Assembly (NCBI GenBank): GCA_028751875.1
Contig: CM054143.1
Coordinates: 67,789,194-67,853,193 of the forward strand
DNA length: 64,000 bases
Origin: Rapana venosa
Lineage: Eukaryota > Mollusca > Gastropoda > Neogastropoda > Muricidae
Direction: 5' to 3'
Shown here piece by piece: positions 1 to 64,000 of this stretch. The notes under the pieces were generated by a model that had not been told where the DNA came from, made no database searches, and worked only from the letters and a program-made list of their open reading frames with translations. The position numbers and the translations under genes are program-made. Position 1 is the first letter of the stretch. Every line of letters begins with the position of its first letter.

Positions 1-117
1 TAAATTTCCCTTTTGCTGAAATGCCACCCGACCCGTTCTGTCACCCCAACCCCCCACCACCCCCTCCCCACAAAGCCTCTTTTCATACACGGCGCTGACA
101 CCCCCCCTTTCCATCTG

Positions 118-360
118 CCTGTGTGGCTGCACACCAACCTTAAGTCCCTCACATCACCCCTTTGCCCGTGTGGCTGCACACCAACCCTGCAGTCCTCACC
201 ATCACCCCTTTGTCTGTGTATGCACCCAACACCCCCCTGCCCGTCCTCACATCACCCCTTTGTCTGTGGTATGCACACACAACTTTCAGTCCTCCACATC
301 ACCCCTTTGCCGTGGATCACAACACACCTGCAGTCCCCCACATCACCCCTTTGCCTGCTG
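118..360. repeat. C-rich minisatellite, unit about 50-60 bp
   Basis: About five imperfect units carry the phrase ACATCACCCCTTTG followed by a GTGTGGCTGCACACCAAC-like stretch and a CAGTCCTC-like stretch. The long open frames across it arise from stop-poor low-complexity sequence and differ in every frame, so no protein is called. Confidence 0.8.
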
Positions 361-384
361 GCTATCAGCTGGGAAGCCACCCCC

Positions 385-765
385 CCCAGCACAGCACGCA
401 CAGCACGCCAGCACAGCACCACACAGCACAGCACAGAACAGCAACAACACAGCACAGACAACACAGCACAGCACAGCACAGGGACAGAACAAAAACCCGC
501 ACCAAAACCCCGCACAGCACAAAACAGCACAGCACAGCACAACAAAATGCACAGCACAAACACAGCACAACACAAAGCACAGCACAGCCACAGCACAGCA
601 CAGCAAACACAGCACACACAGCACCACAACACAGCACAACACAGCACAACACAGCACGCCAACACAGCCCCAGCACAGAACAGCCGCAGCACAGAAACAG
701 CACAACACGCACAACCCCAGCACAAACCCCCACCGCACAGAAACACAGACAACACCGCAACACAG
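385..765. repeat. CAGCACA-type tandem repeat
   Basis: Short interleaved units of ACAGC, ACAAC and ACAC fill the interval. On the minus strand they translate as Cys/Val/Leu-rich frames and on the plus strand as His/Gln/Thr-rich frames; these are composition artefacts, not genes. No conserved spacer pattern is visible. Confidence 0.85.
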
Positions 766-1014
766 TCAGTCTTGCCACAGCCTGGCTTCCTGACGCGTGT
801 TCCTCTCTCATTTAGACGTCAAGTTCATTGACGTTTTTTAGGGCTACAGCGATGACGTGGACGTCTAAAGAAGGCCAGAGAGAGGAGGAGGGGGGGGGGG
901 GGTGGGTTGGGGGGAGAGGGGAGGGTTGAACTGGAAGGTAAACACCTTGTTTGTGATGTTGGGACGTTTGTTATTGGTGGGGCCATAAGAGCGAGAAGAA
1001 GTATTGGGGCAAAC

Positions 1015-2250
1015 GTCAACAACCACTTTGGTCAACATCAACACACCTCCCAAAACCAACTTGGTCAACGTCAACAACCACAACAACACCAACTTTGGTC
1101 AACATCAACCCAACATCAACACCACTTCGGGCAACTCAACAAACCCAAATTTTTGGGCACATCAACACAAACATCAACCCCCAACTTCGGTCAACATCAA
1201 CACCAAACTTCGTCAACATCAACACCAACAATCAACACCAACTTCGGTACCATCAACACCAACTTTGGCAACATCAACACCAAACTCGGTCAACTTCAAC
1301 ACCAACTTTGGTCAACTTTAACACCACTTTGGTCAACTTTAACACCAACTTTGGTCAAACATCCACAAACATCACACCAACTTCGGGTCAACATCAACAC
1401 CAACATCAAACCCAACTTTGGTCAAAATCAACCCAACATCAACACCAAACTTTGGTCAAAATCAACACCAAAAATCAAACACCAACTTTGTCAACATCAA
1501 CACCAACTTTGGTTTAAACAATCAACCCCCAACTTTGGTCAACATCAACACCAACTTTGGTCAACATCAACAAACCAACATCAAAACCAAAAACTTTGGT
1601 CAACATCAACACCAACTATGGTAACATAAACACCACTTTGGTCAAAATCAACACCAACTTTTGGTCAACATCAACACCACATCAACACCCAAATTTGGTC
1701 AACATCAACACCAACATCAAAACACCAACGCAAATCAAACCAACTTTCAACACAACACCAACACAACACCAAAGCAACATCAACACCAACTTGGTCAACA
1801 TCAACACAACATAACACCAACTCGCAACAATCAACACCACTTGTCAACATCAAACCAACAAACAACCAACTTTGCAACTCAACACCAACTTGTCACAAAC
1901 ACCAACATAAACCAAATTCTCCACATCAACAAACTTGCAAAAAACACAAAACACACCAACACACAACATCAACAAAATTGATCAAACAACCCAACAACAA
2001 CACCAAACGTCAACATCAAACAACTTATCAACATCAACACAACCTAAAACAAAAACTTCGGTCCAACATCAACAAAACTTTGGTCCAAATCAAAACCACA
2101 TCAAACAATCCCCCCATCAACAAACCAACACAAAAACCAATTTGGCAACATCACACCAACATCAAACACCAACATCAAACACAACTTCGGTCAACATCCA
2201 ACACCAAATTGGTCAACATCAAACCAACTTTGGTCAACAAACAACACTAT
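1015..2250. repeat. 22-24 bp minisatellite (CAACATCAACACCAACTTTG)
   Basis: More than 40 imperfect units of the type GGTCAACATCAACACCAACT occupy 1.2 kb. Units are most regular between 1200 and 1720 and become more degenerate and AAC-rich after about 1800. Open frames rich in N, T, H and Q run through in several phases and are repeat translations. Confidence 0.9.
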
Positions 2251-2280
2251 CATAAATAAGCCTGCCTTACCATCTCTGGC

Positions 2281-2430
2281 GGTGTGTGGTGTGTGTGTGT
2301 GTGTGTGTGTGTGAGAGTGTGTGTTTCGATGACAAACAACTAGGTACCAACCAATTTTCCATCCATGTGTTTTTGGTTGGTGTGGGTTGGTGACGGTGTG
2401 TGTTGTTGTGGGGTGTGTGTGGTGTGTTTG
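2281..2430. repeat. GT-rich microsatellite region
   Basis: A GT run at about 2285-2315 is followed by GTTGGTGTGG-like degenerate GT sequence. Confidence 0.85.
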
Positions 2431-3205
2431 TGACATGTTATTGAAGTATCTGGGATTTTATCCCATATTGAAATAATTTCCATCAAATGAACTTTTTCCT
2501 TTTCGAGAATAACCAATCTGTCCTGTCATATCGTAAACCTTTTATGGGTTTATGTATGTTTTTGACCTGACCCGACCTGAACTACCTGGGCCCCAAATAT
2601 GGCATTTATTGTCAAAAAAGAAGTAGGGGTTGCAATCAGCTGTACACCGCTCAAGCAGGATATCACATCCAGGTGTCGGCCAACCCAAAACAATCCCCCA
2701 ACAAATCATCACCACATCTGACCTCGCCTGATGAAGAAGTAAAAATTTTACGAAGAACTTGAAGAACCATTTGGATACCCCCATAAGACATCATCATTCA
2801 GGGGAATTTTAAGCCAAGGAGCCTGACTCTATCAACCCCTTTGGCGCTACCTGTGAAGTGTGGAATTCCCGGTGGCGACAGGTATACGTCTGCTGTGTAT
2901 TGGGGGTGCCCACAAACTACATTGCCAATACCCTCTACCAAAAGCATCAGGAGAATGGCTGGCAGGAGACATAACAAAGAATTTTTAAGGGGGTTTCGGA
3001 TGGGGGGGTTGGAGTGTATGAGGACACGATTTTTGCTTACTGGTATTCAAAATGCATAAGAAAAACAAACACCTGCAAACCCCCTTCAATTGACGATGAA
3101 CAAATGAAGCCAGAAGTCGAGATCCCAACTATCTTGCGCCCTTTTGCGCAAACCCTCCGGACATGCACCTGCCTCCCAACAATTTAATGGCATAGTCCAG
3201 AAAGG
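2431..3205 (+). other. Unassigned, possibly eroded 5' part of the LINE that follows
   Basis: I see no intact gene. The stretch leads directly into recognisable RTE-like LINE sequence and could be its endonuclease region, but no endonuclease motif could be read with confidence because of apparent frameshifts. Confidence 0.3.
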
Positions 3206-4925
3206 CAGAGGTAGTTATCAGCGCATAGGCTAACCCCAGCCAGGATACACCCAAGACATCCTTGGAATCTGGCGAACAAAAGAGCAATGAAACCACCAGG
3301 TCTCCAACCCTAAAGAATACCGGAGGCCAACAATCTTGTGAAGAAGTCAAAGTAAAAGGCCAGAAGAAGTGGTCATGATCAATTGAAGATCGAAAAATCA
3401 TGAAAGGGCAACAAAAAAGGCATACGACACCCGAAGAAACTCACAAAACCACTTCAACCAAATCACAGTCCTGACACAGAACCAATCCCCACAGAAAGCC
3501 AGCTGCATTGAACAGGTGGGGAAAAGTCAAGAACTATACAATACCCCAAACCACCTGACAAGAGCTAATAGAAGAGACAGCAACAAAGGTATCCATGCCA
3601 TTATACGGGGAAGTGTGACCCGCATTTCCATAGAGTCCCCAGGAGAGACAACCCCCAACGGCAGCCCAACAGGCAACAGTCATCCACAATCAGCATCTGT
3701 CAGAGATTTAACAAACCCTGGCCACAGTTGCAAATCCGCATCATACCCGCCAAAAAAACGCCAACCACATGAAAATCACCTCCGCCCGCCAGCAATCACT
3801 GCAAAGTTATTGAATGATCAAGAAGGGAGAAGAAACACTTCAGAGGAACAAACTGGGGTTTAAGGGCAAGCCATGACAGATAATTGGGCCCCACTGATGG
3901 AAAAACTCTTTACACAGAGAGACCTGTTCCACAACTTCACGACTTCAAGAAGGCTTCGACAGAGTAGGCAAAGAGGCCTGTGCAAGTCCTCCCGAATGTT
4001 TCATGAAGAAGGACTAGTGCAAACCATTCAAGCACTATACACCAGCAAGCAGTGCAGCTTTTGAACAATCAAGGGCGGAGACTACTTTAAAAACCACAGT
4101 TGGGGGCCGACAAGGATGCCTGTTACATCTCCTGTTTAATCTTTCTTGGAAAAATTATGGGAGACCCTATGACTTCCACTCTACCATCTCCATTCGGCAG
4201 ACCCCTCAACAACTTAGGTTTGCGATGACATGACATCATGGGCGGAAGTCACAGGCTTTCAAGGTCACAGACCGACTGGCAAGCGGCCCAAATTAAGCTC
4301 GGAAAAATACTTGCCCGAGCCGCCACGCAAATTACGCCCGGCCCACACCCGGAGGAGGAAACGCTTTAAATACCTTGGGCTTACACTCGAAAATGGAGGG
4401 CGATCGAGACAGAAATCAAAGACAGCTTGAGCAACTCCATGACAAAACTCACCACCTATGAAAAAAAGAGATCAGTTTCCAATCAAACTAAAACTCACAA
4501 AGCCTAACAACAATCTGCTGTACGGAAGTGAACCTTGAAAATTTGACTCTGAACCGCAAGGAATCCCTCATTAAAAAAAATGCCAATCCAACTGCCCGGC
4601 ATACCTGGAGAGAACGAAAGACAAATGAATTTGTTCAAGAGATTACCCCAAAAACCACTGCTGAGGTAAAGAACCCACTCACCACTCAAGAAAAATGAAA
4701 GTTCCCCAGGAGCCCCCCACCACAACATCTCCAACAGTACGCGGCCTCGAAGGCAGGGGAAGACAAACAGTCATGATGACAAAATCAGAGAATGGGCCAG
4801 AAAGACCCCGGCAACGGCGGCAGAACTACATGACCGATGAAGAAAGGGGTCTTACCCCCGCCATCGCAAACTATACCCCACGCCCGCCAAGGCACGAGCG
4901 ATATGATCCTGCTGCCAGATTGTGA
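3206..4925 (+). mobile_element. RTE-like non-LTR retrotransposon (family RTE-b), eroded copy
   Basis: Pieces of the reverse transcriptase region occur in order but in shifting frames. They include an EANNLVKKS-like stretch near 3325, a KKAYDTLKKLTKP-like stretch near 3420, a RDLFHNF segment near 3920 just before the first catalytic block, EEGLVQTIQALY near 4005, and RERKTNEFV near 4610. All match the better preserved RTE-b copy at 27778-29609 in this window. Unlike that copy, this one is colinear (no inversion). Indels are dense, so no frame longer than about 115 codons survives. It may be an old copy, a badly polished recent one, or both. The reverse transcriptase and endonuclease of this class copy the element's RNA at the nicked target; this copy is inactive. 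Confidence 0.75.
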
Positions 4926-5180
4926 CCTGACCCGCTTCAGAACCTGATTGACTGACTTGACCTGACCTTTAGACCTGACTTGGGGGGGCCTGACCTTGCT
5001 ACACTCTGCCGATTGGGGTGGCGGGTGTTAACAGGGGTTCCGAACTCAGGACTTCACCACTTTATGTTTTGCTGCAATAGTCTCTCTCTTGAACTCTGCC
5101 TTGTGGGGAAAAGGAGACCCACAGGGAGAGAGAGACACAAGAAGGGAGAGAGAGAGAGAGCGAGGAGAGAAAGAGAGAAA
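4921..5180. repeat. TGACCTGAC-type short repeat and GA-rich tract
   Basis: Degenerate CTGACCTGACTT units lie at 4921-4985 and a GAGA-rich tract at 5110-5175. Between them is unique-looking sequence without a recognisable gene. Confidence 0.6.
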
Positions 5181-5184
5181 TGAA

Positions 5185-5395
5185 ATGAAATAAAATATGT
5201 TTATTGAACATCAGCCTTGGCCAAATTCAAAATAAAGTGGAGATGGGAGTTATTGCGGTAACCACCAATTTTGCACAAAATTCCCAAAATTAAGCAAAAT
5301 ACACATAGTCACAAAAATCTGCTTTTACCTAAAAGCAATTTATCTATACAAGATAAATAAATTCTTTCCATTATCTTTTTTTTTTTTTGACCCGG
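5185..5395. other. Unassigned A/T-rich repeat fragment
   Basis: A/T-rich DNA beginning ATGAAATGAAATAAAATATG and ending in a T run near 5380. It looks like a transposon tail on the minus strand, but no family was assigned. Confidence 0.3.
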
Positions 5396-5399
5396 GGGG

Positions 5400-5872
5400 A
5401 ACGGTGTTGGGTTTGTTTGTTTGGTGGGGGGTTTTTGTGGGGGGGGTAAATTTTTTTAAAATTTTTTTTAAAATTTCTTCTCATTTGTTTGTTTGTTGTT
5501 GTTTTTTCTTGTTTTCTGTTTGTTTATTTGGGAGGGTGCTTTTGTCTGGTTTTTGTTGGGTTTTTTATATTTATTTTTTGTTTTTTCTGTTGTTGTTGTT
5601 TGTTTGTGGGGGGTTTTTGGGGGGTTCTGGGGTTTATTTTGTCTTTTGCTCGTCGGGATTGTTTGTTTGTTTGTCTGTTTGTTTGTTTGTTTGTGGTTTT
5701 TTTTCTCTCTTTTTCTTTAAAAAAAAAGTTTGTTCCCTTTGCTTCTACTGTTTGAAAATATGAGTACTGAGTGCATTTTCAAATGTGACCCCACGGGCGG
5801 GGACTGGATGTAAAAAAGCATATGAGTACTTATTCATTATCCTGAAAAAAAAGAATTTGTTTCTATTACTTA
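5400..5872 (+). mobile_element. Dispersed repeat family C, copy 1 (3' part)
   Basis: A T/G-rich body (TTTG and TTGTTG runs) ends in the hallmark tail GGGCGGGGACTGGATGTAAA, then TTATTCATTATCC and AAAGAATTTG. The same tail ends copies near 6855, 8955, 9140 and 32390. The Phe/Cys/Val-rich open frames over the body are composition artefacts. The tail resembles a retroposon 3' end. Confidence 0.7.
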
Positions 5873-5874
5873 CA

Positions 5875-6333
5875 AAGTGTAGATGTTCTTTTTATGACTT
5901 TATTGGCTTTTTTCCCCCTCTTTATTATGTGAGTGTATGGGTATTGCACTTATTTTATTATCATGACATTCAATTTGTATGAGTATAATTAAAAAGTATT
6001 TGTGTTGATCGTGTGCTAATGTGAGTATTACATATTTAGTATTATCCCTGAACCCCTCCCCCCCCCCACACACACACTCTCACACACACACACATACATA
6101 CACTCACTCACTCACTCACTAACTCACTCATATTCTCTCCCTCAATGACTGTATAGGTTTAGATTTTTTCTTTGTTTTGTTTCTTGTTTTTATTGTGTGG
6201 ATGTATGGGTATTACATTTATTTCATTATCATGACATATAATTTGAAAGGAATATGATCTAAAATGAGTGTTGATGGGATCGCATACTGTTTTGGAATTA
6301 TATATTGGATATTATCTCTGAAATACACACACA

Positions 6334-6364
<31 letters not shown>

Positions 6365-6947
6365 ACCTTTTATCGTCTTGCTTATAGTTATAGTGTATCC
6401 CGATGAAGGATTCATATTTTATATTTTCAATACTTTATTGGACTTGCCTCTGTACTTAAATTTAATGAGTGCACTATTTCAATATCTTATAGTTATGTGT
6501 AACAAGTATGTGTACCATTTGACATTGTGTAGATGTTTATCTTTATGACTTATTAAGTTTGGTTGTGTTATTTTTCTTGGCTCTGATGTTGTTCTTGTTG
6601 TTCTTGTTTTCTGTTTTTTCTCTTCTTTTATCTTCTTCTGTTGGTTTGGTTTTTCTTTCTCTTTTGTTTGTTGTTTGTTGTTTGGGTTTTAGGGTTTTTT
6701 GGGGGGGTGGGGGTGGGGGGTATTTTAGGGTTTTCTTTTATTTGCTTGCTTTGGGGGGGGGGGGGTTGTTGGGGGGGGGGCTGTTTTGAAAAGGGTTATT
6801 TCCCCTTGTTTTTATTGTGAGACTGTATAAGTTTTGGGGTTTTATTATTAAGATGTATCCCTAACGGGCGGGACTGGATGTAAAAAAGGAACATGTGTGC
6901 TTATTCATTATCCTCGAAATAAAAGAATTTGTCATTGTCATTGTCAT

Positions 6948-6950
<3 letters not shown>
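5875..6950 (+). mobile_element. Dispersed repeat family C, copy 2
   Basis: Sequence from about 6250 to 6550 matches 31316-31620 over at least 300 bp, including AAATACACACACACTCTCT, CACCTTTTATCGT and ATTTCAATATCTTAT. A T/G/G-run body follows, then the GGCGGGACTGGATGTAAAAA tail and a (TCATTG)n terminus at 6925-6948. A weaker internal duplicate (TATTATCATGACAT) at 5945-5975 and 6225-6240 suggests two overlapping family C units. Confidence 0.7.
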
Positions 6951-6984
<34 letters not shown>

Positions 6985-7018
6985 TCTATATATATTATAT
7001 TTATATATATATAATATT

Positions 7019-7054
<36 letters not shown>

Positions 7055-7135
7055 ATATATATATATATAATATTATTATATATTATAATATATAATTTAT
7101 ATATATATATATTATATATATATTATATAATTATA
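6950..7135. repeat. CT then AT microsatellites
   Basis: (CT)n at 6952-6982 is followed by about 150 bp of near-pure AT alternation with TATATATA runs. Confidence 0.95.
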
Positions 7136-7187
7136 CCCCCCTTCATGAGGGGCCAAGGCCTATAATGAATAAAACTTTCGCATTTCG

Positions 7188-7245
<58 letters not shown>
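7136..7245. repeat. Transposon tail fragment and CT microsatellite
   Basis: CCCCCTTCATGAGGGGCCAA followed by GGCCTATAATGAATAAAAC looks like a retroposon 3' end. It is followed by (CT)n at 7191-7245. Confidence 0.55.
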
Positions 7246-7247
<2 letters not shown>

Positions 7248-7249
7248 TG

Positions 7250-7862
7250 GTACCATCACATATCCCATCTGTGCAAATAAATGTCTCAAAGAGTATACCA
7301 ATTGACTAAAATCAAACATTTTCTTGACTTTCATTCAAGAAAACTATTCTTTCAAGGTTATATACAATCCTCAATAGATTATGCTTCAACCCTGTGGGAT
7401 TCTGCTAGTGCAAACACTTATTAGACCATTATTAAGTCTGTATAAACGTGCTCTTAAACTGGTTCTTCTGAAGAGACTACCTTATAGAAGTGGATTATAC
7501 TCAGTTTAAATATTCTTCCCCTACACCAAAGACTAAGATTTAACAAAGGCATCATGATGTTTAAGATAATGACAGGAACTTTTCCCTCATCCTTAAAAGA
7601 CAAGTTCCCAATGATCATTCCAGAAAATTACTGAAAAGCCATGAGTCCCAATCCAAGAATAGATTTGTTCAAATCTAGCTTACTTTATCAGCCCTGTGCT
7701 GTGGAAACTCCTTCCCGACTCATTTAGACATCCCCCAATCATTAAAAAATCTTCAAAAGTCATTTTTCTCCACTGATTGCATCAAAAATACAAATCCACA
7801 TATTGACTGTTGGAAACAAGAATATATCCTCCCTTACATTATACCAAATTTCCCCCCCCCCT
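7250..7862 (+). mobile_element. LINE family A, 3' end of ORF, uninterrupted copy
   Basis: Broken frames read as the C-terminal region downstream of a non-LTR reverse transcriptase: a DFHSRKLFF-like stretch near 7325, SIDYASTLWD near 7375, then LYKRVLKLVLLK, and FKIMTGTFPSSLKD near 7565. It ends at TTACATTATACCAAATT before a C-rich tract. This copy lacks the insertions present in the second copy (26989-30067), so it serves as the empty-site reference for that nested stack. Confidence 0.75.
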
Positions 7863-7886
7863 CTCCTCCCCTCTCTCCCCCCCCCC

Positions 7887-7925
<39 letters not shown>

Positions 7926-7995
7926 CTCTCCCCCCCCCCCCCCCCTTCCCCTCCCCCCCCCCCCCCCCACACCCCCCCTTCCACCCCCCTCCCCT
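7850..7995. repeat. Poly-C / CT tract
   Basis: Long C homopolymers broken by T and CT occur here. The exact length is likely unreliable. Pro-rich or Gly-rich frames are artefacts. Confidence 0.9.
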
Positions 7996-8039
7996 TTATA
8001 ATGACTCTAGCCCCCTCTTCACCTTCAATGTAATCCGGT

Positions 8040-9034
8040 GCAGTATAATGTTATGAATTGAAAACTTATTCATATCAGGATTTAAATGTACTGTGCTCTC
8101 TCTCTACCTTCTCTCTCTCTCTCTCCTCTCTCTCTCCCCCTCTCCTTCTCCCTCTCCTCCCTCTCTCTCTCTCTCTCTCCTTTTATTGTTTGCCTATAGA
8201 TTTAATCGTTGTGTTTACAATAATTATTAGTATCCCGTTGAATGCTTTATTCAGATTTAATATTTCAGTTCTACTGCGTAAGTTGACTGTATTTGAGATT
8301 CAGTGAATGTTTTATTTTGATATCTTGTCTTGAACGTACCAATTGTGTATAGCTCATTCCAAAGTGCAGATTCCTTCTCTATGACTATACATGATGTTCA
8401 TAGGGATTTGATGTTGGCATTGATGCATGGTGTGAGTGTGTGCGTGCGCGCGCGCGCGCGCGCGCGCGCGTATGTGTGTGTGCGTACGTGTACATGGGGA
8501 TGCAAATTGCTAATACAATATTTGTTTCATGTAGTTTACTATTGCTGTTGCCTCCCATAAAAGCACAAAGAATTTTTGACGTTTCTTTCTGTTAGCCAAA
8601 ATGAAGCTATTTACGTGGTTTGTTCTCCTTTATTTTATGGAGGTTTTGCTTTGTTTGGTTCTGTTTTGGTTTGGGTTTGAGGTTGTTGTTGCTTTTTAGA
8701 GGGGGGACATTTCGGTTGTTCCCTCTCCCCTTGTTGTTGTTGCCGTTTTTGTTTTGCTCTTGATTCTTGCTATTTTTTGGTTGTTTCTGTGTTTTCTGCT
8801 CTGCTTTCTTTCTTACTTGTTGCTACTTTTTTTCCCCTCTCTCTCACTCTTTGGTGATTTTTGTGGGGATTTTTGTGTAGATTTTTTTCCCCGTAAACTC
8901 TGTAAGTGTATTGCTATGGGCTTTATTTTATTTTATTATCATATATATCCTTAAGGGCGGGGACTGGATGTAAAAAAGAATATGGGTGCTTATTCATTAT
9001 CCACGAAATAAAAGAATTTGTCATTGTCATTGTC
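8040..9034 (+). mobile_element. Dispersed repeat family C, copy 3
   Basis: It starts with sequence leading to AATGTACTGTGCTCTCTCTC, also found at 31200. The body then holds a CT tract (8100-8180), a GC/GT Z-DNA-prone run at 8440-8485 and T/G-rich sequence. It ends in GGGCGGGGACTGGATGTAAA at 8956 and (TCATTG)n at 9017-9033. Confidence 0.65.
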
Positions 9035-9222
9035 TCTTCGGTAATTTTTGTTGGGATTTTTGTGTAGATATCTTTTCCCTATACTGTGTGAGTGTATTGC
9101 TATGGGCTTTATTTTATTTTATTATCATACATATCCCTAAGGGCGGGGACTGGATGTAAAAAAGCACATGGGTGCTTACTCATTATCCTCGAAATAAAAG
9201 AATTTGTCATTGTCATTGTCTC
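9035..9222 (+). repeat. About 187-bp tandem duplication of the family C end
   Basis: The block TCGGTAATTTTTG ... GGGCGGGGACTGGATG ... TTGTCATTGTC repeats the preceding block (about 8847-9034) with scattered substitutions. This gives two adjacent retroposon tails in direct orientation. Confidence 0.8.
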
Positions 9223-9497
9223 TCTTGCTTCTTGCCGTCTGCCCTCTATTGTACTTGATCCACATTACTTCAATAACAGTCAGTGTATCAGTTTCATGTT
9301 AATGTTCAATTCATTTGAGATTGATATGTTTATTAAGGTATGTCTCTTTTTCTCAAAAAAAATATAGATCTATGTATCTCTTGACATTAATGTTCAGGTC
9401 AGTTGGGGATTATGTATTGTTAAATATACACTTATCTCTTTTTTAAATCATGTTGTCATTGTTGTAGTAGGGTTTTTCCCTTGTTTTGTTGATAATC

Positions 9498-9590
9498 CCT
9501 AATCAGGCAAAGGTTGGATAAAAAAAAAAGTATGCGTATATTTATTCTGTTACCCTTGAAAACTAAAGATTCATTGATCATTCTGTCTTC
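9498..9590 (+). mobile_element. Degenerate family C tail
   Basis: CCCTAATCAGGCAAAGGTTGG followed by an A run, TTTATTCTGTTACCC and ATTCATTGATCATT parallels the family C tail with many changes. Confidence 0.45.
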
Positions 9591-9649
9591 TTTATTACAT
9601 CATCCGTTGAAGTTTTGTTGGTGGTGTTGCAGTTGGGTTTTTGTTTTGG

Positions 9650-9651
9650 TG

Positions 9652-9740
<89 letters not shown>
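9650..9740. repeat. (GT)n microsatellite
   Basis: About 45 uninterrupted GT units. Confidence 0.98.
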
Positions 9741-9744
<4 letters not shown>

Positions 9745-9920
9745 TCAAAGTCAAAGTCAAAGTCAAACTTTTATTTTCAGATGGTACATTGAATAAGCAG
9801 TGCATTTGCTTTTATTCATCAAGCCATCTATCTAAAGAAAGAAAAAAAGCGAGAAAAAAAAAGATAATGTATATGCATACATAGAATAAAAAAAACTAAT
9901 CTATGGTAAACTATACAAAT
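9741..9920. mobile_element. Dispersed repeat family D, copy 1
   Basis: (AAAGTC)n leads into TTTTATTTTCAGATGGTACA, TTGAATAAGCAGTGCATTTG and CATCAAGCCATCTAT. The same string occurs at 36800-36955 and, degraded, at 54440-54545. Both clean copies adjoin a GT microsatellite. On the minus strand the order suggests a retroposon ending in a (GACTTT)n tail. Confidence 0.7.
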
Positions 9921-9939
9921 CAAACAAAAAAACCAATAA

Positions 9940-10480
9940 CATATGCATATGTGGAATTAAAATAAAACAAAAAACCCAGAAAAATATGAGACCATACAAT
10001 TCAAATAATTCAAAAATCTTGAAAAAAAATACCCGTCATAACACAAACAAACAAGCAACAATAAAAAACCAAACCAAAACAAACAAAGAAGACAAAACAG
10101 AATAAAAATATTAAAAAAACCCACACCAACTGCTTCCCTCCCCCCCCCTCTCACACACACACATGTACACACAAACCTTCAACCATACAAACAACTGAAT
10201 AAAACAACAACAAAAGGATGACACTAGGACAACAACAAGGAAATAAACAATCAAAACACAATATACATACAAAACACGCGACAATAATAACTGACAAATA
10301 ACACAACAAATGAAAACAATATAGAATACAAACGAGAAAGGTCAAATCCCCTCCCCCTCCAAGAACACCTAAACCAAACAACAAAAGGCAAATAACAATC
10401 ACCCCCCATACAACAATAACACAACAACAACCAAATTAATGGATATACAGAAATGATGTTATTACTACACAAACATACAC
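9940..10480. other. A/C-rich low-complexity region
   Basis: Rich in AAC, AAAC and ACA runs. Its reverse complement resembles the T/G-rich body of family C, so it may be a minus-strand relative. No gene is visible. Confidence 0.5.
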
Positions 10481-10509
10481 TCTCCCATCCTTTCACATAT
10501 GTACTCATA

Positions 10510-10884
10510 TCTTATTGTTGTGGTGGTGGTTGTGTGGTGGGTGTGTTGTGTTGTGTGTTGTGTTGTGTGGTGTGTTGTTTGTGTGTGTTTCTGGGTGTGT
10601 CGTGTGGTGTTGTGTTTGTGTGTGTGTTGTGTGTGTAGTGAGTGTGTGTGGTGTGTGTGTGGTGTGTCATGTGTGTGTGAGTATGAGATATGTCTCTTGG
10701 TGTGTGTGTGAGTCAATGTGTGCTCCAGTAAAACGCTACTGAACAGTGTTCCGTGACATGTAGTGATATGTGTTCTTGTGTGTGTGTGATGTTAGTGTGA
10801 ACTGTGTGTGTGTCTGTGTAAGTGTGTGTGTGTGATGTGTAGATGAAGTCTCTTGTGTTGTGTGCTGCGTGCATGTGTGTGATG

Positions 10885-10953
<69 letters not shown>

Positions 10954-10965
10954 GTGATGTCCAAT
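10510..10965. repeat. Long degenerate and pure GT microsatellite block
   Basis: Degenerate GTGTTGTG-like sequence occupies 10510-10720, mixed GT sequence 10770-10880, and a pure (GT)n run about 10889-10950. Confidence 0.95.
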
Positions 10966-11030
10966 CGGCAAGCCAGATGAAAAGTAGATCTTCTCTGTAA
11001 CCTTGAATAATAATGATTCATTCATTTCAT

Positions 11031-11031
11031 T

Positions 11032-11085
<54 letters not shown>
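11031..11085. repeat. (CT)n microsatellite
   Basis: About 26 CT units, followed by TTCTCT. Confidence 0.97.
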
Positions 11086-11090
<5 letters not shown>

Positions 11091-11099
11091 TCTTCTCTT

Positions 11100-11345
11100 C
11101 ACAGAGAAATTTAGCTTTATTGGTGTACATGAATTAAACAAAGAGTTGTCATTAAAACAGTCAAAATCGTGGGGCTTCGATGACATTGACAGTAAAACTT
11201 TAAAGATATCTGCACCCATAATTTCTGAACACATCACATATATTTATAATCTCTGTGTGGAAAAATCCTGCTTTCCTCAAGCATTTAAAGATGCCAAAGT
11301 AATCCCCCATGTCAAATTTGGCCACCCAAATGAGAGAGTGATTGC
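11100..11345 (+). mobile_element. LINE reverse transcriptase fragment (first conserved block)
   Basis: The frame from 11146 reads SKSWGFDDIDSKTLKISAPI and CFPQAFKDAKVIPHVKFG. This is the typical start of a jockey/CR1-superfamily reverse transcriptase (K..GFD.I..K.LK, FP..FK.AKV.P..K.G). It stops at 11356 without the catalytic YADD block. It is probably a severely truncated LINE piece. Confidence 0.75.
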
Positions 11346-11530
11346 CCTTTGCGCCTGATAGCAGCATGGTGTGTGGCTCTGTGTGTGTGTGATGTTTCTA
11401 TTTGAGTTCCAGCGTCCTCCAAAGAAATTGTTTACATCTGCGAATCTGTCTCTTCCCCAACTATCGAATGATCAGAGCAGTTTTCTCTAATATCATTTAC
11501 TTTTTGAAATCCTTCGATTTATTGTTTTCA
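11346..11530. other. Short unassigned stretch between two LINE pieces
   Basis: Contains a short GTGTGTGTG run. No gene or family is recognised. Confidence 0.3.
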
Positions 11531-11639
11531 TCTTGCAAATATTTTCCAAATATTCAATTGACTTCATAATTTGTTTTCACCTTTCATTGCTGGTCTTTGT
11601 GACCCACTGTACTGCTACCCTGCTGCAACCTGAACATTT

Positions 11640-13690
11640 GCACGTGAAACACGATATCAAATTACCGCCGCCACCACCACTCAACGCTCGCCATTCCACC
11701 ACCATGACACAAACTGTTCCAGACTTAAAGGCATTGTCTCCACGTGTGAACTACCCCTTAAATAATGAACTCAGACAGCTTATTTCAAATGTAGGAATCA
11801 ACCGCCGCAAAACCAGACGAGGAACTCGCCGGCAAACGTCATCGCCTGTGGTTTGCTTCCCTCACATCTGCCTCCCCCATCACTTCAGACGTCACTGCCA
11901 CAACAACCCTAACCAGAGACAACACTCCTTCACTTCTCTGTCCTCCAGATACTTCATCATTTGTGTGTGACTCTGACATTTGTTCTAACAGAAATGTGTA
12001 TGACGATGTGTATGAGACCACAAGGTCCCTGACTGAACCAGCTCCTCCACCATCTTCCACACCTGACTCACCACTGGAACTCTGGTCTGCTCTTCCTCTG
12101 CGCACGTCTCCTTCATCACCCCTGTCCTCTCCCTCTGAAAGTCACCCTCACTCACCACTGTCATTTTCAACCCCTCTGCCACCATCAAACCTTATCCACA
12201 TATGTTTACGCAGTGCGCAATCTGTCTGCCCATATGTTAAAGCCGACTATCTCGCTGATTTCATATTCGAACAGAACATTGATCTAACTTTTCTCACAGA
12301 AACCTGGCTCAACCCACAAGGTCATGAACCTAAAGTCAAACAACTGACACCACCTGGCTACAAAACTCTTTCTTTTCCCTGACTCTCCCGTGGAGGTGGT
12401 ATTGCTGTTGTCTACAAAGACACTCTGCAACCAGTTCTTTCTTTCTGCCACTCCTTTCCTTTCTCACATGAATTTTTCAATCTGTGAACTCAACCTCAAC
12501 TTACCTGGACATTCTATTACATTTTGCTGCCTTTATCGTCCACCTCCCAGCCGTAACAACAATCTAACATCTTCAGTTTTCCATTAAGAGTTTCAGTCGC
12601 TTCTTGATCACTACAGCCTCTCTCCTAAAAAGCTTATCATTCTTGGCGACTTCAACTTCCATTTCGATAACCAGTCTTCTCCTGATGTCAAGCGTCTTTC
12701 TCTTTCTTTGTCTAACCACTCTCTGTTCCCAGCTGGTGAATGAACCAACTCACAGATCAGGTTATACCTTAGACTGACTCATTACCGATGCTTCACAACA
12801 TCTCGTCACATCTGTATCTGTCACTAATGAACTGGTTTCTGATCATTTTGCCATTCTTTTCTTTCTTAATATCACAAGGCCTATCAAAAAGAAAAAGCGT
12901 GTCACCCGTCGCAATCTCAAGGCCATGACATTCAATCCTTCTCTTCACAAGCTGCTGAACGCCTATCACAAATCCCTGATCACGCTGACCCTTCTGAACA
13001 CTACAACACTGTTCTTAGCCAACTGCTTGACGAGCATGCACCTCCCACTGACCGTGTCCTTCCTGATAGGCCCTGCGCCCCATGGTACACTCACGATATC
13101 CTGGTCGCAAAGCGCAAACGCCGACAACTGGAGCGGCAGTGGCGAAAAACAAAAACTGAAAGAAACAAACAGCTCTTGCATAAACAAAACAAAACCTAAA
13201 CAAAATCTAAACCCTGATTCATTCTGCAAAGACAAACTATTACTCTGCTCAAGTTCTTGATGCCACGTCCATAAATCTCTTTTTTCCCTCACATCAACCC
13301 TCCTGGGATCTGCAAAGCCAAGCCCACTGCCTACTGTTCACAGCCCCTCTGAACTTCCTGCTATATTCTCTTCTTTCTTCTCTGATAAAATCCGCAACAT
13401 TCGCCCCAGATTGGATCCCCAATTCACTGGTATTCCTCTCCTTTTCTTTCACCCAACAAGTGAGAAAGAAATCAAAACGATTCTGAAAGAAATGACAATA
13501 AAATCATGTGATCTTGATACTATACCTGCTTCTCTTTTCACTCAGTGCCTTCCACAAATTATACCCAATATCACAAAAATATAAACTAATCACTTTTTTT
13601 CAGGAATTGTTCCAACTGCCTCAAAACTGAGTAGTTTTACCTCACAAAAAAAAAAAAAAAAGCACGACCTCGAACAACACTCTGAAAATT
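11640..13690 (+). mobile_element. CR1-like LINE, 5' half: ORF2 endonuclease and start of reverse transcriptase
   Basis: Broken + strand frames read in order. A Ser/Pro-rich leader covers 11960-12180. An apurinic-type endonuclease follows: DFIFEQNIDLTFLTETWLNP near 12260, a GY near 12358, a frameshift, CCLYRPP near 12528, and LIILGDFNFHFD near 12637. The linker has APWYTHDILVAKRKRR near 13075. Then come FFSDKIRNIRPRLDPQF near 13375, KSCDLDTIPASLF near 13503 and a GIVPTASK-like stretch near 13600. The endonuclease nicks target DNA to prime reverse transcription. Several frameshifts and stops make this copy dead. It is cut off at about 13690, where a minus-strand RTE begins. The 3'-end fragments at 16555 and 27017 may belong to the same or a related family. 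Confidence 0.85.
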
Positions 13691-16150
13691 TATAACCTGT
13701 ATCCAACCAACCAAGTTGGTTCCCGTCTGTTTGGGGAACAATGGAGAATGCGCCGTGGGTCTCCCCGGGGGAACTGCGCGCCGCCCTGTGGCTTTAACCC
13801 AAACCTGGGGGCAGATTTTTGCGGGTTTTTGCTTAAAGACGGATTTAGGGGTGCTGACTCCGTTTCCCAATGTCTGCGTGCTCTCGTCTCCCCACTGCTC
13901 CCCCCTTTTCGCCTGCCGGCCCCCCACCTGGTGGGGCTCCCCAAACGCGCGGTCTGCGCCAGTCTTCAAGGCTCGTGCAATGCCCCCCCTTTTTCAGGCC
14001 CCTTGCAACATCTTTTACAAACATTGGCCTTCCTGTTGGCTGAGCGTGGCAAGCTCCCCGTACAGAATGTCTTTAGCCATTGCCGTCAGTGCGGGTGCAT
14101 TCCAACCCAGCGCAAAACGTCCGGGGTGAGCAGGAAAACATGCTATGTTCCTCCCCTTTTCCAGGATCTCTTTGTTGGAAACATGGTCCTCCCATTGACC
14201 CCAAAGGCCCTTTAGGCAGCTTTGGGGGAAGGTTTGGCCTGCTTTTCTTGTGGCGTTTTGAGTCCCCTCGCACCGTACAGAAAATTCTAGCACCGGCTTT
14301 CCATTTTGGTCTTGTCTTGGGGTACAGGGGTTTCTCCCAATCTCTTTGCAACGACCCTTGCTGCGGTGCCTTCCCAAATCTGGAGTTCAGCTTGTCCGGG
14401 CTGAGCTACTGAGATGGCAGAGCAAGGTCGTGAAGTTTCCACACGTCGAGGGGCTTCGCCCCTGGGAGGAAGGGCGACTGACATCTTGGGCCCCGGGTCG
14501 TTTTTGATGCGATCGCAGCCGAACTCAGTGCAGGATGCGCAAAGCATGTGGGTTTTGGGGGGCGCCTCATGTTTCTGTCAAGGGGGCGTACGGGAAAAGC
14601 ATCTCCGTAAAGGGCTTTTTCTACCTTTTCTTGCAGGGCGCGGGGGTTGAAAAAGGCTCCGCGGTCTGTGTGCAGGTAGACCCCTCTTCATTCTAAAGGG
14701 GTAGCGCGCAGCAGAAAACAGGGGTGCCGATAAAAGGGGGGGGGGGGGGGGGGAGGGGCAGCCCCGCTTTTCCCCCCTTGAGGGGAAAAGGGGCCCGGAG
14801 GAGAACGGCTGGACGTGCCTTTTATATTCTCATGAAGAATGATCATCCTCAGGGCTTGGGGGAATAATTTTCTGCAGGGGTGTGAAAACCCTGCCCCCCC
14901 CGCCCCAATCGAACCCTTGGTCAATCAATGAAGGGGATGTACAAGGGGGCTCCGCTTTAGACACTTCTCTTCAGCTGTCTCAGGGGGGAATTCATGTCGA
15001 TCGTTGACCTCAGCCGAAAGCCCCACTGTGCCCCAGGGGAAACCCTCTGGAGAGACTGCAGCCCGGTTTAGTATGGGCCGGGGGAAAGTCTTTCCCACAA
15101 TGCTTAGGGGATATCACGTATTTGTTTCAATCGCTGCGATCGCCTTTTTTCTTTACAGCGGGGGATTTGGCACGCGCATGGCTTAGGGCCCGGTCCCTTC
15201 CCCCACCGGACAGCGTTCGTGGAGATGCTCGGGGCGTCGTTTTCCCCCTTTTATGATCTCAGGGGGGGCATCGTTTCCGGGGCTTTGCGCTTGCTAGGAG
15301 TCAAAGCCTGCATCTTTAAAGGTGGGGATATCAAGCTCTGCATGACTGGGAGGGGTTGTGTTTTCCACGCGTGTCTGTACAATGGTCCCCCCTCGATAAG
15401 CTCTTGATAATGCTCTGCCCCCTTTTCAAATTTTCTTAAGGGGGGGTGATGTTTCCCAGTGTTGACTTCAGGGGGGGGTCTTTTTTTGTGCATGGGCCAA
15501 GGGCCTTTTTCTACCCTTTGGGATGGCAGAAAATTTCCACAATCAGCAGACACTAACTTTGACAAATTTTGCCAGTAGCTATTGGGGGGGCTTTCCACAA
15601 TCCTTGAGCATCACTTTGGCTTTTTAAAGGGGCCCAGGGGGTCCTGTCATGGGTTTTTTGTTTTGGGGAGGGGCTCTTTTGGGTGAGAGGGGGGGGTCGA
15701 GTTCAGAAATTTCGGCTTCAAACCAGTCGGGGTTTTTCTGTTCTCTCTTTCCGAAGGTGTTGACAGCGGACTTGTGTGTGGCATCACGGATGTGGTTCCA
15801 TCTCTCTTCCGCACTGGTGGTTGGGCAGTTGCTGAGGGCCTCCTGGATGGTGTCAGCAAAACGTTCCCGAAGCTCAGGAAATGAGGTCATGGCTGTATTG
15901 ATGCGTGGTCGCCCTTTGTGGATCGGTGGATTCGTCTGGGTTGGAGCCGCACCTTGCTTGCGACCCTGGAGTGGTCGGTGCCGCAGTCAGCGCTGTGGTA
16001 GCTGCGAGTACTGAGGACACAGTTCAGCAAGGGCCTGCGTGTAATGATGAGATCCAGCTGGTGCCAGTGACGAGATCTGGGATGCCGCCAGGACACTCTG
16101 TGGCCGGGTTTTGTGGGGAAGAACGTGTTTGTGATGCAGAGATCATTTTC
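13690..16150 (-). mobile_element. RTE-clade LINE (family RTE-a), minus strand, homopolymer-riddled
   Basis: On the minus strand the whole order of an RTE ORF can be followed despite shifting frames. The endonuclease end (SWRHPRSRHWHQLDLIITRR, then SADCGTDHS) lies near 16090-15940. A linker SAEERWNHIRDATHKSA and FGKREQKNPDWF lies near 15820-15720. YWQNLSK and EHYQEL lie near 15580-15410. Reverse transcriptase blocks are CNN.RG.PLSIVGK.F near 15130, a FIDLTK-like block near 14920, and a VYLHTDRGAFFN-like block near 14680. A KDILYGELAT block lies near 14055. G and C homopolymers are inflated throughout, so nearly every block is frameshifted. RTE elements encode one protein with endonuclease plus reverse transcriptase. 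The copy is inactive as read. Confidence 0.85.
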
Positions 16151-16154
16151 CTGT

Positions 16155-16554
16155 AGATAATGATGATTGATTTCCTGCAGATAATGATGGTTTCCTGCAC
16201 ATAATGATTATCTCCTTCACATAATGATGGTCTCTTGCACATAATGATTGTCTCCTGCACATAATGATGGTCTCTTGCACATAATGATTGTCTCCTGTGC
16301 ATAATGATGGTTTCCTGCACATAATGATTGTCTCCTGCACATAATGATGGTTTCCTGCACATAATGATGATTTCCTGCACATAATGATGATTTCCTGCAG
16401 ATAATGATGACTTGCTGCACATAATGATGGCCTCTTGCACATAATGATTGTCTCCTGCACATAATGATGGTTCCTGCACATAATGATGGTTTCCTGCACA
16501 TAATGGTGATTTCCTGCACGTAATGATGGTTGCCTGCACATAATGATGATTTAG
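16155..16554. repeat. 20-bp minisatellite (ATAATGATGGTTTCCTGCAC), left part
   Basis: About 20 tandem units with a few substitutions (GATTGTCTCC, GATGATTTCC variants). The array is interrupted at about 16555 by a LINE 3' end and resumes at about 17208. Confidence 0.95.
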
Positions 16555-17207
16555 TCCTCAGAAAGAAAAAAATCTGAGCACATTACTCCTCTCTTGCGAT
16601 CTCTCCACTGGCTGCCTGTGTCACAGAGGGTAAACTATAAGATCTGTACCCTCTGTTACAAAAGTCTCCACAAAACAGCACCTTCCTACCTCTGTGAATG
16701 TCTTCACTTGTACACTCCTTCTCGTTCCCTCCGCTCTGCTGCAGATACCTTGCGCTTAAGAATACCTAGATTCAACCAGTCCATTGTTGGCCATCGCTCT
16801 TTCTCTGTTTCTGGTCCAGTGATCTGGAACGACCTCCCTCTCTCTCTTGGTCAAAATCCTACTTATGATGCTTTTAAATCCAGCCTAAAGACGCATTTAT
16901 TTCAAACCCAAGATTCTCCCCTCTTGTTTCCTCTCATTTCTGTCCCTGCCCTCAACAACCAACTCCCCCCCCCCCACCCCCCCATCACCCTGCCCAAGTG
17001 TACAACCTTTGTGTGTGTGTGTGTGTGTGTGTGGGCGCGCGTGTGTGTGCCGGTGTGTGTGTTTACATTTGAATTTGTAAAAATCTATTAATTGTAACTT
17101 GCTGCATGTGAAAGACTAGGATGAATGAAAGCGCTTTGATTTGTGTTGTGTGGGGGTTTTTTGCAAGATATAGCGCTGTATAAATTCCATGTATTATTAT
17201 TATTATT
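16555..17207 (+). mobile_element. CR1-like LINE 3' end (family B), inserted inside a minisatellite
   Basis: An open frame from 16594 reads SLHWLPVSQRVNYKICTLCY, then AADTLRLRIPRFNQS and SFSVSGPVIWNDLPLSL, ending FKSSLKTHLFQT near 16905. This is the characteristic C-terminus of CR1/L2-like reverse transcriptases. The 3' UTR has a poly-C and GT run, then AAAGCGCTTTGATTTG, GATATAGCGCTGTATAAAT and an (ATT)n tail. It is 5'-truncated, typical of LINE insertion. Minisatellite units flank both sides. Confidence 0.9.
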
Positions 17208-17262
17208 TCCTGCACATAATGATGGTTTCCTGCAAAAAATGATGGTTTCCTGCAGATAACTG
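17208..17262. repeat. 20-bp minisatellite, right part
   Basis: Three more units of TTCCTGCACATAATGATGG type (one with AAAAATG) follow the LINE tail, showing the array predates the insertion. Confidence 0.9.
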
Positions 17263-17620
17263 TACAATTGTAACTGTATGATTCAATGCCATTTTGGAAG
17301 GGATATTCATCTGGAATGGATCAGTGCTTCACCACTTACACCTTCCATGCCAAGGGACCCAAATAATCTGTACTGTAGTACACTGTTGTACTCCCTTGAA
17401 CAGCCTGTAACACACTGTAGTACTCCTTTCTGGACTGTTGTCAGTCAATATTTGGGCAGAAAATAGCCAAATTAATCGAAGATATTTTCATCATTGAAGA
17501 GTTCATTATCAAAATATTGACAGTACCTTCCCACACAGCCCTTCATGGGATGATTAAAGTGTTTTTGACTTGACTTGACTTGACTTGACTTGACTTGACT
17601 TGACTTGACTTGACAGCTTC
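17263..17620. mobile_element. Unassigned stretch ending in a (TTGAC)n tail
   Basis: No gene is recognised from 17263 to 17550. The end GATTAAAGTGTTTTTGACTTG followed by about nine TTGAC/CTTGA pentamers (17560-17615) resembles the retroposon tail at 35010-35045 (AAAGATCATTTTGACTTGAC), so this may be a retroposon 3' end. Confidence 0.5.
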
Positions 17621-17721
17621 TTGTTGGGCAGGTTTCCGCTCTAAACTAGAATAGTGTGACACCGCCAACCACAGGGTTGAAGTCACTGCCGCCAAAGGCT
17701 GCTGCTGTAGCCACCCAGGTT

Positions 17722-18195
17722 GGTGACTGCTTTCTACACCACCCTTGTTCTGGTGACTGCTTTCTACACCACCCTTGTTCTGGTGACTGCTTTCTACACC
17801 ACCCTTGTTCTGGTGACTGCTTTCTACACCACCCTTGTTCTGGTGACTGCTTTCTACACCACCCTTGTTCTGGTGACTGCTTTCTACACCACCCTTGTTC
17901 TGGTGACTGCTTTCTACAGCACCCTTGTTCTGGTGACTGCTTTCTACACCACCCTTGTTCTGGTGACTGCTTTCTACACCACCCTTGTTCTGGTGACTGC
18001 TTTCTACACCACCCTTGTTCTGGTGACTGCTTTCTACACCACCCTTGTTCTGGTGACTGCTTTCTACACCACCCTTGTTCTGGTGACTGCTTTCTACACC
18101 ACCCTTGTTCTGGTGACTGCTTTCTACACCACCCTTGTTCTGGTGACTGCTTTCTACACCACCCTTGATTCTGGTGACTGCTTTCTACACCTTTT
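17722..18195. repeat. 30-bp tandem array, 15 almost identical units
   Basis: The unit GGTGACTGCTTTCTACACCA + CCCTTGTTCT repeats 15 times with essentially one internal substitution (CAGC for CACC near 17917) plus a final partial unit. Because 30 is divisible by three, all frames stay open (for example GDCFLHHPCS repeated). I treat this as a repeat, not a protein. Homogeneity implies recent expansion. Confidence 0.95.
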
Positions 18196-18279
18196 CAATC
18201 ATGAATAACCAGCAGTTCCCCCCCCCCCCCCCTTTCCTGGTGTTCCTCTCATTCAACTCCTTTTCTTGTTCATAGCCCA

Positions 18280-18500
18280 TGGGACAGACAAACTACACAG
18301 ACAACACACACTACAAACTACGCACACAGACAACAAACTTCACACACACACACAGACAACAAACTTCACACACACAGACAACACAGACTACAAACACTTC
18401 ACTGACGGAGACAGCACAGGCTATGAAAACTACACAGGCACAGATATGTATACACAAACTAGGAAGATTATACACACAGACAACAGCACAGGTTCGGTGT
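18280..18500. repeat. ACA-rich degenerate tandem repeat
   Basis: Units of the ACACAGACAACA and CTACAAACT type occur. Thr/Gln-rich frames are artefacts. Confidence 0.7.
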
Positions 18501-18569
18501 GGACTTGTCTCAGAGGTTTGGGCAACGAGTTAAAACTTCCACTGACGGCAATGAGGACCTTGTGTGATA

Positions 18570-18665
18570 TTCATAGATGAGAGAGGAGAGAGGAGATGAG
18601 AGAGAGAGAGAGAGATGAATGAGAAGGCGAGGAGGAGGGAGAGGAGAGAGAGAAGGAGATTTGAA
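18570..18665. repeat. GA-rich tract
   Basis: GAGAGAGGAGA-type sequence without longer structure. Confidence 0.85.
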
Positions 18666-19104
18666 CGAATTTTATTTTTCAGAGGGTCACAAATTAAGCA
18701 TTACCTGCATTTTTTTAAAACATATAACCCTCGAAAGACATAAAAATGAATGAGACAGACAGACAGACAGAGACACAGAGAGAACACTGAACTCTTAACT
18801 TTGAGCTCTGAACTCTGAATTTGTTTAATTCACATCGGCTTTTGGCCACCTTTTCCTGTTGCCGCGCGCTCACATACACACACACACACACACACACAAC
18901 AAACACACACACACACACCACACACACACCACACACTACAACAACACACGCATACACACACAGAGTGTGCATTATTCAGTGACATTTACAGTCATGCAGA
19001 CAAATCCAGTGTTGAACAGGGATGTCATGAAACACTAAAGGCCCCCCCACACACACCAACACTGCCCTTAGTGCAGTTCTCCCTGAGTCTGCTTTCTCTG
19101 CACA
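18666..19104. other. Unassigned, with CA microsatellite
   Basis: A (CAGA)n run lies at 18750-18775 and a CA-rich block at 18870-18962. No gene is seen before the large satellite starts. Confidence 0.6.
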
Positions 19105-22100
19105 GGGATCAGAAGTGAAGTGAAGCCAGACATCAGAAGTGAAGTGAAGCCAGACATCAGAAGTGAAGTGAAGTGAAGCCAGACATCAGAAGTGAAGTGA
19201 AGAGAAGCCAGACATCAGAAGTGAAGTGAAGAGAGGCCAGACATCAGAAGTGAAGTGAAGAGAGGCCAGACATCAGAAGTGAAGTGAAGCCAGACATCAA
19301 AAGTGAAGTGAAGTGAAGCCAGACATCAGAAGTGAACTAAAGAGAAGCCAGACATCAGAAGTGAAGAGAGGCCAGACATCAGAAGTGAAGTGAAGTAAAG
19401 CCAGACATCAGAAGTGAAGTGAAGAGAGGCCAGACATCAGAAGTGAAGTGAAGAGAGGCCAGACATCAGAAGTGAAGAGAAGAGAGGCCAGACATCAGAA
19501 GTGAAGAGAGGCCAGACATCAGAAGTGAAGAGAAGAGAGGCCAGACATCAGAAGTGAAGAGAAGAGAGGCCAGACATCAGAAGTGAAGAGAAGAGAGGCC
19601 AGACATCAGAAGTGAAGAGAGGCCAGACATCAGAAGTGAAGAGAGGCCAGACATCAGAAGTGAAGTGAAGAGAGGCCAGACATCAGAAGTGAAGTGAAGA
19701 GAGGCCAGACATCAGAAGTGAAGTGAAGAGAGGCCAGACATCAGAAGTGAAGAGAAGAGAGGCCAGACATCAGAAGTGAAGAGAGGCCAGACATCAGAAG
19801 TGAAGTGAAGAGAGGCCAGACATCAGAAGTGAAGAGAAGAGAGGCCAGACATCAGAAGTGAAGAGAGGCCAGACATCAGAAGTGAAGAGAAGAGAGGCCA
19901 GACATCAGAAGTGAAGAGAAGAGAGGCCAGACATCAGAAGTGAAGAGAAGAGAGGCCAGACATCAGAAGTGAAGAGAGGCCAGACATCAGAAGTGAAGAG
20001 AGGCCAGACATCAGAAGTGAAGTGAAGAGAGGCCAGACATCAGAAGTGAAGTGAAGAGAGGCCAGACATCAGAAGTGAAGAGAGGCCAGACATCAGAAGT
20101 GAAGTGAAGAGAGGCCAGACATCAGAAGTGAAGTGAAGAGAGGCCAGACATCAGAAGTGAAGAGAGGCCAGACATCAGAAGTGAAGAGAAGAGAGGCCAG
20201 ACATCAGAAGTGAAGAGAGGCCAGACATCAGAAGTGAAGAGAGGCCAGACATCAGAAGTGAAGAGAAGAGAGGCCAGACATCAGAAGTGAAGAGAGGCCA
20301 GACATCAGAAGTGAAGAGAGGCCAGACATCAGAAGTGAAGAGAACAGAGGCCAGACATCAGAAGTGAAGAGAGGCCAGACATCAGAAGTGAAGTGAAGAG
20401 AGGCCAGACATCAGAAGTGAAGTGAAGAGAGGCCAGACATCAGAAGTGAAGAGAGGCCAGACATCAGAAGTGAAGTGAAGAGAGGCCAGACATCAGAAGT
20501 GAAGAGAAGCCAGACATAAGAAGTGAAGTGAAGAGAGGCCAGACATCAGAAGTGAAGAGAAGCCAGACATCAGAAGTGAAGAGAAGCCAGACATCAGAAG
20601 TGAAGTGAAGAGAGGCCAGACATCAGAAGTGAAGTGAAGCCAGACATCAGAAGTGAAGTGAAGAGAGGCCAGACATCAGAAGTGAATAAAGAGAAGCCAG
20701 ACATCAGAAGTGAAGTGAAGAGAGGCCAGACATCAGAAGTGAAGAGAAGCCAGACATCAGAAGTGAAGAGAAGCCAGACATCAGAAGTGAAGAGAAGCCA
20801 GACATCAGAAGTGAAGAGAAGCCAGACATAAGAAGTGAAGTGAAGAGAGGCCAGACATCAGAAGTGAAGAGAAGCCAGACATCAGAAGTGAAGAGAGGCC
20901 AGACATCAGAAGTGAAGAGAAGCCAGACATAAGAAGTGAAGTGAAGAGAGGCCAGACATCAGAAGTGAAGAGAAGCCAGACATCAGAAGTGAAGAGAAGC
21001 CAGACATCAGAAGTGAAGTGAAGAGAGGCCAGACATCAGAAGTGAAGTGAAGCCAGACATCAGAAGTGAAGTGAAGAGAGGCCAGACATCAGAAGTGAAT
21101 AAAGAGAAGCCAGACATCAGAACTGAAGTGAAGCCAGACATCAGAAGTGAAGTGAAGTGAAGCCAGACATCAGAAGTGAAGTGAAGAGAAGCCAGACATC
21201 AGAACTGAAGTGAAGCCAGACATCAGAAGTGAAGTGAAGAGAAGCCAGACATCAGAAGTGAAGTGAAGTGAAGCCAGACATCAGAAGTGAAATGAAGAGA
21301 AGCCAGACATCAGAAGTGAATAAAGAGAAGCCAGACATCAGAAGTGAAGTGAAGCCAGACATCAGAAGTGAAGTGAAGTGAAGCCAGACATCAGAAGTGA
21401 AGTGAAGAGAAGCCAGACATCAGAAGTGAAGTGAAGAGAGGCCAGACATCAGAAGTGAAGTGAAGAGAGGCCAGACATCAGAACTGAAGTGAAGAGAAGC
21501 CAGACATCAGAAGTGAAGTAAAGCCAGACATCAGAAGTGAAGTGAAGAGAGGCCAGACATCAGAAGTGAAGTAAAGCCAGACATCAGAAGTGAACTAAAG
21601 AGAAGCCAGACATCAGAAGTGAAGTGAAGCCAGACATCAGAAGTGAAGAGAAGAGAGGCCAGACATCAGAAGTGAAGAGAAGAGAGGCCAGACATCAGAA
21701 GTGAAGTGAAGAGAAGCCAGACATCAAAAGTGAAGTGAAGAGAGGCCAGACATCAGAACTGAAGTGAAGAGAAGCCAGACATCAGAAGTGAAGTAAAGCC
21801 AGACATCAGAAGTGAAGTGAAGAGAGGCCAGACATCAGAAGTGAAGTAAAGCCAGACATCAGAAGTGAACTAAAGAGAAGCCAGACATCAGAAGTGAAGA
21901 GAAGCCAGACATCAGAAGTGAAGAGAAGCCAGACATCAGAAGTGAACTAAAGAGAAGCCAGACATCAGAAGTGAAGAGAGGCCAGACATCAGAAGTGAAG
22001 AGAAGCCAGACATCAGAAGTGAAGTGAAGAGAGGCCAGACATCAGAAGTGAAGAGAAGCCAGACATCAGAAGTGAAGAGAAGCCAGACATCAGAAGTGAA

Positions 22101-24600
22101 GTGAAGAGAAGCCAGACATCAGAAGTGAACCATGAAGAAGAAGCCAGACATCAGAAGTGAAGAGAGCAGACATAGAAGTGAAGAGAGAGCCAGACATCAG
22201 AAGTGAAGTGAAGAGAAGCCAGACATCAGAAGTGAAGTGAAGAGAGGCCAGACATCAGAAGTGAAGTGAAGAGAGGCCAGACATCAGAAGTGAGAGAAGA
22301 GAGGCCAGACATCAGAAGTGAAGAGAGGCCAGACATCAGAAGTGAAGAGAAGAGAGCCAGACATCAGAAGTGAAGAGAGGCCAGACATCAGAAGTGAGAG
22401 AAGTGAAGGCCAGACATCAGAAGTGAAGAGAAGAGAGCCAGACATCAGAAGTGGAAGAGAGGCCAGACATCAGAAGGTGAAGAGAGGCCAGACATCAGAA
22501 GTGAAGTGAAGAGAGGCCAGACATCAGAAGTGAAGTGAAGAGAGGCCAGACATCAGAAGTGAAGTGAAGAGAGGCCAGACATCAGAAGTGAAGTGAAGAG
22601 AGGCCAGACATCAGAAGTGAAGTGAAGAGAAGCCAGACATCAGAAGTGAAGTGAAGAGAAGCCAGACATCAGATGAAGTGAAGCCAGACATCAGAAGTGA
22701 AGAGAGCCAGACATCAGAAGTGAAGTGAAGAGAAGCCAGACATCAGAAGTGAAGAGAAGAGAGGCCAGACATCAGATGAAGAGAGCCAGACATCAGAAGT
22801 GAAGAGAGGCCAGACATCAGAAGTGAAGAGAAGAGAAGCCAGACATCAGAAGTGAAGAGAAGAGAGGCCAGACATCAGAAGTGAAGAGAAGCCAGACATC
22901 AGAAGTGAAGAGAAGAGAGGCCAGACATCAGAAGTGAAGAGAGGCCAGACATCAGAAGTGAAGAGAGGCCAGACATCAGAAGTGAAGAGAAGAGAGGCCA
23001 GACATCAGAAGTGAAGAGAGGCCAGACATCAGAAGTGAAGAGAAGAGAGGCCAGACATCAGAAGTGAAGTGAAGAGAGGCCAGACATCAGAAGTGAAGAG
23101 AGGCCAGACATCAGAAGTGAAAAGAGGCCAGACATCAGAAGTGAAGAGAAGAGAAGCCAGACATCAGAAGTGAAGAGAAGCCAGACATCAGAAGTGAAGT
23201 GAAGTGAAGCCAGACATCAGAAGTGAAGAGAGGCCAGACATCAGAAGTGAAGAGAAGCCAGACATCAGAAGTGAAGTGAAGAGAAGCCAGACATCAGAAG
23301 TGAAGTGAAGAGAAGCCAGACATCAGAAGTGAAGAGAAGCCAGACATCAGAAGTGAAGAGAAGCCAGACATCAGAAGTGAAGTGAAGAGAGGCCAGACAT
23401 CAGAACTGAAGTGAAGAGAGGCCAGACATCAGAACTGAAGTGAAGCCAGACATCAGAAGTGAAGAGAGGCCAGACATCAGAAGTGAAGAGAAGCCAGACA
23501 TCAGAAGTGAAGTGAAGTGAAGAGAGGCCAGACATCAGAAGTGAAGTGAAGTGAAGAGAGCCAGACATCAGAAGTGAAGTGAAGAGAGGCCAGACATCAG
23601 AAGTGAAGTGAAGCCAGACATCAGAAGTGAAGAGAAGCCAGACATCAGAAGTGAAGTGAAGCAGTGAAGTGAAGAAGCCAGACATCAGAAGTGAAGTGAA
23701 GCCAGACATCAGAAGTGAAGTGGAAGCCAGACATCAGAAGTGAAGAGAGCCAGGACATCAGAAGTGAAGAGAGAAGCCAGACATCAGAAGTGAAGAGAGA
23801 AGCCAGACTCAGAAGTGAAGTGAAGCCAGACATCAGAAGTGAAGTGAAGCCAGACATCAGAAGTGAAGGCAACATCAGAAGTGAAGTGAAGAGAGGCCAG
23901 ACATCAGAAGTGAAGGAAAGCCAGACATCGAAGTGAAGTGAAGAGAGCACACATCAGACAGCTCGAATAAGAGAAGCCAGACACAAAAGGAAGTGAAGCC
24001 AGACATCAGAAGTGAAAAAGAAGCCAGACATCAGAAGTGAAGTGAAGCCAGACATCAAAGTAGAAGAGAAGCCAGACATCAGAAGTGAAGTGAAGAGAAG
24101 CCAGACATCAGAGTGAAGGAAGAGAGGCAGACATCAGAAGTAAGAAGAAAGCCAGACATCAGAAGTGAAGTGAAGAGGCACAGACATCAGAATGAAGAGA
24201 AGCCAGACATCAGAATGAAGAGAGCCAGACATCAGAAGTGAAGAAAGACCAGACATCAGAAGTGAAAAAGAGAGCCAGACATCAGAAGTGAAGAGAAGCC
24301 AGACATCAGAAGTGAAGAGAAGCCAGACTCAGAAGTGAAGAAGAGAAGCCAGACATCAAAGTGAAGAAAGCCAACACAGAAGTGAAGAGAAGCACAGACA
24401 TCAGAAGTAAGAGAAGCCAACATCAGAAGTGAAGGAAGAGAGGCCAGACGCAGAAGTGCAGGGCAGGAATAGAAGTGATGAGCCAGACATCAAGTGATAA
24501 GAGAAGCCAGATCAGCAAGGTGAAGAGAAGCCAGACTCAGCAAGTGAACTGAGCAGACATCAAAGTGAAATAATGTGTAATGCCACATCCAGAAGTGAAT
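19105..24600. repeat. 5.5-kb modular satellite (14-bp core plus pentamer spacers)
   Basis: More than 200 units share the core GCCAGACATCAGAA followed by two to four pentamers drawn mainly from GTGAA, GAGAA and GAGAG (rarer CTAAA, GTAAA, CAGAG). Unit length therefore steps as 24, 29 or 34 bp. The left 3 kb is clean. From about 22130 single-base deletions appear, and from about 23640 they become dense until the array dissolves near 24600. Frames reading SEVKRGQTSEVK-like peptides are repeat translations. Confidence 0.95.
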
Positions 24601-25435
24601 GTTTTAAGCCAACATCACAGCTAAGCAACACCCACGACATCAAATTAAAAGCAGCACTCACGAAGTCCAAGTGACAGCCTAAAGAACCATCCTCGCAAGC
24701 TGACACACACCAGGAGACAGTGAAGCAAAAAGACACGAAGCTTGCCAGAGTGAGATGAGAACAAGGTCAGCAGACGACAGAAGAAAGCACCACGGCCTAC
24801 AGCCAGACAGAAGGGGACAGCTGTGCTACAGCTCCAGACTGATCACTCACACTCTTAAAGTGCCCGCCGGGAGCTTCGAGCAGACAGGAAGGAACCATTG
24901 CCCGTACACACACACATACACACACCACACATACACACTACACATTTACACATACACATACATACTACACTCAACACACATAATACACAATACACAATAA
25001 CTACACACAACAACACACACACACACACTACACAACACTACCACACACATACACACATAACACCACACACAACACACATCACAACACAACCCCACACCAG
25101 CGAAATAGAATCCCAACCTCAAGATACATCATCAAAAACACTTCACCAAAAAACACCACACCAATAACTACTAAATAGTTTACTCACCCACTCGACGCAT
25201 TTTGTTCAACACCATCCCTTACACACAGTACCCACTATACACTCAAACAAGGCGCACATCACCGAGTCACAGCGTCATACTTACACTACCATACACTGCA
25301 TACAAAAGCTGATATTCAACAACACATCCGAGCAAACACTACAAGCACAAACAAACACAACTCGACACAGTTCCAAATCACACGCAGCGACGACGGACTC
25401 GGCAAATAAGGCCTGCCTCAAGGGATGACTTTAGT
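24601..25435. other. Degenerate CA-rich low-complexity region
   Basis: This is the ragged edge of the satellite, then CACACA/ACAACA-rich sequence poor in G. No gene is seen. Part of it may be poorly resolved sequence. Confidence 0.6.
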
Positions 25436-25443
25436 CAGTCATT

Positions 25444-25765
25444 AACCCTTCCGTGTACTGTACAATAGAATTTAATTATTGTTTACTTTGCCTGGTGGGG
25501 GGTTGGGGTTTTTTGTTTTTCCATCGGCGTTGCAAGTACCCAGTGTAAGACAATGGACCTCCAGTGTTCCCTATGTGGTTCCTCTTTTGTTCCTTCCTGA
25601 CTGCAACTATTTGACTCACTCCAGGAGTACAGTTGAATGGGAGGGAAGAAAGAGCTGTGCCGTATGTGGAATGGCATCATAGAGACGAAATTCACTGCTC
25701 AGTAATGAAGGGGGTCAGTGTCTGCCCTTGACTGATTCGTTAACTCTTAAAGGGGGAAGGGGGGG
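25444..25765 (+). mobile_element. Possible piggyBac-related remnant
   Basis: TTAACCCTTCCGTG at 25444 resembles the TTAA-CCC start of a piggyBac-type terminal repeat. A + strand stretch near 25650-25720 (EGRKSCAVCGMAS, then RRN, then GVSVCP after a frameshift) resembles the cysteine-rich C-terminus of piggyBac transposases. I found no matching right terminus. The call is tentative. Confidence 0.35.
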
Positions 25766-26780
25766 GGGGGGAGGGGTTGGGAGCAGAAGGAGGTGGGGTG
25801 GAAGATTGGGGTAAGTTAAGGCCAGTGGGACACTCCCATGATTTGTGTTCCTATAGCTTTGGTTGTTGAGAACTGCACCTTCATGACTGCCTCAAGCAGT
25901 TCTCAGTTGAAATGTGGGAGGGGAGCTATCTGTTGCTGTCATGGATAGGGCAGATGGGATTACACTTAGAGGCCGTCATGTTAGTGATCATTATGGTAGA
26001 TGATATTACACTGGTGTGACAGATGGAGATACACTGGTATAGCAGATTCGTTTACACTATTATAGCAAATAAAGTCACACTAGTGTAGGGGTGAAGGTTC
26101 GGGGATAGGGGATGTTAGGACACTGGCACTCCACACCCAAAGGAATGATGTGAGGCCACGCAGGGGTGTTATGGTAACACTTTTTATTCTTATCTACCAA
26201 ACAACACACACCTGAAACAAAGATAAAATTCAGGTAACTACTCTATCCATATTTAACTAGGCACATCATTGATGAAAGGCACACACAGCAAAATAGCTAT
26301 GTTGTCTAGCTGAATGTAAAAAAATAAATTCCTTTCATCACTCACACCAAAATACCAAGTTAATCCTAGGGAACCAATAGAGAGTATACAGTTGTAAATC
26401 AGACAACCAAAGACTACTAAATAACTAGGAAAATCCTTTCCTCAATACTCTCAACTGACATTATCCTAATAATGTCAACAGAACTTAGTCTATACTAAGA
26501 TCTTTCACAACATTGGCCCCTATCATACCCCATGGATATTGTAGCACCAGAGAGAGAGAACAATGAACAAAATTTATTGCTATTTAGCAATCAAGCCATA
26601 TAGCGCTGCGGCGCGGTAACAAACGATATCGAATGCGACGCGATTACAGTGACATGGAAACCATGTCAGTAATGGTATGTACATCTAGATTTGATACATT
26701 ATTGTCCCTGTCTCAGTTTTCAAAACAGCCTTTCCTTTTCCAGTCTGCAGCCAGCCAAGTCAGCCCATGTAAAACCGGAT
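25766..26780. other. Unassigned region
   Basis: G-rich 25755-25800, then unique-looking sequence. GGTAACACTTTTTATTCTTA at 26173 has an AATAAAA on the minus strand, and AT-rich DNA runs to about 26580. It could be a degraded LTR or transposon, but no boundaries or coding motifs were found. Confidence 0.4.
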
Positions 26781-26988
26781 CAGGTCCCGAAGAGGATGTA
26801 ATTCCCGTTCAGCACGTGCCACTGTCTCTGCGTGTTGTGTGTTAGGACGCTGCTTCCCTTTACGAAGTCTGGCAAGCCTGACACGTTCTTCTGGCAACAT
26901 GTTTCTGTCTTCTTGCTTCATGTACCAGAACACACACTTAGATTCCTCACCACTATCTCCATTACAAGAATATTCTAGGGCGATGACC
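26781..26988 (-). other. Unassigned minus-strand coding-like stretch
   Basis: On the minus strand from about 26985 a frame of about 65 codons without a stop contains CVFWYMKQEDRNMLPEERVR, LARLRKGKQR and ARAERELHPLRDLIRFYMG. It is charged and looks protein-like rather than repetitive. Its upstream end abuts the LINE family A insertion at 26989, which may have cut it. I do not recognise the family; it could be part of a transposon ORF or a host exon. Confidence 0.35.
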
Positions 26989-27016
26989 TTTCATTCAAGA
27001 AAACTATTCTTTCAAG
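26989..27016 (+). mobile_element. LINE family A, copy 2, segment 1
   Basis: TTTCATTCAAGAAAACTATT and CTTTCAAG are identical to 7329-7355. The family A copy is 5'-truncated here and interrupted right afterwards by a CR1-like 3' end. Confidence 0.85.
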
Positions 27017-27483
27017 CTCGACCAACCCTCAGAAAGAAAAAATCTGAGCATATTACCCCTCTCTTGCAATCTCTCCACTGGCTGCCTGTGCCACAGAGAG
27101 TAAACTACAAGATCAGTACCCTCTGTTACAAATGTCTCCACAAAACAGCACCCGCCTACCTCTGTGAATGTCTTCACTTGTACACTCCTTCTCGTTCTCT
27201 CCGCTCTGCTGCAGATACCTTGTCCTTACGAATACCTAGATTCAACCAATCCACCATCAGCCGTCGCTCTTTCTCAATTTCTGGTCCATTGATGTGGAAT
27301 GATCTCCCTCTCTCTCTCCGCCAAAAACATTCTTATGACACTTTTAAATCCAGTCTCAAGACATATTTATTTCAAACCTAAGATTTTCCTCTCCTGCCTC
27401 ATCTCATAGTTTTTCCCTGCCTTCAACAGCCAAGATTCTATTGCCTTGCCAGGGTGTGTGACCTCTGTGTGTTGTGTGTGTGT

Positions 27484-27528
<45 letters not shown>

Positions 27529-27683
27529 TGGTGGCGTGCGCGCGCGCGCGCACATTTGGACTTGATGGAACTATTACTTGTTACTGGTTGTATGACTGTG
27601 TAAGAATGAGTTGAGTGCAAGCGCTTTGATTTGCCTCTGCAAGATATAGCGCTATATAAATTCCATTTATTATTATTTATTTA

Positions 27684-27711
<28 letters not shown>
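27017..27711 (+). mobile_element. CR1-like LINE 3' end (family B), copy 2, inserted in family A
   Basis: The open frame (start in preceding sequence, reading through to 27381) carries SLHWLPVPQRVNYKISTLCY, then AADTLSLRIPRFNQS, SISGPLMWNDLPLSLR and FKSSLKTYLFQT. This is close to the copy at 16555-17207. The 3' UTR has a GT/GC run (27470-27552), AAGCGCTTTGATTTGCCTCT, GATATAGCGCTATATAAAT and a (TTATTATT)n tail. It is a 5'-truncated insertion that splits family A between CTTTCAAG and TTATATACAATC. Confidence 0.9.
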
Positions 27712-27718
<7 letters not shown>

Positions 27719-27777
27719 CAATCTTCAATAGATTATGCTTCAACCCTGTGGGATTATGCTAGTGTAAACACTATGAA
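27712..27777 (+). mobile_element. LINE family A, copy 2, segment 2
   Basis: TTATATACAATCTTCAATAG ... GGGATTATGCTAGTG matches 7356-7418. It ends in AAACACTATGAA, which is repeated at 29610-29621 as a target-site duplication of the next insertion. Confidence 0.9.
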
Positions 27778-28678
27778 CATATTAAACAGGACTGGAGATA
27801 ACAGGCATCCTTGTCGGACCCCAACTGTGGTTTTGAAGTAGTCTCCGACCTGATTGTTCAGAAGGACTGCACTGCTTGCGGTGTTGTATAGTGCTTGAAT
27901 GGTTTGCACTAGTCCTTCTTCAATGCCAAACATTCTGAGGACCTGCCACAGGCCTTCGTGCCATACTCTGTCGAAAGCCTTCTTGAAGTCGATGAAGTTG
28001 TGGAACAGGTCTCTCTGATGTTGAAGATGTTTTTCCATCAGGATGTGGCAGTTAAAAATCTGTTCGATAGTGCTCCTGCCTGCCCTGAACCCAGCTTGTT
28101 CCTCTGCAAAGGTGTTCTTCTGCCTCCTTCTTTAGTCGATTCAAAATAACTTTGAGCATCATCTTGCTGGCGTGGCTGATGAGGCTGATTGTTCTATAGT
28201 TTTGGCATTGGCGTAAATTCCCCTTCTTGGGCAGAGGTATGATGAGTGACTGTGTCCATTCTGTTGGCCACTGTTTTGTCTCCCAAATCTTCTGACAGAT
28301 AGCTGTAACATGTGTGATGACTGTTTCGCCACCATGCTTGAGCAGCTCTGCTGGTATGTTGTCTGCTCCTGGGGACTTTCCTACTGGTAAGCTGCGGATG
28401 GCTTCTTCCACTTCTTCCCTCAGTATAGGTAATGGCGAGCGTGCTCTTGATGTTGCTGCTTTCTCTTCTATTATGCTCTTGTCAGGTTGGATTGGGTAGT
28501 TGTATAGTTCTTGACAATACTCAGACCACCTGTTCAATGCAGCTGAGCTTTCTGTGAGGAGGTTTCCGGAGCTGTCTTCAATGACTGATGATTTGGTTTG
28601 AAGTGGTTTTGTGAGTTTCTTCAGGGTGTCGTATGCCTTTTTACTGTTGCCCACTTTCATGCTTTTTTCGATCTCATC
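27778..28678 (-). mobile_element. RTE-b LINE, 5' segment in inverted orientation (twin priming)
   Basis: Read on the minus strand from 28676 downward, it gives the front of the reverse transcriptase domain. First KKAYDTLKKLTKP, then EEVEEAIRSLPVGKSPGADN and the NYRTISLISHASKMMLKVI block. Across a frameshift come FHNFIDFKKAFDRVWHEGLW, which holds the first catalytic aspartate (F.D..KAFD), and finally VGVRQGCLLSPVLFN. The continuation (FADD block onward) lies in the opposite orientation from 28679. The segment's last about 30 bases are duplicated at the start of that 3' segment. Confidence 0.93.
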
Positions 28679-29609
28679 AGGATGCCTGTTATCTCCAGTC
28701 CTGTTTAATCTGTTCTGGGAAAACATTATGAGAGAGACCCTTCATGACTTCCACTCTACCATCTCCATTGGCGGCAGACCCCTCAACAACTTGCGGTTTG
28801 CCGATGACATTGACCTCATGGGCGGAAGTAACACAGAGCTGCAAGATCTTACGACCAGACTTGAGAACAGAGCTGGAGCATATGGGATGGAGGTGAGCTC
28901 GGAGAAAAGTAAAGTACTTGTGAACAGCACTAAGCAACGCAACTGCTAAAATTTACATGAACGGCCAGCAACTGGAGGAGGTAAACGCTTTTAAATACCT
29001 TGGCGCTACACTCACAAAGGACGGGCGATCGACGACAGAAATCAAAGTCAGACTAGCCATGGCAACATCTTCCATGACAAAACTCACCACCATATGGAAA
29101 AGTAAAGAGATCAGTTTCCCAATCAAACTAAAGCTCTACAAAGCCCTAATTCAGACTATCCTGCTGTACGGCAGTGAAACCTGGACATTGACTGCTGAAA
29201 CAGCAAAGCGAATCCAGTCATTTGAAACAAAATGCCATAGAAAACTGCTGGGCATATCCTGGAGAGAACGAAAGACCAATGAATTTGTCAAGAGTCAAAT
29301 AACACGGCTGGCAGGTCCACAGGAACCCCTTCTCACCATCGTCAAGAAGAAAAAGCTGACATGGTTCGGCCACGTCACCCGCCACAACACTCTGCCAAAA
29401 ACAGTACTTCAGGGAACACTCGAAGGTGGCAGAAAGAGGGGAAGACAGAACAAGTCATGGATGGACAACATCAGAGAATGGACCAGGATGAATGACTCGG
29501 CACTACTGCACAGAGCCGAGGACCGGGATGGATGGAGGAGGCTTACCACGGCATCGTCTTTCGTGTCTCCTCCACGACCGCCAAGGTCACGGGACTGATG
29601 ATGATGATG
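28679..29609 (+). mobile_element. RTE-b LINE, 3' segment: reverse transcriptase FADD block to 3' end
   Basis: On the + strand: GCLLSPVLFNLFWENIM, then NNLRFADDIDLMGGSN with the catalytic FADD, GMEVSSEKSKVLVNS, one frameshift near 28945, FKYLGATLTKDGRST, ALIQTILLYGSETWTL, RKLLGISWRERKTNEF, KKLTWFGHVTRHNTLP and RTE-like end VSPPRPPRSRD before a TGA. The 3' terminus is a (TGA)n/(GAT)n short repeat, usual for this group. The frame from 28957 runs 213 codons uninterrupted, so this copy is fairly young, but the inversion makes it non-functional. Confidence 0.93.
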
Positions 29610-30067
29610 AAACACTATGAAACCATTATTAAGTCTGTATAAACGTGTTCTTAAACTGGTTCTTCTGAAGAAGACTACTTTACTAGAAGTGGATTATACT
29701 CAGTTAAATATTCTTCCCCTACACCAAAGACTAAGATTTAACAAAGGCCTCATGATGTTTAAGATAATGACAGGAACTTTTCCCTCATCCTTAAAAGACA
29801 AGTTCCCAATGAATCATTCCAGAAATACTGAAAAGCCGAGTGTCCCAATCCCAAGAATAGATTTGTTCAAATCTAGCTTACTTTTACTCAGGCCCTGTGC
29901 TGTGGAACTCCCTTCCTGACTCATTTAGACAACACCAACCATTAACAATCTTCAAAAGTCATTTGTTCATTCACTTGATGCATCAAAAATAAAAATCCAC
30001 AATTGATCTGTTGGAAACAAAGTAAATATATCCTCCCTTACATTATACCAAATTATCCTCTTTTTCT
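29610..30067 (+). mobile_element. LINE family A, copy 2, segment 3
   Basis: It starts with the 12-bp duplication AAACACTATGAA and continues CCATTATTAAGTCTGTATAA as at 7425. The frame from 29617 reads LLSLYKRVLKLVLLKKTTLL, LNILPLHQRLRFNKGLMMF and KIMTGTFPSSLKDKFP, better preserved than in copy 1. It ends at ACATTATACCAAATTATCC, then a C/T tract. Confidence 0.9.
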
Positions 30068-30601
30068 CTCCCCCTGTCACGTGGTTTTTTGAAGAACTAA
30101 CTCTTTGTTTTGAAAACACTCGAGTGGACGTAGAACGCTGACTGAAATGCCAAGAGTTGGTTCCTATCTCTCGTGAATCACATCCAAACAGAGCACAAGT
30201 TGACTCAGGAATCAAGTTGGATTTCTTTTATTCTACTAAATCAATTCAAAACATTCATTTCCAATACAAAAGTTCCAAAACAAAAAGGAAAAATCCTTTC
30301 CACAATCACCGTGGATCAACAGCCAAAACTCCGTGACTACACTCCCTAAATAAGAGCTATATCAGTTAATGACTTCCACAGTCCTCATAGTTCTCCTTCT
30401 ATTCCTTCAAATTCTCTCTCCTTCTTCAGGCACTCTCAACTTGCCTCCCCTTGGCCTTTTCTACCCTCCTTCCTTCCCATCTTTCTTCCTCGGACTGTCC
30501 TCCCTTCATCTGTCCGTCTCTCCGCCTCTCCTCCCTCCATCTGTCCATCTGTCCATCTCTCTCTCTTGGCCTCTCCTCCCCTCTGTGCGATAACAGCCCC
30601 T

Positions 30602-30613
30602 TGTATATATACA
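30602..30613 (-). promoter_or_regulatory. TATA box of the LTR-like element
   Basis: The minus strand reads TGTATATATACA. Its position downstream of both heat-shock elements predicts transcription toward lower coordinates starting near 30570-30580. Confidence 0.55.
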
Positions 30614-30640
30614 TTGCCAGGCTCCCTTCTACTAGCCACT

Positions 30641-30655
30641 GGAAGGTTCCAGAAA
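30641..30655. promoter_or_regulatory. Heat-shock element 1
   Basis: GGAAGGTTCCAGAAA is a perfect nGAAnnTTCnnGAAn array, about 30 bp upstream of the minus-strand TATA box. Confidence 0.75.
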
Positions 30656-30761
30656 CTTAGGGAACACAAACATCTCCGGTTACAGTGACTCACTCTGGTA
30701 GCTTCTAAAACTTCTTGTTTTACTGTAGGCTACACCATTCCAGAAAAGCCTAGAACTTCAT

Positions 30762-30790
30762 AGAATGCTGTAGAATATTCTGGAAACTCC
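30762..30790. promoter_or_regulatory. Heat-shock element 2 (extended)
   Basis: Pentamers in register at 5-bp steps are GAA (30763), a mismatch, GAA (30773), TTC (30778), GAA (30783) and TCC (30788). The central AGAATATTCTGGAAA is a perfect three-unit HSF site. A further TTCCAGAA pair lies at 30738-30745. Confidence 0.75.
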
Positions 30791-30944
30791 AAGAGCAAAC
30801 AAACACATGCAAGCTAAAGGTAATGACATTTCTTAACAAAACTATTATCTCATCATTAATGCATGCATCATTAAGCCAAGAATGTCATTCATAGCAGTCC
30901 TAAAAATCTTTTTAATAGAAACTCAGAATCTGTTTGTAACACTC

Positions 30945-30949
<5 letters not shown>

Positions 30950-31006
<57 letters not shown>
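30950..31006. repeat. (CT)n microsatellite
   Basis: About 28 CT units directly adjoin the LTR-like element's right flank. Confidence 0.97.
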
Positions 31007-31011
<5 letters not shown>

Positions 31012-31139
31012 GTGTGAATGTTTTACTTGTATATCGCTTTTGTGTTATTGAAAAATGACTTCAAGAAATGATTTTTTCCACTATCCTACTTCTTTATGAC
31101 TCTAGGACTACCTTAACATGTACAATGTTAAATCACAGT

Positions 31140-31210
31140 GAGTGCTAATGGTGATAGTGTTGATGAAATGAAAACTATATGCAATATCATATGGATTCAA
31201 AATGTACTGT

Positions 31211-31306
<96 letters not shown>

Positions 31307-32015
31307 AAATAATGAGTGTTGGTGATCGTGGGCTGTTTTTTGAGAATTATATATTTAATATTAGCTCTGAAATACACACACACTCTCTCTGTCTCTGTCT
31401 CTGTCTGTCTCTCTCTCACCTTTTATCGTTTTGCTAATAGTTATAGTTGTTGTATATCCTGATAAAGGATTCATACTTTATATTTTCAATATTTTATTGG
31501 GCTTGTCGGCTGTACTTAAGTTTTAATGAATGCCCTATTTCAATATCTTATTGTTATGTGTAACAACTATGTGTACCATTTTACAATGTGTAGATGTTTT
31601 ATTTTTATGACTTTATAAGTTTGGTTGCTGTTTTTTCTTCTTCTTAGTTTTGCTTGTTGTTGTTTTGTTGTTTGTTCTTCTCTTTTTCATTTTTTTTGTC
31701 TTTCTTTTTCTGTTGTTTGTTTGTTGTTGTTCGTTTGTTGTTGTTGTTGTTTTGGGGTGTGTGTGGTTGGGTGTTTTGTTGGTTTGTTTGTGGTTTTTTG
31801 TTGTTGGTTTTTTTGGGGGGTGTTTATTTGTTTGTTGGTAGGGTGGTTTTTTTGCGGGGGTGGGTTTAGGGTTTTCTTTTATTTGTTTGTTTGTTGTTGT
31901 GGGTTTTTGTAATTATATATATATATTTTTTTTTGGTATTGTTTTTTCTTTTTTGTTTCTTTATTTATTTGTGTGTGTATGTTTTTAAGGGTTATTCCCC
32001 TTTGTTTCTACTGTG
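31140..32015 (+). mobile_element. Dispersed repeat family C, copy 4
   Basis: AATGTACTGTGCTCTCTCTC at 31200 and the block 31316-31620 match copies 2 and 3. A CT tract (31213-31312) and the T/G-rich body (31625-31980) follow. TTTGTTTCTACTGTGTGAGT at 32000 parallels the end of other copies. The tail itself was displaced; a matching tail lies at 32385-32475 after other insertions. Confidence 0.7.
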
Positions 32016-32023
32016 TGAGTATA

Positions 32024-32025
32024 AG

Positions 32026-32063
<38 letters not shown>

Positions 32064-32135
32064 TAATAATAATAATAATAATGTATGGAATTTATGTAGC
32101 GCTGAATCTTGTAAAGCAACAAATCAAAGCGCTCA
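32024..32135 (-). mobile_element. CR1-like (family B) 3'-end stub
   Basis: On the minus strand: AGCGCTTTGATTTGTTGC, TACAAGATTCAGCGCTACAT, AAATTCCATAC and an (ATT)n tail. This matches the extreme 3' end of the family B copies; only about 110 bp were inserted. Confidence 0.8.
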
Positions 32136-32154
32136 GATGACATTTTATATATAT

Positions 32155-32380
32155 ATATATATCGAGGATAATGGAAACAGCGTACATATGCTTATTTTTA
32201 CATCCTGTCCCCGTGTGTATGCGGTTTTGTAAATTTTGTCATCTGTTCCCACCGGCACACAATGGCCTACTCTTTCGAAAAGCGGAACAGGATTTAACGT
32301 GTGCGCAAGATGTTCTGCATGCGTTCGCACACGGGGCCTCAGTTTATATTCTCATCCGAAGTATTGGGCTATTATCAAGT
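32155..32380 (-). mobile_element. tRNA-type SINE, body and tail, minus strand
   Basis: The minus strand reads GATGAGAATATAAACTGAGG (central domain), CTTGCGCACACGTTAAATCC, GGAACAGATGACAAAATTTA and the tail GGGGACAGGATGTAAAAATA ... CATTATCCTCGATAT. The tRNA-derived head is missing. It is nearly the same as 42185-42400. Confidence 0.8.
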
Positions 32381-32384
32381 GTAT

Positions 32385-32475
32385 CCCTACCGGCGGGGAC
32401 TCGATGTAAAAAAGCACATGAGTGCTTATTCATTATCCTCGAAATAAAAGAATTTGTCATTGTCATTGTCTCTTG
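32385..32475 (+). mobile_element. SINE / family C tail, + strand
   Basis: ACCGGCGGGGACTCGATGTA, AGTGCTTATTCATTATCCTC, GAAATAAAAGAATTTG and (TCATTG)n. It lies head-to-head with the minus-strand SINE immediately to its left, forming a potential long inverted repeat. Confidence 0.8.
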
Positions 32476-32589
32476 TGCATTTGTTGATATCCATGTGTTG
32501 TTGTTTTTTTTTTTTAAAAGCCACTCTGATAGGGAAACAAACGCAAATGCTGACAGTAAAATAATGATGGATGGCACTGCTGTTGGGGC

Positions 32590-32650
32590 AACGCTCTTTC
32601 CAGGGAGAGCAGCCCCAATTTCACACAGAGAAATCTGCTGTGACTTAAAG
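32590..32650 (+). mobile_element. Second SINE family, 3' fragment
   Basis: CAGGGAGAGCAGCCCCAATT followed by CACACAGAGAAATCTGCTGT and GACTTAAA looks like the end of a SINE of a kind I associate with molluscan genomes. The assignment rests on memory of the motif. Confidence 0.5.
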
Positions 32651-32659
32651 TGGTATGAA

Positions 32660-33340
32660 AAATGAAAAATGAAAATGGCAGTCGAGAGAGAAAGAAGAAG
32701 AAAAAAAAGGTCATCATGATCATCATTATAATTATCATGAACATTTCTGTGATGATGATGATGATGATGATGATGTAATGGTGAAGTGTTTGACTTAAGA
32801 CATTTTTTGTAGACTTAAACGCAACAGTCAGGAATCTGAACGGTCTAAGGGAAGGAATACTGCCCCCAATAGATGTTGTAAGATAAAGGTTGTTTCCCTC
32901 TAACGTATATTCTTTCATCTAAAAATTAAGATCAGAGGAAGGACAGATAATATTATGCAAGATATAATTACAGGTTTACAACAACAAAAAAGGAATAAGT
33001 AGCCCTGGTTTGATCAGAGATGTAAATGCAGTAGAAACAAAAGACAACAAAAAGAGATATGCTTATATCACCAACAGAAATGATGAAAGGCTACTGTAAG
33101 AAAAACTAGCGGGGGACAAAGAGATCTTAAGGCGTTTTGTTATCAGCAGCTTGTATGCAAAGGGACTGCCATTTTTGCCCATCCCCCTCCAGCTTTGTTT
33201 TCAGAATTTCAGTTATTACAGAAAACAAACAGGAAAAGAAATTTTTTAGTGCCAGAAGTCATTCGAATTCAAAAATCACTGACAACCCAGCTGTTTACAT
33301 TTCTCTGAAAACCTTGCCTCATTGTCATTGTTATGAGTGT
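32660..33340. other. Unassigned, with (GAT)n microsatellite
   Basis: (ATG)n lies at 32753-32776. The rest is AT-rich without recognisable coding or transposon motifs. Confidence 0.5.
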
Positions 33341-33344
33341 AGTC

Positions 33345-33392
33345 AATACATGTGTGTGTGTGTGTGTGTGTGTTTGCGCGCGCGTGCGTGTT
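33345..33392. repeat. GT / GC alternating tract
   Basis: (GT)n is followed by TTTGCGCGCGCGTGCGTG, prone to Z-DNA. Confidence 0.9.
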
Positions 33393-33469
33393 CGATTTCA
33401 TTTTACGTCTCTTCACAACGTGTGATATTAGACACGTTAAGAATAGCAAAAATCCCAATTTCCAAGAGA

Positions 33470-33535
33470 ATAATAATAATAAAATAGAATTTATATAGCG
33501 CTATATCTTGTAAAAATACAAATCAAAGCGCTTCC
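33470..33535 (-). mobile_element. CR1-like (family B) 3'-end stub
   Basis: AATAATAATAAAATAGAATT, TATATAGCGCTATATCTTG and AAATCAAAGCGCTTCC are the reverse complement of the family B terminus. Confidence 0.8.
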
Positions 33536-34105
33536 ATTGGACCCAACCAACAAGAATTAACAGAATCTAACGAATGAACAATAAAACTATTTGAACCCGT
33601 AACCAATGAGAGAAAATCTAAACCGCAGAAGGATAATGTCTTTAAAGTCCATAATAATCATAACAATGAACCAATTGGACTATGCAATAATGATTTGAAA
33701 AAAATATACTTCAGTCAAAGATCACTGAATATAGCTGATAACGATACTGAGGTAGTAACAGGTATGCAACTTTTCACATACTGCATATCAATAATTATAT
33801 GATCAAAAGTTATATACTATGGCCACATATGTACGAAACATGTTCAACATATTTTGTCTTAAAACAGTTCAATTCCCATCTACAAGGCAGAGAAACAATT
33901 TGTTTTACTTGATAAAAATTGGTTTCATATATTTTAACAAAACGCTCAAATTATACCATCTCTTCATATACATTTAGACAACCAAGTGCCGCGCGCGCGC
34001 GTGTGTGCGTATGTGCGTGTGTGAGTGTAAGCACGCAGATGCAAACACGCATGAGAGCGTGGGAGGTGTGGGTTCGTGTTCCAGTCTTCATACCATATAG
34101 AGAAA

Positions 34106-34141
<36 letters not shown>

Positions 34142-34220
34142 TGTGGAGGGGGTGCGTTTGTGCACACATGCGCATGCTAATGAAAATAAGTTTGCTTTAT
34201 TTTGGCTTCAATCATATTTT
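33536..34220. other. Unassigned AT-rich DNA with GT/GC microsatellites
   Basis: GCGCGCGCGCGTGTGTGCG at 33990 and (GT)n at 34108-34140 occur. No gene is recognised. Confidence 0.5.
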
Positions 34221-34224
34221 TGAA

Positions 34225-34234
34225 ATTTTTTAAA

Positions 34235-34295
<61 letters not shown>

Positions 34296-34726
34296 ATATA
34301 TGTGTGTGTGTGTGTGTGTGGTGTGTGTGTGTGTGTGTGTGTGTGTGTACATAGATCTACATATCCTTCTAGTCAATTGTCTTTATAACATTGCGTTCGT
34401 GTGTGTGTGGTGGGGGGGGGGGGGGGGGGGGGGGGGGGTAAGTCTTAAATTTTAACGTCTTTCCACTGAAAGTGATACCAGACAACCCTAAAATAGGAGA
34501 CTGAATACGAGAGCGAGCGAGCGAGTGAGAGAGAGAGAGAGAGAGGGGGGGGGGGGGGGGGGGGGAGAAATCTACTTTGTGTAAGTGCATGTGCGTGTGT
34601 GTGTGTGTGTCCCTGCATGCATGCGTGTGCGTGCTCATGTGTGTACAAAATAGTAATAACCAACACACACAAAATAGTGATCTTAACATGAACAGATAAG
34701 GAACAGAAACTTTAAAATAATAATAA

Positions 34727-34781
<55 letters not shown>

Positions 34782-34790
34782 TTTTATTTG
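34225..34790. repeat. Cluster of AT, GT, poly-G and GA microsatellites
   Basis: (AT)n 34238-34300, (GT)n 34302-34348, poly-G 34412-34438, GAGA plus poly-G 34528-34566, GT-rich 34590-34640 and (GT)n 34730-34780. Homopolymer lengths are uncertain. Confidence 0.95.
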
Positions 34791-34929
34791 AAGTTATCTT
34801 GGAATGTTTTAACCAATATGAAATGTAGATTTCTTGTGTATTTCGAAATCATGAAGCGCATCAATGTGCCTGCCAGAATGTTTCATCATTGTGTGTATTT
34901 TTCTTTTCTTTTTAACATAGATTAATTTT

Positions 34930-35045
34930 CTAACATTTCTTTTACAAGTCAATTGTCATGATTTTTCTGTGAGGGCAGCATGAAAAAAGTTGTGTAAACT
35001 TAATCTTTTACCCTCAATAAAGATCATTTTGACTTGACTTGACAC
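34930..35045 (+). mobile_element. Retroposon tail with (TTGAC) end
   Basis: CTTTTACCCTCAATAAAGATC then ATTTTGACTTGACTTGACA contains an AATAAA signal and the same pentamer tail as 17560-17615. Confidence 0.5.
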
Positions 35046-35339
35046 CACATTTAAGGGACGAACAATTCTAATGTAGTGTGATAACTGAGTCTGAGGGCTC
35101 CACCCCTGTCCCCTGGGACGAGTTTTTTTTTCTCTGTCCACTACCTCATTATAGAAAATGTCGAGTTAAACGCGAAGGAAACAAAAGACTGCAACATTTC
35201 CCCACAGAGGACTTGATTAAGAACTAGTATTTATGATTTAACGCTCGAGCAGAGATCTCAAGGTTCCAGGTTGTAGGTCTAGCTGATTTGCTCAGAATAA
35301 TTCATCGTCTGCTAAAATGCATAAGTTCTTTCCCTTCGA

Positions 35340-35475
35340 TCAGTCAGTCCGGAAGTGGTGGAGCCAAGATAAAATGGCGCATGAGATAGGGAAAACATAG
35401 TGGACCTGTTTGCAGTGATTTGATGTTGATTTTTCACAACAGGAGTCTGATTGGGAAGATTTTAGGAGTGTAGCC
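35340..35475 (+). promoter_or_regulatory. TRAPPC8: TRAPPC8 promoter and 5' UTR
   Basis: Upstream of the start codon there is CCGGAAGTG (35349-35357), an ETS/GABP-type site. AAAATGGCGC (35371-35380), a YY1-like site, follows about 15 bp later. No TATA box is seen. This pairing is typical of broadly expressed genes. An upstream ATG inside the YY1-like site opens an 8-codon frame (35374-35400) that would be in the 5' UTR if transcription starts upstream of it. The transcription start cannot be fixed from sequence. Confidence 0.55.
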
Positions 35476-35632
35476 ATGTCACAGTGCAAACAGACAGCCG
35501 AAGAGTTTGTTAAGAGTACGTTTAGTCCTCATGTCGCGGTATTATGTAGCCCTGATGCCGAGGTTTTGTGTCAGAAAAATAACTTGACTTTCCAGCAGTT
35601 GATACAGCCCTTCTGTCGTCTGTCGTCCGAAG
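35476..35632 (+). CDS. TRAPPC8: TRAPPC8 exon 1 (start codon exon)
   Basis: TRAPPC8 is a subunit specific to the TRAPPIII complex, a Rab1-activating tether in ER-Golgi traffic and autophagy. The exon encodes 52 residues plus one base: MSQCKQTAEEFVKSTFSPHV, then VAVLCSPDAEVLC, and LTFQQLIQPFCRLSSE. These match the known N-terminus of the animal family by pattern (M.QC...E, F.P.VA.LCS..AE, L.F..LL.PF.RL.SE). The start is chosen because the family begins at this MSQC/MAQC, and an in-frame upstream extension is not needed. Donor GTGAGA follows at 35633, leaving phase 1. The exon is intact, and the reading frame joins exon 2 as GTT (Val). Recognition is from memory of the family, not from a search. 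Confidence 0.9.
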
Positions 35633-36790
35633 GTGAGAAAAATCGATTTGCATACTCTAGACTTATTGACTGTTATCATAGACTGTAATATTTCATTAAC
35701 ATTTTAAGTTCATTTCGGAAAATCTATGTACCGCTTTCAATAAAATGGTGCACTCGGTGAGTCGGAAGCTGATCGATCATCACTCCTGACAGTTTTGTTG
35801 ACACGAATCAGGCCCTCAGTCCCGAGCAAGGTCTCAAGGATAAGAATCAGAATGGGACATGTTGAACCAAAGTGTTTCACATGCCTTTTTACTTATCAGG
35901 TTCTTCATTCAGCTGTGAGATTCTGATAAACTGATACTTGTTTGTGGAATTCAGAATTAAAATTAAAAGAGACACTGACAGAAGAACGCCCCATGTCTGA
36001 CCGCCATCAGTCTACTGACCTGATCCCTCCCCCTTACAAATATATCGGGAAAAACAACAACATTAACAATAAAGAAACAAGAAAAAGCAAAAACAAATTT
36101 TTTTTTAACCCAACAAAAATCAACTTCCCAACAGGTCAAGTCTTGTTTTTGATCATTCAAGATCAAGGCCAGGGTTTTTTCACAGACTTTCAAAAATCAT
36201 GATGACTGTTTAGAATTGTGAACATGATAATGGTTGCTAATACTGTAATAGAATAATAGCCACCAATCGGTCTTAGTAATTAATACTAATAAAAGTGTTT
36301 AGTGTGAAGTCAGAGAGCACCAATTAGCCACATTTTTCATATCAAAATTTATTCTTCTGTCTTTGATGACCAGTTTGAAATTGAATGGAAAACAGTTGAA
36401 GCAAATCTAATGTAGTTTTCCAGTGTGTAGAACTAGAACCAGTATAAAACTTGTGTATTTCAAAGATCTAGACTAGTTAGATTAGTATGTAACATTGTAA
36501 GTTTACAGTTGAATCTATTGAACAGGATTCTTGTGTAAACAGACTTTGCTTGTGCTTTAACGACAAGGGTGTGTCTTTGTCTTCATGATCCAGCTAACAT
36601 TGGAGGAGGTAATTTTAAATTAATGTAAAATAGGGTTGTTCTCTGATGAGAATCTGAATCTTGTGTCTAGACTAGATTCTTCTTTTTCTACAACTCATTA
36701 TCATGTAACTGTAAGACACTAACAAGTAAGAAAATCTAGCCTTATCAGTAATTTACGAAATCACTTTGAGTGAGAGTGTGTGTCACTGTG
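35633..36790 (+). other. TRAPPC8: TRAPPC8 intron 1, left part
   Basis: AT-rich intronic sequence. I see no other exon or transposon that can be named here. Confidence 0.7.
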
Positions 36791-36795
36791 TGTGT

Positions 36796-36957
36796 GTGTC
36801 AAAGTCGAAACTTTTAAAAAATTTATTTTCAGATGGTACATTGAATAAGCAGTGCATTTGCTTTTTTTTCATCAAGCCATCTATTTAAAGAAAAAAAGAG
36901 AGAGAAAAAAGATAATATATATTATATATGCAGACATAGAATAAAAACCTAATCAAT

Positions 36958-36958
<1 letters not shown>
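36796..36958. mobile_element. Dispersed repeat family D, copy 2, in intron 1
   Basis: TTATTTTCAGATGGTACATT, GAATAAGCAGTGCATTTGCT and CATCAAGCCATCTATTTAA match 9770-9835. As in copy 1 it sits next to a GT microsatellite, here on both sides. Confidence 0.8.
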
Positions 36959-36959
<1 letters not shown>

Positions 36960-37014
<55 letters not shown>

Positions 37015-37160
37015 AGTGTATTGGATGTGTGTGTATGTATTAATTACTGTGTGTGTCAAACTCATATATATATATATAATATATTATACACAAATATATA
37101 TATATATATACACACACACATATATAATTATATATACACACATATATATATATATACTCC
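36960..37160. repeat. GT and AT microsatellites in intron 1
   Basis: (GT)n 36960-37012, then TA-rich and ACACACATAT runs 37065-37156. Confidence 0.95.
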
Positions 37161-37612
37161 AGACAAAACTAAGATGGTAGATTAGCTACAAACAGAACAA
37201 GTGGTATGATCAAAGTTTTCAGCATTGGTAATGATAGTTGTGTTGAGCGTTCCACTGCATAAAGCAGCCTGTGTCTGTGTGGGTCACACTCTCACTAAGT
37301 CTCATAGTCAGAGTGTCTTATTCAAGTTATTGTTTTGTGTAATGATATTGCCAGTTGAGAATGCAGTATTGGGGAAAGAGCAACACTGTGATCACATTAA
37401 CTATGGGGCGGATGAACTGCAGTTGAATAATTTCTTCAACTGCAATTTTGTCTGACACTGGTTGTCAGCTCTGATAAATTGCATAATATACACCTTGTGG
37501 TTGCCTTTTATTAAACTGGACCCTATCTCTCTTGCTTTGCTATACATAACATAGCCACATAGTGACACACACAGATCTCACCTGTCATGATGATGTGGTC
37601 TGTCATGCCCAG
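37161..37612 (+). other. TRAPPC8: TRAPPC8 intron 1, right part and acceptor
   Basis: Unique-looking intronic sequence ending TGTCATGCCCAG at 37612. The polypyrimidine tract is weak. Confidence 0.6.
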
Positions 37613-37743
37613 TTCATATCCGGGATGCCAACAATGTGTCCCATTCCATCCATGGCCTGCACATCAAGGCCTGTGACATGGCCTCCCAGCCACTACAGCA
37701 GGCCGCCATACGCAAAATGCTCAGTGACACTGTTGTCAATGCT

Positions 37744-37780
<37 letters not shown>

Positions 37781-37840
37781 CGCTGGATGGGGGCCACACC
37801 AACGTCCTGTCCTTAGGCAACTATGACCTGCATCTGAACG
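37613..37840 (+). CDS. TRAPPC8: TRAPPC8 exon 2 with polyglutamine insert
   Basis: It encodes 76 codons' worth of sequence. VHIRDANNVSHSIHGLHIKA is followed by QPLQQAAIRKMLSDTVVNA, then 12 glutamines, then NVLSLGNYDLHLN. The family pattern VH.RDPNN, P...AIRK.L.D.V and NV...G.YDL is clear. The 12 consecutive CAG codons (37744-37779) fall where vertebrate proteins have a short variable linker without polyQ, as far as I recall. The acceptor is AG at 37611-37612. The donor is GTGGGT at 37841, phase 1, so the codon GCG (Ala) is completed by exon 3. The donor hexamer is weaker than the GTGAGT copies just downstream. The exon length (228) keeps frame with exon 1. Confidence 0.9.
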
Positions 37841-38113
37841 GTGGGTGTATTGATTTACATACATGTATACATCTGAGTGGTGAATGGTTAGATTTACATC
37901 TGCTAGTGAATGGTGAGTGTTAGGATTTAATCTGAACAGTTAGTGTTGGGATGAAAAAAATTAGCCGTGAGTGTTTGGATTTACATATAAATTTATAAAT
38001 CAACTGAATGGTGAATGTTTGGATTTACAAATTACATGTATACATCTGAACACTAAGTGTTTTGATTTACATCTGAATGGTGAGTGTTCTGACTTGCATC
38101 TGAACGGTGAGGG
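37831..38113 (+). repeat. Splice-donor minisatellite at 5' end of TRAPPC8 intron 2, main block
   Basis: Units of about 27 bp, CATCTGAATGGTGAGTGTTT + GGATTTA, repeat imperfectly from the last ten bases of exon 2 (CATCTGAACG) into the intron. Each unit carries a donor-like GGTGAGT or relative (GTGAAT 37880, GTGAGT 37913, GTGAGT 38080, GTGAGG 38107). The unit at 38091 reads GACTTGCATCTGAACGGTGA, nearly the exon's own GACCTGCATCTGAACGGTGG. Confidence 0.85.
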
Positions 38114-38114
38114 G

Positions 38115-38480
38115 TTCACCATTGATGAGAGATTTTTATATATATTATTATATATATATATAATATATGTTATATATTTGTGTGTGTGTGTGTGTGGTGT
38201 GACCGGTTTTGCCCACCATGAAGGTAGCCATGTTCGAACTTAGGAGTGTATATTGGGTATGTTCATGTTTCCGTAAGCTGCAGAATGCTGACATGGATTA
38301 TGGAATCTTTAACATGCATATTTGATCACCTGCATATACATGAAGAGAATTAAGACACTGGCAGGTCTGCACTTGAAGTTGACCTGGGAGATCGTAAAAA
38401 GCTCACCCTTAATTCACCAGTCATTGCGAAGATTTGAACCCATGACTTCAAACTCAATGGGTTGAAGTCAAACAATCTTA
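38115..38480. mobile_element. Insertion in intron 2: AT/GT microsatellite and unassigned retroposon
   Basis: TATA-rich and (GT)n sequence (38140-38198), then GACCGGTTTTGCCCACCATG and TTGACCTGGGAGATCGTAAA, and ATTTGAACCCATGACTTC, which looks like a SINE (possible box B complement). It separates parts of the donor minisatellite. Confidence 0.45.
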
Positions 38481-38545
38481 ACATCTGAACGATGAGTCAC
38501 TGAGTGTTTGGATTTACATCTGAATGGTGAGTGTTTCACATTTGT
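38481..38545 (+). repeat. Splice-donor minisatellite, second block
   Basis: ACATCTGAACGATGAGTCAC, then GTTTGGATTTACATCTGAAT and GGTGAGTGTTT (GTGAGT at 38527) are two more units displaced by the insertion to the left. Confidence 0.8.
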
Positions 38546-38569
38546 ATGCATTTAAAATGTGGACCATAA

Positions 38570-38985
38570 TACTAATAGCAGACATTGAAAAAAGGATACA
38601 GGCAATGGAGATGGTTCTTTCGCAAACCCCTTGGTATCTCATACAAAGATTACATCACTAATGAGGAAGTGACGGCCTGAATTAAAATGCCATTGGACCA
38701 TATGAAGAGCTCCTGACCAGTGAAAAGATGCAAACTAAAGACTAAAGTGGTTCGGGCACATCATATGAACATCTGGACTGGCCAAGACTGTCCTACAGGG
38801 AACAGTACGAGGAGGGAGACGAAGAGGCAACAGAGAAAACGATGGGAAGACAACATCAGAGAGTGGCCTGGTAACCTTGAATGGAACGCCTTGTACGGAA
38901 AGCAGAGGACCGCGGGGAGTGGAGGAAGCTGGTTGCAAAATCTTCATTAATGCCCCCACGGTCCAAGGACCTATGGGATATGGAT
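38570..38985 (+). mobile_element. RTE-like LINE 3' fragment in intron 2
   Basis: Broken frames give QRKRWEDNIREW near 38832 and RKAEDRGEWRKLVAKSSLMP and PRSKD near 38895-38965. This parallels the RTE-b end (WMDNIREW, RAEDRDGWRRL, PPRSRD) but is clearly another subfamily. It is 5'-truncated and sense-oriented relative to TRAPPC8. Confidence 0.8.
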
Positions 38986-38989
38986 GGAT

Positions 38990-39165
38990 CAGTGGTCTAG
39001 TGGTTACGCGCCTGCCTAGAAAGTGAAAAGTCCAATTCGGAAGTGTGTGGTGGTTCAGATCCCTTTTGGACCTGAAACTTTTCTCCCATCCATTAGACCA
39101 TGAGTGGTGGTTTGGGTGCTAGTCTTTTGGATGAGATGATAAACCAAGGTATAAAAAAAGGATAG
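38990..39165 (+). mobile_element. tRNA-derived SINE fragment in intron 2
   Basis: GTGGTCTAGTGGTTACGCGC (box A-like) and GTGGTTCAGATCCC (box B-like) are followed by the central-domain-like GATGAGATGATAAACCAAGG. It inserted directly behind the LINE fragment and is truncated at the 3' side. Confidence 0.65.
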
Positions 39166-39240
39166 GTGAGGTGAGTGTTCGGATAGTTAACATCTGAATG
39201 GTGATTGTTAGCAGTCATCTGCATCTGAATAGTGAGTGAC
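39166..39240 (+). repeat. Splice-donor minisatellite, third block
   Basis: GTGAGTGTTCGGATAGTTAA, CATCTGAATGGTGATTG and CATCTGAATAGTGAGTGAC are degenerate units of the same type. Confidence 0.65.
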
Positions 39241-39444
39241 AACTGATGAGAATGAAGCCAAAACTGCAGGTAGCTGTGTTCCTTGTATTGACTCTAAGGT
39301 TGACAGCTGAAGAGATTGAGGTCTGCTGTATAATAGTGAGACCTGTTACTACAATATTTACATGCTGTGGTATCTATTATGTAATTGTGAGGTCTATAAT
39401 AGGATAGTGTGTATATAATTCAGCACTGCATTTGAATGTCAGTC

Positions 39445-39842
39445 ATGTGTACTGTATGGTTTGAAGATGATAGGTGAGGATGTTTAGCACTGTGACTGAT
39501 TCAGTGATTGTGGATGTTTGTTACGTGTGCAGCGTGTGCCCCATGGTTTGAAGCTTGGTAGATGAGGATGTTTGGCACTGATTGTGAATTCATGTGTATC
39601 GTGTGTGCAGCGTGTGCCCCATGGTTTGAAGCTTGGTAGATAGGATGTTTGGCACTGATTGTGAATTCATGTGTATCGTGTGTGCAGCGTGTGCCCCATG
39701 GTTTGAAGCTTGGTAGATAGGATGTTTGGCACTGATTGTGAATTCATGTGTATCGTGTGTGCAGCGTGTGCCCCATGGTTTGAAGCTTGGTAGATGAGGA
39801 TGTTTGGCACTGATTGTGAATTCATGTGTATCGTGTGTGCAG
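39445..39842 (+). repeat. Splice-acceptor minisatellite at 3' end of TRAPPC8 intron 2
   Basis: Units of 77-78 bp contain GTGTGCAG, then CGTGTGCCCCATGGTTTGAA + GCTTGGTAG, then GATGTTTGGCACTGATTGTG. Acceptor-like AGs lie at 39531, 39609, 39686 and 39763, and the true one is at 39841. An older degenerate unit precedes (about 39445-39530). The exon-like part of each unit matches the first 26 bases of exon 3 with one substitution. Confidence 0.92.
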
Positions 39843-39932
39843 CGTGTGCCCCATGGTTCGAAGCTTGGCGGGACAGCTTTCTGCAGACCATGCCCTTGTC
39901 AGACCATGAATACCTCAACACCTGTCTGGCCT
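39843..39932 (+). CDS. TRAPPC8: TRAPPC8 exon 3 (3' end uncertain)
   Basis: After acceptor AG at 39841-39842 the sequence encodes (A)CAPWFEAWRDSFLQTMPLS and DHEYLNTCLAC. The family pattern is PWFE..R..FL..MP..DHE.LN..LACM. It is in phase with exon 2 (G+CG gives Ala). The frame stays open to a TAG at 39968 but diverges from the family after LNTCLACI, so the exon probably ends near GTATCC at 39933 (one base of the Cys codon left). A later donor cannot be excluded. The next expected segment was not found in the remaining 24 kb, which may be intron or unresolved sequence. Confidence 0.85.
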
Positions 39933-40113
39933 GTATCCTTTGCACCAGTGCTGTACTGCAGACACTGTAGCACTACCTGTTTATTCCAAACACAGTGCTG
40001 ATTCTAGGCTGCGCCCTTGCGGGATTCCCGCTTTTTAATAAAAATTGACACAAAACGATGTGAGCAGTGCGCCCTAACGGATGCAAAAAATTTCTGGACA
40101 GCGCGTTTTTTAA

Positions 40114-41218
40114 CCCTAGTAGCGCTGAATATGCAGCAACAAGCCTCACTTCTATTGGCTGAATTAACATTGGCTAGCATTGTTTTGGAGCAGGGTGGGC
40201 TCAAACAACCCTTGATACTGACATATAAAACTGAATTAAATGTGTTAAGCTATATATCACTGGAAAGAACAGATAATATGCTTTTAAATGAGTGTAATTT
40301 TATAATAGTGTGTAGTGATTATGATTATGTAAAAAAAATCCCCCCCCAAAAATCGTGTGCGCACTACTGATCACTGTTCCATCGTCAGGGCCCCGGATCG
40401 ATTTTAACACGATAAGCCAAGTTCTTGCGGTGCATAAATGTCATGATTAGGTAAACACTATTTCTTGACATTAGTTTTCAAAAAATAAGGAGTTTGTATC
40501 GCTTTATCGGTCACCAAATACTCGGAAAAGTTCAGTGAAACGATCGACGCCATCGTGACCGTCATGGCGGAATGTGCGAAGTGGTGGCTTTCTATGACGA
40601 AAATACAAAGATCGCTTGATTTCATGTGATGCAAAGTATTCAGCAGCATAGCGATTTGACTCAACAACAGTTATTTGGAAGCCTCGTTGCGTCAAAATAA
40701 AGTAAAACAATCTGTGACATCGAAATCACTGAGTAGCAAAGAAGTCCATCCAGCAAAACTAGCACCGCTCGATTCAGTCCGATCGCGATCGATTTTTACC
40801 AAGTTTTTCAAAAATATTCCACAATCCTTACCTCATCGTCTCTCTCATTGTTTATTTCAACCAAATCCAGCATCTAAAAGTCCTCCTCGCTGTCAATATT
40901 GTAAAAAAGCTCGAAAAATGCTTGAAGAAATTCTAGTGCAAACACTGGCCGCCATTTTTGTTGAAGACGATCTCGGCTGGTCCGAAAAAAAAAAAAAATA
41001 CACTCTTAACCAATCAGATTCTTCGTTGCTTGTGTGTGTCAAACGACCTTCACCCCTTTCTGCGGGCCTACAACGGCCTTAACATTCATTGGCTGACCTT
41101 TGAAAGCGAAAGTAAGCTTTCAAGTATGATCACCCACGTCATCCCGGAATATTCCAGGATCCGCCACACAGCTTAGACCCGCCTTTACCGGAATATTCCA
41201 GGAACCGCGCTACTAGGG
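40114..41218 (-). mobile_element. piggyBac-like element, internally decayed
   Basis: Perfect 12-bp terminal inverted repeats CCCTAGTAGCGC (40114-40125) and GCGCTACTAGGG (41207-41218) are flanked on both sides by TTAA (40110-40113 and 41219-41222), the obligatory piggyBac target duplication. On the minus strand there is an acidic stretch NIDSEEDF near 40900 and, further on, GFQITVVESNRYAAEYF near 40680-40630. This fits the N-terminal part of a piggyBac transposase (acidic leader, then E.NRYA-like helix), with stops and frameshifts. At 1.1 kb it is about half the autonomous length, and the catalytic DDD core is absent. Excision by a related active transposase would in principle be possible because the ends are intact. 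Confidence 0.85.
41144..41210. repeat. Two subterminal direct repeats in the piggyBac-like element
   Basis: CCGGAATATTCCAGGATCCG (41144-41163) and CCGGAATATTCCAGGAACCG (41188-41207) centre on the palindrome GGAATATTCC, next to the right terminal repeat only. They may be transposase-binding repeats. Confidence 0.7.
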
Positions 41219-41222
41219 TTAA

Positions 41223-41555
41223 CAACAGTGCGCCATTGCAACTGCCGTTTGTATATTCTTTAAAATTAAGCGCTACCTCTGCCAAAGTTCTCCGTTGATG
41301 CTTCTGATTGGCTAAGCGCCCTCACTCTTGACCAATGGCAGAAACTGTAGTTCGTCCTTGTCAGTTCCCACAGGGGTCATTACGCTAGTAGGCTACCTCA
41401 GGGGCGGCAAGATGTTCTGATTGGCGCCTTCAAGCTGTCTGCACACTAAAGCGGCTCCTCCTCCTGCTGGTTTTCCTCTTAGTTTACCTCAGGAGAAGCC
41501 GTGTACTCGGGAAACAAGTGTCGTAATTGGGACAGAGATCGTTGAGGAGTGCCAT
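41223..41555. other. Unassigned stretch
   Basis: Contains CTTCTGATTGGCTAAGCGCC and GACCAATGGCAG (inverted CCAAT-box-like motifs) but no recognisable gene or promoter beyond that. Confidence 0.4.
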
Positions 41556-41557
41556 TT

Positions 41558-41561
41558 TGTG

Positions 41562-41592
<31 letters not shown>

Positions 41593-41695
41593 CTGCTTGT
41601 GTGTGTCTTCAATTTTACATCTGTTCACTTACAGTCATATTGCTTGTGTGTGTGTATGTGTGTGTGCACATGCGCTCATGTGTGTGTGTTTATTT
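41558..41695. repeat. GT-rich microsatellites
   Basis: Three GT runs are separated by short unique pieces. Confidence 0.9.
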
Positions 41696-41704
41696 TGTTT
41701 ATTC

Positions 41705-41800
41705 TTTTATTTCGAGGATAATAGAATAAACACTCATGTGCTTTTTTACATTCAGGCCCCGTGTATATGCAGTTTTGTAAATTTTGTCATCCGTTTTGTG
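41705..41800 (-). mobile_element. SINE tail fragment, minus strand
   Basis: The minus strand ends with GATGACAAAATTTACAAAAC, GGGGCCTGAATGTAAAAAAG and TATTATCCTCGAAATAAAAG, the same tail as at 42185. Confidence 0.8.
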
Positions 41801-42184
41801 TGTGAGTGTGTGTGTGTTTTCTTTCTGCTTTTTTTTGTTGGCTGCTTTGATGTCAAAGTGTAGGCCTGTGTGCAATTTGTTCTTTTTTTACACAACACAG
41901 AACTGAGAAGTAGATTCACTTTTGATCACAATAATTTCTTAACATGATCAGATAATGCTTTTTGTATAGTATCAGAAACATCAGTGAAATAAAAACCCGA
42001 GCCATTTGTGAGGTATCTTTGCTTGATGACAGTGTAGGATACTGACAAGACATTTGTTTTCTGTGTTCTCGGGGTTATAATTAAGAGATGTACTGGAATT
42101 GGTTCATGAACAAACCTTCAGCTGTAGCAAGGATACCGCTAAAAGCTGATGAAACAGTTTAAAAAAAAAAATTATTTATTTATT
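41801..42184. other. Unassigned AT-rich stretch
   Basis: No gene or family is recognised between the two SINE tails. Confidence 0.5.
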
Positions 42185-42535
42185 CTTTTATATCGAGGAT
42201 AATGGAATAAGCACTCATGTTCTTTTTTACATCCAGTCCCCGTGTGTATGCGGTTTTGTAAATTTTGTCATCTGTTTCCACCGGCACACAATGCCCTACT
42301 CTTCCGAAAAGCGGAACAGGATTTAACGTGTGCGCAAGATGTTCTACATGCGTTCAAACACGGGGCCTCGGTTTATAGTCTCATCCAAAGGACTTTGACA
42401 TTCAGTTCGATTTTTTTGTCAAACTGGGAAGAAAGGGCGAGGCTGGGAATCGAACCCAGAACCTCATGGTTAACTTGTTGGCAGGCGAACGTCTTAACCA
42501 TCCTGCCATCTTCCTTCCGCAGTAGACTGTGTACG
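42185..42535 (-). mobile_element. Near-full-length tRNA-derived SINE, minus strand
   Basis: Read on the minus strand, a tRNA-like head starts with GCAGGATGGTTAAGACGTTC (box A TGGTTAAGACG) and has GGTTCTGGGTTCGATTCCCA (box B GGTTCGATTCC). The central domain is GATGAGACTATAAACCGAGG, then CCCCGTGTTTGAACGC and CGTTAAATCCTGTTCCGC. The tail is GGGGACTGGATGTAAAAAAG, ATTCCATTATCCTCGATATA and an (AATAAAT) end. This is the most complete copy of the SINE whose tails recur through the window. RNA polymerase III would use boxes A and B. Confidence 0.85.
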
Positions 42536-43280
42536 TGCTGTAACGCCTGACCAGCAGGAGTGTTAATAGAGAAGTCAGATATCTGACACTATTGACTGCC
42601 CCAGACTCTCTCCCCACGCTCTCCATCACCCTGCCTCCCACACCGCTGGCCGCGCGCGGTAGCCCGCTAAGGTCTGTTTATTTATGGCCTCGTTCTGCCA
42701 ACAGGGACAATGTCGCAGCAAAAAGAAAAAATGTTAGTCTGCATGCAGACATGTTCAATGTTTTCTCTATGTTCATTGTTTATATAATATAAATGTCTGC
42801 TTTTTTAGAGAGAGAGTTAGAAATGTCTGGTTTTGGTTTCTGCCTGCACCTCTCCTGTTTATCTTCATGTCTGTTTGAACTGCTGTCACATCAACCAGTA
42901 TAAAAGAAAGTACATGGAGTTTGGAGTCAAAAGAAAGCTCGTTTAGAAGTCATTATATAGAGTGCTTCGCTTGTCTTTTTTTGACAATTCACTGTGCAAG
43001 AGGATGTGTGAAAGACACAAGGGTAATTTACGGCTGAACACGGCTACAGTGCAAGCGGCACTAGCCATCTTTCCTTTTGCCCCGTTTATGTTCATATGTC
43101 CACACCCTGCCAGCTGTGGGTCATGAACTTTGACGGGGGAACGAAACGAAGGCAATGAGAAGCAGTGACACGCACAGGTTATATGCTCCAGCAGGGTGAT
43201 TGGAACTTAGGCCATTGAAGATCTAGATCTATCTCCCCAACTCTGTTGAAAAACAAAGTTGACTTTGACCTACCCCCACC
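42536..43280. other. Unassigned region
   Basis: CT-rich and unique-looking DNA without recognisable coding or transposon motifs. Confidence 0.5.
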
Positions 43281-43281
43281 C

Positions 43282-44735
<1,454 letters not shown>

Positions 44736-44740
44736 AATCG

Positions 44741-44767
44741 GGCTTTTTTTTTTTTTTTTTTTTTTTG
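44741..44767. repeat. Poly-T followed by GCAG
   Basis: About 24 T then GCAG. It resembles a splice acceptor but no exon-like frame follows; it may be the poly-A tail of a minus-strand retroposon. Confidence 0.6.
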
Positions 44768-44999
44768 CAGCTCATATTGAGAACCCCGTTAATGTTCGCG
44801 CTTCTATTCTAATTCCGCCACAACACACAGATTTGTTATGTCTATCTAGGGTCGGAAGTCACAGGGGAGCCAACTCACTATAGCCCCGCGTGGGCACAGC
44901 CAGAGGGCTGCAAATGCTTGGTGTGGGTCAACTTTGGTGGTTTTCAGTGGTGCCTGTTTGAAGACTTAACCATTGCAGGACACACTACTAAGCCCCTAC

Positions 45000-45075
45000 C
45001 TAACGACAGTATTAGCTCAGTCGCTAGAGCAGCACTGAGTGCTTGCTCACCAGGTGGAACCACACAACGTCCCTT
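45000..45075 (+). mobile_element. Possible tRNA-derived SINE head
   Basis: GTATTAGCTCAGTCGCTAGAGC has a box A (TAGCTCAGTCG). A convincing box B is not found at the expected distance. Confidence 0.35.
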
Positions 45076-45504
45076 CAACGATCCCGTCCCCGCACGACCT
45101 CAACCAAAGGCTTTGACCCAAACTCACCACAGGCACAAGAGTGTATGGGCAACGAATTGAGGCACCAAGAGACCAGATGAATTGGGACCACCGAATCAGC
45201 GCTCAATTATTTTATTATAATGACATGATGATCCACTCTGGCAATTGCGGTGACGTACTGATGGCTGTGTGGAAGAGCATAAGCTTTGGAGTACTGCCCC
45301 AGGGTTGTATTCCCCGGCATACTATCCATAATATATCCGGCGTCAACGGCTCCGAGCGATACAGAACCTGCTAGTGTTGGTAGGCTAATTGATGAGCCAC
45401 ACTCTCACAACTCGCATGTTAAGTGGTTGAAGCTCGATGTGTGGTCCCGCTTAGTTCTTCCCACTGAGCACAGCACATCACTCTGTGTGTAGGAGCGGTC
45501 TGAG

Positions 45505-45592
45505 TCCGAAAATCCCTATGATACTCTGTATGGGTTCGAACCGGACCTTCCCGTCCGTAAACCCAAGGCGCTTAAACCACTGCGCCATGTGC
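45505..45592 (-). mobile_element. tRNA-derived SINE head, minus strand
   Basis: The minus strand reads GGCGCAGTGGTTTAAGCGCC (box A TGGTTTAAGCG) and GGTCCGGTTCGAACCCATAC (box B GGTTCGAACCC). Cloverleaf pairing is incomplete, so this is a SINE or tRNA relic, not a tRNA gene. Confidence 0.65.
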
Positions 45593-45945
45593 GGATGTTT
45601 ACGTAATAGGGTCTTTGCGCATGTCGAGGTGTCCACATCGACCACGTGCAGGGCTCAAGACAAAGACAGGTCTGACTTTGGTCTAGGCCTTACTAACACC
45701 AGTCTGGCCCTGCGTGTTGTAGGCGTTTTCTAGTAAAGGTCTTCAATTGATGACTTATAGTGCTGTGGAAAGCATAAATGCCTAGTCTTGCTCATATCAA
45801 TGTATTAGTGCAGTGTCGTCTAGATGAGTGTATGAACTAATGAATTAGTTAGCAATACAATAAAAACAATATAAAACCATTATCATTTTGTTCTGGAATG
45901 TAACAGGATTGTTTTCGCAAAACTGTTGATCATTCATCCCTTCTC
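45593..45945. other. Unassigned stretch
   Basis: No gene recognised. Confidence 0.4.
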
Positions 45946-45949
45946 TTTT

Positions 45950-47945
45950 TATAATTCATGCTAAAATAAATATTATTATCAACTCCAAATAAATATCACA
46001 TCCCCCAGCTCCCGCCACTAACCTTTGCACAAACCCTCCCTCTTTAAAACATTCATACTTCCCCAACCTACCTACCCCTCCACACAACCCTAACATCCCC
46101 CCCACCATGTCTTCTCATACTAATCAAATAAATAAAAAAACCTACAATCTAACCCATCCCAATATCATTAAACATCATAACCCCACCCCCCAACAAAATC
46201 CCAAAACACATATCCCCCACACCAACATATACCTTCCATACAAATACAATAATGACATATTTTCAAACCCTACAGACATTTATCCCCCAAAATACTCTAC
46301 CCATATTTGCACCCATCCCTTTCCAATTAATAATTGACGATTAAAATAACCTATATAGGATCAAAGTCATCACTACAACATCCTACCACTTTTTCCAACC
46401 CCCATCACCAGTCCCACCCTCACAAACAATACCCCTAAGTCTCCCCAGACAAACTAATCTCAGTCCCCCCAGTCCCCGACATACATCCCGCCATCCCATT
46501 GATAATCAACTCATCATCAACTTACACCCCCCCAAAATTACCAACCAAAATACACAACAGTGCAATCAACTAATCCCCCCCAACACCCTTCCCCCAAATC
46601 CCACTCACCACTTCTAACCCCCACCCCCAAACCCATATGCAACAACTACAATCCTCCCCTACTCACCACCCCCATATTATTACCACCAGCTTGTCCCAAA
46701 TAAGATTCCATTTTATTACATTAATCCCCCCCCCCATAGATAACCTCCACACACCCCTCATATCCCATTGATATCCAAAACAAAAATCCCCCCCAATACT
46801 ATTAATATCTCCCCCTACATTACAATAAAATAAACCATCAAAAACACTTACCTTATCCTATATACATCATCCCATATCCTCAATACAAAACTTACCTCCA
46901 CAGCACACTATTCTTTAGAATCAAGACATAACCCTACAAGCACACAACTTACCCTACCAACCAAAATCAGCCAAGCCTGCCCAACACATCCCCCCTTCCC
47001 ACCCCAAGAACATATACCCACCGTCATGTACTACACCACCCCCATCCATCCTTCCACCTCCCCCTACAAATTCATACCCAAACCTCACATAATAGACCAA
47101 CCACCCAACAACTCCTTCACCCTAACTTCCCCGATAGAACCGTCCTTACAACTACCCTACGCCCCCCTCCACTAACCCTACCTATGTGCACGCAGTTAAC
47201 CCCCCCCCAAAAAACCCCTCCCCCCCATATCTCTCATACCCACACAACTCCCAATCACTCAACCATCAAATCCCGCATCATTACATATTACTCAAATAGC
47301 ATACCCCCACTCCAACCGATACCATAACTATGTCACTAATCCCCACCCGATTGTATCAAACAACACTAGTTCGTACAACTCCTACCTTTATATACCCACC
47401 AATTATCTAATCACCCCACATTTAGAGCCATCAAGTTCTACCCCACCCAAAAATCCCCCCCCCAAAATATCATTACCAAAAACCTCACCATTTACATCCA
47501 CACACAACCCAACCAACTCCCCCATTTATCAATAATCAAACAATCCACCAACTGTTTCCAAAACAGACTTAGCCCAGCTACTACCTCACAACAATAACTC
47601 ACCATATCACACTATTACTATACCTTCCTTATCATATAAAATCATCTCACTCTATACAACAACCCAGACAACAACACATAAAAACCCAATTACCTTCCAT
47701 TTTAACATCAACCCACACCAAAACTTATATCCACCCATATTAAACTCTATTACACACAACACTCACACATATTATCCCCAATAGACCTTCCCCCTATAAT
47801 ACCACCCTACCTAACATCCCTTTCCAAAAAAACCCCCTACCCCACCAACCCCCCCCCCGCCCCCCCACCCCCCCTCCCCCCCCCCCAACCCCCCCTCCCC
47901 TCTCCCCCCCCACCCACCCCCCCCCCCCCCCCCCCCCCCCCTACA
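45950..47945. other. 2-kb strand almost lacking G, ending in poly-C
   Basis: The + strand is made of C, A and T with very few G. Runs such as CCCCCC and AACCC are common, but there is no clear tandem period. It ends in C homopolymers at 47850-47940. No coding content is visible. It may be a degraded C-rich satellite or an unreliable read stretch. Confidence 0.7.
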
Positions 47946-47954
47946 CACACCCCC

Positions 47955-49560
47955 CCTGTTCCATTTATTGACCTTGAAAAAGATTGCTTCTATTTAACAG
48001 GACTTGGGTTGTGACTATTCTCCATAGAACATGTGTGAACGGTAAATTAATTATGAGGTTGAGAGCATATGTATCAGAATGTCAGCAGTAATAACGAATG
48101 TTAGAACTAAAGGTTAGTGACTGACTCATTAACTATACTGTACTTACTGGTGTTAAACCGGGTGATGTATGTAGCCCCTTTTGTTTTGTTCTTTGTCAAT
48201 GAGTTAGGCCAGAGTACGGTTCATCAATTATGGTAAAATGGTCTGCCAGAGCATTCCCAAGTGATTTCACAGAGTTGCTTATTCTTCTGCTTGCTGATGA
48301 TGTTATCCTGCTTATCCAAAACTGTTGTAGGCTTTACAAAAGCAGTTAAATAGCTAAAACAGTGCTCGCAACATCACTGATCTTAAGGTTAATCTGAATA
48401 AGTAGTAATTTCATTGTATTCATCGACAGGTGGTTATTTATCTACTCATGAAAAATGGTTGTTATCAATGAAACGTCTTGACTTGTGATTATGTGTATAT
48501 AAATATTTAGTGAAATCTGTTTTTCTACCAAGCTTACTGCAGTGTAAGATTGGCAAGTCGAGGTTAAATGAGCTTGTGTTATGTGTTGAAAAAACTACGA
48601 ACATTGAATGATAATTCTTTTACTTGTTCCTTCATATAGGTGATGCACAATGTACAACCTCGACATATGATATATCGGTGCAGAAATTGGGCTTAAGATG
48701 CGAGCTGTAACACAGTTGTGAATTCAGTGCACCTCTTTGCGTTAAGCATTTTTAGGCTCTAGCATATGACGTACACCTAAGATCTTGTTATTAGTGAAAA
48801 GCTAATAGATATCCTTCTTTCTGTTAATGCTGCTGTACGATGCACTTAGATATTGGATTAAGTATCGATATGTATTGAAAAGACAGGCTACATTTTAATC
48901 CTTATAAGATGATATTGATCTAGATGTCAGATAGGAACAAACAACTGGCGACAACAAATACGTACTCTGTGTTGTGAACTAGGGTATTGGATTTTTTTGG
49001 GCCTCAATCAAGATGTCGGGAAATTGTTGAAAGTTTCTTAACGCGTTTCAGCGCTAAAGAGTATTGTAATTGATTCTGCCGGCGTGGCTCAGCAAACTGA
49101 AGTTGATCATATTACAGAGCATTGGAGAAGATTTCATAAGTACAAACCAATTTATATTAAGTGCGATGTGTCAATACCTTATCTAAAACTATGATATGGA
49201 TTTTACATTGATAAAAGAGATTATGTCAAGGCTTAGACTTGTGTATCAGTATTAAATGTTCATAAATTCTGATTACAGAGAACTATGATATTGATGACCT
49301 CAGGCGGTATTGCCCTGTGTTTTGAAAGCAAGCACTGGGAGGATGAAATGACGTACTTTGTGTTGTGCTGTTCCGTATTTGAGGATGTTTCGGCAGAATA
49401 CATCCCGGGAAAGTATAATAGACATCAGGCCTATTTGATTAGACTCCGTTTACTCTGGCATCTCTAAGGTCATCTTGGGCGTGTTCATGGACCTGCTCTC
49501 ACTGTTTATATGTGTGTAAAAGCTTGCAGAAGAGACGGAGATGCTTGTTATCCGTAAAGG
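47955..49560 (+). mobile_element. LINE reverse transcriptase relic, substitution-rich
   Basis: + strand blocks in order are PFIDLEKDCF near 47962 (degraded F.D..KAF block), GVKPGDVCSPF near 48150 (GV.QG...SP block), ELLILLLADDVILLIQ near 48280 with the ADD catalytic block, a FSTKLT-like stretch near 48510, and a C-terminal stretch of LRLVYQY, CVLKAS and KYNRHQAY type from 49220 to 49460. Stops arise mostly by substitution rather than indel, so this is a genuinely old copy. A 60-codon open piece remains at 49285-49467. Confidence 0.75.
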
Positions 49561-49664
49561 CAGTTGTTTGGCTAGCGGGTAGCTTTTGGTGTTACAGGAA
49601 CAGTTTATCGGGACTTATGGCGTTTACCCCTCCAGGATAGACATTTGCACGTGCGGTTAATCCA

Positions 49665-50630
49665 ATACCATGGTTGGGGGCGCGAGTCTGGGCAGGGTGG
49701 GGTGTTTGTGTGCATGGCGTAGGGGGTGGGGGAGGCGAGCGCGAGACGCGAGGCGCGGGCGCTGCTGCGCGCGCGGCCGAGCGGAGACGAGCGCGCGCGA
49801 GAGCGACAGCTCTGGCTGGGCGCGCCGCGCGCGGCGGCGCGACGCGCGCGGCGCGAGAGACGAGGTCGATTCGTACGCGCCGCGGGCGCGCTGAAGCCGC
49901 CGAGAGTCCGGGCGAGGGTTGAGAAGGCACACCCCGCCCCAGCGGCTGCAGCGGGCGCAGGCGGCATTGTGAAGCTGGACAGGCGGGCGAAGTGTAGCTG
50001 CCACCGGCTCAAGTTGAGGGAGGGCCGGCGGAAGGTGGTCGGTGGCGTCTCAGTGGCTCGGCACCGCATCCCAGGGGTGAATCCGCGGCTGATGGAATCA
50101 GGGGGGGGGCGTGGAATAACATATTCAACATAGGCCGGTTTGAATTGGGAGGAAGCCCGCATCTCCCCCGCACGGCGACCGGAAGGGCGAGGGGGGGGGG
50201 CCAGGGAACGGAGGGAGGAGGGGCAGTCCGACCCGTTTGCGGACAGAGCGACTCCTTTCGTGAAAGAGCTAGGGATCAGGGGGAGAGCGTCCGGTTGCCC
50301 TGTGCCCCCGCCCGACCACCGCGCAGCCACACCTGCAGGCGACGCGTGGACGCGTATGGGTAACCAGGCCAGGCAACACCATCACCCGGGACTGGTATAG
50401 CCACGCTCGCGTAGAGGAGTCCCTGCGACCACTCTGGGACGTTGTGGCGGCTCGCTGGGGCTCGTATGTCCCGACTGAGCGGGTTCGGTGCGGTCGATCT
50501 TGGTCGGCGCAGCTGGAGTCGTCGAGCCGCGCGCGGTACGCAGCGAGCGGTGCGCGCGGCCCGTCGCGGCTGCATCTGTGTCGCTCGCGCGTTAGTCCGC
50601 TGGCGGTCGGGGCTGCTCTCGCTCATGCGC
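49665..50630. promoter_or_regulatory. CpG-dense island
   Basis: About 950 bp very rich in GCGC and CG dinucleotides, with GCGCGCGCGGCCGAGCGGAG near 49770. It is sharply bounded by AT-rich DNA. Opposing long frames (241 codons minus; 135 plus) exist because GC-rich sequence lacks stops; none has recognisable motifs. It could be an unmethylated promoter island of an unidentified gene, or a foreign or rDNA-spacer-like piece. Confidence 0.5.
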
Positions 50631-52640
50631 TTGTCTTTTTTTTATATTTTTTGTGACAGTGTCCCTTGTGCTTATTACTGATTAAGTGCAACACAGGGTT
50701 AGTCCTCTCTTGTTGTATATATTTTGCTATGGTAATTTATAAATATTATATCCTTTCTTCGTCCTCGCGCTCAGTATCTACTGTACCGTCGTTGTTTTTT
50801 TGCTGGCATTTTTTTTTATTCTTCGCTTTGCATATAAAAAAAAAAAAAAATAAAATATAAAGTAAAAAAAAAGAGATTATTAAATAAAAATTATAATTTT
50901 CAATAGACAAGCAGAAGAGAAGATAAGAAATGCGGAGAGAACTATTGGCGAGAGGTTGTTACTTGTGAAGCTAAATACTTTTTAATTGTCCCTTTCATGA
51001 GGTGTGGTGGTGTCCGGTGGTGGGCTGCTGTCTGGGTGAATTATGCCCCCTGGGTTCTTTTTTTTTCATTCTGTTTAAGCAGGAGTCTTGCTGTCGTCAA
51101 GAGCTTACCTGCCAGGCATTCCTGGTGCCGGGACTCTCTTTTTGGTCCCGGAACGGCCCCTTCTTTTTCTAAAATCAGTATCTTTTAGATAAATCTCATA
51201 CCTACTTGACACCAATAACGACCTTTTTTTGTTACCCCAAAGAACGGTTGCACATTAGCTTGCACTTTGCAAATCTCTGTGTCTATCCAACACTACAGCG
51301 CTGCTTTGCTGAGATCGTGCCACTGGGTGACACTGGTTTGGTCTTCATACTCAGTTAAAATTCCTCATCGTCTTCTTTTGTTCAAAAGCCCTTTTTATCA
51401 TGTAGATCATGGCCATTACGTGTGGTCTGAGCAATGACCGCCATATTATGTTTAGGTGTGAGTGTGCATATTAAGTAGAGTTAACTGCATGTCAAAAATA
51501 GATGTTGTTACTTATTCATTATCTTATTTATCGTACACGAGGAGAAATCACACTGACGAGATTGCAGGCTCCAGCAAGAGTGCGCATGCTCATGCAATGC
51601 GAGTTCCAACTTTGTGTCCGTCTGGACTCTGTATGTTAGCACAGTATTCGTGAAACTTCAATTGGTGCTTTGTTGAGTGAGCAGATTTGTCTGAATATAT
51701 TCTAGTTATTTTATATAGGGCTAGATTTCATGTTGTGGTATATTTTGTTTTTCTCTTCTGTGTGAATTGTGACTACGCTCATCAAACAATCGCTTCTGGA
51801 GATTGGCTTTATTTTATATCACAATTGTTTTAAGTTTTAGAAGCCTTTTGGTAGCTCAAGCTTTTCTGCCCGTGGGAACTTAGTTTTCCATTGCCTATGC
51901 GAGCCCTTGCCGGTGGCAACAAAGCCACATTAAGCTGAGTGGAAAAAGATAAAAATAATCTGCCACTGGTTGTGTGCATTTGTACAAATATCAATATGCA
52001 ATAGAATGGAGAATCTTGGGAAAGCTCCACTTGCCCAAAGGGGCATACACGTCTTCCTAAACTTAAGCGTTGAAACTACAACGGATGAAGTTGAGCAATC
52101 ATCTCAAGCTTCTTTGGCTTACGGCAAAAGAAATACACCATTAGTGTGATGGGGACAAAACAAGACAGTAAGCATAAACATTGACTCTTTGTCCAATGAT
52201 AGTATCTGGGGAGTCTGCATTTCAATATAAGGACAGAAAAATGACAACGACAATGTTCATTTGAGAGTTTTGAGGATGGAAGCCTATCAATAGAATTGGA
52301 CAATTGAGCTTGATGTTGGCCGAGCTGCAGGGCAGACAGTTTCGCGTCAGTTCATGATGAAGCTTGGCAACCAAGCAGTTTTTAAGGAATCTTGTTTGAC
52401 AGAAAAGTAAAAAAATGCTGTTAGAAAAAAGCAGTTTGCGAAGCACCTTGTGTTAAATTGTGTGTGCCCTTGCCGACGAGTAACTCAGTGGGTATGGAAG
52501 CCGTGCCAACCAACACAGGAAGAGGCGGACTCCTGATTGGGCATCACACAAGTGTCTCTGGCTTTGGGAGGACCAAACGACGCAAAACTCCATCATGTGC
52601 CTCTCACAGCAACCCCCTAAACAGGGTTGTATGATTCCTC
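50631..52640. other. Unassigned AT-rich region
   Basis: Poly-A/T runs at 50830-50890. Otherwise unique-looking DNA; no conserved exon, transposon block or tandem repeat recognised. Confidence 0.5.
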
Positions 52641-52758
52641 CAATTGTGGAGGACATCTCTGCTTGTCTGTCTCAGTGACAAGTACATGAGCCCCGGTGTC
52701 TTTATGGAGAGGGACACTAAAGAAGAAGTCCATAATTCACGGATTAAAAGCTTGGTAT

Positions 52759-53298
52759 TCAGATTTCCGTTTTCCAATGTTTGCCACCTTTGTCCAAGAT
52801 CCTACAACGACAGTAGGCACACGCACAAAGCTTAAACACCTGCTGCTGTCGGTGAGAATTTGTGCAACATTCTCTAAAAAAAATCAGATGCCTCACGTAA
52901 TTTTTGCGCGAAAGGCAGGTTTGCAATACCTTTCTTTTCCTGGCAAGCCATGAGGTTGTCAGGCCCTGGACTGTTGTGTCCCCGCGAAATATGAAAGTGG
53001 GCAATTCCACCGAAAATGTATCACAGTAGAACCGTGACAGTGTGCCCATTGTGGGTCTTTGGATAAGAACAATACTGTGAGCCAGACTGTCAGAGTATGG
53101 ACAGTGTACCTGATATGTCCTGGAAAAAAATGGACACTTGAGCATGCAGAAGTGGGAGTCCAGTAGTGGGGATATAAGAACCCAAACTAAAAGAATGCTG
53201 ATGATGGTAAAAACGTGTCTTTCACCACGGCTGCTGTGAGAGTTGAAGGCAGAACTCTCCTTGCCTGTCCACATTATCACACATGGTTGATGCCGCAC
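52759..53298 (-). other. Unassigned 179-codon open frame
   Basis: The longest non-repetitive open frame in the right half. It contains LSRFYCDTFSVELPTFIFRG and CRCRILDKGGKHWKTE, with many Cys, Ser and His and no domain I recognise. The opposite strand also has open pieces (52644-52835, 52696-52953). A decayed transposon ORF is the likeliest reading; a real gene is possible but unsupported. Confidence 0.25.
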
Positions 53299-54435
53299 AA
53301 CATGTTACAGCCATCTAAAAAAAACCATCCTGCTAAATGGATGGCTGATTGATATAATGTATGACTTTATAGTAAACTTGCTGCTGTTTCAAGATGTAGC
53401 TCCTAGGGATCCTTTGGGAACCTGGCAGCAAGTAACTATTCACCTCATGGTTCGTTTATTAACTTGCCCTAAGGAGTCAAAGTGATATCATCTCACAGTC
53501 ATAAACATTCATTTCCTGATTTTAATTTAAAGCATGTCTTATAGATGCTGTACCACCTTATGAGGTCATGGCTATTAAACGTAAATTGTTGTCAGGAGAA
53601 ATTGTCATCAGAAAAGCTTTTAAGCTTTGGGTCATGATTTCTTTGTCTCAATTGTTTGTAGGTTGTCATTAGTATAGCCTGCGTAGGCAATCTGTATTGA
53701 GATAGGATCTAAAATTTGGCAACCACAGAAAAGTTCTATTTTTATAGTGATGCATGGGGATCACAGTGAGACACTTAATGTTGGACCATGCCAGTGCACA
53801 ATACAACATTGTGTGGTCCTTGTGTACTTTATTTTATTTCTTCATATCGTTACTTTGTTCTATGCAGTAGTCCCAAACTGCTGTGAATTTCTTGTGCAGG
53901 CCACATTGCCTACATGTGGGTTTGGGACTCGGAGAGATTTTCAAAAAAAAAAACCCCCCCCAGGCCCCTGAATTTTTTTTATTTTAAAATTTTTTTGAAT
54001 TTTTTTCCCCTTTTTGTTCCTTACGGGGTTATTTCCCCTTTGTTTGTGTTGTTTTTTTTTGAATTTTTTTGTGTTTAAAAAAATGAAATGTAACTTTTAT
54101 TTTTTGTTTGTTTCCCTTTGCGAATTTTCCCGATGATTAAAAATTTTTTTGTTGTTATCAAATTCCTTATTAGGGGGGTGCTAAAGGGGGAAATTCAAAA
54201 TGCCGCTTGTAACTGTAAGGGGAACCCGGCCCAATGAAAAGGCCTGTTCGTGGGTCCTTGGCCTGCCGCCCCCAGCATTTGGCGTGGCCCCAGGTACGTT
54301 TTCGGCCCCTTCCCCCAAAAAGGGGGGTTTTTCCGGGGGGCATTCTCCCCCCCTGCTGGAAAAGGGGGCAGCAGGTCAGTGCCCCCAGGCGGGTTTCTGG
54401 GGGTGGGGGCCCCTTTTTTTGCTTCGGGGTTTTTC
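53299..54435. other. Unassigned; quality falls after 53940
   Basis: Up to 53940 the sequence is ordinary AT-rich DNA. After that, homopolymer runs of T, A, G and C lengthen abruptly and stay so to the window end. Confidence 0.6.
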
Positions 54436-54439
54436 CCTT

Positions 54440-54545
54440 TTTTTTTTCTTTTTTTTAGCCCTGAAAAAGTTTGCTTTAGATGGTAATTGAAAAAATTGTG
54501 CAACTGCTTTTTTTGCATCAGCCATCCATTAAAAAAAAAAATCTA
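54440..54545. mobile_element. Dispersed repeat family D, degraded copy 3
   Basis: TTTAGATGGTAATTGAAAAA, GTGCAACTGCTTTTTTTGCA and TCAGCCATCCATTAAAA parallel 9772-9835 with extra and changed bases. Confidence 0.6.
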
Positions 54546-54869
54546 TATGTGCCCTTCCCAGACTAATGAGTCATTTCCCCACCCGGCTTTTTTCATTTTT
54601 TTATGTGTTTAAAATGTACTTTGAATGCTCTTTTTTGGTAAAAAAGTTTTAAAATTGGATATTTAGTTTCTGAGATATGGGGTTAAAAATGCGAATCCCT
54701 GTGGCGGCCCCATTTTGAGAAATAAAGGGAAATGAATCAAAATTTGAAATGTTAGTTTTTCCCTTAGAACCCAAAGTTCAATCTTCATGAAATTTGCTGT
54801 GATTAATCAAAAAACAGTACAGCTTTTGTGGGTGTTGTGAATTGTGTCAAATACAAAACATTTTTTTAC

Positions 54870-56850
54870 CATCGGGTCGTGATGCCCATCAATTTCTGGG
54901 GGGGGTAATTTTTGTGGGTCGAAGAGACTTATTGGCAATCCGCGTTTTGAAAAGTTCTTGAGCAGTATGGGCGGGGTATAGTGGTTGCTTTTTGGGACTT
55001 GGGGTCTCTGTTTGCCTGTGTTGCTCAGCTGTCGCAATTTGTTTGCTTTGGGCCCTTTGGGCCCGGGGTCGGCTCGCCACTGTGGCCTTCCCCTTTCTGT
55101 GTCCCTGGTTTATCTCAAAGTTTAAAGGGTTTCAGTGAGGGCTTTCAGAGTTCCTTGAAAAGGGTTTTTCTGGGCCCCCCTGGGAGCGCTTTTTATGCTG
55201 AAATTTGCCAAACAGAAGTTTTTTGGGGGCCGATGGTCTGGCATGGAATACATTGCCTGCCCCGCGAAGTGGGTTTCATCAGGATGGTGTGGATGGGGAA
55301 GGTTTGCTCTAGTGAGCCCCCGGCTGGGATCTTGTCCGCCACTTTTGCCAAACAGTTTTTCAAAAAAGGTGGTGTGGAAGGGTTGCTTTTTGCTGGGGTT
55401 GGTAGCTGTCCGACTCTGGCCTAGGCAGGGTGGTGAGCATACGCTTTTTGACCTTGATTTTGGTTTCTGTTGAGATGCCTCTCCCGTTCCCCACATTCTT
55501 TCAAGTTGCCAAAGGCAGCGCTTGCTTTGGCGAGTTGGTGTTGACTCATCTCAACGGCTTCCGTGGGAAAGAGGGTACTCCCAAGATAAGAAATTTTTTG
55601 TCCCTGCTTTGAGTCTTGCCTTTTTCGGAGTTTTTTGGGTTTTAAGTGGGCTTCCCGGGGGTGGTTGGTGCATTACCTCGTCTTTTGGTTTGATTGTCAA
55701 CCCAAAAGTTGTGCAAGCATAAGACTTGTCAACATGTTTTTGCATGTCGGTTAAAGCGCATTTGAGGGCCCCCAAAATCAGCAAACAGGAAGTCGTTGAT
55801 GATATTGTTGGACCTTTTTTTTGTTAAAGCCCCCTGAGTTGAAAGTGAACCCCCTTTCCTGTCCCCTGATGCTGTCCAACATTCGAATACTGAACGCATC
55901 TGACGCTTTTTGCCAAAAAACATGGGTGAAAACGGGGGTGGGAGCAAGAACCACCCCTGTTCACTGTTGGTGAGGGGAAGGGTTCAGATCCCTCTCGTTG
56001 TTTGTACTCTGGCCAGCAAATCATGGAATGACGTTACGTGGCGTAAATTTTTCTTGGGCAGCCGACTTCGCCGATTCTCTAGACCCTTCTGCTAACGTTT
56101 GAAGGCCTTTGGTAGATCAAAAAAGGGGGAGTAGAGGTCGTGTTTTGTTTTTTGAAAATTTCTCTTAGATTTCCCGTCCCGCGACCCTTTCCAAAAGGCC
56201 ACTTTGGGACTCTCGGGAAAGAAGGTCTTGCCCCAAAGGGGGCTATGGGGGGGTTTCAGCAGTACTTGGCCAGGGCCCTTGCTGTGAGGGGACAGCAGGG
56301 ATATTCCTCGGGGGGTTGTCACAGGCCTGGCGATTTGTTTTTATTTTGATTTTATAATGGAGGCTTTTTTAAAGTTTGGGGAAAGTGTCTCATGCTGCCA
56401 TACAACTTGGAAGCATGAAGTTTTTTCAGTCAGGCTCTGCCCCCCCCCTTTGTAAAACCCCGCGGGGGGATTGAGTCTGTCCCCGGGTTGCTTTCCCATT
56501 GGACAGCGGGCGAATTCCCTTTTGGTTTCTCCTAAAAGGTTGGTATGGCAAAAAGGGGTTCGTGGGACGGGGAACTTGGGGGGGGAAGGGTTTTTAGTTT
56601 AATTGTTGATGGTGGGGCGGTTTAGAAACTTTTGTCAAAATGTTCCCCCCCATCTCTAAAGGACCCTTGTCTTTGTCAGTTTTGGAGTAGACCCTTTCTG
56701 CACTGAGGGGGGATGGTGTTTTTTTGATTTTGGTGGGCCTTAGTCTCTTTGGTCCATCATGGAAGTTTTTTCCATTTTTTTTCCCTATCGAAATTTTCCT
56801 GGATCTCATCTGCTTTAGTTGTGTGTTATGCTGTTTTAGTTGGGATTGTT
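54870..56850 (-). mobile_element. LINE with C-terminal C2H2 zinc finger, minus strand, frameshifted
   Basis: The minus strand order from 56850 is KKFHD/LLSAE-like linker near 56800-56690, HRGISLLS-like block near 56310, DLYSPFFDLPKAFK near 56130 (first catalytic block), VINDFLFADF near 55800 (second catalytic block, one D lost), FGLTIKPKDEVMHQPPPGSP near 55690, a PKKLLFGKFQHKKRSQGG-like block near 55200, and RIATAEQHRQ near 55050. The last block has a degraded C..C....F......L...H zinc finger (PRPYCSRTFQNADC) near 54970. Homopolymer indels break every block. The single ORF combines endonuclease, reverse transcriptase and a nucleic-acid-binding finger in this group. Confidence 0.8.
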
Positions 56851-57370
56851 GTGTTACGTATGTCGTTGTGCTGTGTGCTTTTGCTTTTGTCAATTGTGCT
56901 GTGCTATGTCATTTTGTGTTTGTGTGGTGCTTTGTCATTTTGGTGCTGTGTGCTGTGCTTTTTGTTTTTGTGCTGTGCGTGCTATGTCAGTTGTGCTGTG
57001 CTGTGTCAGTTTTTCCTGTGCTGTGCTATGTCATTTTTTAGTGTGCGGTGTATGTCGTTTTTTCCTGTGTGTGGGGATGTTAGTTCCCCTGTTTTTGGTA
57101 CGATCACGTCTGTTGTCCTCTGTGTTTTTTTGGGCTGTCAGTTGTCTTGGGTTTTTTGGGGCAGAGTTTTTTATCTGGTGGTCCCCTTTCAGCAGTTGTG
57201 TGTTGTTCTTTCAGCGTTGTTGTGCAAGGGCGTTAATTGGGTTTTGCGTGGGGTTGGTGAAACCCTTTCCTCCTTTTTTCCCAAAAGGTCACCCGGCCGT
57301 GTGTGGGGTTTTTGTGTGTGTTTTGGGGGTGTTTTGTGTGTGTGTGGTGTGTTGTGTGCCCGGCAGAGGG
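56815..57370. repeat. GTGCTGTG-rich degenerate tandem repeat
   Basis: TGTGCTGTGCTATGTCATTT-like units fill 56860-57075, then GT-rich sequence to 57360. It is the complement-like counterpart of the CAGCACA repeat at 385-765. The 290-codon frame across it is an artefact. Confidence 0.7.
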
Positions 57371-57611
57371 GGGTTGTACCGAGCATGAAGGCCCCCTTTG
57401 GGGCCCAGATCTGCCCCTGCTTTCAAGGGGGAAAAATCTCGGGTCCCCCGAAACCCCGGACCGCTGAAGACTGGGCCCTTTTTCCCTTTCCGGGCCCCTG
57501 GAGCCAAAATTTCCCCCCCAAAAAAAGCGGAAAAAACGGTTTAGGGGTTTTTTTTTTCCCCCACCCCAGTGGTTTGTTTGGGGATGATTTTTTGTCTGTT
57601 TTAAGGGGGTC

Positions 57612-57675
57612 AAAAATGTAAAAAATGGAATTTATTTAGCGCAAAATCTTGCAAAAACAAATCAAAGCGCTTGCT
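57612..57675 (-). mobile_element. CR1-like (family B) 3'-end stub
   Basis: AAAAATGGAATTTATTTAGC, GCAAAATCTTGC and AAATCAAAGCGCTTGC match the family B terminus in reverse. Confidence 0.75.
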
Positions 57676-58165
57676 TTCCTCCTTTCTTAACCATGGGAAC
57701 AAATTCAATTAATAGTTTGTAAAATTTCAAATGGTTTTACACTACGCGCAAACAAAACGCTGCGCGCCCCACACACACAACACACAACCCGGGTGTGGCG
57801 ACACAGAGGTTGTGTACTTTGGAGGGTGGTGGGGGTTTGGCTGTTGTGGGTTTAAAGGGCCCGAAATGGATGAAACAAGAGGGGGGAAAATTTTGATTTT
57901 TAAATTAAAAGTGTTTTTAGGTGGATTTAAAAGTTGCCTAAATTGGTTTTTGGGGAAAAGGGGAGGGGAGGTTTATTCCGATAACTGGACCCGAAAAAAA
58001 GAGAAAGAACAATTTATTTAACAGGGATAAGACTTTTTTTGGGGTTTTTTACCTAAAAAAGAAAGGCTTCGTTTTATCTGCATTTGCAGTACTTGTTTGT
58101 TTATCATTTTGGTTTTTGGGAAGGCAAAATAGGCTATTAATCAAAAGAAGGCAGTTTTTTTTGAG
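57676..58165. other. Unassigned, poorly resolved sequence
   Basis: Homopolymer-rich. It follows the family B stub and may be more of the same 3' UTR, but nothing can be named. Confidence 0.4.
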
Positions 58166-58169
58166 TTTT

Positions 58170-58620
58170 ACTGCTAAGATTGAGTCATTGATAAAATGGG
58201 GGGTTTGATGGCGATTTTTTCTTGTGGGTAAGTGGGCAGTGTAGAGAGGAAAGAACGGGCCCGACTGATCCCTGTGGGACCCCCACTTTTCCCCGTTTGG
58301 GTGTGTTGAATCTTTGTTACGTAACCCGTTTGGAATTGGGGGTTTGTGGGTAATGAAATTAAAAAAGGTGAGGGCTGAGTCTTTAATACCAAAAAGTTTT
58401 GGAGACGGGGAGAAAATTTGAATGGCACATGTCGAAGGCTGCAGAAAGCGAGAAGGTGAGGAGGGAAGATTTTTCCTGAATTGGACACATGTGAAGCGTG
58501 TTTAACATGGGGATAGGGTTTCGGTACTGGGGTTTGGGCACGATATGAACGAAAAAGGGGGGAAGGGAGATTTTTTGGAAGAAGATGGCTTTGAGGTGCT
58601 GTGGACAATGATGGGCCTAA
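58170..58620 (-). mobile_element. CR1-like LINE reverse transcriptase fragment, minus strand
   Basis: On the minus strand, frames combine to AFCSLRHVPF (LSAAFD block) near 58445, a LFGIK-like and ITHKP-like stretch, and a GVPQGSV-like GGPTGISRARSFLSTLP near 58290, which is the VPQGS.LGP.LF..Y block. Indels break the frame. Confidence 0.65.
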
Positions 58621-58939
58621 AATGATGTCCGTTTTATCAAGCCATTTTTTCTACTTCCATGATATTTCAGAGTGTCCCATTCCCCAGCATATTCCCACAG
58701 TCCAGAAATCTTAAAATTGCTTGAATGCCTAGAAAAAAAAACTCAATTGCTTAGAAAAGTTAAAATTTGGCCAAATACTTAGATCCGTGGTACAAAGGAT
58801 TGTGAAAAAAGTCTCTTCAAAAAATCCCCAGCAAAGACCAAAATACCTAGCTTTTTTTAAAAAAATTTCTTTGAAAAAAAAGGATGTATTTTTTGAGGGG
58901 TTTTGTATCCTGGATAAAAAATATAGGGGCCACCTGGTG

Positions 58940-59245
58940 TGGTGGTGTTCCAATGATAAACTGTAAACAAAATATTGTATTTAAAAATGTATGGCGTGGG
59001 GGATGTAAACAGTGGTGTGATGTTGAAACATGGTGTGATGTTATGTAAAAAAATGTGATGTTATTTGGGAAAGTGGGGTTATTGGAAAGTGTTTTTTGTA
59101 GAAAAGTTTCTGCGTGTGATTGATGTAATGTTATAAAGAGTGGGGGGTTATGTAATAAGAATACAGTGTGATGTATGGTGGTGTTTGTAAAAATGGGGGA
59201 ATATGCGATGTATAGGGTTATTCAACATATGTGAAAGGTTATGGT
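58940..59245. repeat. GTGTGATGTTATGT-type degenerate minisatellite
   Basis: TGTGATGTTATGTAAAAA and GGTGTGATGTT phrases recur with varying spacing. Confidence 0.6.
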
Positions 59246-60165
59246 CGTATTACAAAAAGGGTTTTGGAAGGTTGTTGGTGTTACATCAAGAGGTGGGAAA
59301 AAGACAGGGGCAGTGTTGTTCGGCTGCAGCATTTCGGAATTTCCCGATATTTTGTTTTTTGGAAAACCCTTTTTGCTCGTGTGGCCCGTCAGGCACCAAA
59401 ACTAAACAAAAGCGCGGTTTTGCAACCGTGCTATCAGGTGCTGCCTTTGGGGATAGAGAGCCTGTTACCATTTTCTTCTATATTTTGTTGGCTGTATGCT
59501 TCAATTTTGACCAACCATTGTTTCCCTTTTTTCCCCTGTTGCACTTCACTTTGAAAATTAAAATGGCAAGAAGTGGAAAGTCCCGGGGTGTGATTTTTAA
59601 AAAAAACCGCGAAAGAAAACAACAGTTTTAAAAACAGATGCCTGGTTTAAAACCCGGGAATTACATTTTAAAAATTTCTCTTTATACCTTTTAATATGAA
59701 GAGCTTTGCTTTGTGCATTGGCCAGTTTGGGTTGTAACAGCTCTTTGGTATGTTGAGACATTTTTAGTTTTATTTTCATTTCAGCAAGTTTCTGATTTAG
59801 GACTTCAGCTACCAAAGTAAACCCAAAAGGGCCGGGTGGTTGTGTGTTAAATGGGGAAGAAAAAAACAGCAGTGTTTGTGGGGGTAAAAACCCTTTCCCG
59901 AAGAGAAAAAAAAGCAAATCTTGCACCGTGAAAGGGAAGAAAATGGCCACGAGGGAAAGGGTGTATCATTAGTCCCAAAACTTCTGACAGGGGGTTTTTT
60001 GATCTGAACAGGAAAAAAAAGAGTTACAGGGGGTGCACAGCTAATTTTGGGCCTTTTTTTTTGTAAGTAGTAATTTGGGCTGAAAGAGGGGGGGGGAGGC
60101 GTCCCCCCTTTTTTTCCTTTTTGGGGGCCCCGTCTTTTTGAAACCTAAAATTCACACTGTGGGGG
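59246..60165. other. Unassigned, poorly resolved sequence
   Basis: Homopolymer-rich. Frames of 107-142 codons exist on both strands but show no recognisable motif. Confidence 0.5.
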
Positions 60166-60169
60166 GTTG

Positions 60170-60460
60170 CTGTGTAAAGAAATGAAGGGGGGTTTGATTG
60201 ATTGAATGAACAAGATGAATGATGAAAAAATGATTAAAATGAAAAAGGGGTTGACGATGAAATAATGAATTGAATAAAACAAGTGATGTTTAAAATTGTT
60301 TTGAATGTCAAGATGATATGAAATAAGGGATTGAATGAACAAGGAGGGATGTTTAAAAAAAGGATTGAATAAACCCAAGATGACGAAAAAATTGTTGAAT
60401 GAAAAAGATGACGATAAAATAAAAGTTTAAGGTTGGGGAAACCCTCAAGCAGGGGAACAA
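60170..60460. repeat. GATTGAATGAACAAGATGA-type minisatellite
   Basis: Units of about 45-50 bp with TTGAATGAACAAGATGA and GATGAAATAA phrases. Confidence 0.75.
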
Positions 60461-60479
60461 AAAGACTGATAAATTGGAT

Positions 60480-60920
60480 AAATTTTTTGGGGTAGTTTTC
60501 ATGTGGACGTATCGATGATATGGTGATATTGGGTTTAACAAACGTGTGAATGTTGAATGATATGTTAGGGTTGTTTTTTGGTTGGGGGAAATGTATGAAT
60601 GATTTGTCCCTTTTTGTGACTCAGTAGGGAATTGATGATGGTTTTATTTTGGAAACACATTTGAAAATGATATGGTGTTATTATGTGGACATTTGGGGAA
60701 TGATGAATGATATGGTTTTTTATTATTTTGGACAGTGTGAATGTGAATGATATGGTGTTTTTAAAGGGGGGACAGTGGAATGATGTGATGATATGGTGTT
60801 GGGGGCCAGTGTGAATGATTAATGATATGGTTTTAAATTTGTGGAACAGTGTAAAAGAGAATGTTTTGGTTTGATTTTTATGGGGGAACGTGTGACGAAG
60901 AATGATTGGGATTTTATGTG
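60480..60920. repeat. GAATGATATGGTGTT-type minisatellite
   Basis: ATGTGGACAGTGTGAATGAT and ATGATATGGTGTT recur at about 50-bp steps, distinct from the neighbouring arrays. Confidence 0.75.
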
Positions 60921-61059
60921 GACAGGGGAAATTGTTTGGGTGTTGCTTGATGTGTGGCCCATGGGGACGTGTAAAGGTATACATGTTTGGGTTGTATCAA
61001 TATGGAATGTGGAAAAGAAGCCGGGTGAAAAGTATGTACCTTTGTAAAAAAGTAGGAAA

Positions 61060-61745
61060 AAATTTTATATATGAGCATGGACAGGGGGGACAGTGTAAAA
61101 TTTGTGTTGATTTTGTGTCAGTGTGGCAGGGTGGAATAAAGACAGTTTTTAAAAAAAGTACCCAAAGTTAAAGTATGTAAAAGTTATATATGTCCCATGG
61201 ACAGGGAGGACAGTTTTTAAAGTGTGTTAGTGTTGTGTGATTGCTTTTGTGGAAAAGTTTGACATTTGTAAAGTATGCCAGGGGTTGTGGGGGAGTGCTG
61301 TGTGGGAAAAGATGAATTTGTAAAAGTATGTCAGTGTTGTGTGCATGCTGTGTGGAAAAAGGGACAGTGAAAAGGTATGTCATTTGTTGTGGGACTTTGC
61401 TGTGGGGAAAAAAAGATGACATTTGTAAAGTAGGGGCCAGTGTTGTGTGAGTGCTGTGTGAAAAAGATGACAGTTTAAAAGTTTGCCAGTGTTTTTGTGA
61501 CGTGTGTGTGGAAAAGGGTTTGACATTTTGGTAAAGTATGCCAGTGTTTTTGTGACGTGCTGTGGGGAAAAGATAAACAGTGAAAAGTATCCCGTGTTGT
61601 GTGGTGCTGTGTGGAAAAGGGTGACAGGGGTAAAATTCCAGTGTTTTTGTGACTTTGCGGGTGGGGGAAAAGGTGCCCATTTTGGTAAAGTATGCCAGTT
61701 TTTGGTGTGACGTGCTGTGTGGCCCAAGATCAGTGAAAACCCCAA
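61060..61745. repeat. About 49-bp minisatellite, left part
   Basis: Units read roughly GTAAAGTATGCCAGTGTTGT, GTGACGTGCTGTGTGG, AAAAGATGACA. The same unit returns at 63490-64000 after a LINE. Confidence 0.8.
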
Positions 61746-61794
61746 ACGAAATTTTTATTTATGAGGGTAATACTTTAAATAAAAATTTTTTTTT

Positions 61795-62060
61795 TCACCC
61801 AGCCCTAAAAAAAAGAAAGAAAAGAAAAAAAAAGAAAAAAAAAGCCCCAAAAAAAGAAAAAGATAATTATGATAAATTGAAAGTACACAAAATTTGGAAA
61901 ATCAACATATCCCAAGGTAGAGACAGAGACAGACAGACAGCCAGACAGACAGGGGAGGCCCCCCAGGAAAGGCGGGAAAGGGCGGCAAAAGACGGATAGA
62001 AAGACGACGGACAAAAGGGGGGAAGATAGACAGTTGAGTTAGAGCCCAGAGTAGCGAAAA
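61795..62060. repeat. Purine-rich tract
   Basis: AAAGAAAGAAAAG runs, then (GACA)n-like GACAGACAGACAGCCAGAC at 61920-61950. Confidence 0.7.
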
Positions 62061-62099
62061 GGGAGGGGGAAAAAGAAGATGGAAGGGGAAAATTTTTTA

Positions 62100-63480
62100 A
62101 GGGGTTTTGATTAAAAACATCTTGGGAAGGAGATATGTTGTATCACATTGTTTCATAAAAAGATCTTGATACATTTTTTTAAAAATTTTTTCAGTTTTAG
62201 TTTCATTTTTTATTTTGGTGGGAAAAAAGCCTATTCCACACCCAAACCCCCAATATGCTGGATTGATTTAAATAGTTTTTTATCTTGGGGTGAGGTTTTT
62301 TAAATCAAATGAGGTGTTAAAACCCCTTTTTGAAGGATGTTTTTGTAATAAAGATGGGGTTTTAAGCAAGATTTTTGATAAAAAACCCTTTATTGAAAAA
62401 AAGCTTGGCCCAAAAGGGGGAAAAATTTTTTAATTTTTCTGAATGGCAGCAACTGTTAAAGATGATGTTTGTTTAGGAAAAGCTTTAGGGCGGTTTATGA
62501 CCCTCACTTTTAAATGTTGTAAATTTTTTGGGGCCCCTTTCCCCACAGTGTAGATGCTTAATTTTTGTTGTTTGAAAATAAAAATTAAAAGAATATTTTT
62601 CGGCATGCGGGAGTTGGGGAATTTTTTTTATTTTGGGGTTTGGGAAAATTTTTGGGGCAATTTTTTTTGACGGGTTTTTGGTTTGGGGGGCGCCAAAAAA
62701 TGGGGTTTTTGTCAATAGTTTTTCCCTTAAAAATTTTGTGATTTGAGACTTTTTCAATTTTTTCATTCCCAAATTGTAGAAAAAGGGGTAGATTGCTTTT
62801 AAAGTTCTGTGTTTCTGTTTGGGTTGGGAAATGAGCTTTTAATTTGGTTTCTTTGGGGGGAAGGGGCCCATCTTTTTAAAGTGAGTCCATTCCAGAAGAA
62901 AATTTATATCTTTTTGGCAAATGGGGAAAGACTTAAAACGAGTTTAAAGGGTTTTTAATATAAATAGTGGGTCATCTGCAAAAAAAATTGGAAAGCTTTA
63001 GTAAAAAAGGGGAAGGGAATCATTAATTTTAAATAGAAAAAAAATAGGGGACCCAGAATAGAACCCTGGGGAAAACCCCAAAATGAATTGGGTTAGAAAA
63101 GTGGGAAAAAATATTTTTGACATAACTTTTTGTTGCCCTGGTAAAAACGAAGGAATAAAATCAGATTTAAGGTATCAGAGGATAGTTTGAATATCCAATT
63201 TTTCCTTTTATTAGCAGATTGTGGTCGTTAAAAAAAAAAAACCTTTGCAAAATTTTATGAAAAAAAACCCCCAGTAAATTCCCTTTTTTTTATTAACTAA
63301 CCATTTGTCTATAATTTTTTTTTTTTTTAAAAAAGGCCCAAGTGGGGAAAGGAGTGTTTTTGCTTAAACCCCATTTTTGATTGGGGGGGGAATAAGGTGT
63401 TTTCTTTTTAAATGGAAAGTAGGAATTTATTAATGGTTTCTCTAATGGTTTTGAAAGGACAGTTTGGAATTGAGAGTTTT
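62100..63480 (-). mobile_element. LINE reverse transcriptase, minus strand, inserted in the minisatellite
   Basis: On the minus strand near 63065 the frame gives QGSILGPLFFLFKINDSLPL and, after a frameshift, FQFF.ADD, the ..PQGS.LGP.LF..YINDL and ADD blocks of a jockey/CR1-superfamily enzyme. The remaining sequence down to about 62100 reads only in fragments (CLKPHLYYKNIL near 62350). Homopolymer errors are heavy. Confidence 0.6.
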
Positions 63481-63489
63481 AGAATTTTT

Positions 63490-64000
63490 AAAATTTTTGG
63501 GCCAGTTTTGTGTGACGTGCTGTGGGGACAAGGTGACAGTGAAAAGTATGTCGTGTTGTGTAGTGCTGTGTGGACAAGTTTGTCAGTGTAAAGTATGCCG
63601 TTTTGTGTGATTTGCTTGTGGGGACAAGGTGACAGTGAAAAAGGTAGTCAGTGTTGTGTGATTTGCTGTGTGACAAGATGCGTGAAAAAGTTCCCAGTGC
63701 TGTTTTGACGTGCTGTGGGGGACGGGGAGGGACATTTGTAAAGTATCCCCGTGTTGTGGGGAATTTGCTGTGGGGGGGAAAAGATGGATTTGAAAAGTAT
63801 CCCAGTGTTGGTGACGTGCTTTTGGGGGACAAGAGGCAGTGAAAAGTTTTTCCCCAGTGTTGTGTGATTTGCGTGTGACAAGATGGCAGTGAAAAGTATC
63901 CCAGTTTTGTGTGAGTGCTGTTGTGACAAGATGGCAGTGTAAAGTTCCCCGTGTTGTGTGCTGCTGTGTGACAAGTTGGCAGTTTTAAAAGTATCCCAAA
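63490..64000. repeat. About 49-bp minisatellite, right part
   Basis: GTGTGACGTGCTGTG, GACAAGATGGCAGTG and AAAAGTATCCCAGT units continue to the end of the window and presumably beyond it. Confidence 0.85.

Follow-up and report, generated by a model that had tools for sequence, protein, structure and literature searches.

Exon-edge minisatellites resembling lancelet mirages at both ends of one intron of a predicted TRAPPC8 gene in Rapana venosa

Introduction

Minisatellites that extend across an intron-exon boundary have been described from lancelets as mirages, and according to the available sections of PMC3087553 the 5′ as well as the 3′ boundary can be involved. The same sections report RT-PCR and Adh3 data from amphioxus, which suggest that regular splicing is not interfered with, and propose a model of intron gain. 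For the lancelet PGBD5 gene, the available text of PMC3902484 describes repeats of 60 bp and 108 bp at exons 3 and 4, with 2 versus 7 and 3 versus 6 units in two sequence versions, and names TnC as a further case. Excerpts of other papers describe related structures. The units of a minisatellite in human IFI6 (6-16/G1P3) are copies of a splice site (PMC4526556), a potato gene contains a duplication across one intron-exon boundary (PMC4974935), and internal tandem repeats of human segmental duplications alter where exons and introns end and are able to activate cryptic splice sites (PMC2812944).

Here we describe an array of the mirage kind, previously described from lancelets, in a predicted TRAPPC8 gene of the mollusc Rapana venosa. 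It lies in a window of 64,000 nucleotides, the whole stretch of DNA that was analysed, at 67.8 Mb on the 71.3-Mb contig C10 of a 2.28-Gb genome. As in amphioxus BflGb6, where the unit comprises an intron 3′ end and the 5′ part of exon 2, the array is homogenised inside and not at its border, and splice signals are copied with it (PMC3087553, available sections); as in PGBD5, two such arrays occur in one gene (PMC3902484, available text). The units of 77–78 bp differ in length from those given in these partial texts for BflGb6 (150–160 bp), Adh3 (10–72 bp) and PGBD5 (60 and 108 bp). In contrast to the lancelet examples (Adh3; the globins BflGb6 and BflGb9; PGBD5; TnC), the arrays presented here belong to a mollusc TRAPPC8 gene and affect both ends of one intron, and in contrast to IFI6, where according to the excerpt the array is made of donors and its units are used, the array before exon 3 consists of acceptors. 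In the potato gene a new intron arose, according to the excerpt, whereas none is shown in TRAPPC8, and the repeats in the available part of PMC2812944 were compared among human paralogs themselves and are not exon-edge copies. No report of exon-edge arrays in a mollusc was found in the accessible text of the open-licence literature searched, and outside any dedicated literature search we met, in similarly partial texts, no report of edge arrays at both ends of one intron.

Results

The host gene

Profile and protein similarity identify the host gene as a predicted TRAPPC8 (Trs85). In a profile search, PF12739 matched 104 residues of exons 2 and 3 with 32.1 bits (8.8e-8), which lies above the curated cut-off of 26.7 and within the TRAPPC8/Trs85 family. 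Further PF12739 matches in the genome comprise one exon on contig C21 and, on C10, exon 1 plus two later exons. A protein search found 18 homologous proteins, with Tegillarca, Elysia, Capitella and Lingula as named organisms. Exons 1, 2 and 3 joined to exon 4 form a single open frame, and the exons align with relatives. The coding part of exon 1 (35476–35632, forward strand like all features of the window given below) extends from the ATG to the donor GAAG/GTGAGA and is supported by homology to P0002 and P0005. Exon 2 (37613–37840; donor AACG/GTGGGT) was placed by homology and frame and is followed by intron 2 (37841–39842; 2002 nt), which carries exon-edge arrays at either end. The real exon 3 (39843–39932; 90 nt) has phase 1 at both ends and a weak donor, GCCT/GTATCC; it was placed by homology and because it joins exon 4, on C21, in frame. 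A search of solved structures with exons 1–3 gave four weak matches (E of 0.59 or worse), PF24545, the Ig-like domain of TRAPPC8, had no match in a search in which its controls matched nowhere either, and ARAGORN found no tRNA at 38400–39500.

An array of acceptor-edge copies before exon 3

The 3′ end of intron 2 contains four extra copies, each comprising the 3′ splice site and 26 bases from the start of exon 3. The decoy acceptors start at 39533, 39611, 39688 and 39765 and the real exon at 39843, a spacing of 78/77/77/78, which confirms in coordinates and spacing what an earlier note on this DNA had described, namely four units of 77–78 bp with an AG and about 26 exon 3 bases. Each unit combines 51–52 nt of intron with 26 nt of exon and thereby spans one splice boundary, as mirage units do. 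Unit 1 (39533–39610, 78 bp), which is preceded by an AG and whose 26-nt exon copy is followed by TAG, is identical to unit 4 (39765–39842, 78 bp), the last 52 nt of which are the real 3′ splice site. Unit 2 (39611–39687, 77 bp) is identical to unit 3 (39688–39764, 77 bp). The two pairs differ at one base, and this single difference explains the lengths of 77 and 78 bp. Tandem Repeats Finder assigned the array a score of 667 with 98% matches.

The copies are very similar to the real site. Over the 26 exonic nucleotides the sole difference is position +17, which is T in all four decoys and C in the real exon (a synonymous change). Decoys 2–4 are identical to the real acceptor over at least −46 to +16, and decoy 1 has just 8 nt upstream in common with it. 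A CTGAT motif resembling a branch point, with its A at −30, is present in decoys 2–4 and at the real site, with no AG between motif and acceptor; in decoy 1 the CTGAT lies at −34 with one intervening AG, so this decoy may be weaker. Splice scoring of the acceptors was considered and dropped as pointless for decoys 2–4, which do not differ from the real site at the scored positions. Since these decoys are locally the same as the real site, the choice between them must rest on context, that is, on the exon beyond +26 and the distance to the exon 3 donor. Use of a decoy would lengthen exon 3 from 90 nt to 168, 245, 322 or 400 nt.

After joining to exon 2, each of the four decoys reads NACAPWFEAW and then TAG, so that the earlier statement that every decoy gives ACAPWFEAW followed by a stop held in four of four cases. 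The further statement that the last unit alone continues with the real exon was likewise borne out, as in mirages, by the in-frame run of 39843–39932 into exon 4.

In addition, an older, degenerate copy without an acceptor and without the first exonic bases, which is missing from the earlier note, aligns to the unit at about 39456–39532 with a score of 51, a value reached by 0 of 500 shuffles. The four newer units are alike but for one base and the copies at the border are diverged. The diverged old copy beside a homogeneous centre, together with the C at +17 of the real exon that is absent from every decoy, forms a pattern of concerted evolution that spares the border of the cluster, as is reported for amphioxus BflGb6.

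The old copy also contains a donor-like sequence, TAG/GTGAGG at 39474, which scores above the real exon 2 donor on the matrix used for all donor scoring. Such a site would suit the idea that the array supplies material from which introns are gained or exons altered, with a decoy unit becoming a new exon or shifting an exon start. The available sections of PMC3087553 offer a model and an example in amphioxus globins, and in the excerpt of PMC4974935 the duplicated boundary of the potato gene gave a new intron. At this position, however, the four newer units carry GGTAGATGAGG or GGTAGATAGG and lack the donor. We regard this reading as unlikely; it concerns long-term consequences and is compatible with an origin as a minisatellite.

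A separate array of donor-edge copies behind exon 2

At its other end, intron 2 holds 11 copies of the end of exon 2 and its donor between 37870 and 39222 (at least 12 of 17 positions alike), with the GT in register in nine of them; the exceptions are the copies at 38043 and 38482. Seven copies of CATCTGAAYG/GTGAGTG form the main stretch (37870–38113), and further copies lie at 38482, 38517, 39191 and 39222. As background, the rest of the window (61,958 nt once both arrays are excluded) has 15 matches of the same quality (at least 12 of 17) on the same strand. Chance could account for single weak copies but not for their cluster. A dispersed repeat (38541–38980; 39 genome matches at 84–88%, with the best 40 of 15,938 candidates scored) sits between the copies, and the donor-edge array is therefore probably older than its insertion. 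In the next 200 kb downstream (L002–L021), the 17-mer of the exon 2 donor edge has 115 matches on the same strand and 21 on the other, an excess on the plus strand that perhaps reflects GT-rich arrays on the transcribed strand.

A link between the two arrays of intron 2 was considered and rejected, as their mutual score of 16 compares with a shuffle mean of 16.8. The earlier note had proposed independent exon-edge arrays at both ends of the intron, and this stands: both are real and their mutual score is at shuffle level.

Besides the real donor, seven sites in intron 2 score at least as high as the real exon 2 donor, and four of these are exon-edge copies. The density of such donor-like sites is 3.5 per kb in intron 2; two further stretches of the window, taken for comparison, have 0.9 and 0.5 per kb, and the opposite strand of intron 2 has 0.5 per kb. 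The donor of exon 3 scores poorly on the same matrix. With seven rival donor-like sites and a poor exon 3 donor score, accurate splicing is not obvious from the sequence. The first two donor decoys would extend exon 2 in frame by 39 or 72 nt (13 or 24 residues) without a stop, and the later ones run into a stop.

Quality of the assembly around the array

Starting at 48,161, the window aligns collinearly, at 75–77%, with cleanly read sequence on C21 in which exon 4 is located. Most differences are one-base gaps, and transversions exceed transitions (352 versus 128 in the longest block), so that they resemble read errors. This part of TRAPPC8 occurs twice, in an error-rich version at 48161–62681 of the window, where exon 4 is unreadable, and in a clean version at C21:36530996–36545690 (L026–L028), after a run of N; the duplicated stretch looks like a misplaced piece. 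Positions 46001–48000, which adjoin the error-rich zone, contain 4% G and 42% C and are probably bad consensus. The window is of raw-read quality from about 46 kb onward.

Poor assembly so close by could mean that the assembler invented or multiplied the repeats. Several observations speak against such an artefact. Exons 1–3 are free of frameshifts, base-identical units (1 and 4, 2 and 3) are not expected of a noisy consensus whose noise begins about 6 kb downstream, the order 78/77/77/78 with a diverged old copy is unlike simple stutter, and arrays of the same kind occur at other loci (CCT8, HSP60; see below). We consider an artefact very improbable and trust the array because it lies about 6 kb before the error zone, among exons that read cleanly. 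The possibility that the locus occurs a second time in an array-free form was dismissed, since the acceptor array matches its own genome at one place. A search of the genome with intron 2 and part of exon 2 returned one full-length match and 44 other rows, consisting of 39 matches to the dispersed repeat and five short pieces (best 40 of 15,938 candidates).

Local copies at other exon edges

Tandem arrays of period at least 15 make up 18% of the window; in the 200 kb that follow, their share is 35%. One array of a unit of about 29 bp extends over 5.3 kb at 19112–24458. When random 67-nt anchors were searched for a local copy, 16 of 111 had one at positions 1–45,900 of the window (two of these inside intron 2), as did 39 of 105 in the next region tested.

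For comparison with other genes, we examined 27 of 47 chaperonin matches and five of 72 myosin matches, taking the ends of the domain matches as approximate exon ends and flanks of 200–600 nt depending on the locus (up to 600 nt for all exons in the edge test that included TRAPPC8). Matches with internal stops were otherwise avoided; one further chaperonin exon (L044, the first), which has one, was tested without a match and, having too little flank, stands outside the edge count. The 27 chaperonin exons showed a local copy at four of 54 edges, and real exon bases were included at two of them (CCT8 and HSP60). Intronic anchors in the same loci had local repeats more often, in 41 of 281 cases, and these 41 fall in 10 of the 27 loci. 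In this small survey, in which the intronic anchors are not independent of each other, exon edges are not enriched over introns for local copies, and exon-edge arrays look like a by-product of repeat turnover.

In CCT8 (theta; L051 on C19), copies of the acceptor edge TTTCAG/GACTC start at 357 and 386, before the real start at 419, in TG-rich sequence. The decoy at +33 would add 11 residues in frame without a stop, and the one at +62 shifts the frame. In HSP60 (L060 on C6), the real donor edge ends at 431 and is followed by copies with ends at 527 and 591; the decoy at +96 would add 32 aspartate-rich residues in frame, and the next one hits a stop. Among six TRAPPC8 exons, exon bases were copied at three of 12 edges, namely at both ends of intron 2 and at a later exon (L022, 1272–1514, on C10), where diverged upstream copies of the acceptor edge agree at 31 and 27 of 38 positions and the next best at 20. 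The share of three of 12 edges in TRAPPC8, compared with two of 54 in the chaperonins, tells against a fully uniform spread of such copies; the gene may be special or may simply lie in a repeat-rich place.

The five myosin exons gave a match at three of 10 edges, comprising one of low complexity, one intronic and one apparent decayed exon copy. Several candidates were rejected as edge arrays. In a myosin locus on the reverse strand of C2 (L066), the upstream copy of the exon start seemingly continues, by eye, into more of the exon in decayed form. A 27-bp array by a CCT exon on C33 (L038) begins 15 nt past the donor and includes no exon bases, the matches at L050 and L065 are intronic, and that at L062 is G-rich and of low complexity. 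Some myosin matches, among them G000:C3:43640755-43642317, lie in very long open frames (2305, 1998 and 1501 residues), perhaps stop-free intronic repeat arrays.

Exon-edge arrays thus seem not to be rare in this genome. The earlier judgement that independent arrays at both ends of one intron are very unusual is not supported in view of the lancelet mirages (PMC3087553 and PMC3902484, as far as their available text goes) and of the recurrence in CCT8, HSP60 and another TRAPPC8 intron. In view of similar copies at other exon edges and of the lancelet precedent, the array looks like everyday turnover of repeats and not like a designed switch.

Discussion

We consider it likely that the array before exon 3 is a minisatellite in which an exon edge became trapped, as in the amphioxus mirages, and that it reflects ordinary repeat turnover; from the sequence pattern we infer the mechanism of duplication, the splice choice and neutrality. 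The array may have started with a tandem duplication that had one breakpoint within exon 3, 26 nt from its start, and the other in the intron, 52 nt before the acceptor. Unequal exchange or slippage would then have amplified and homogenised the unit, so that four decoy acceptors and one defunct relic remain, and a separate event of like kind probably copied the donor (5′) edge of exon 2. TRAPPC8 is assumed to be spliced normally. Most transcripts would probably be spliced to the true exon 3 by exon definition, a choice favoured because the last unit alone is followed by the full exon and has the exon 3 donor at a distance of 90 nt. In 1986, Reed and Maniatis reportedly found that the choice between duplicated splice sites depends on exon sequence and proximity. 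Occasional use of a decoy would lead to a stop codon and transcript decay, which would represent noise and not regulation.

Poison exons are coupled to nonsense-mediated decay, and the acceptor decoys resemble them in that their use would bring an early stop in four of four cases; they differ in that the evidence for them consists of genomic sequence. The likeness suggests a brake, in which the decoys compete with the true acceptor, their products decay and the copy number sets the amount of surviving TRAPPC8 mRNA. The uniform stop after NACAPWFEAW would suit such a brake, as would the equality of decoys 2–4 with the real site from −46 to +16, including the CTGAT at −30 without an intervening AG, and the repeat units of human IFI6 are used as alternative donors according to the excerpt of PMC4526556. 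The stops, however, carry little information. When single duplications of the exon 3 edge were simulated with 20–52 nt of intron and 5–60 nt of exon, 1265 of 1848 hypothetical cases gave a frameshift or stop, so that a stop is likely to be close to the default outcome of such a duplication. Since the units are copies of each other, the four decoy stops count as one event. Nor are stops general: some decoys read through in frame, adding 13 or 24 residues on the donor side of intron 2, 11 in CCT8 and 32 in HSP60. The lancelet analogues, in the available parts of PMC3087553 and PMC3902484, are moreover reported not to disturb splicing. We therefore find a brake highly unlikely.

A bolder reading would join these elements into a genome-wide class of mutable splice-site ladders, in which the TRAPPC8 copy number, which may vary between individuals or cells, sets mRNA survival and the in-frame decoys of CCT8 and HSP60 give variants in protein length. 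It may be speculated along these lines, and we give the idea very little credence.

Returning to the minisatellite explanation, if our survey holds, mirages are common in a mollusc genome, and the literature reached, in its available text, places them in lancelets only. They would then be a general product of minisatellite-rich genomes, and one that brings splice sites into competition, causes annotation errors and possibly leads to intron gain. Acceptors that are nearly identical and differ in downstream exon context alone would be a natural experiment on splice-site choice by the spliceosome. Within the same gene, exon 2 contains 12 CAG codons at 37744–37779, possibly a variable glutamine tract.
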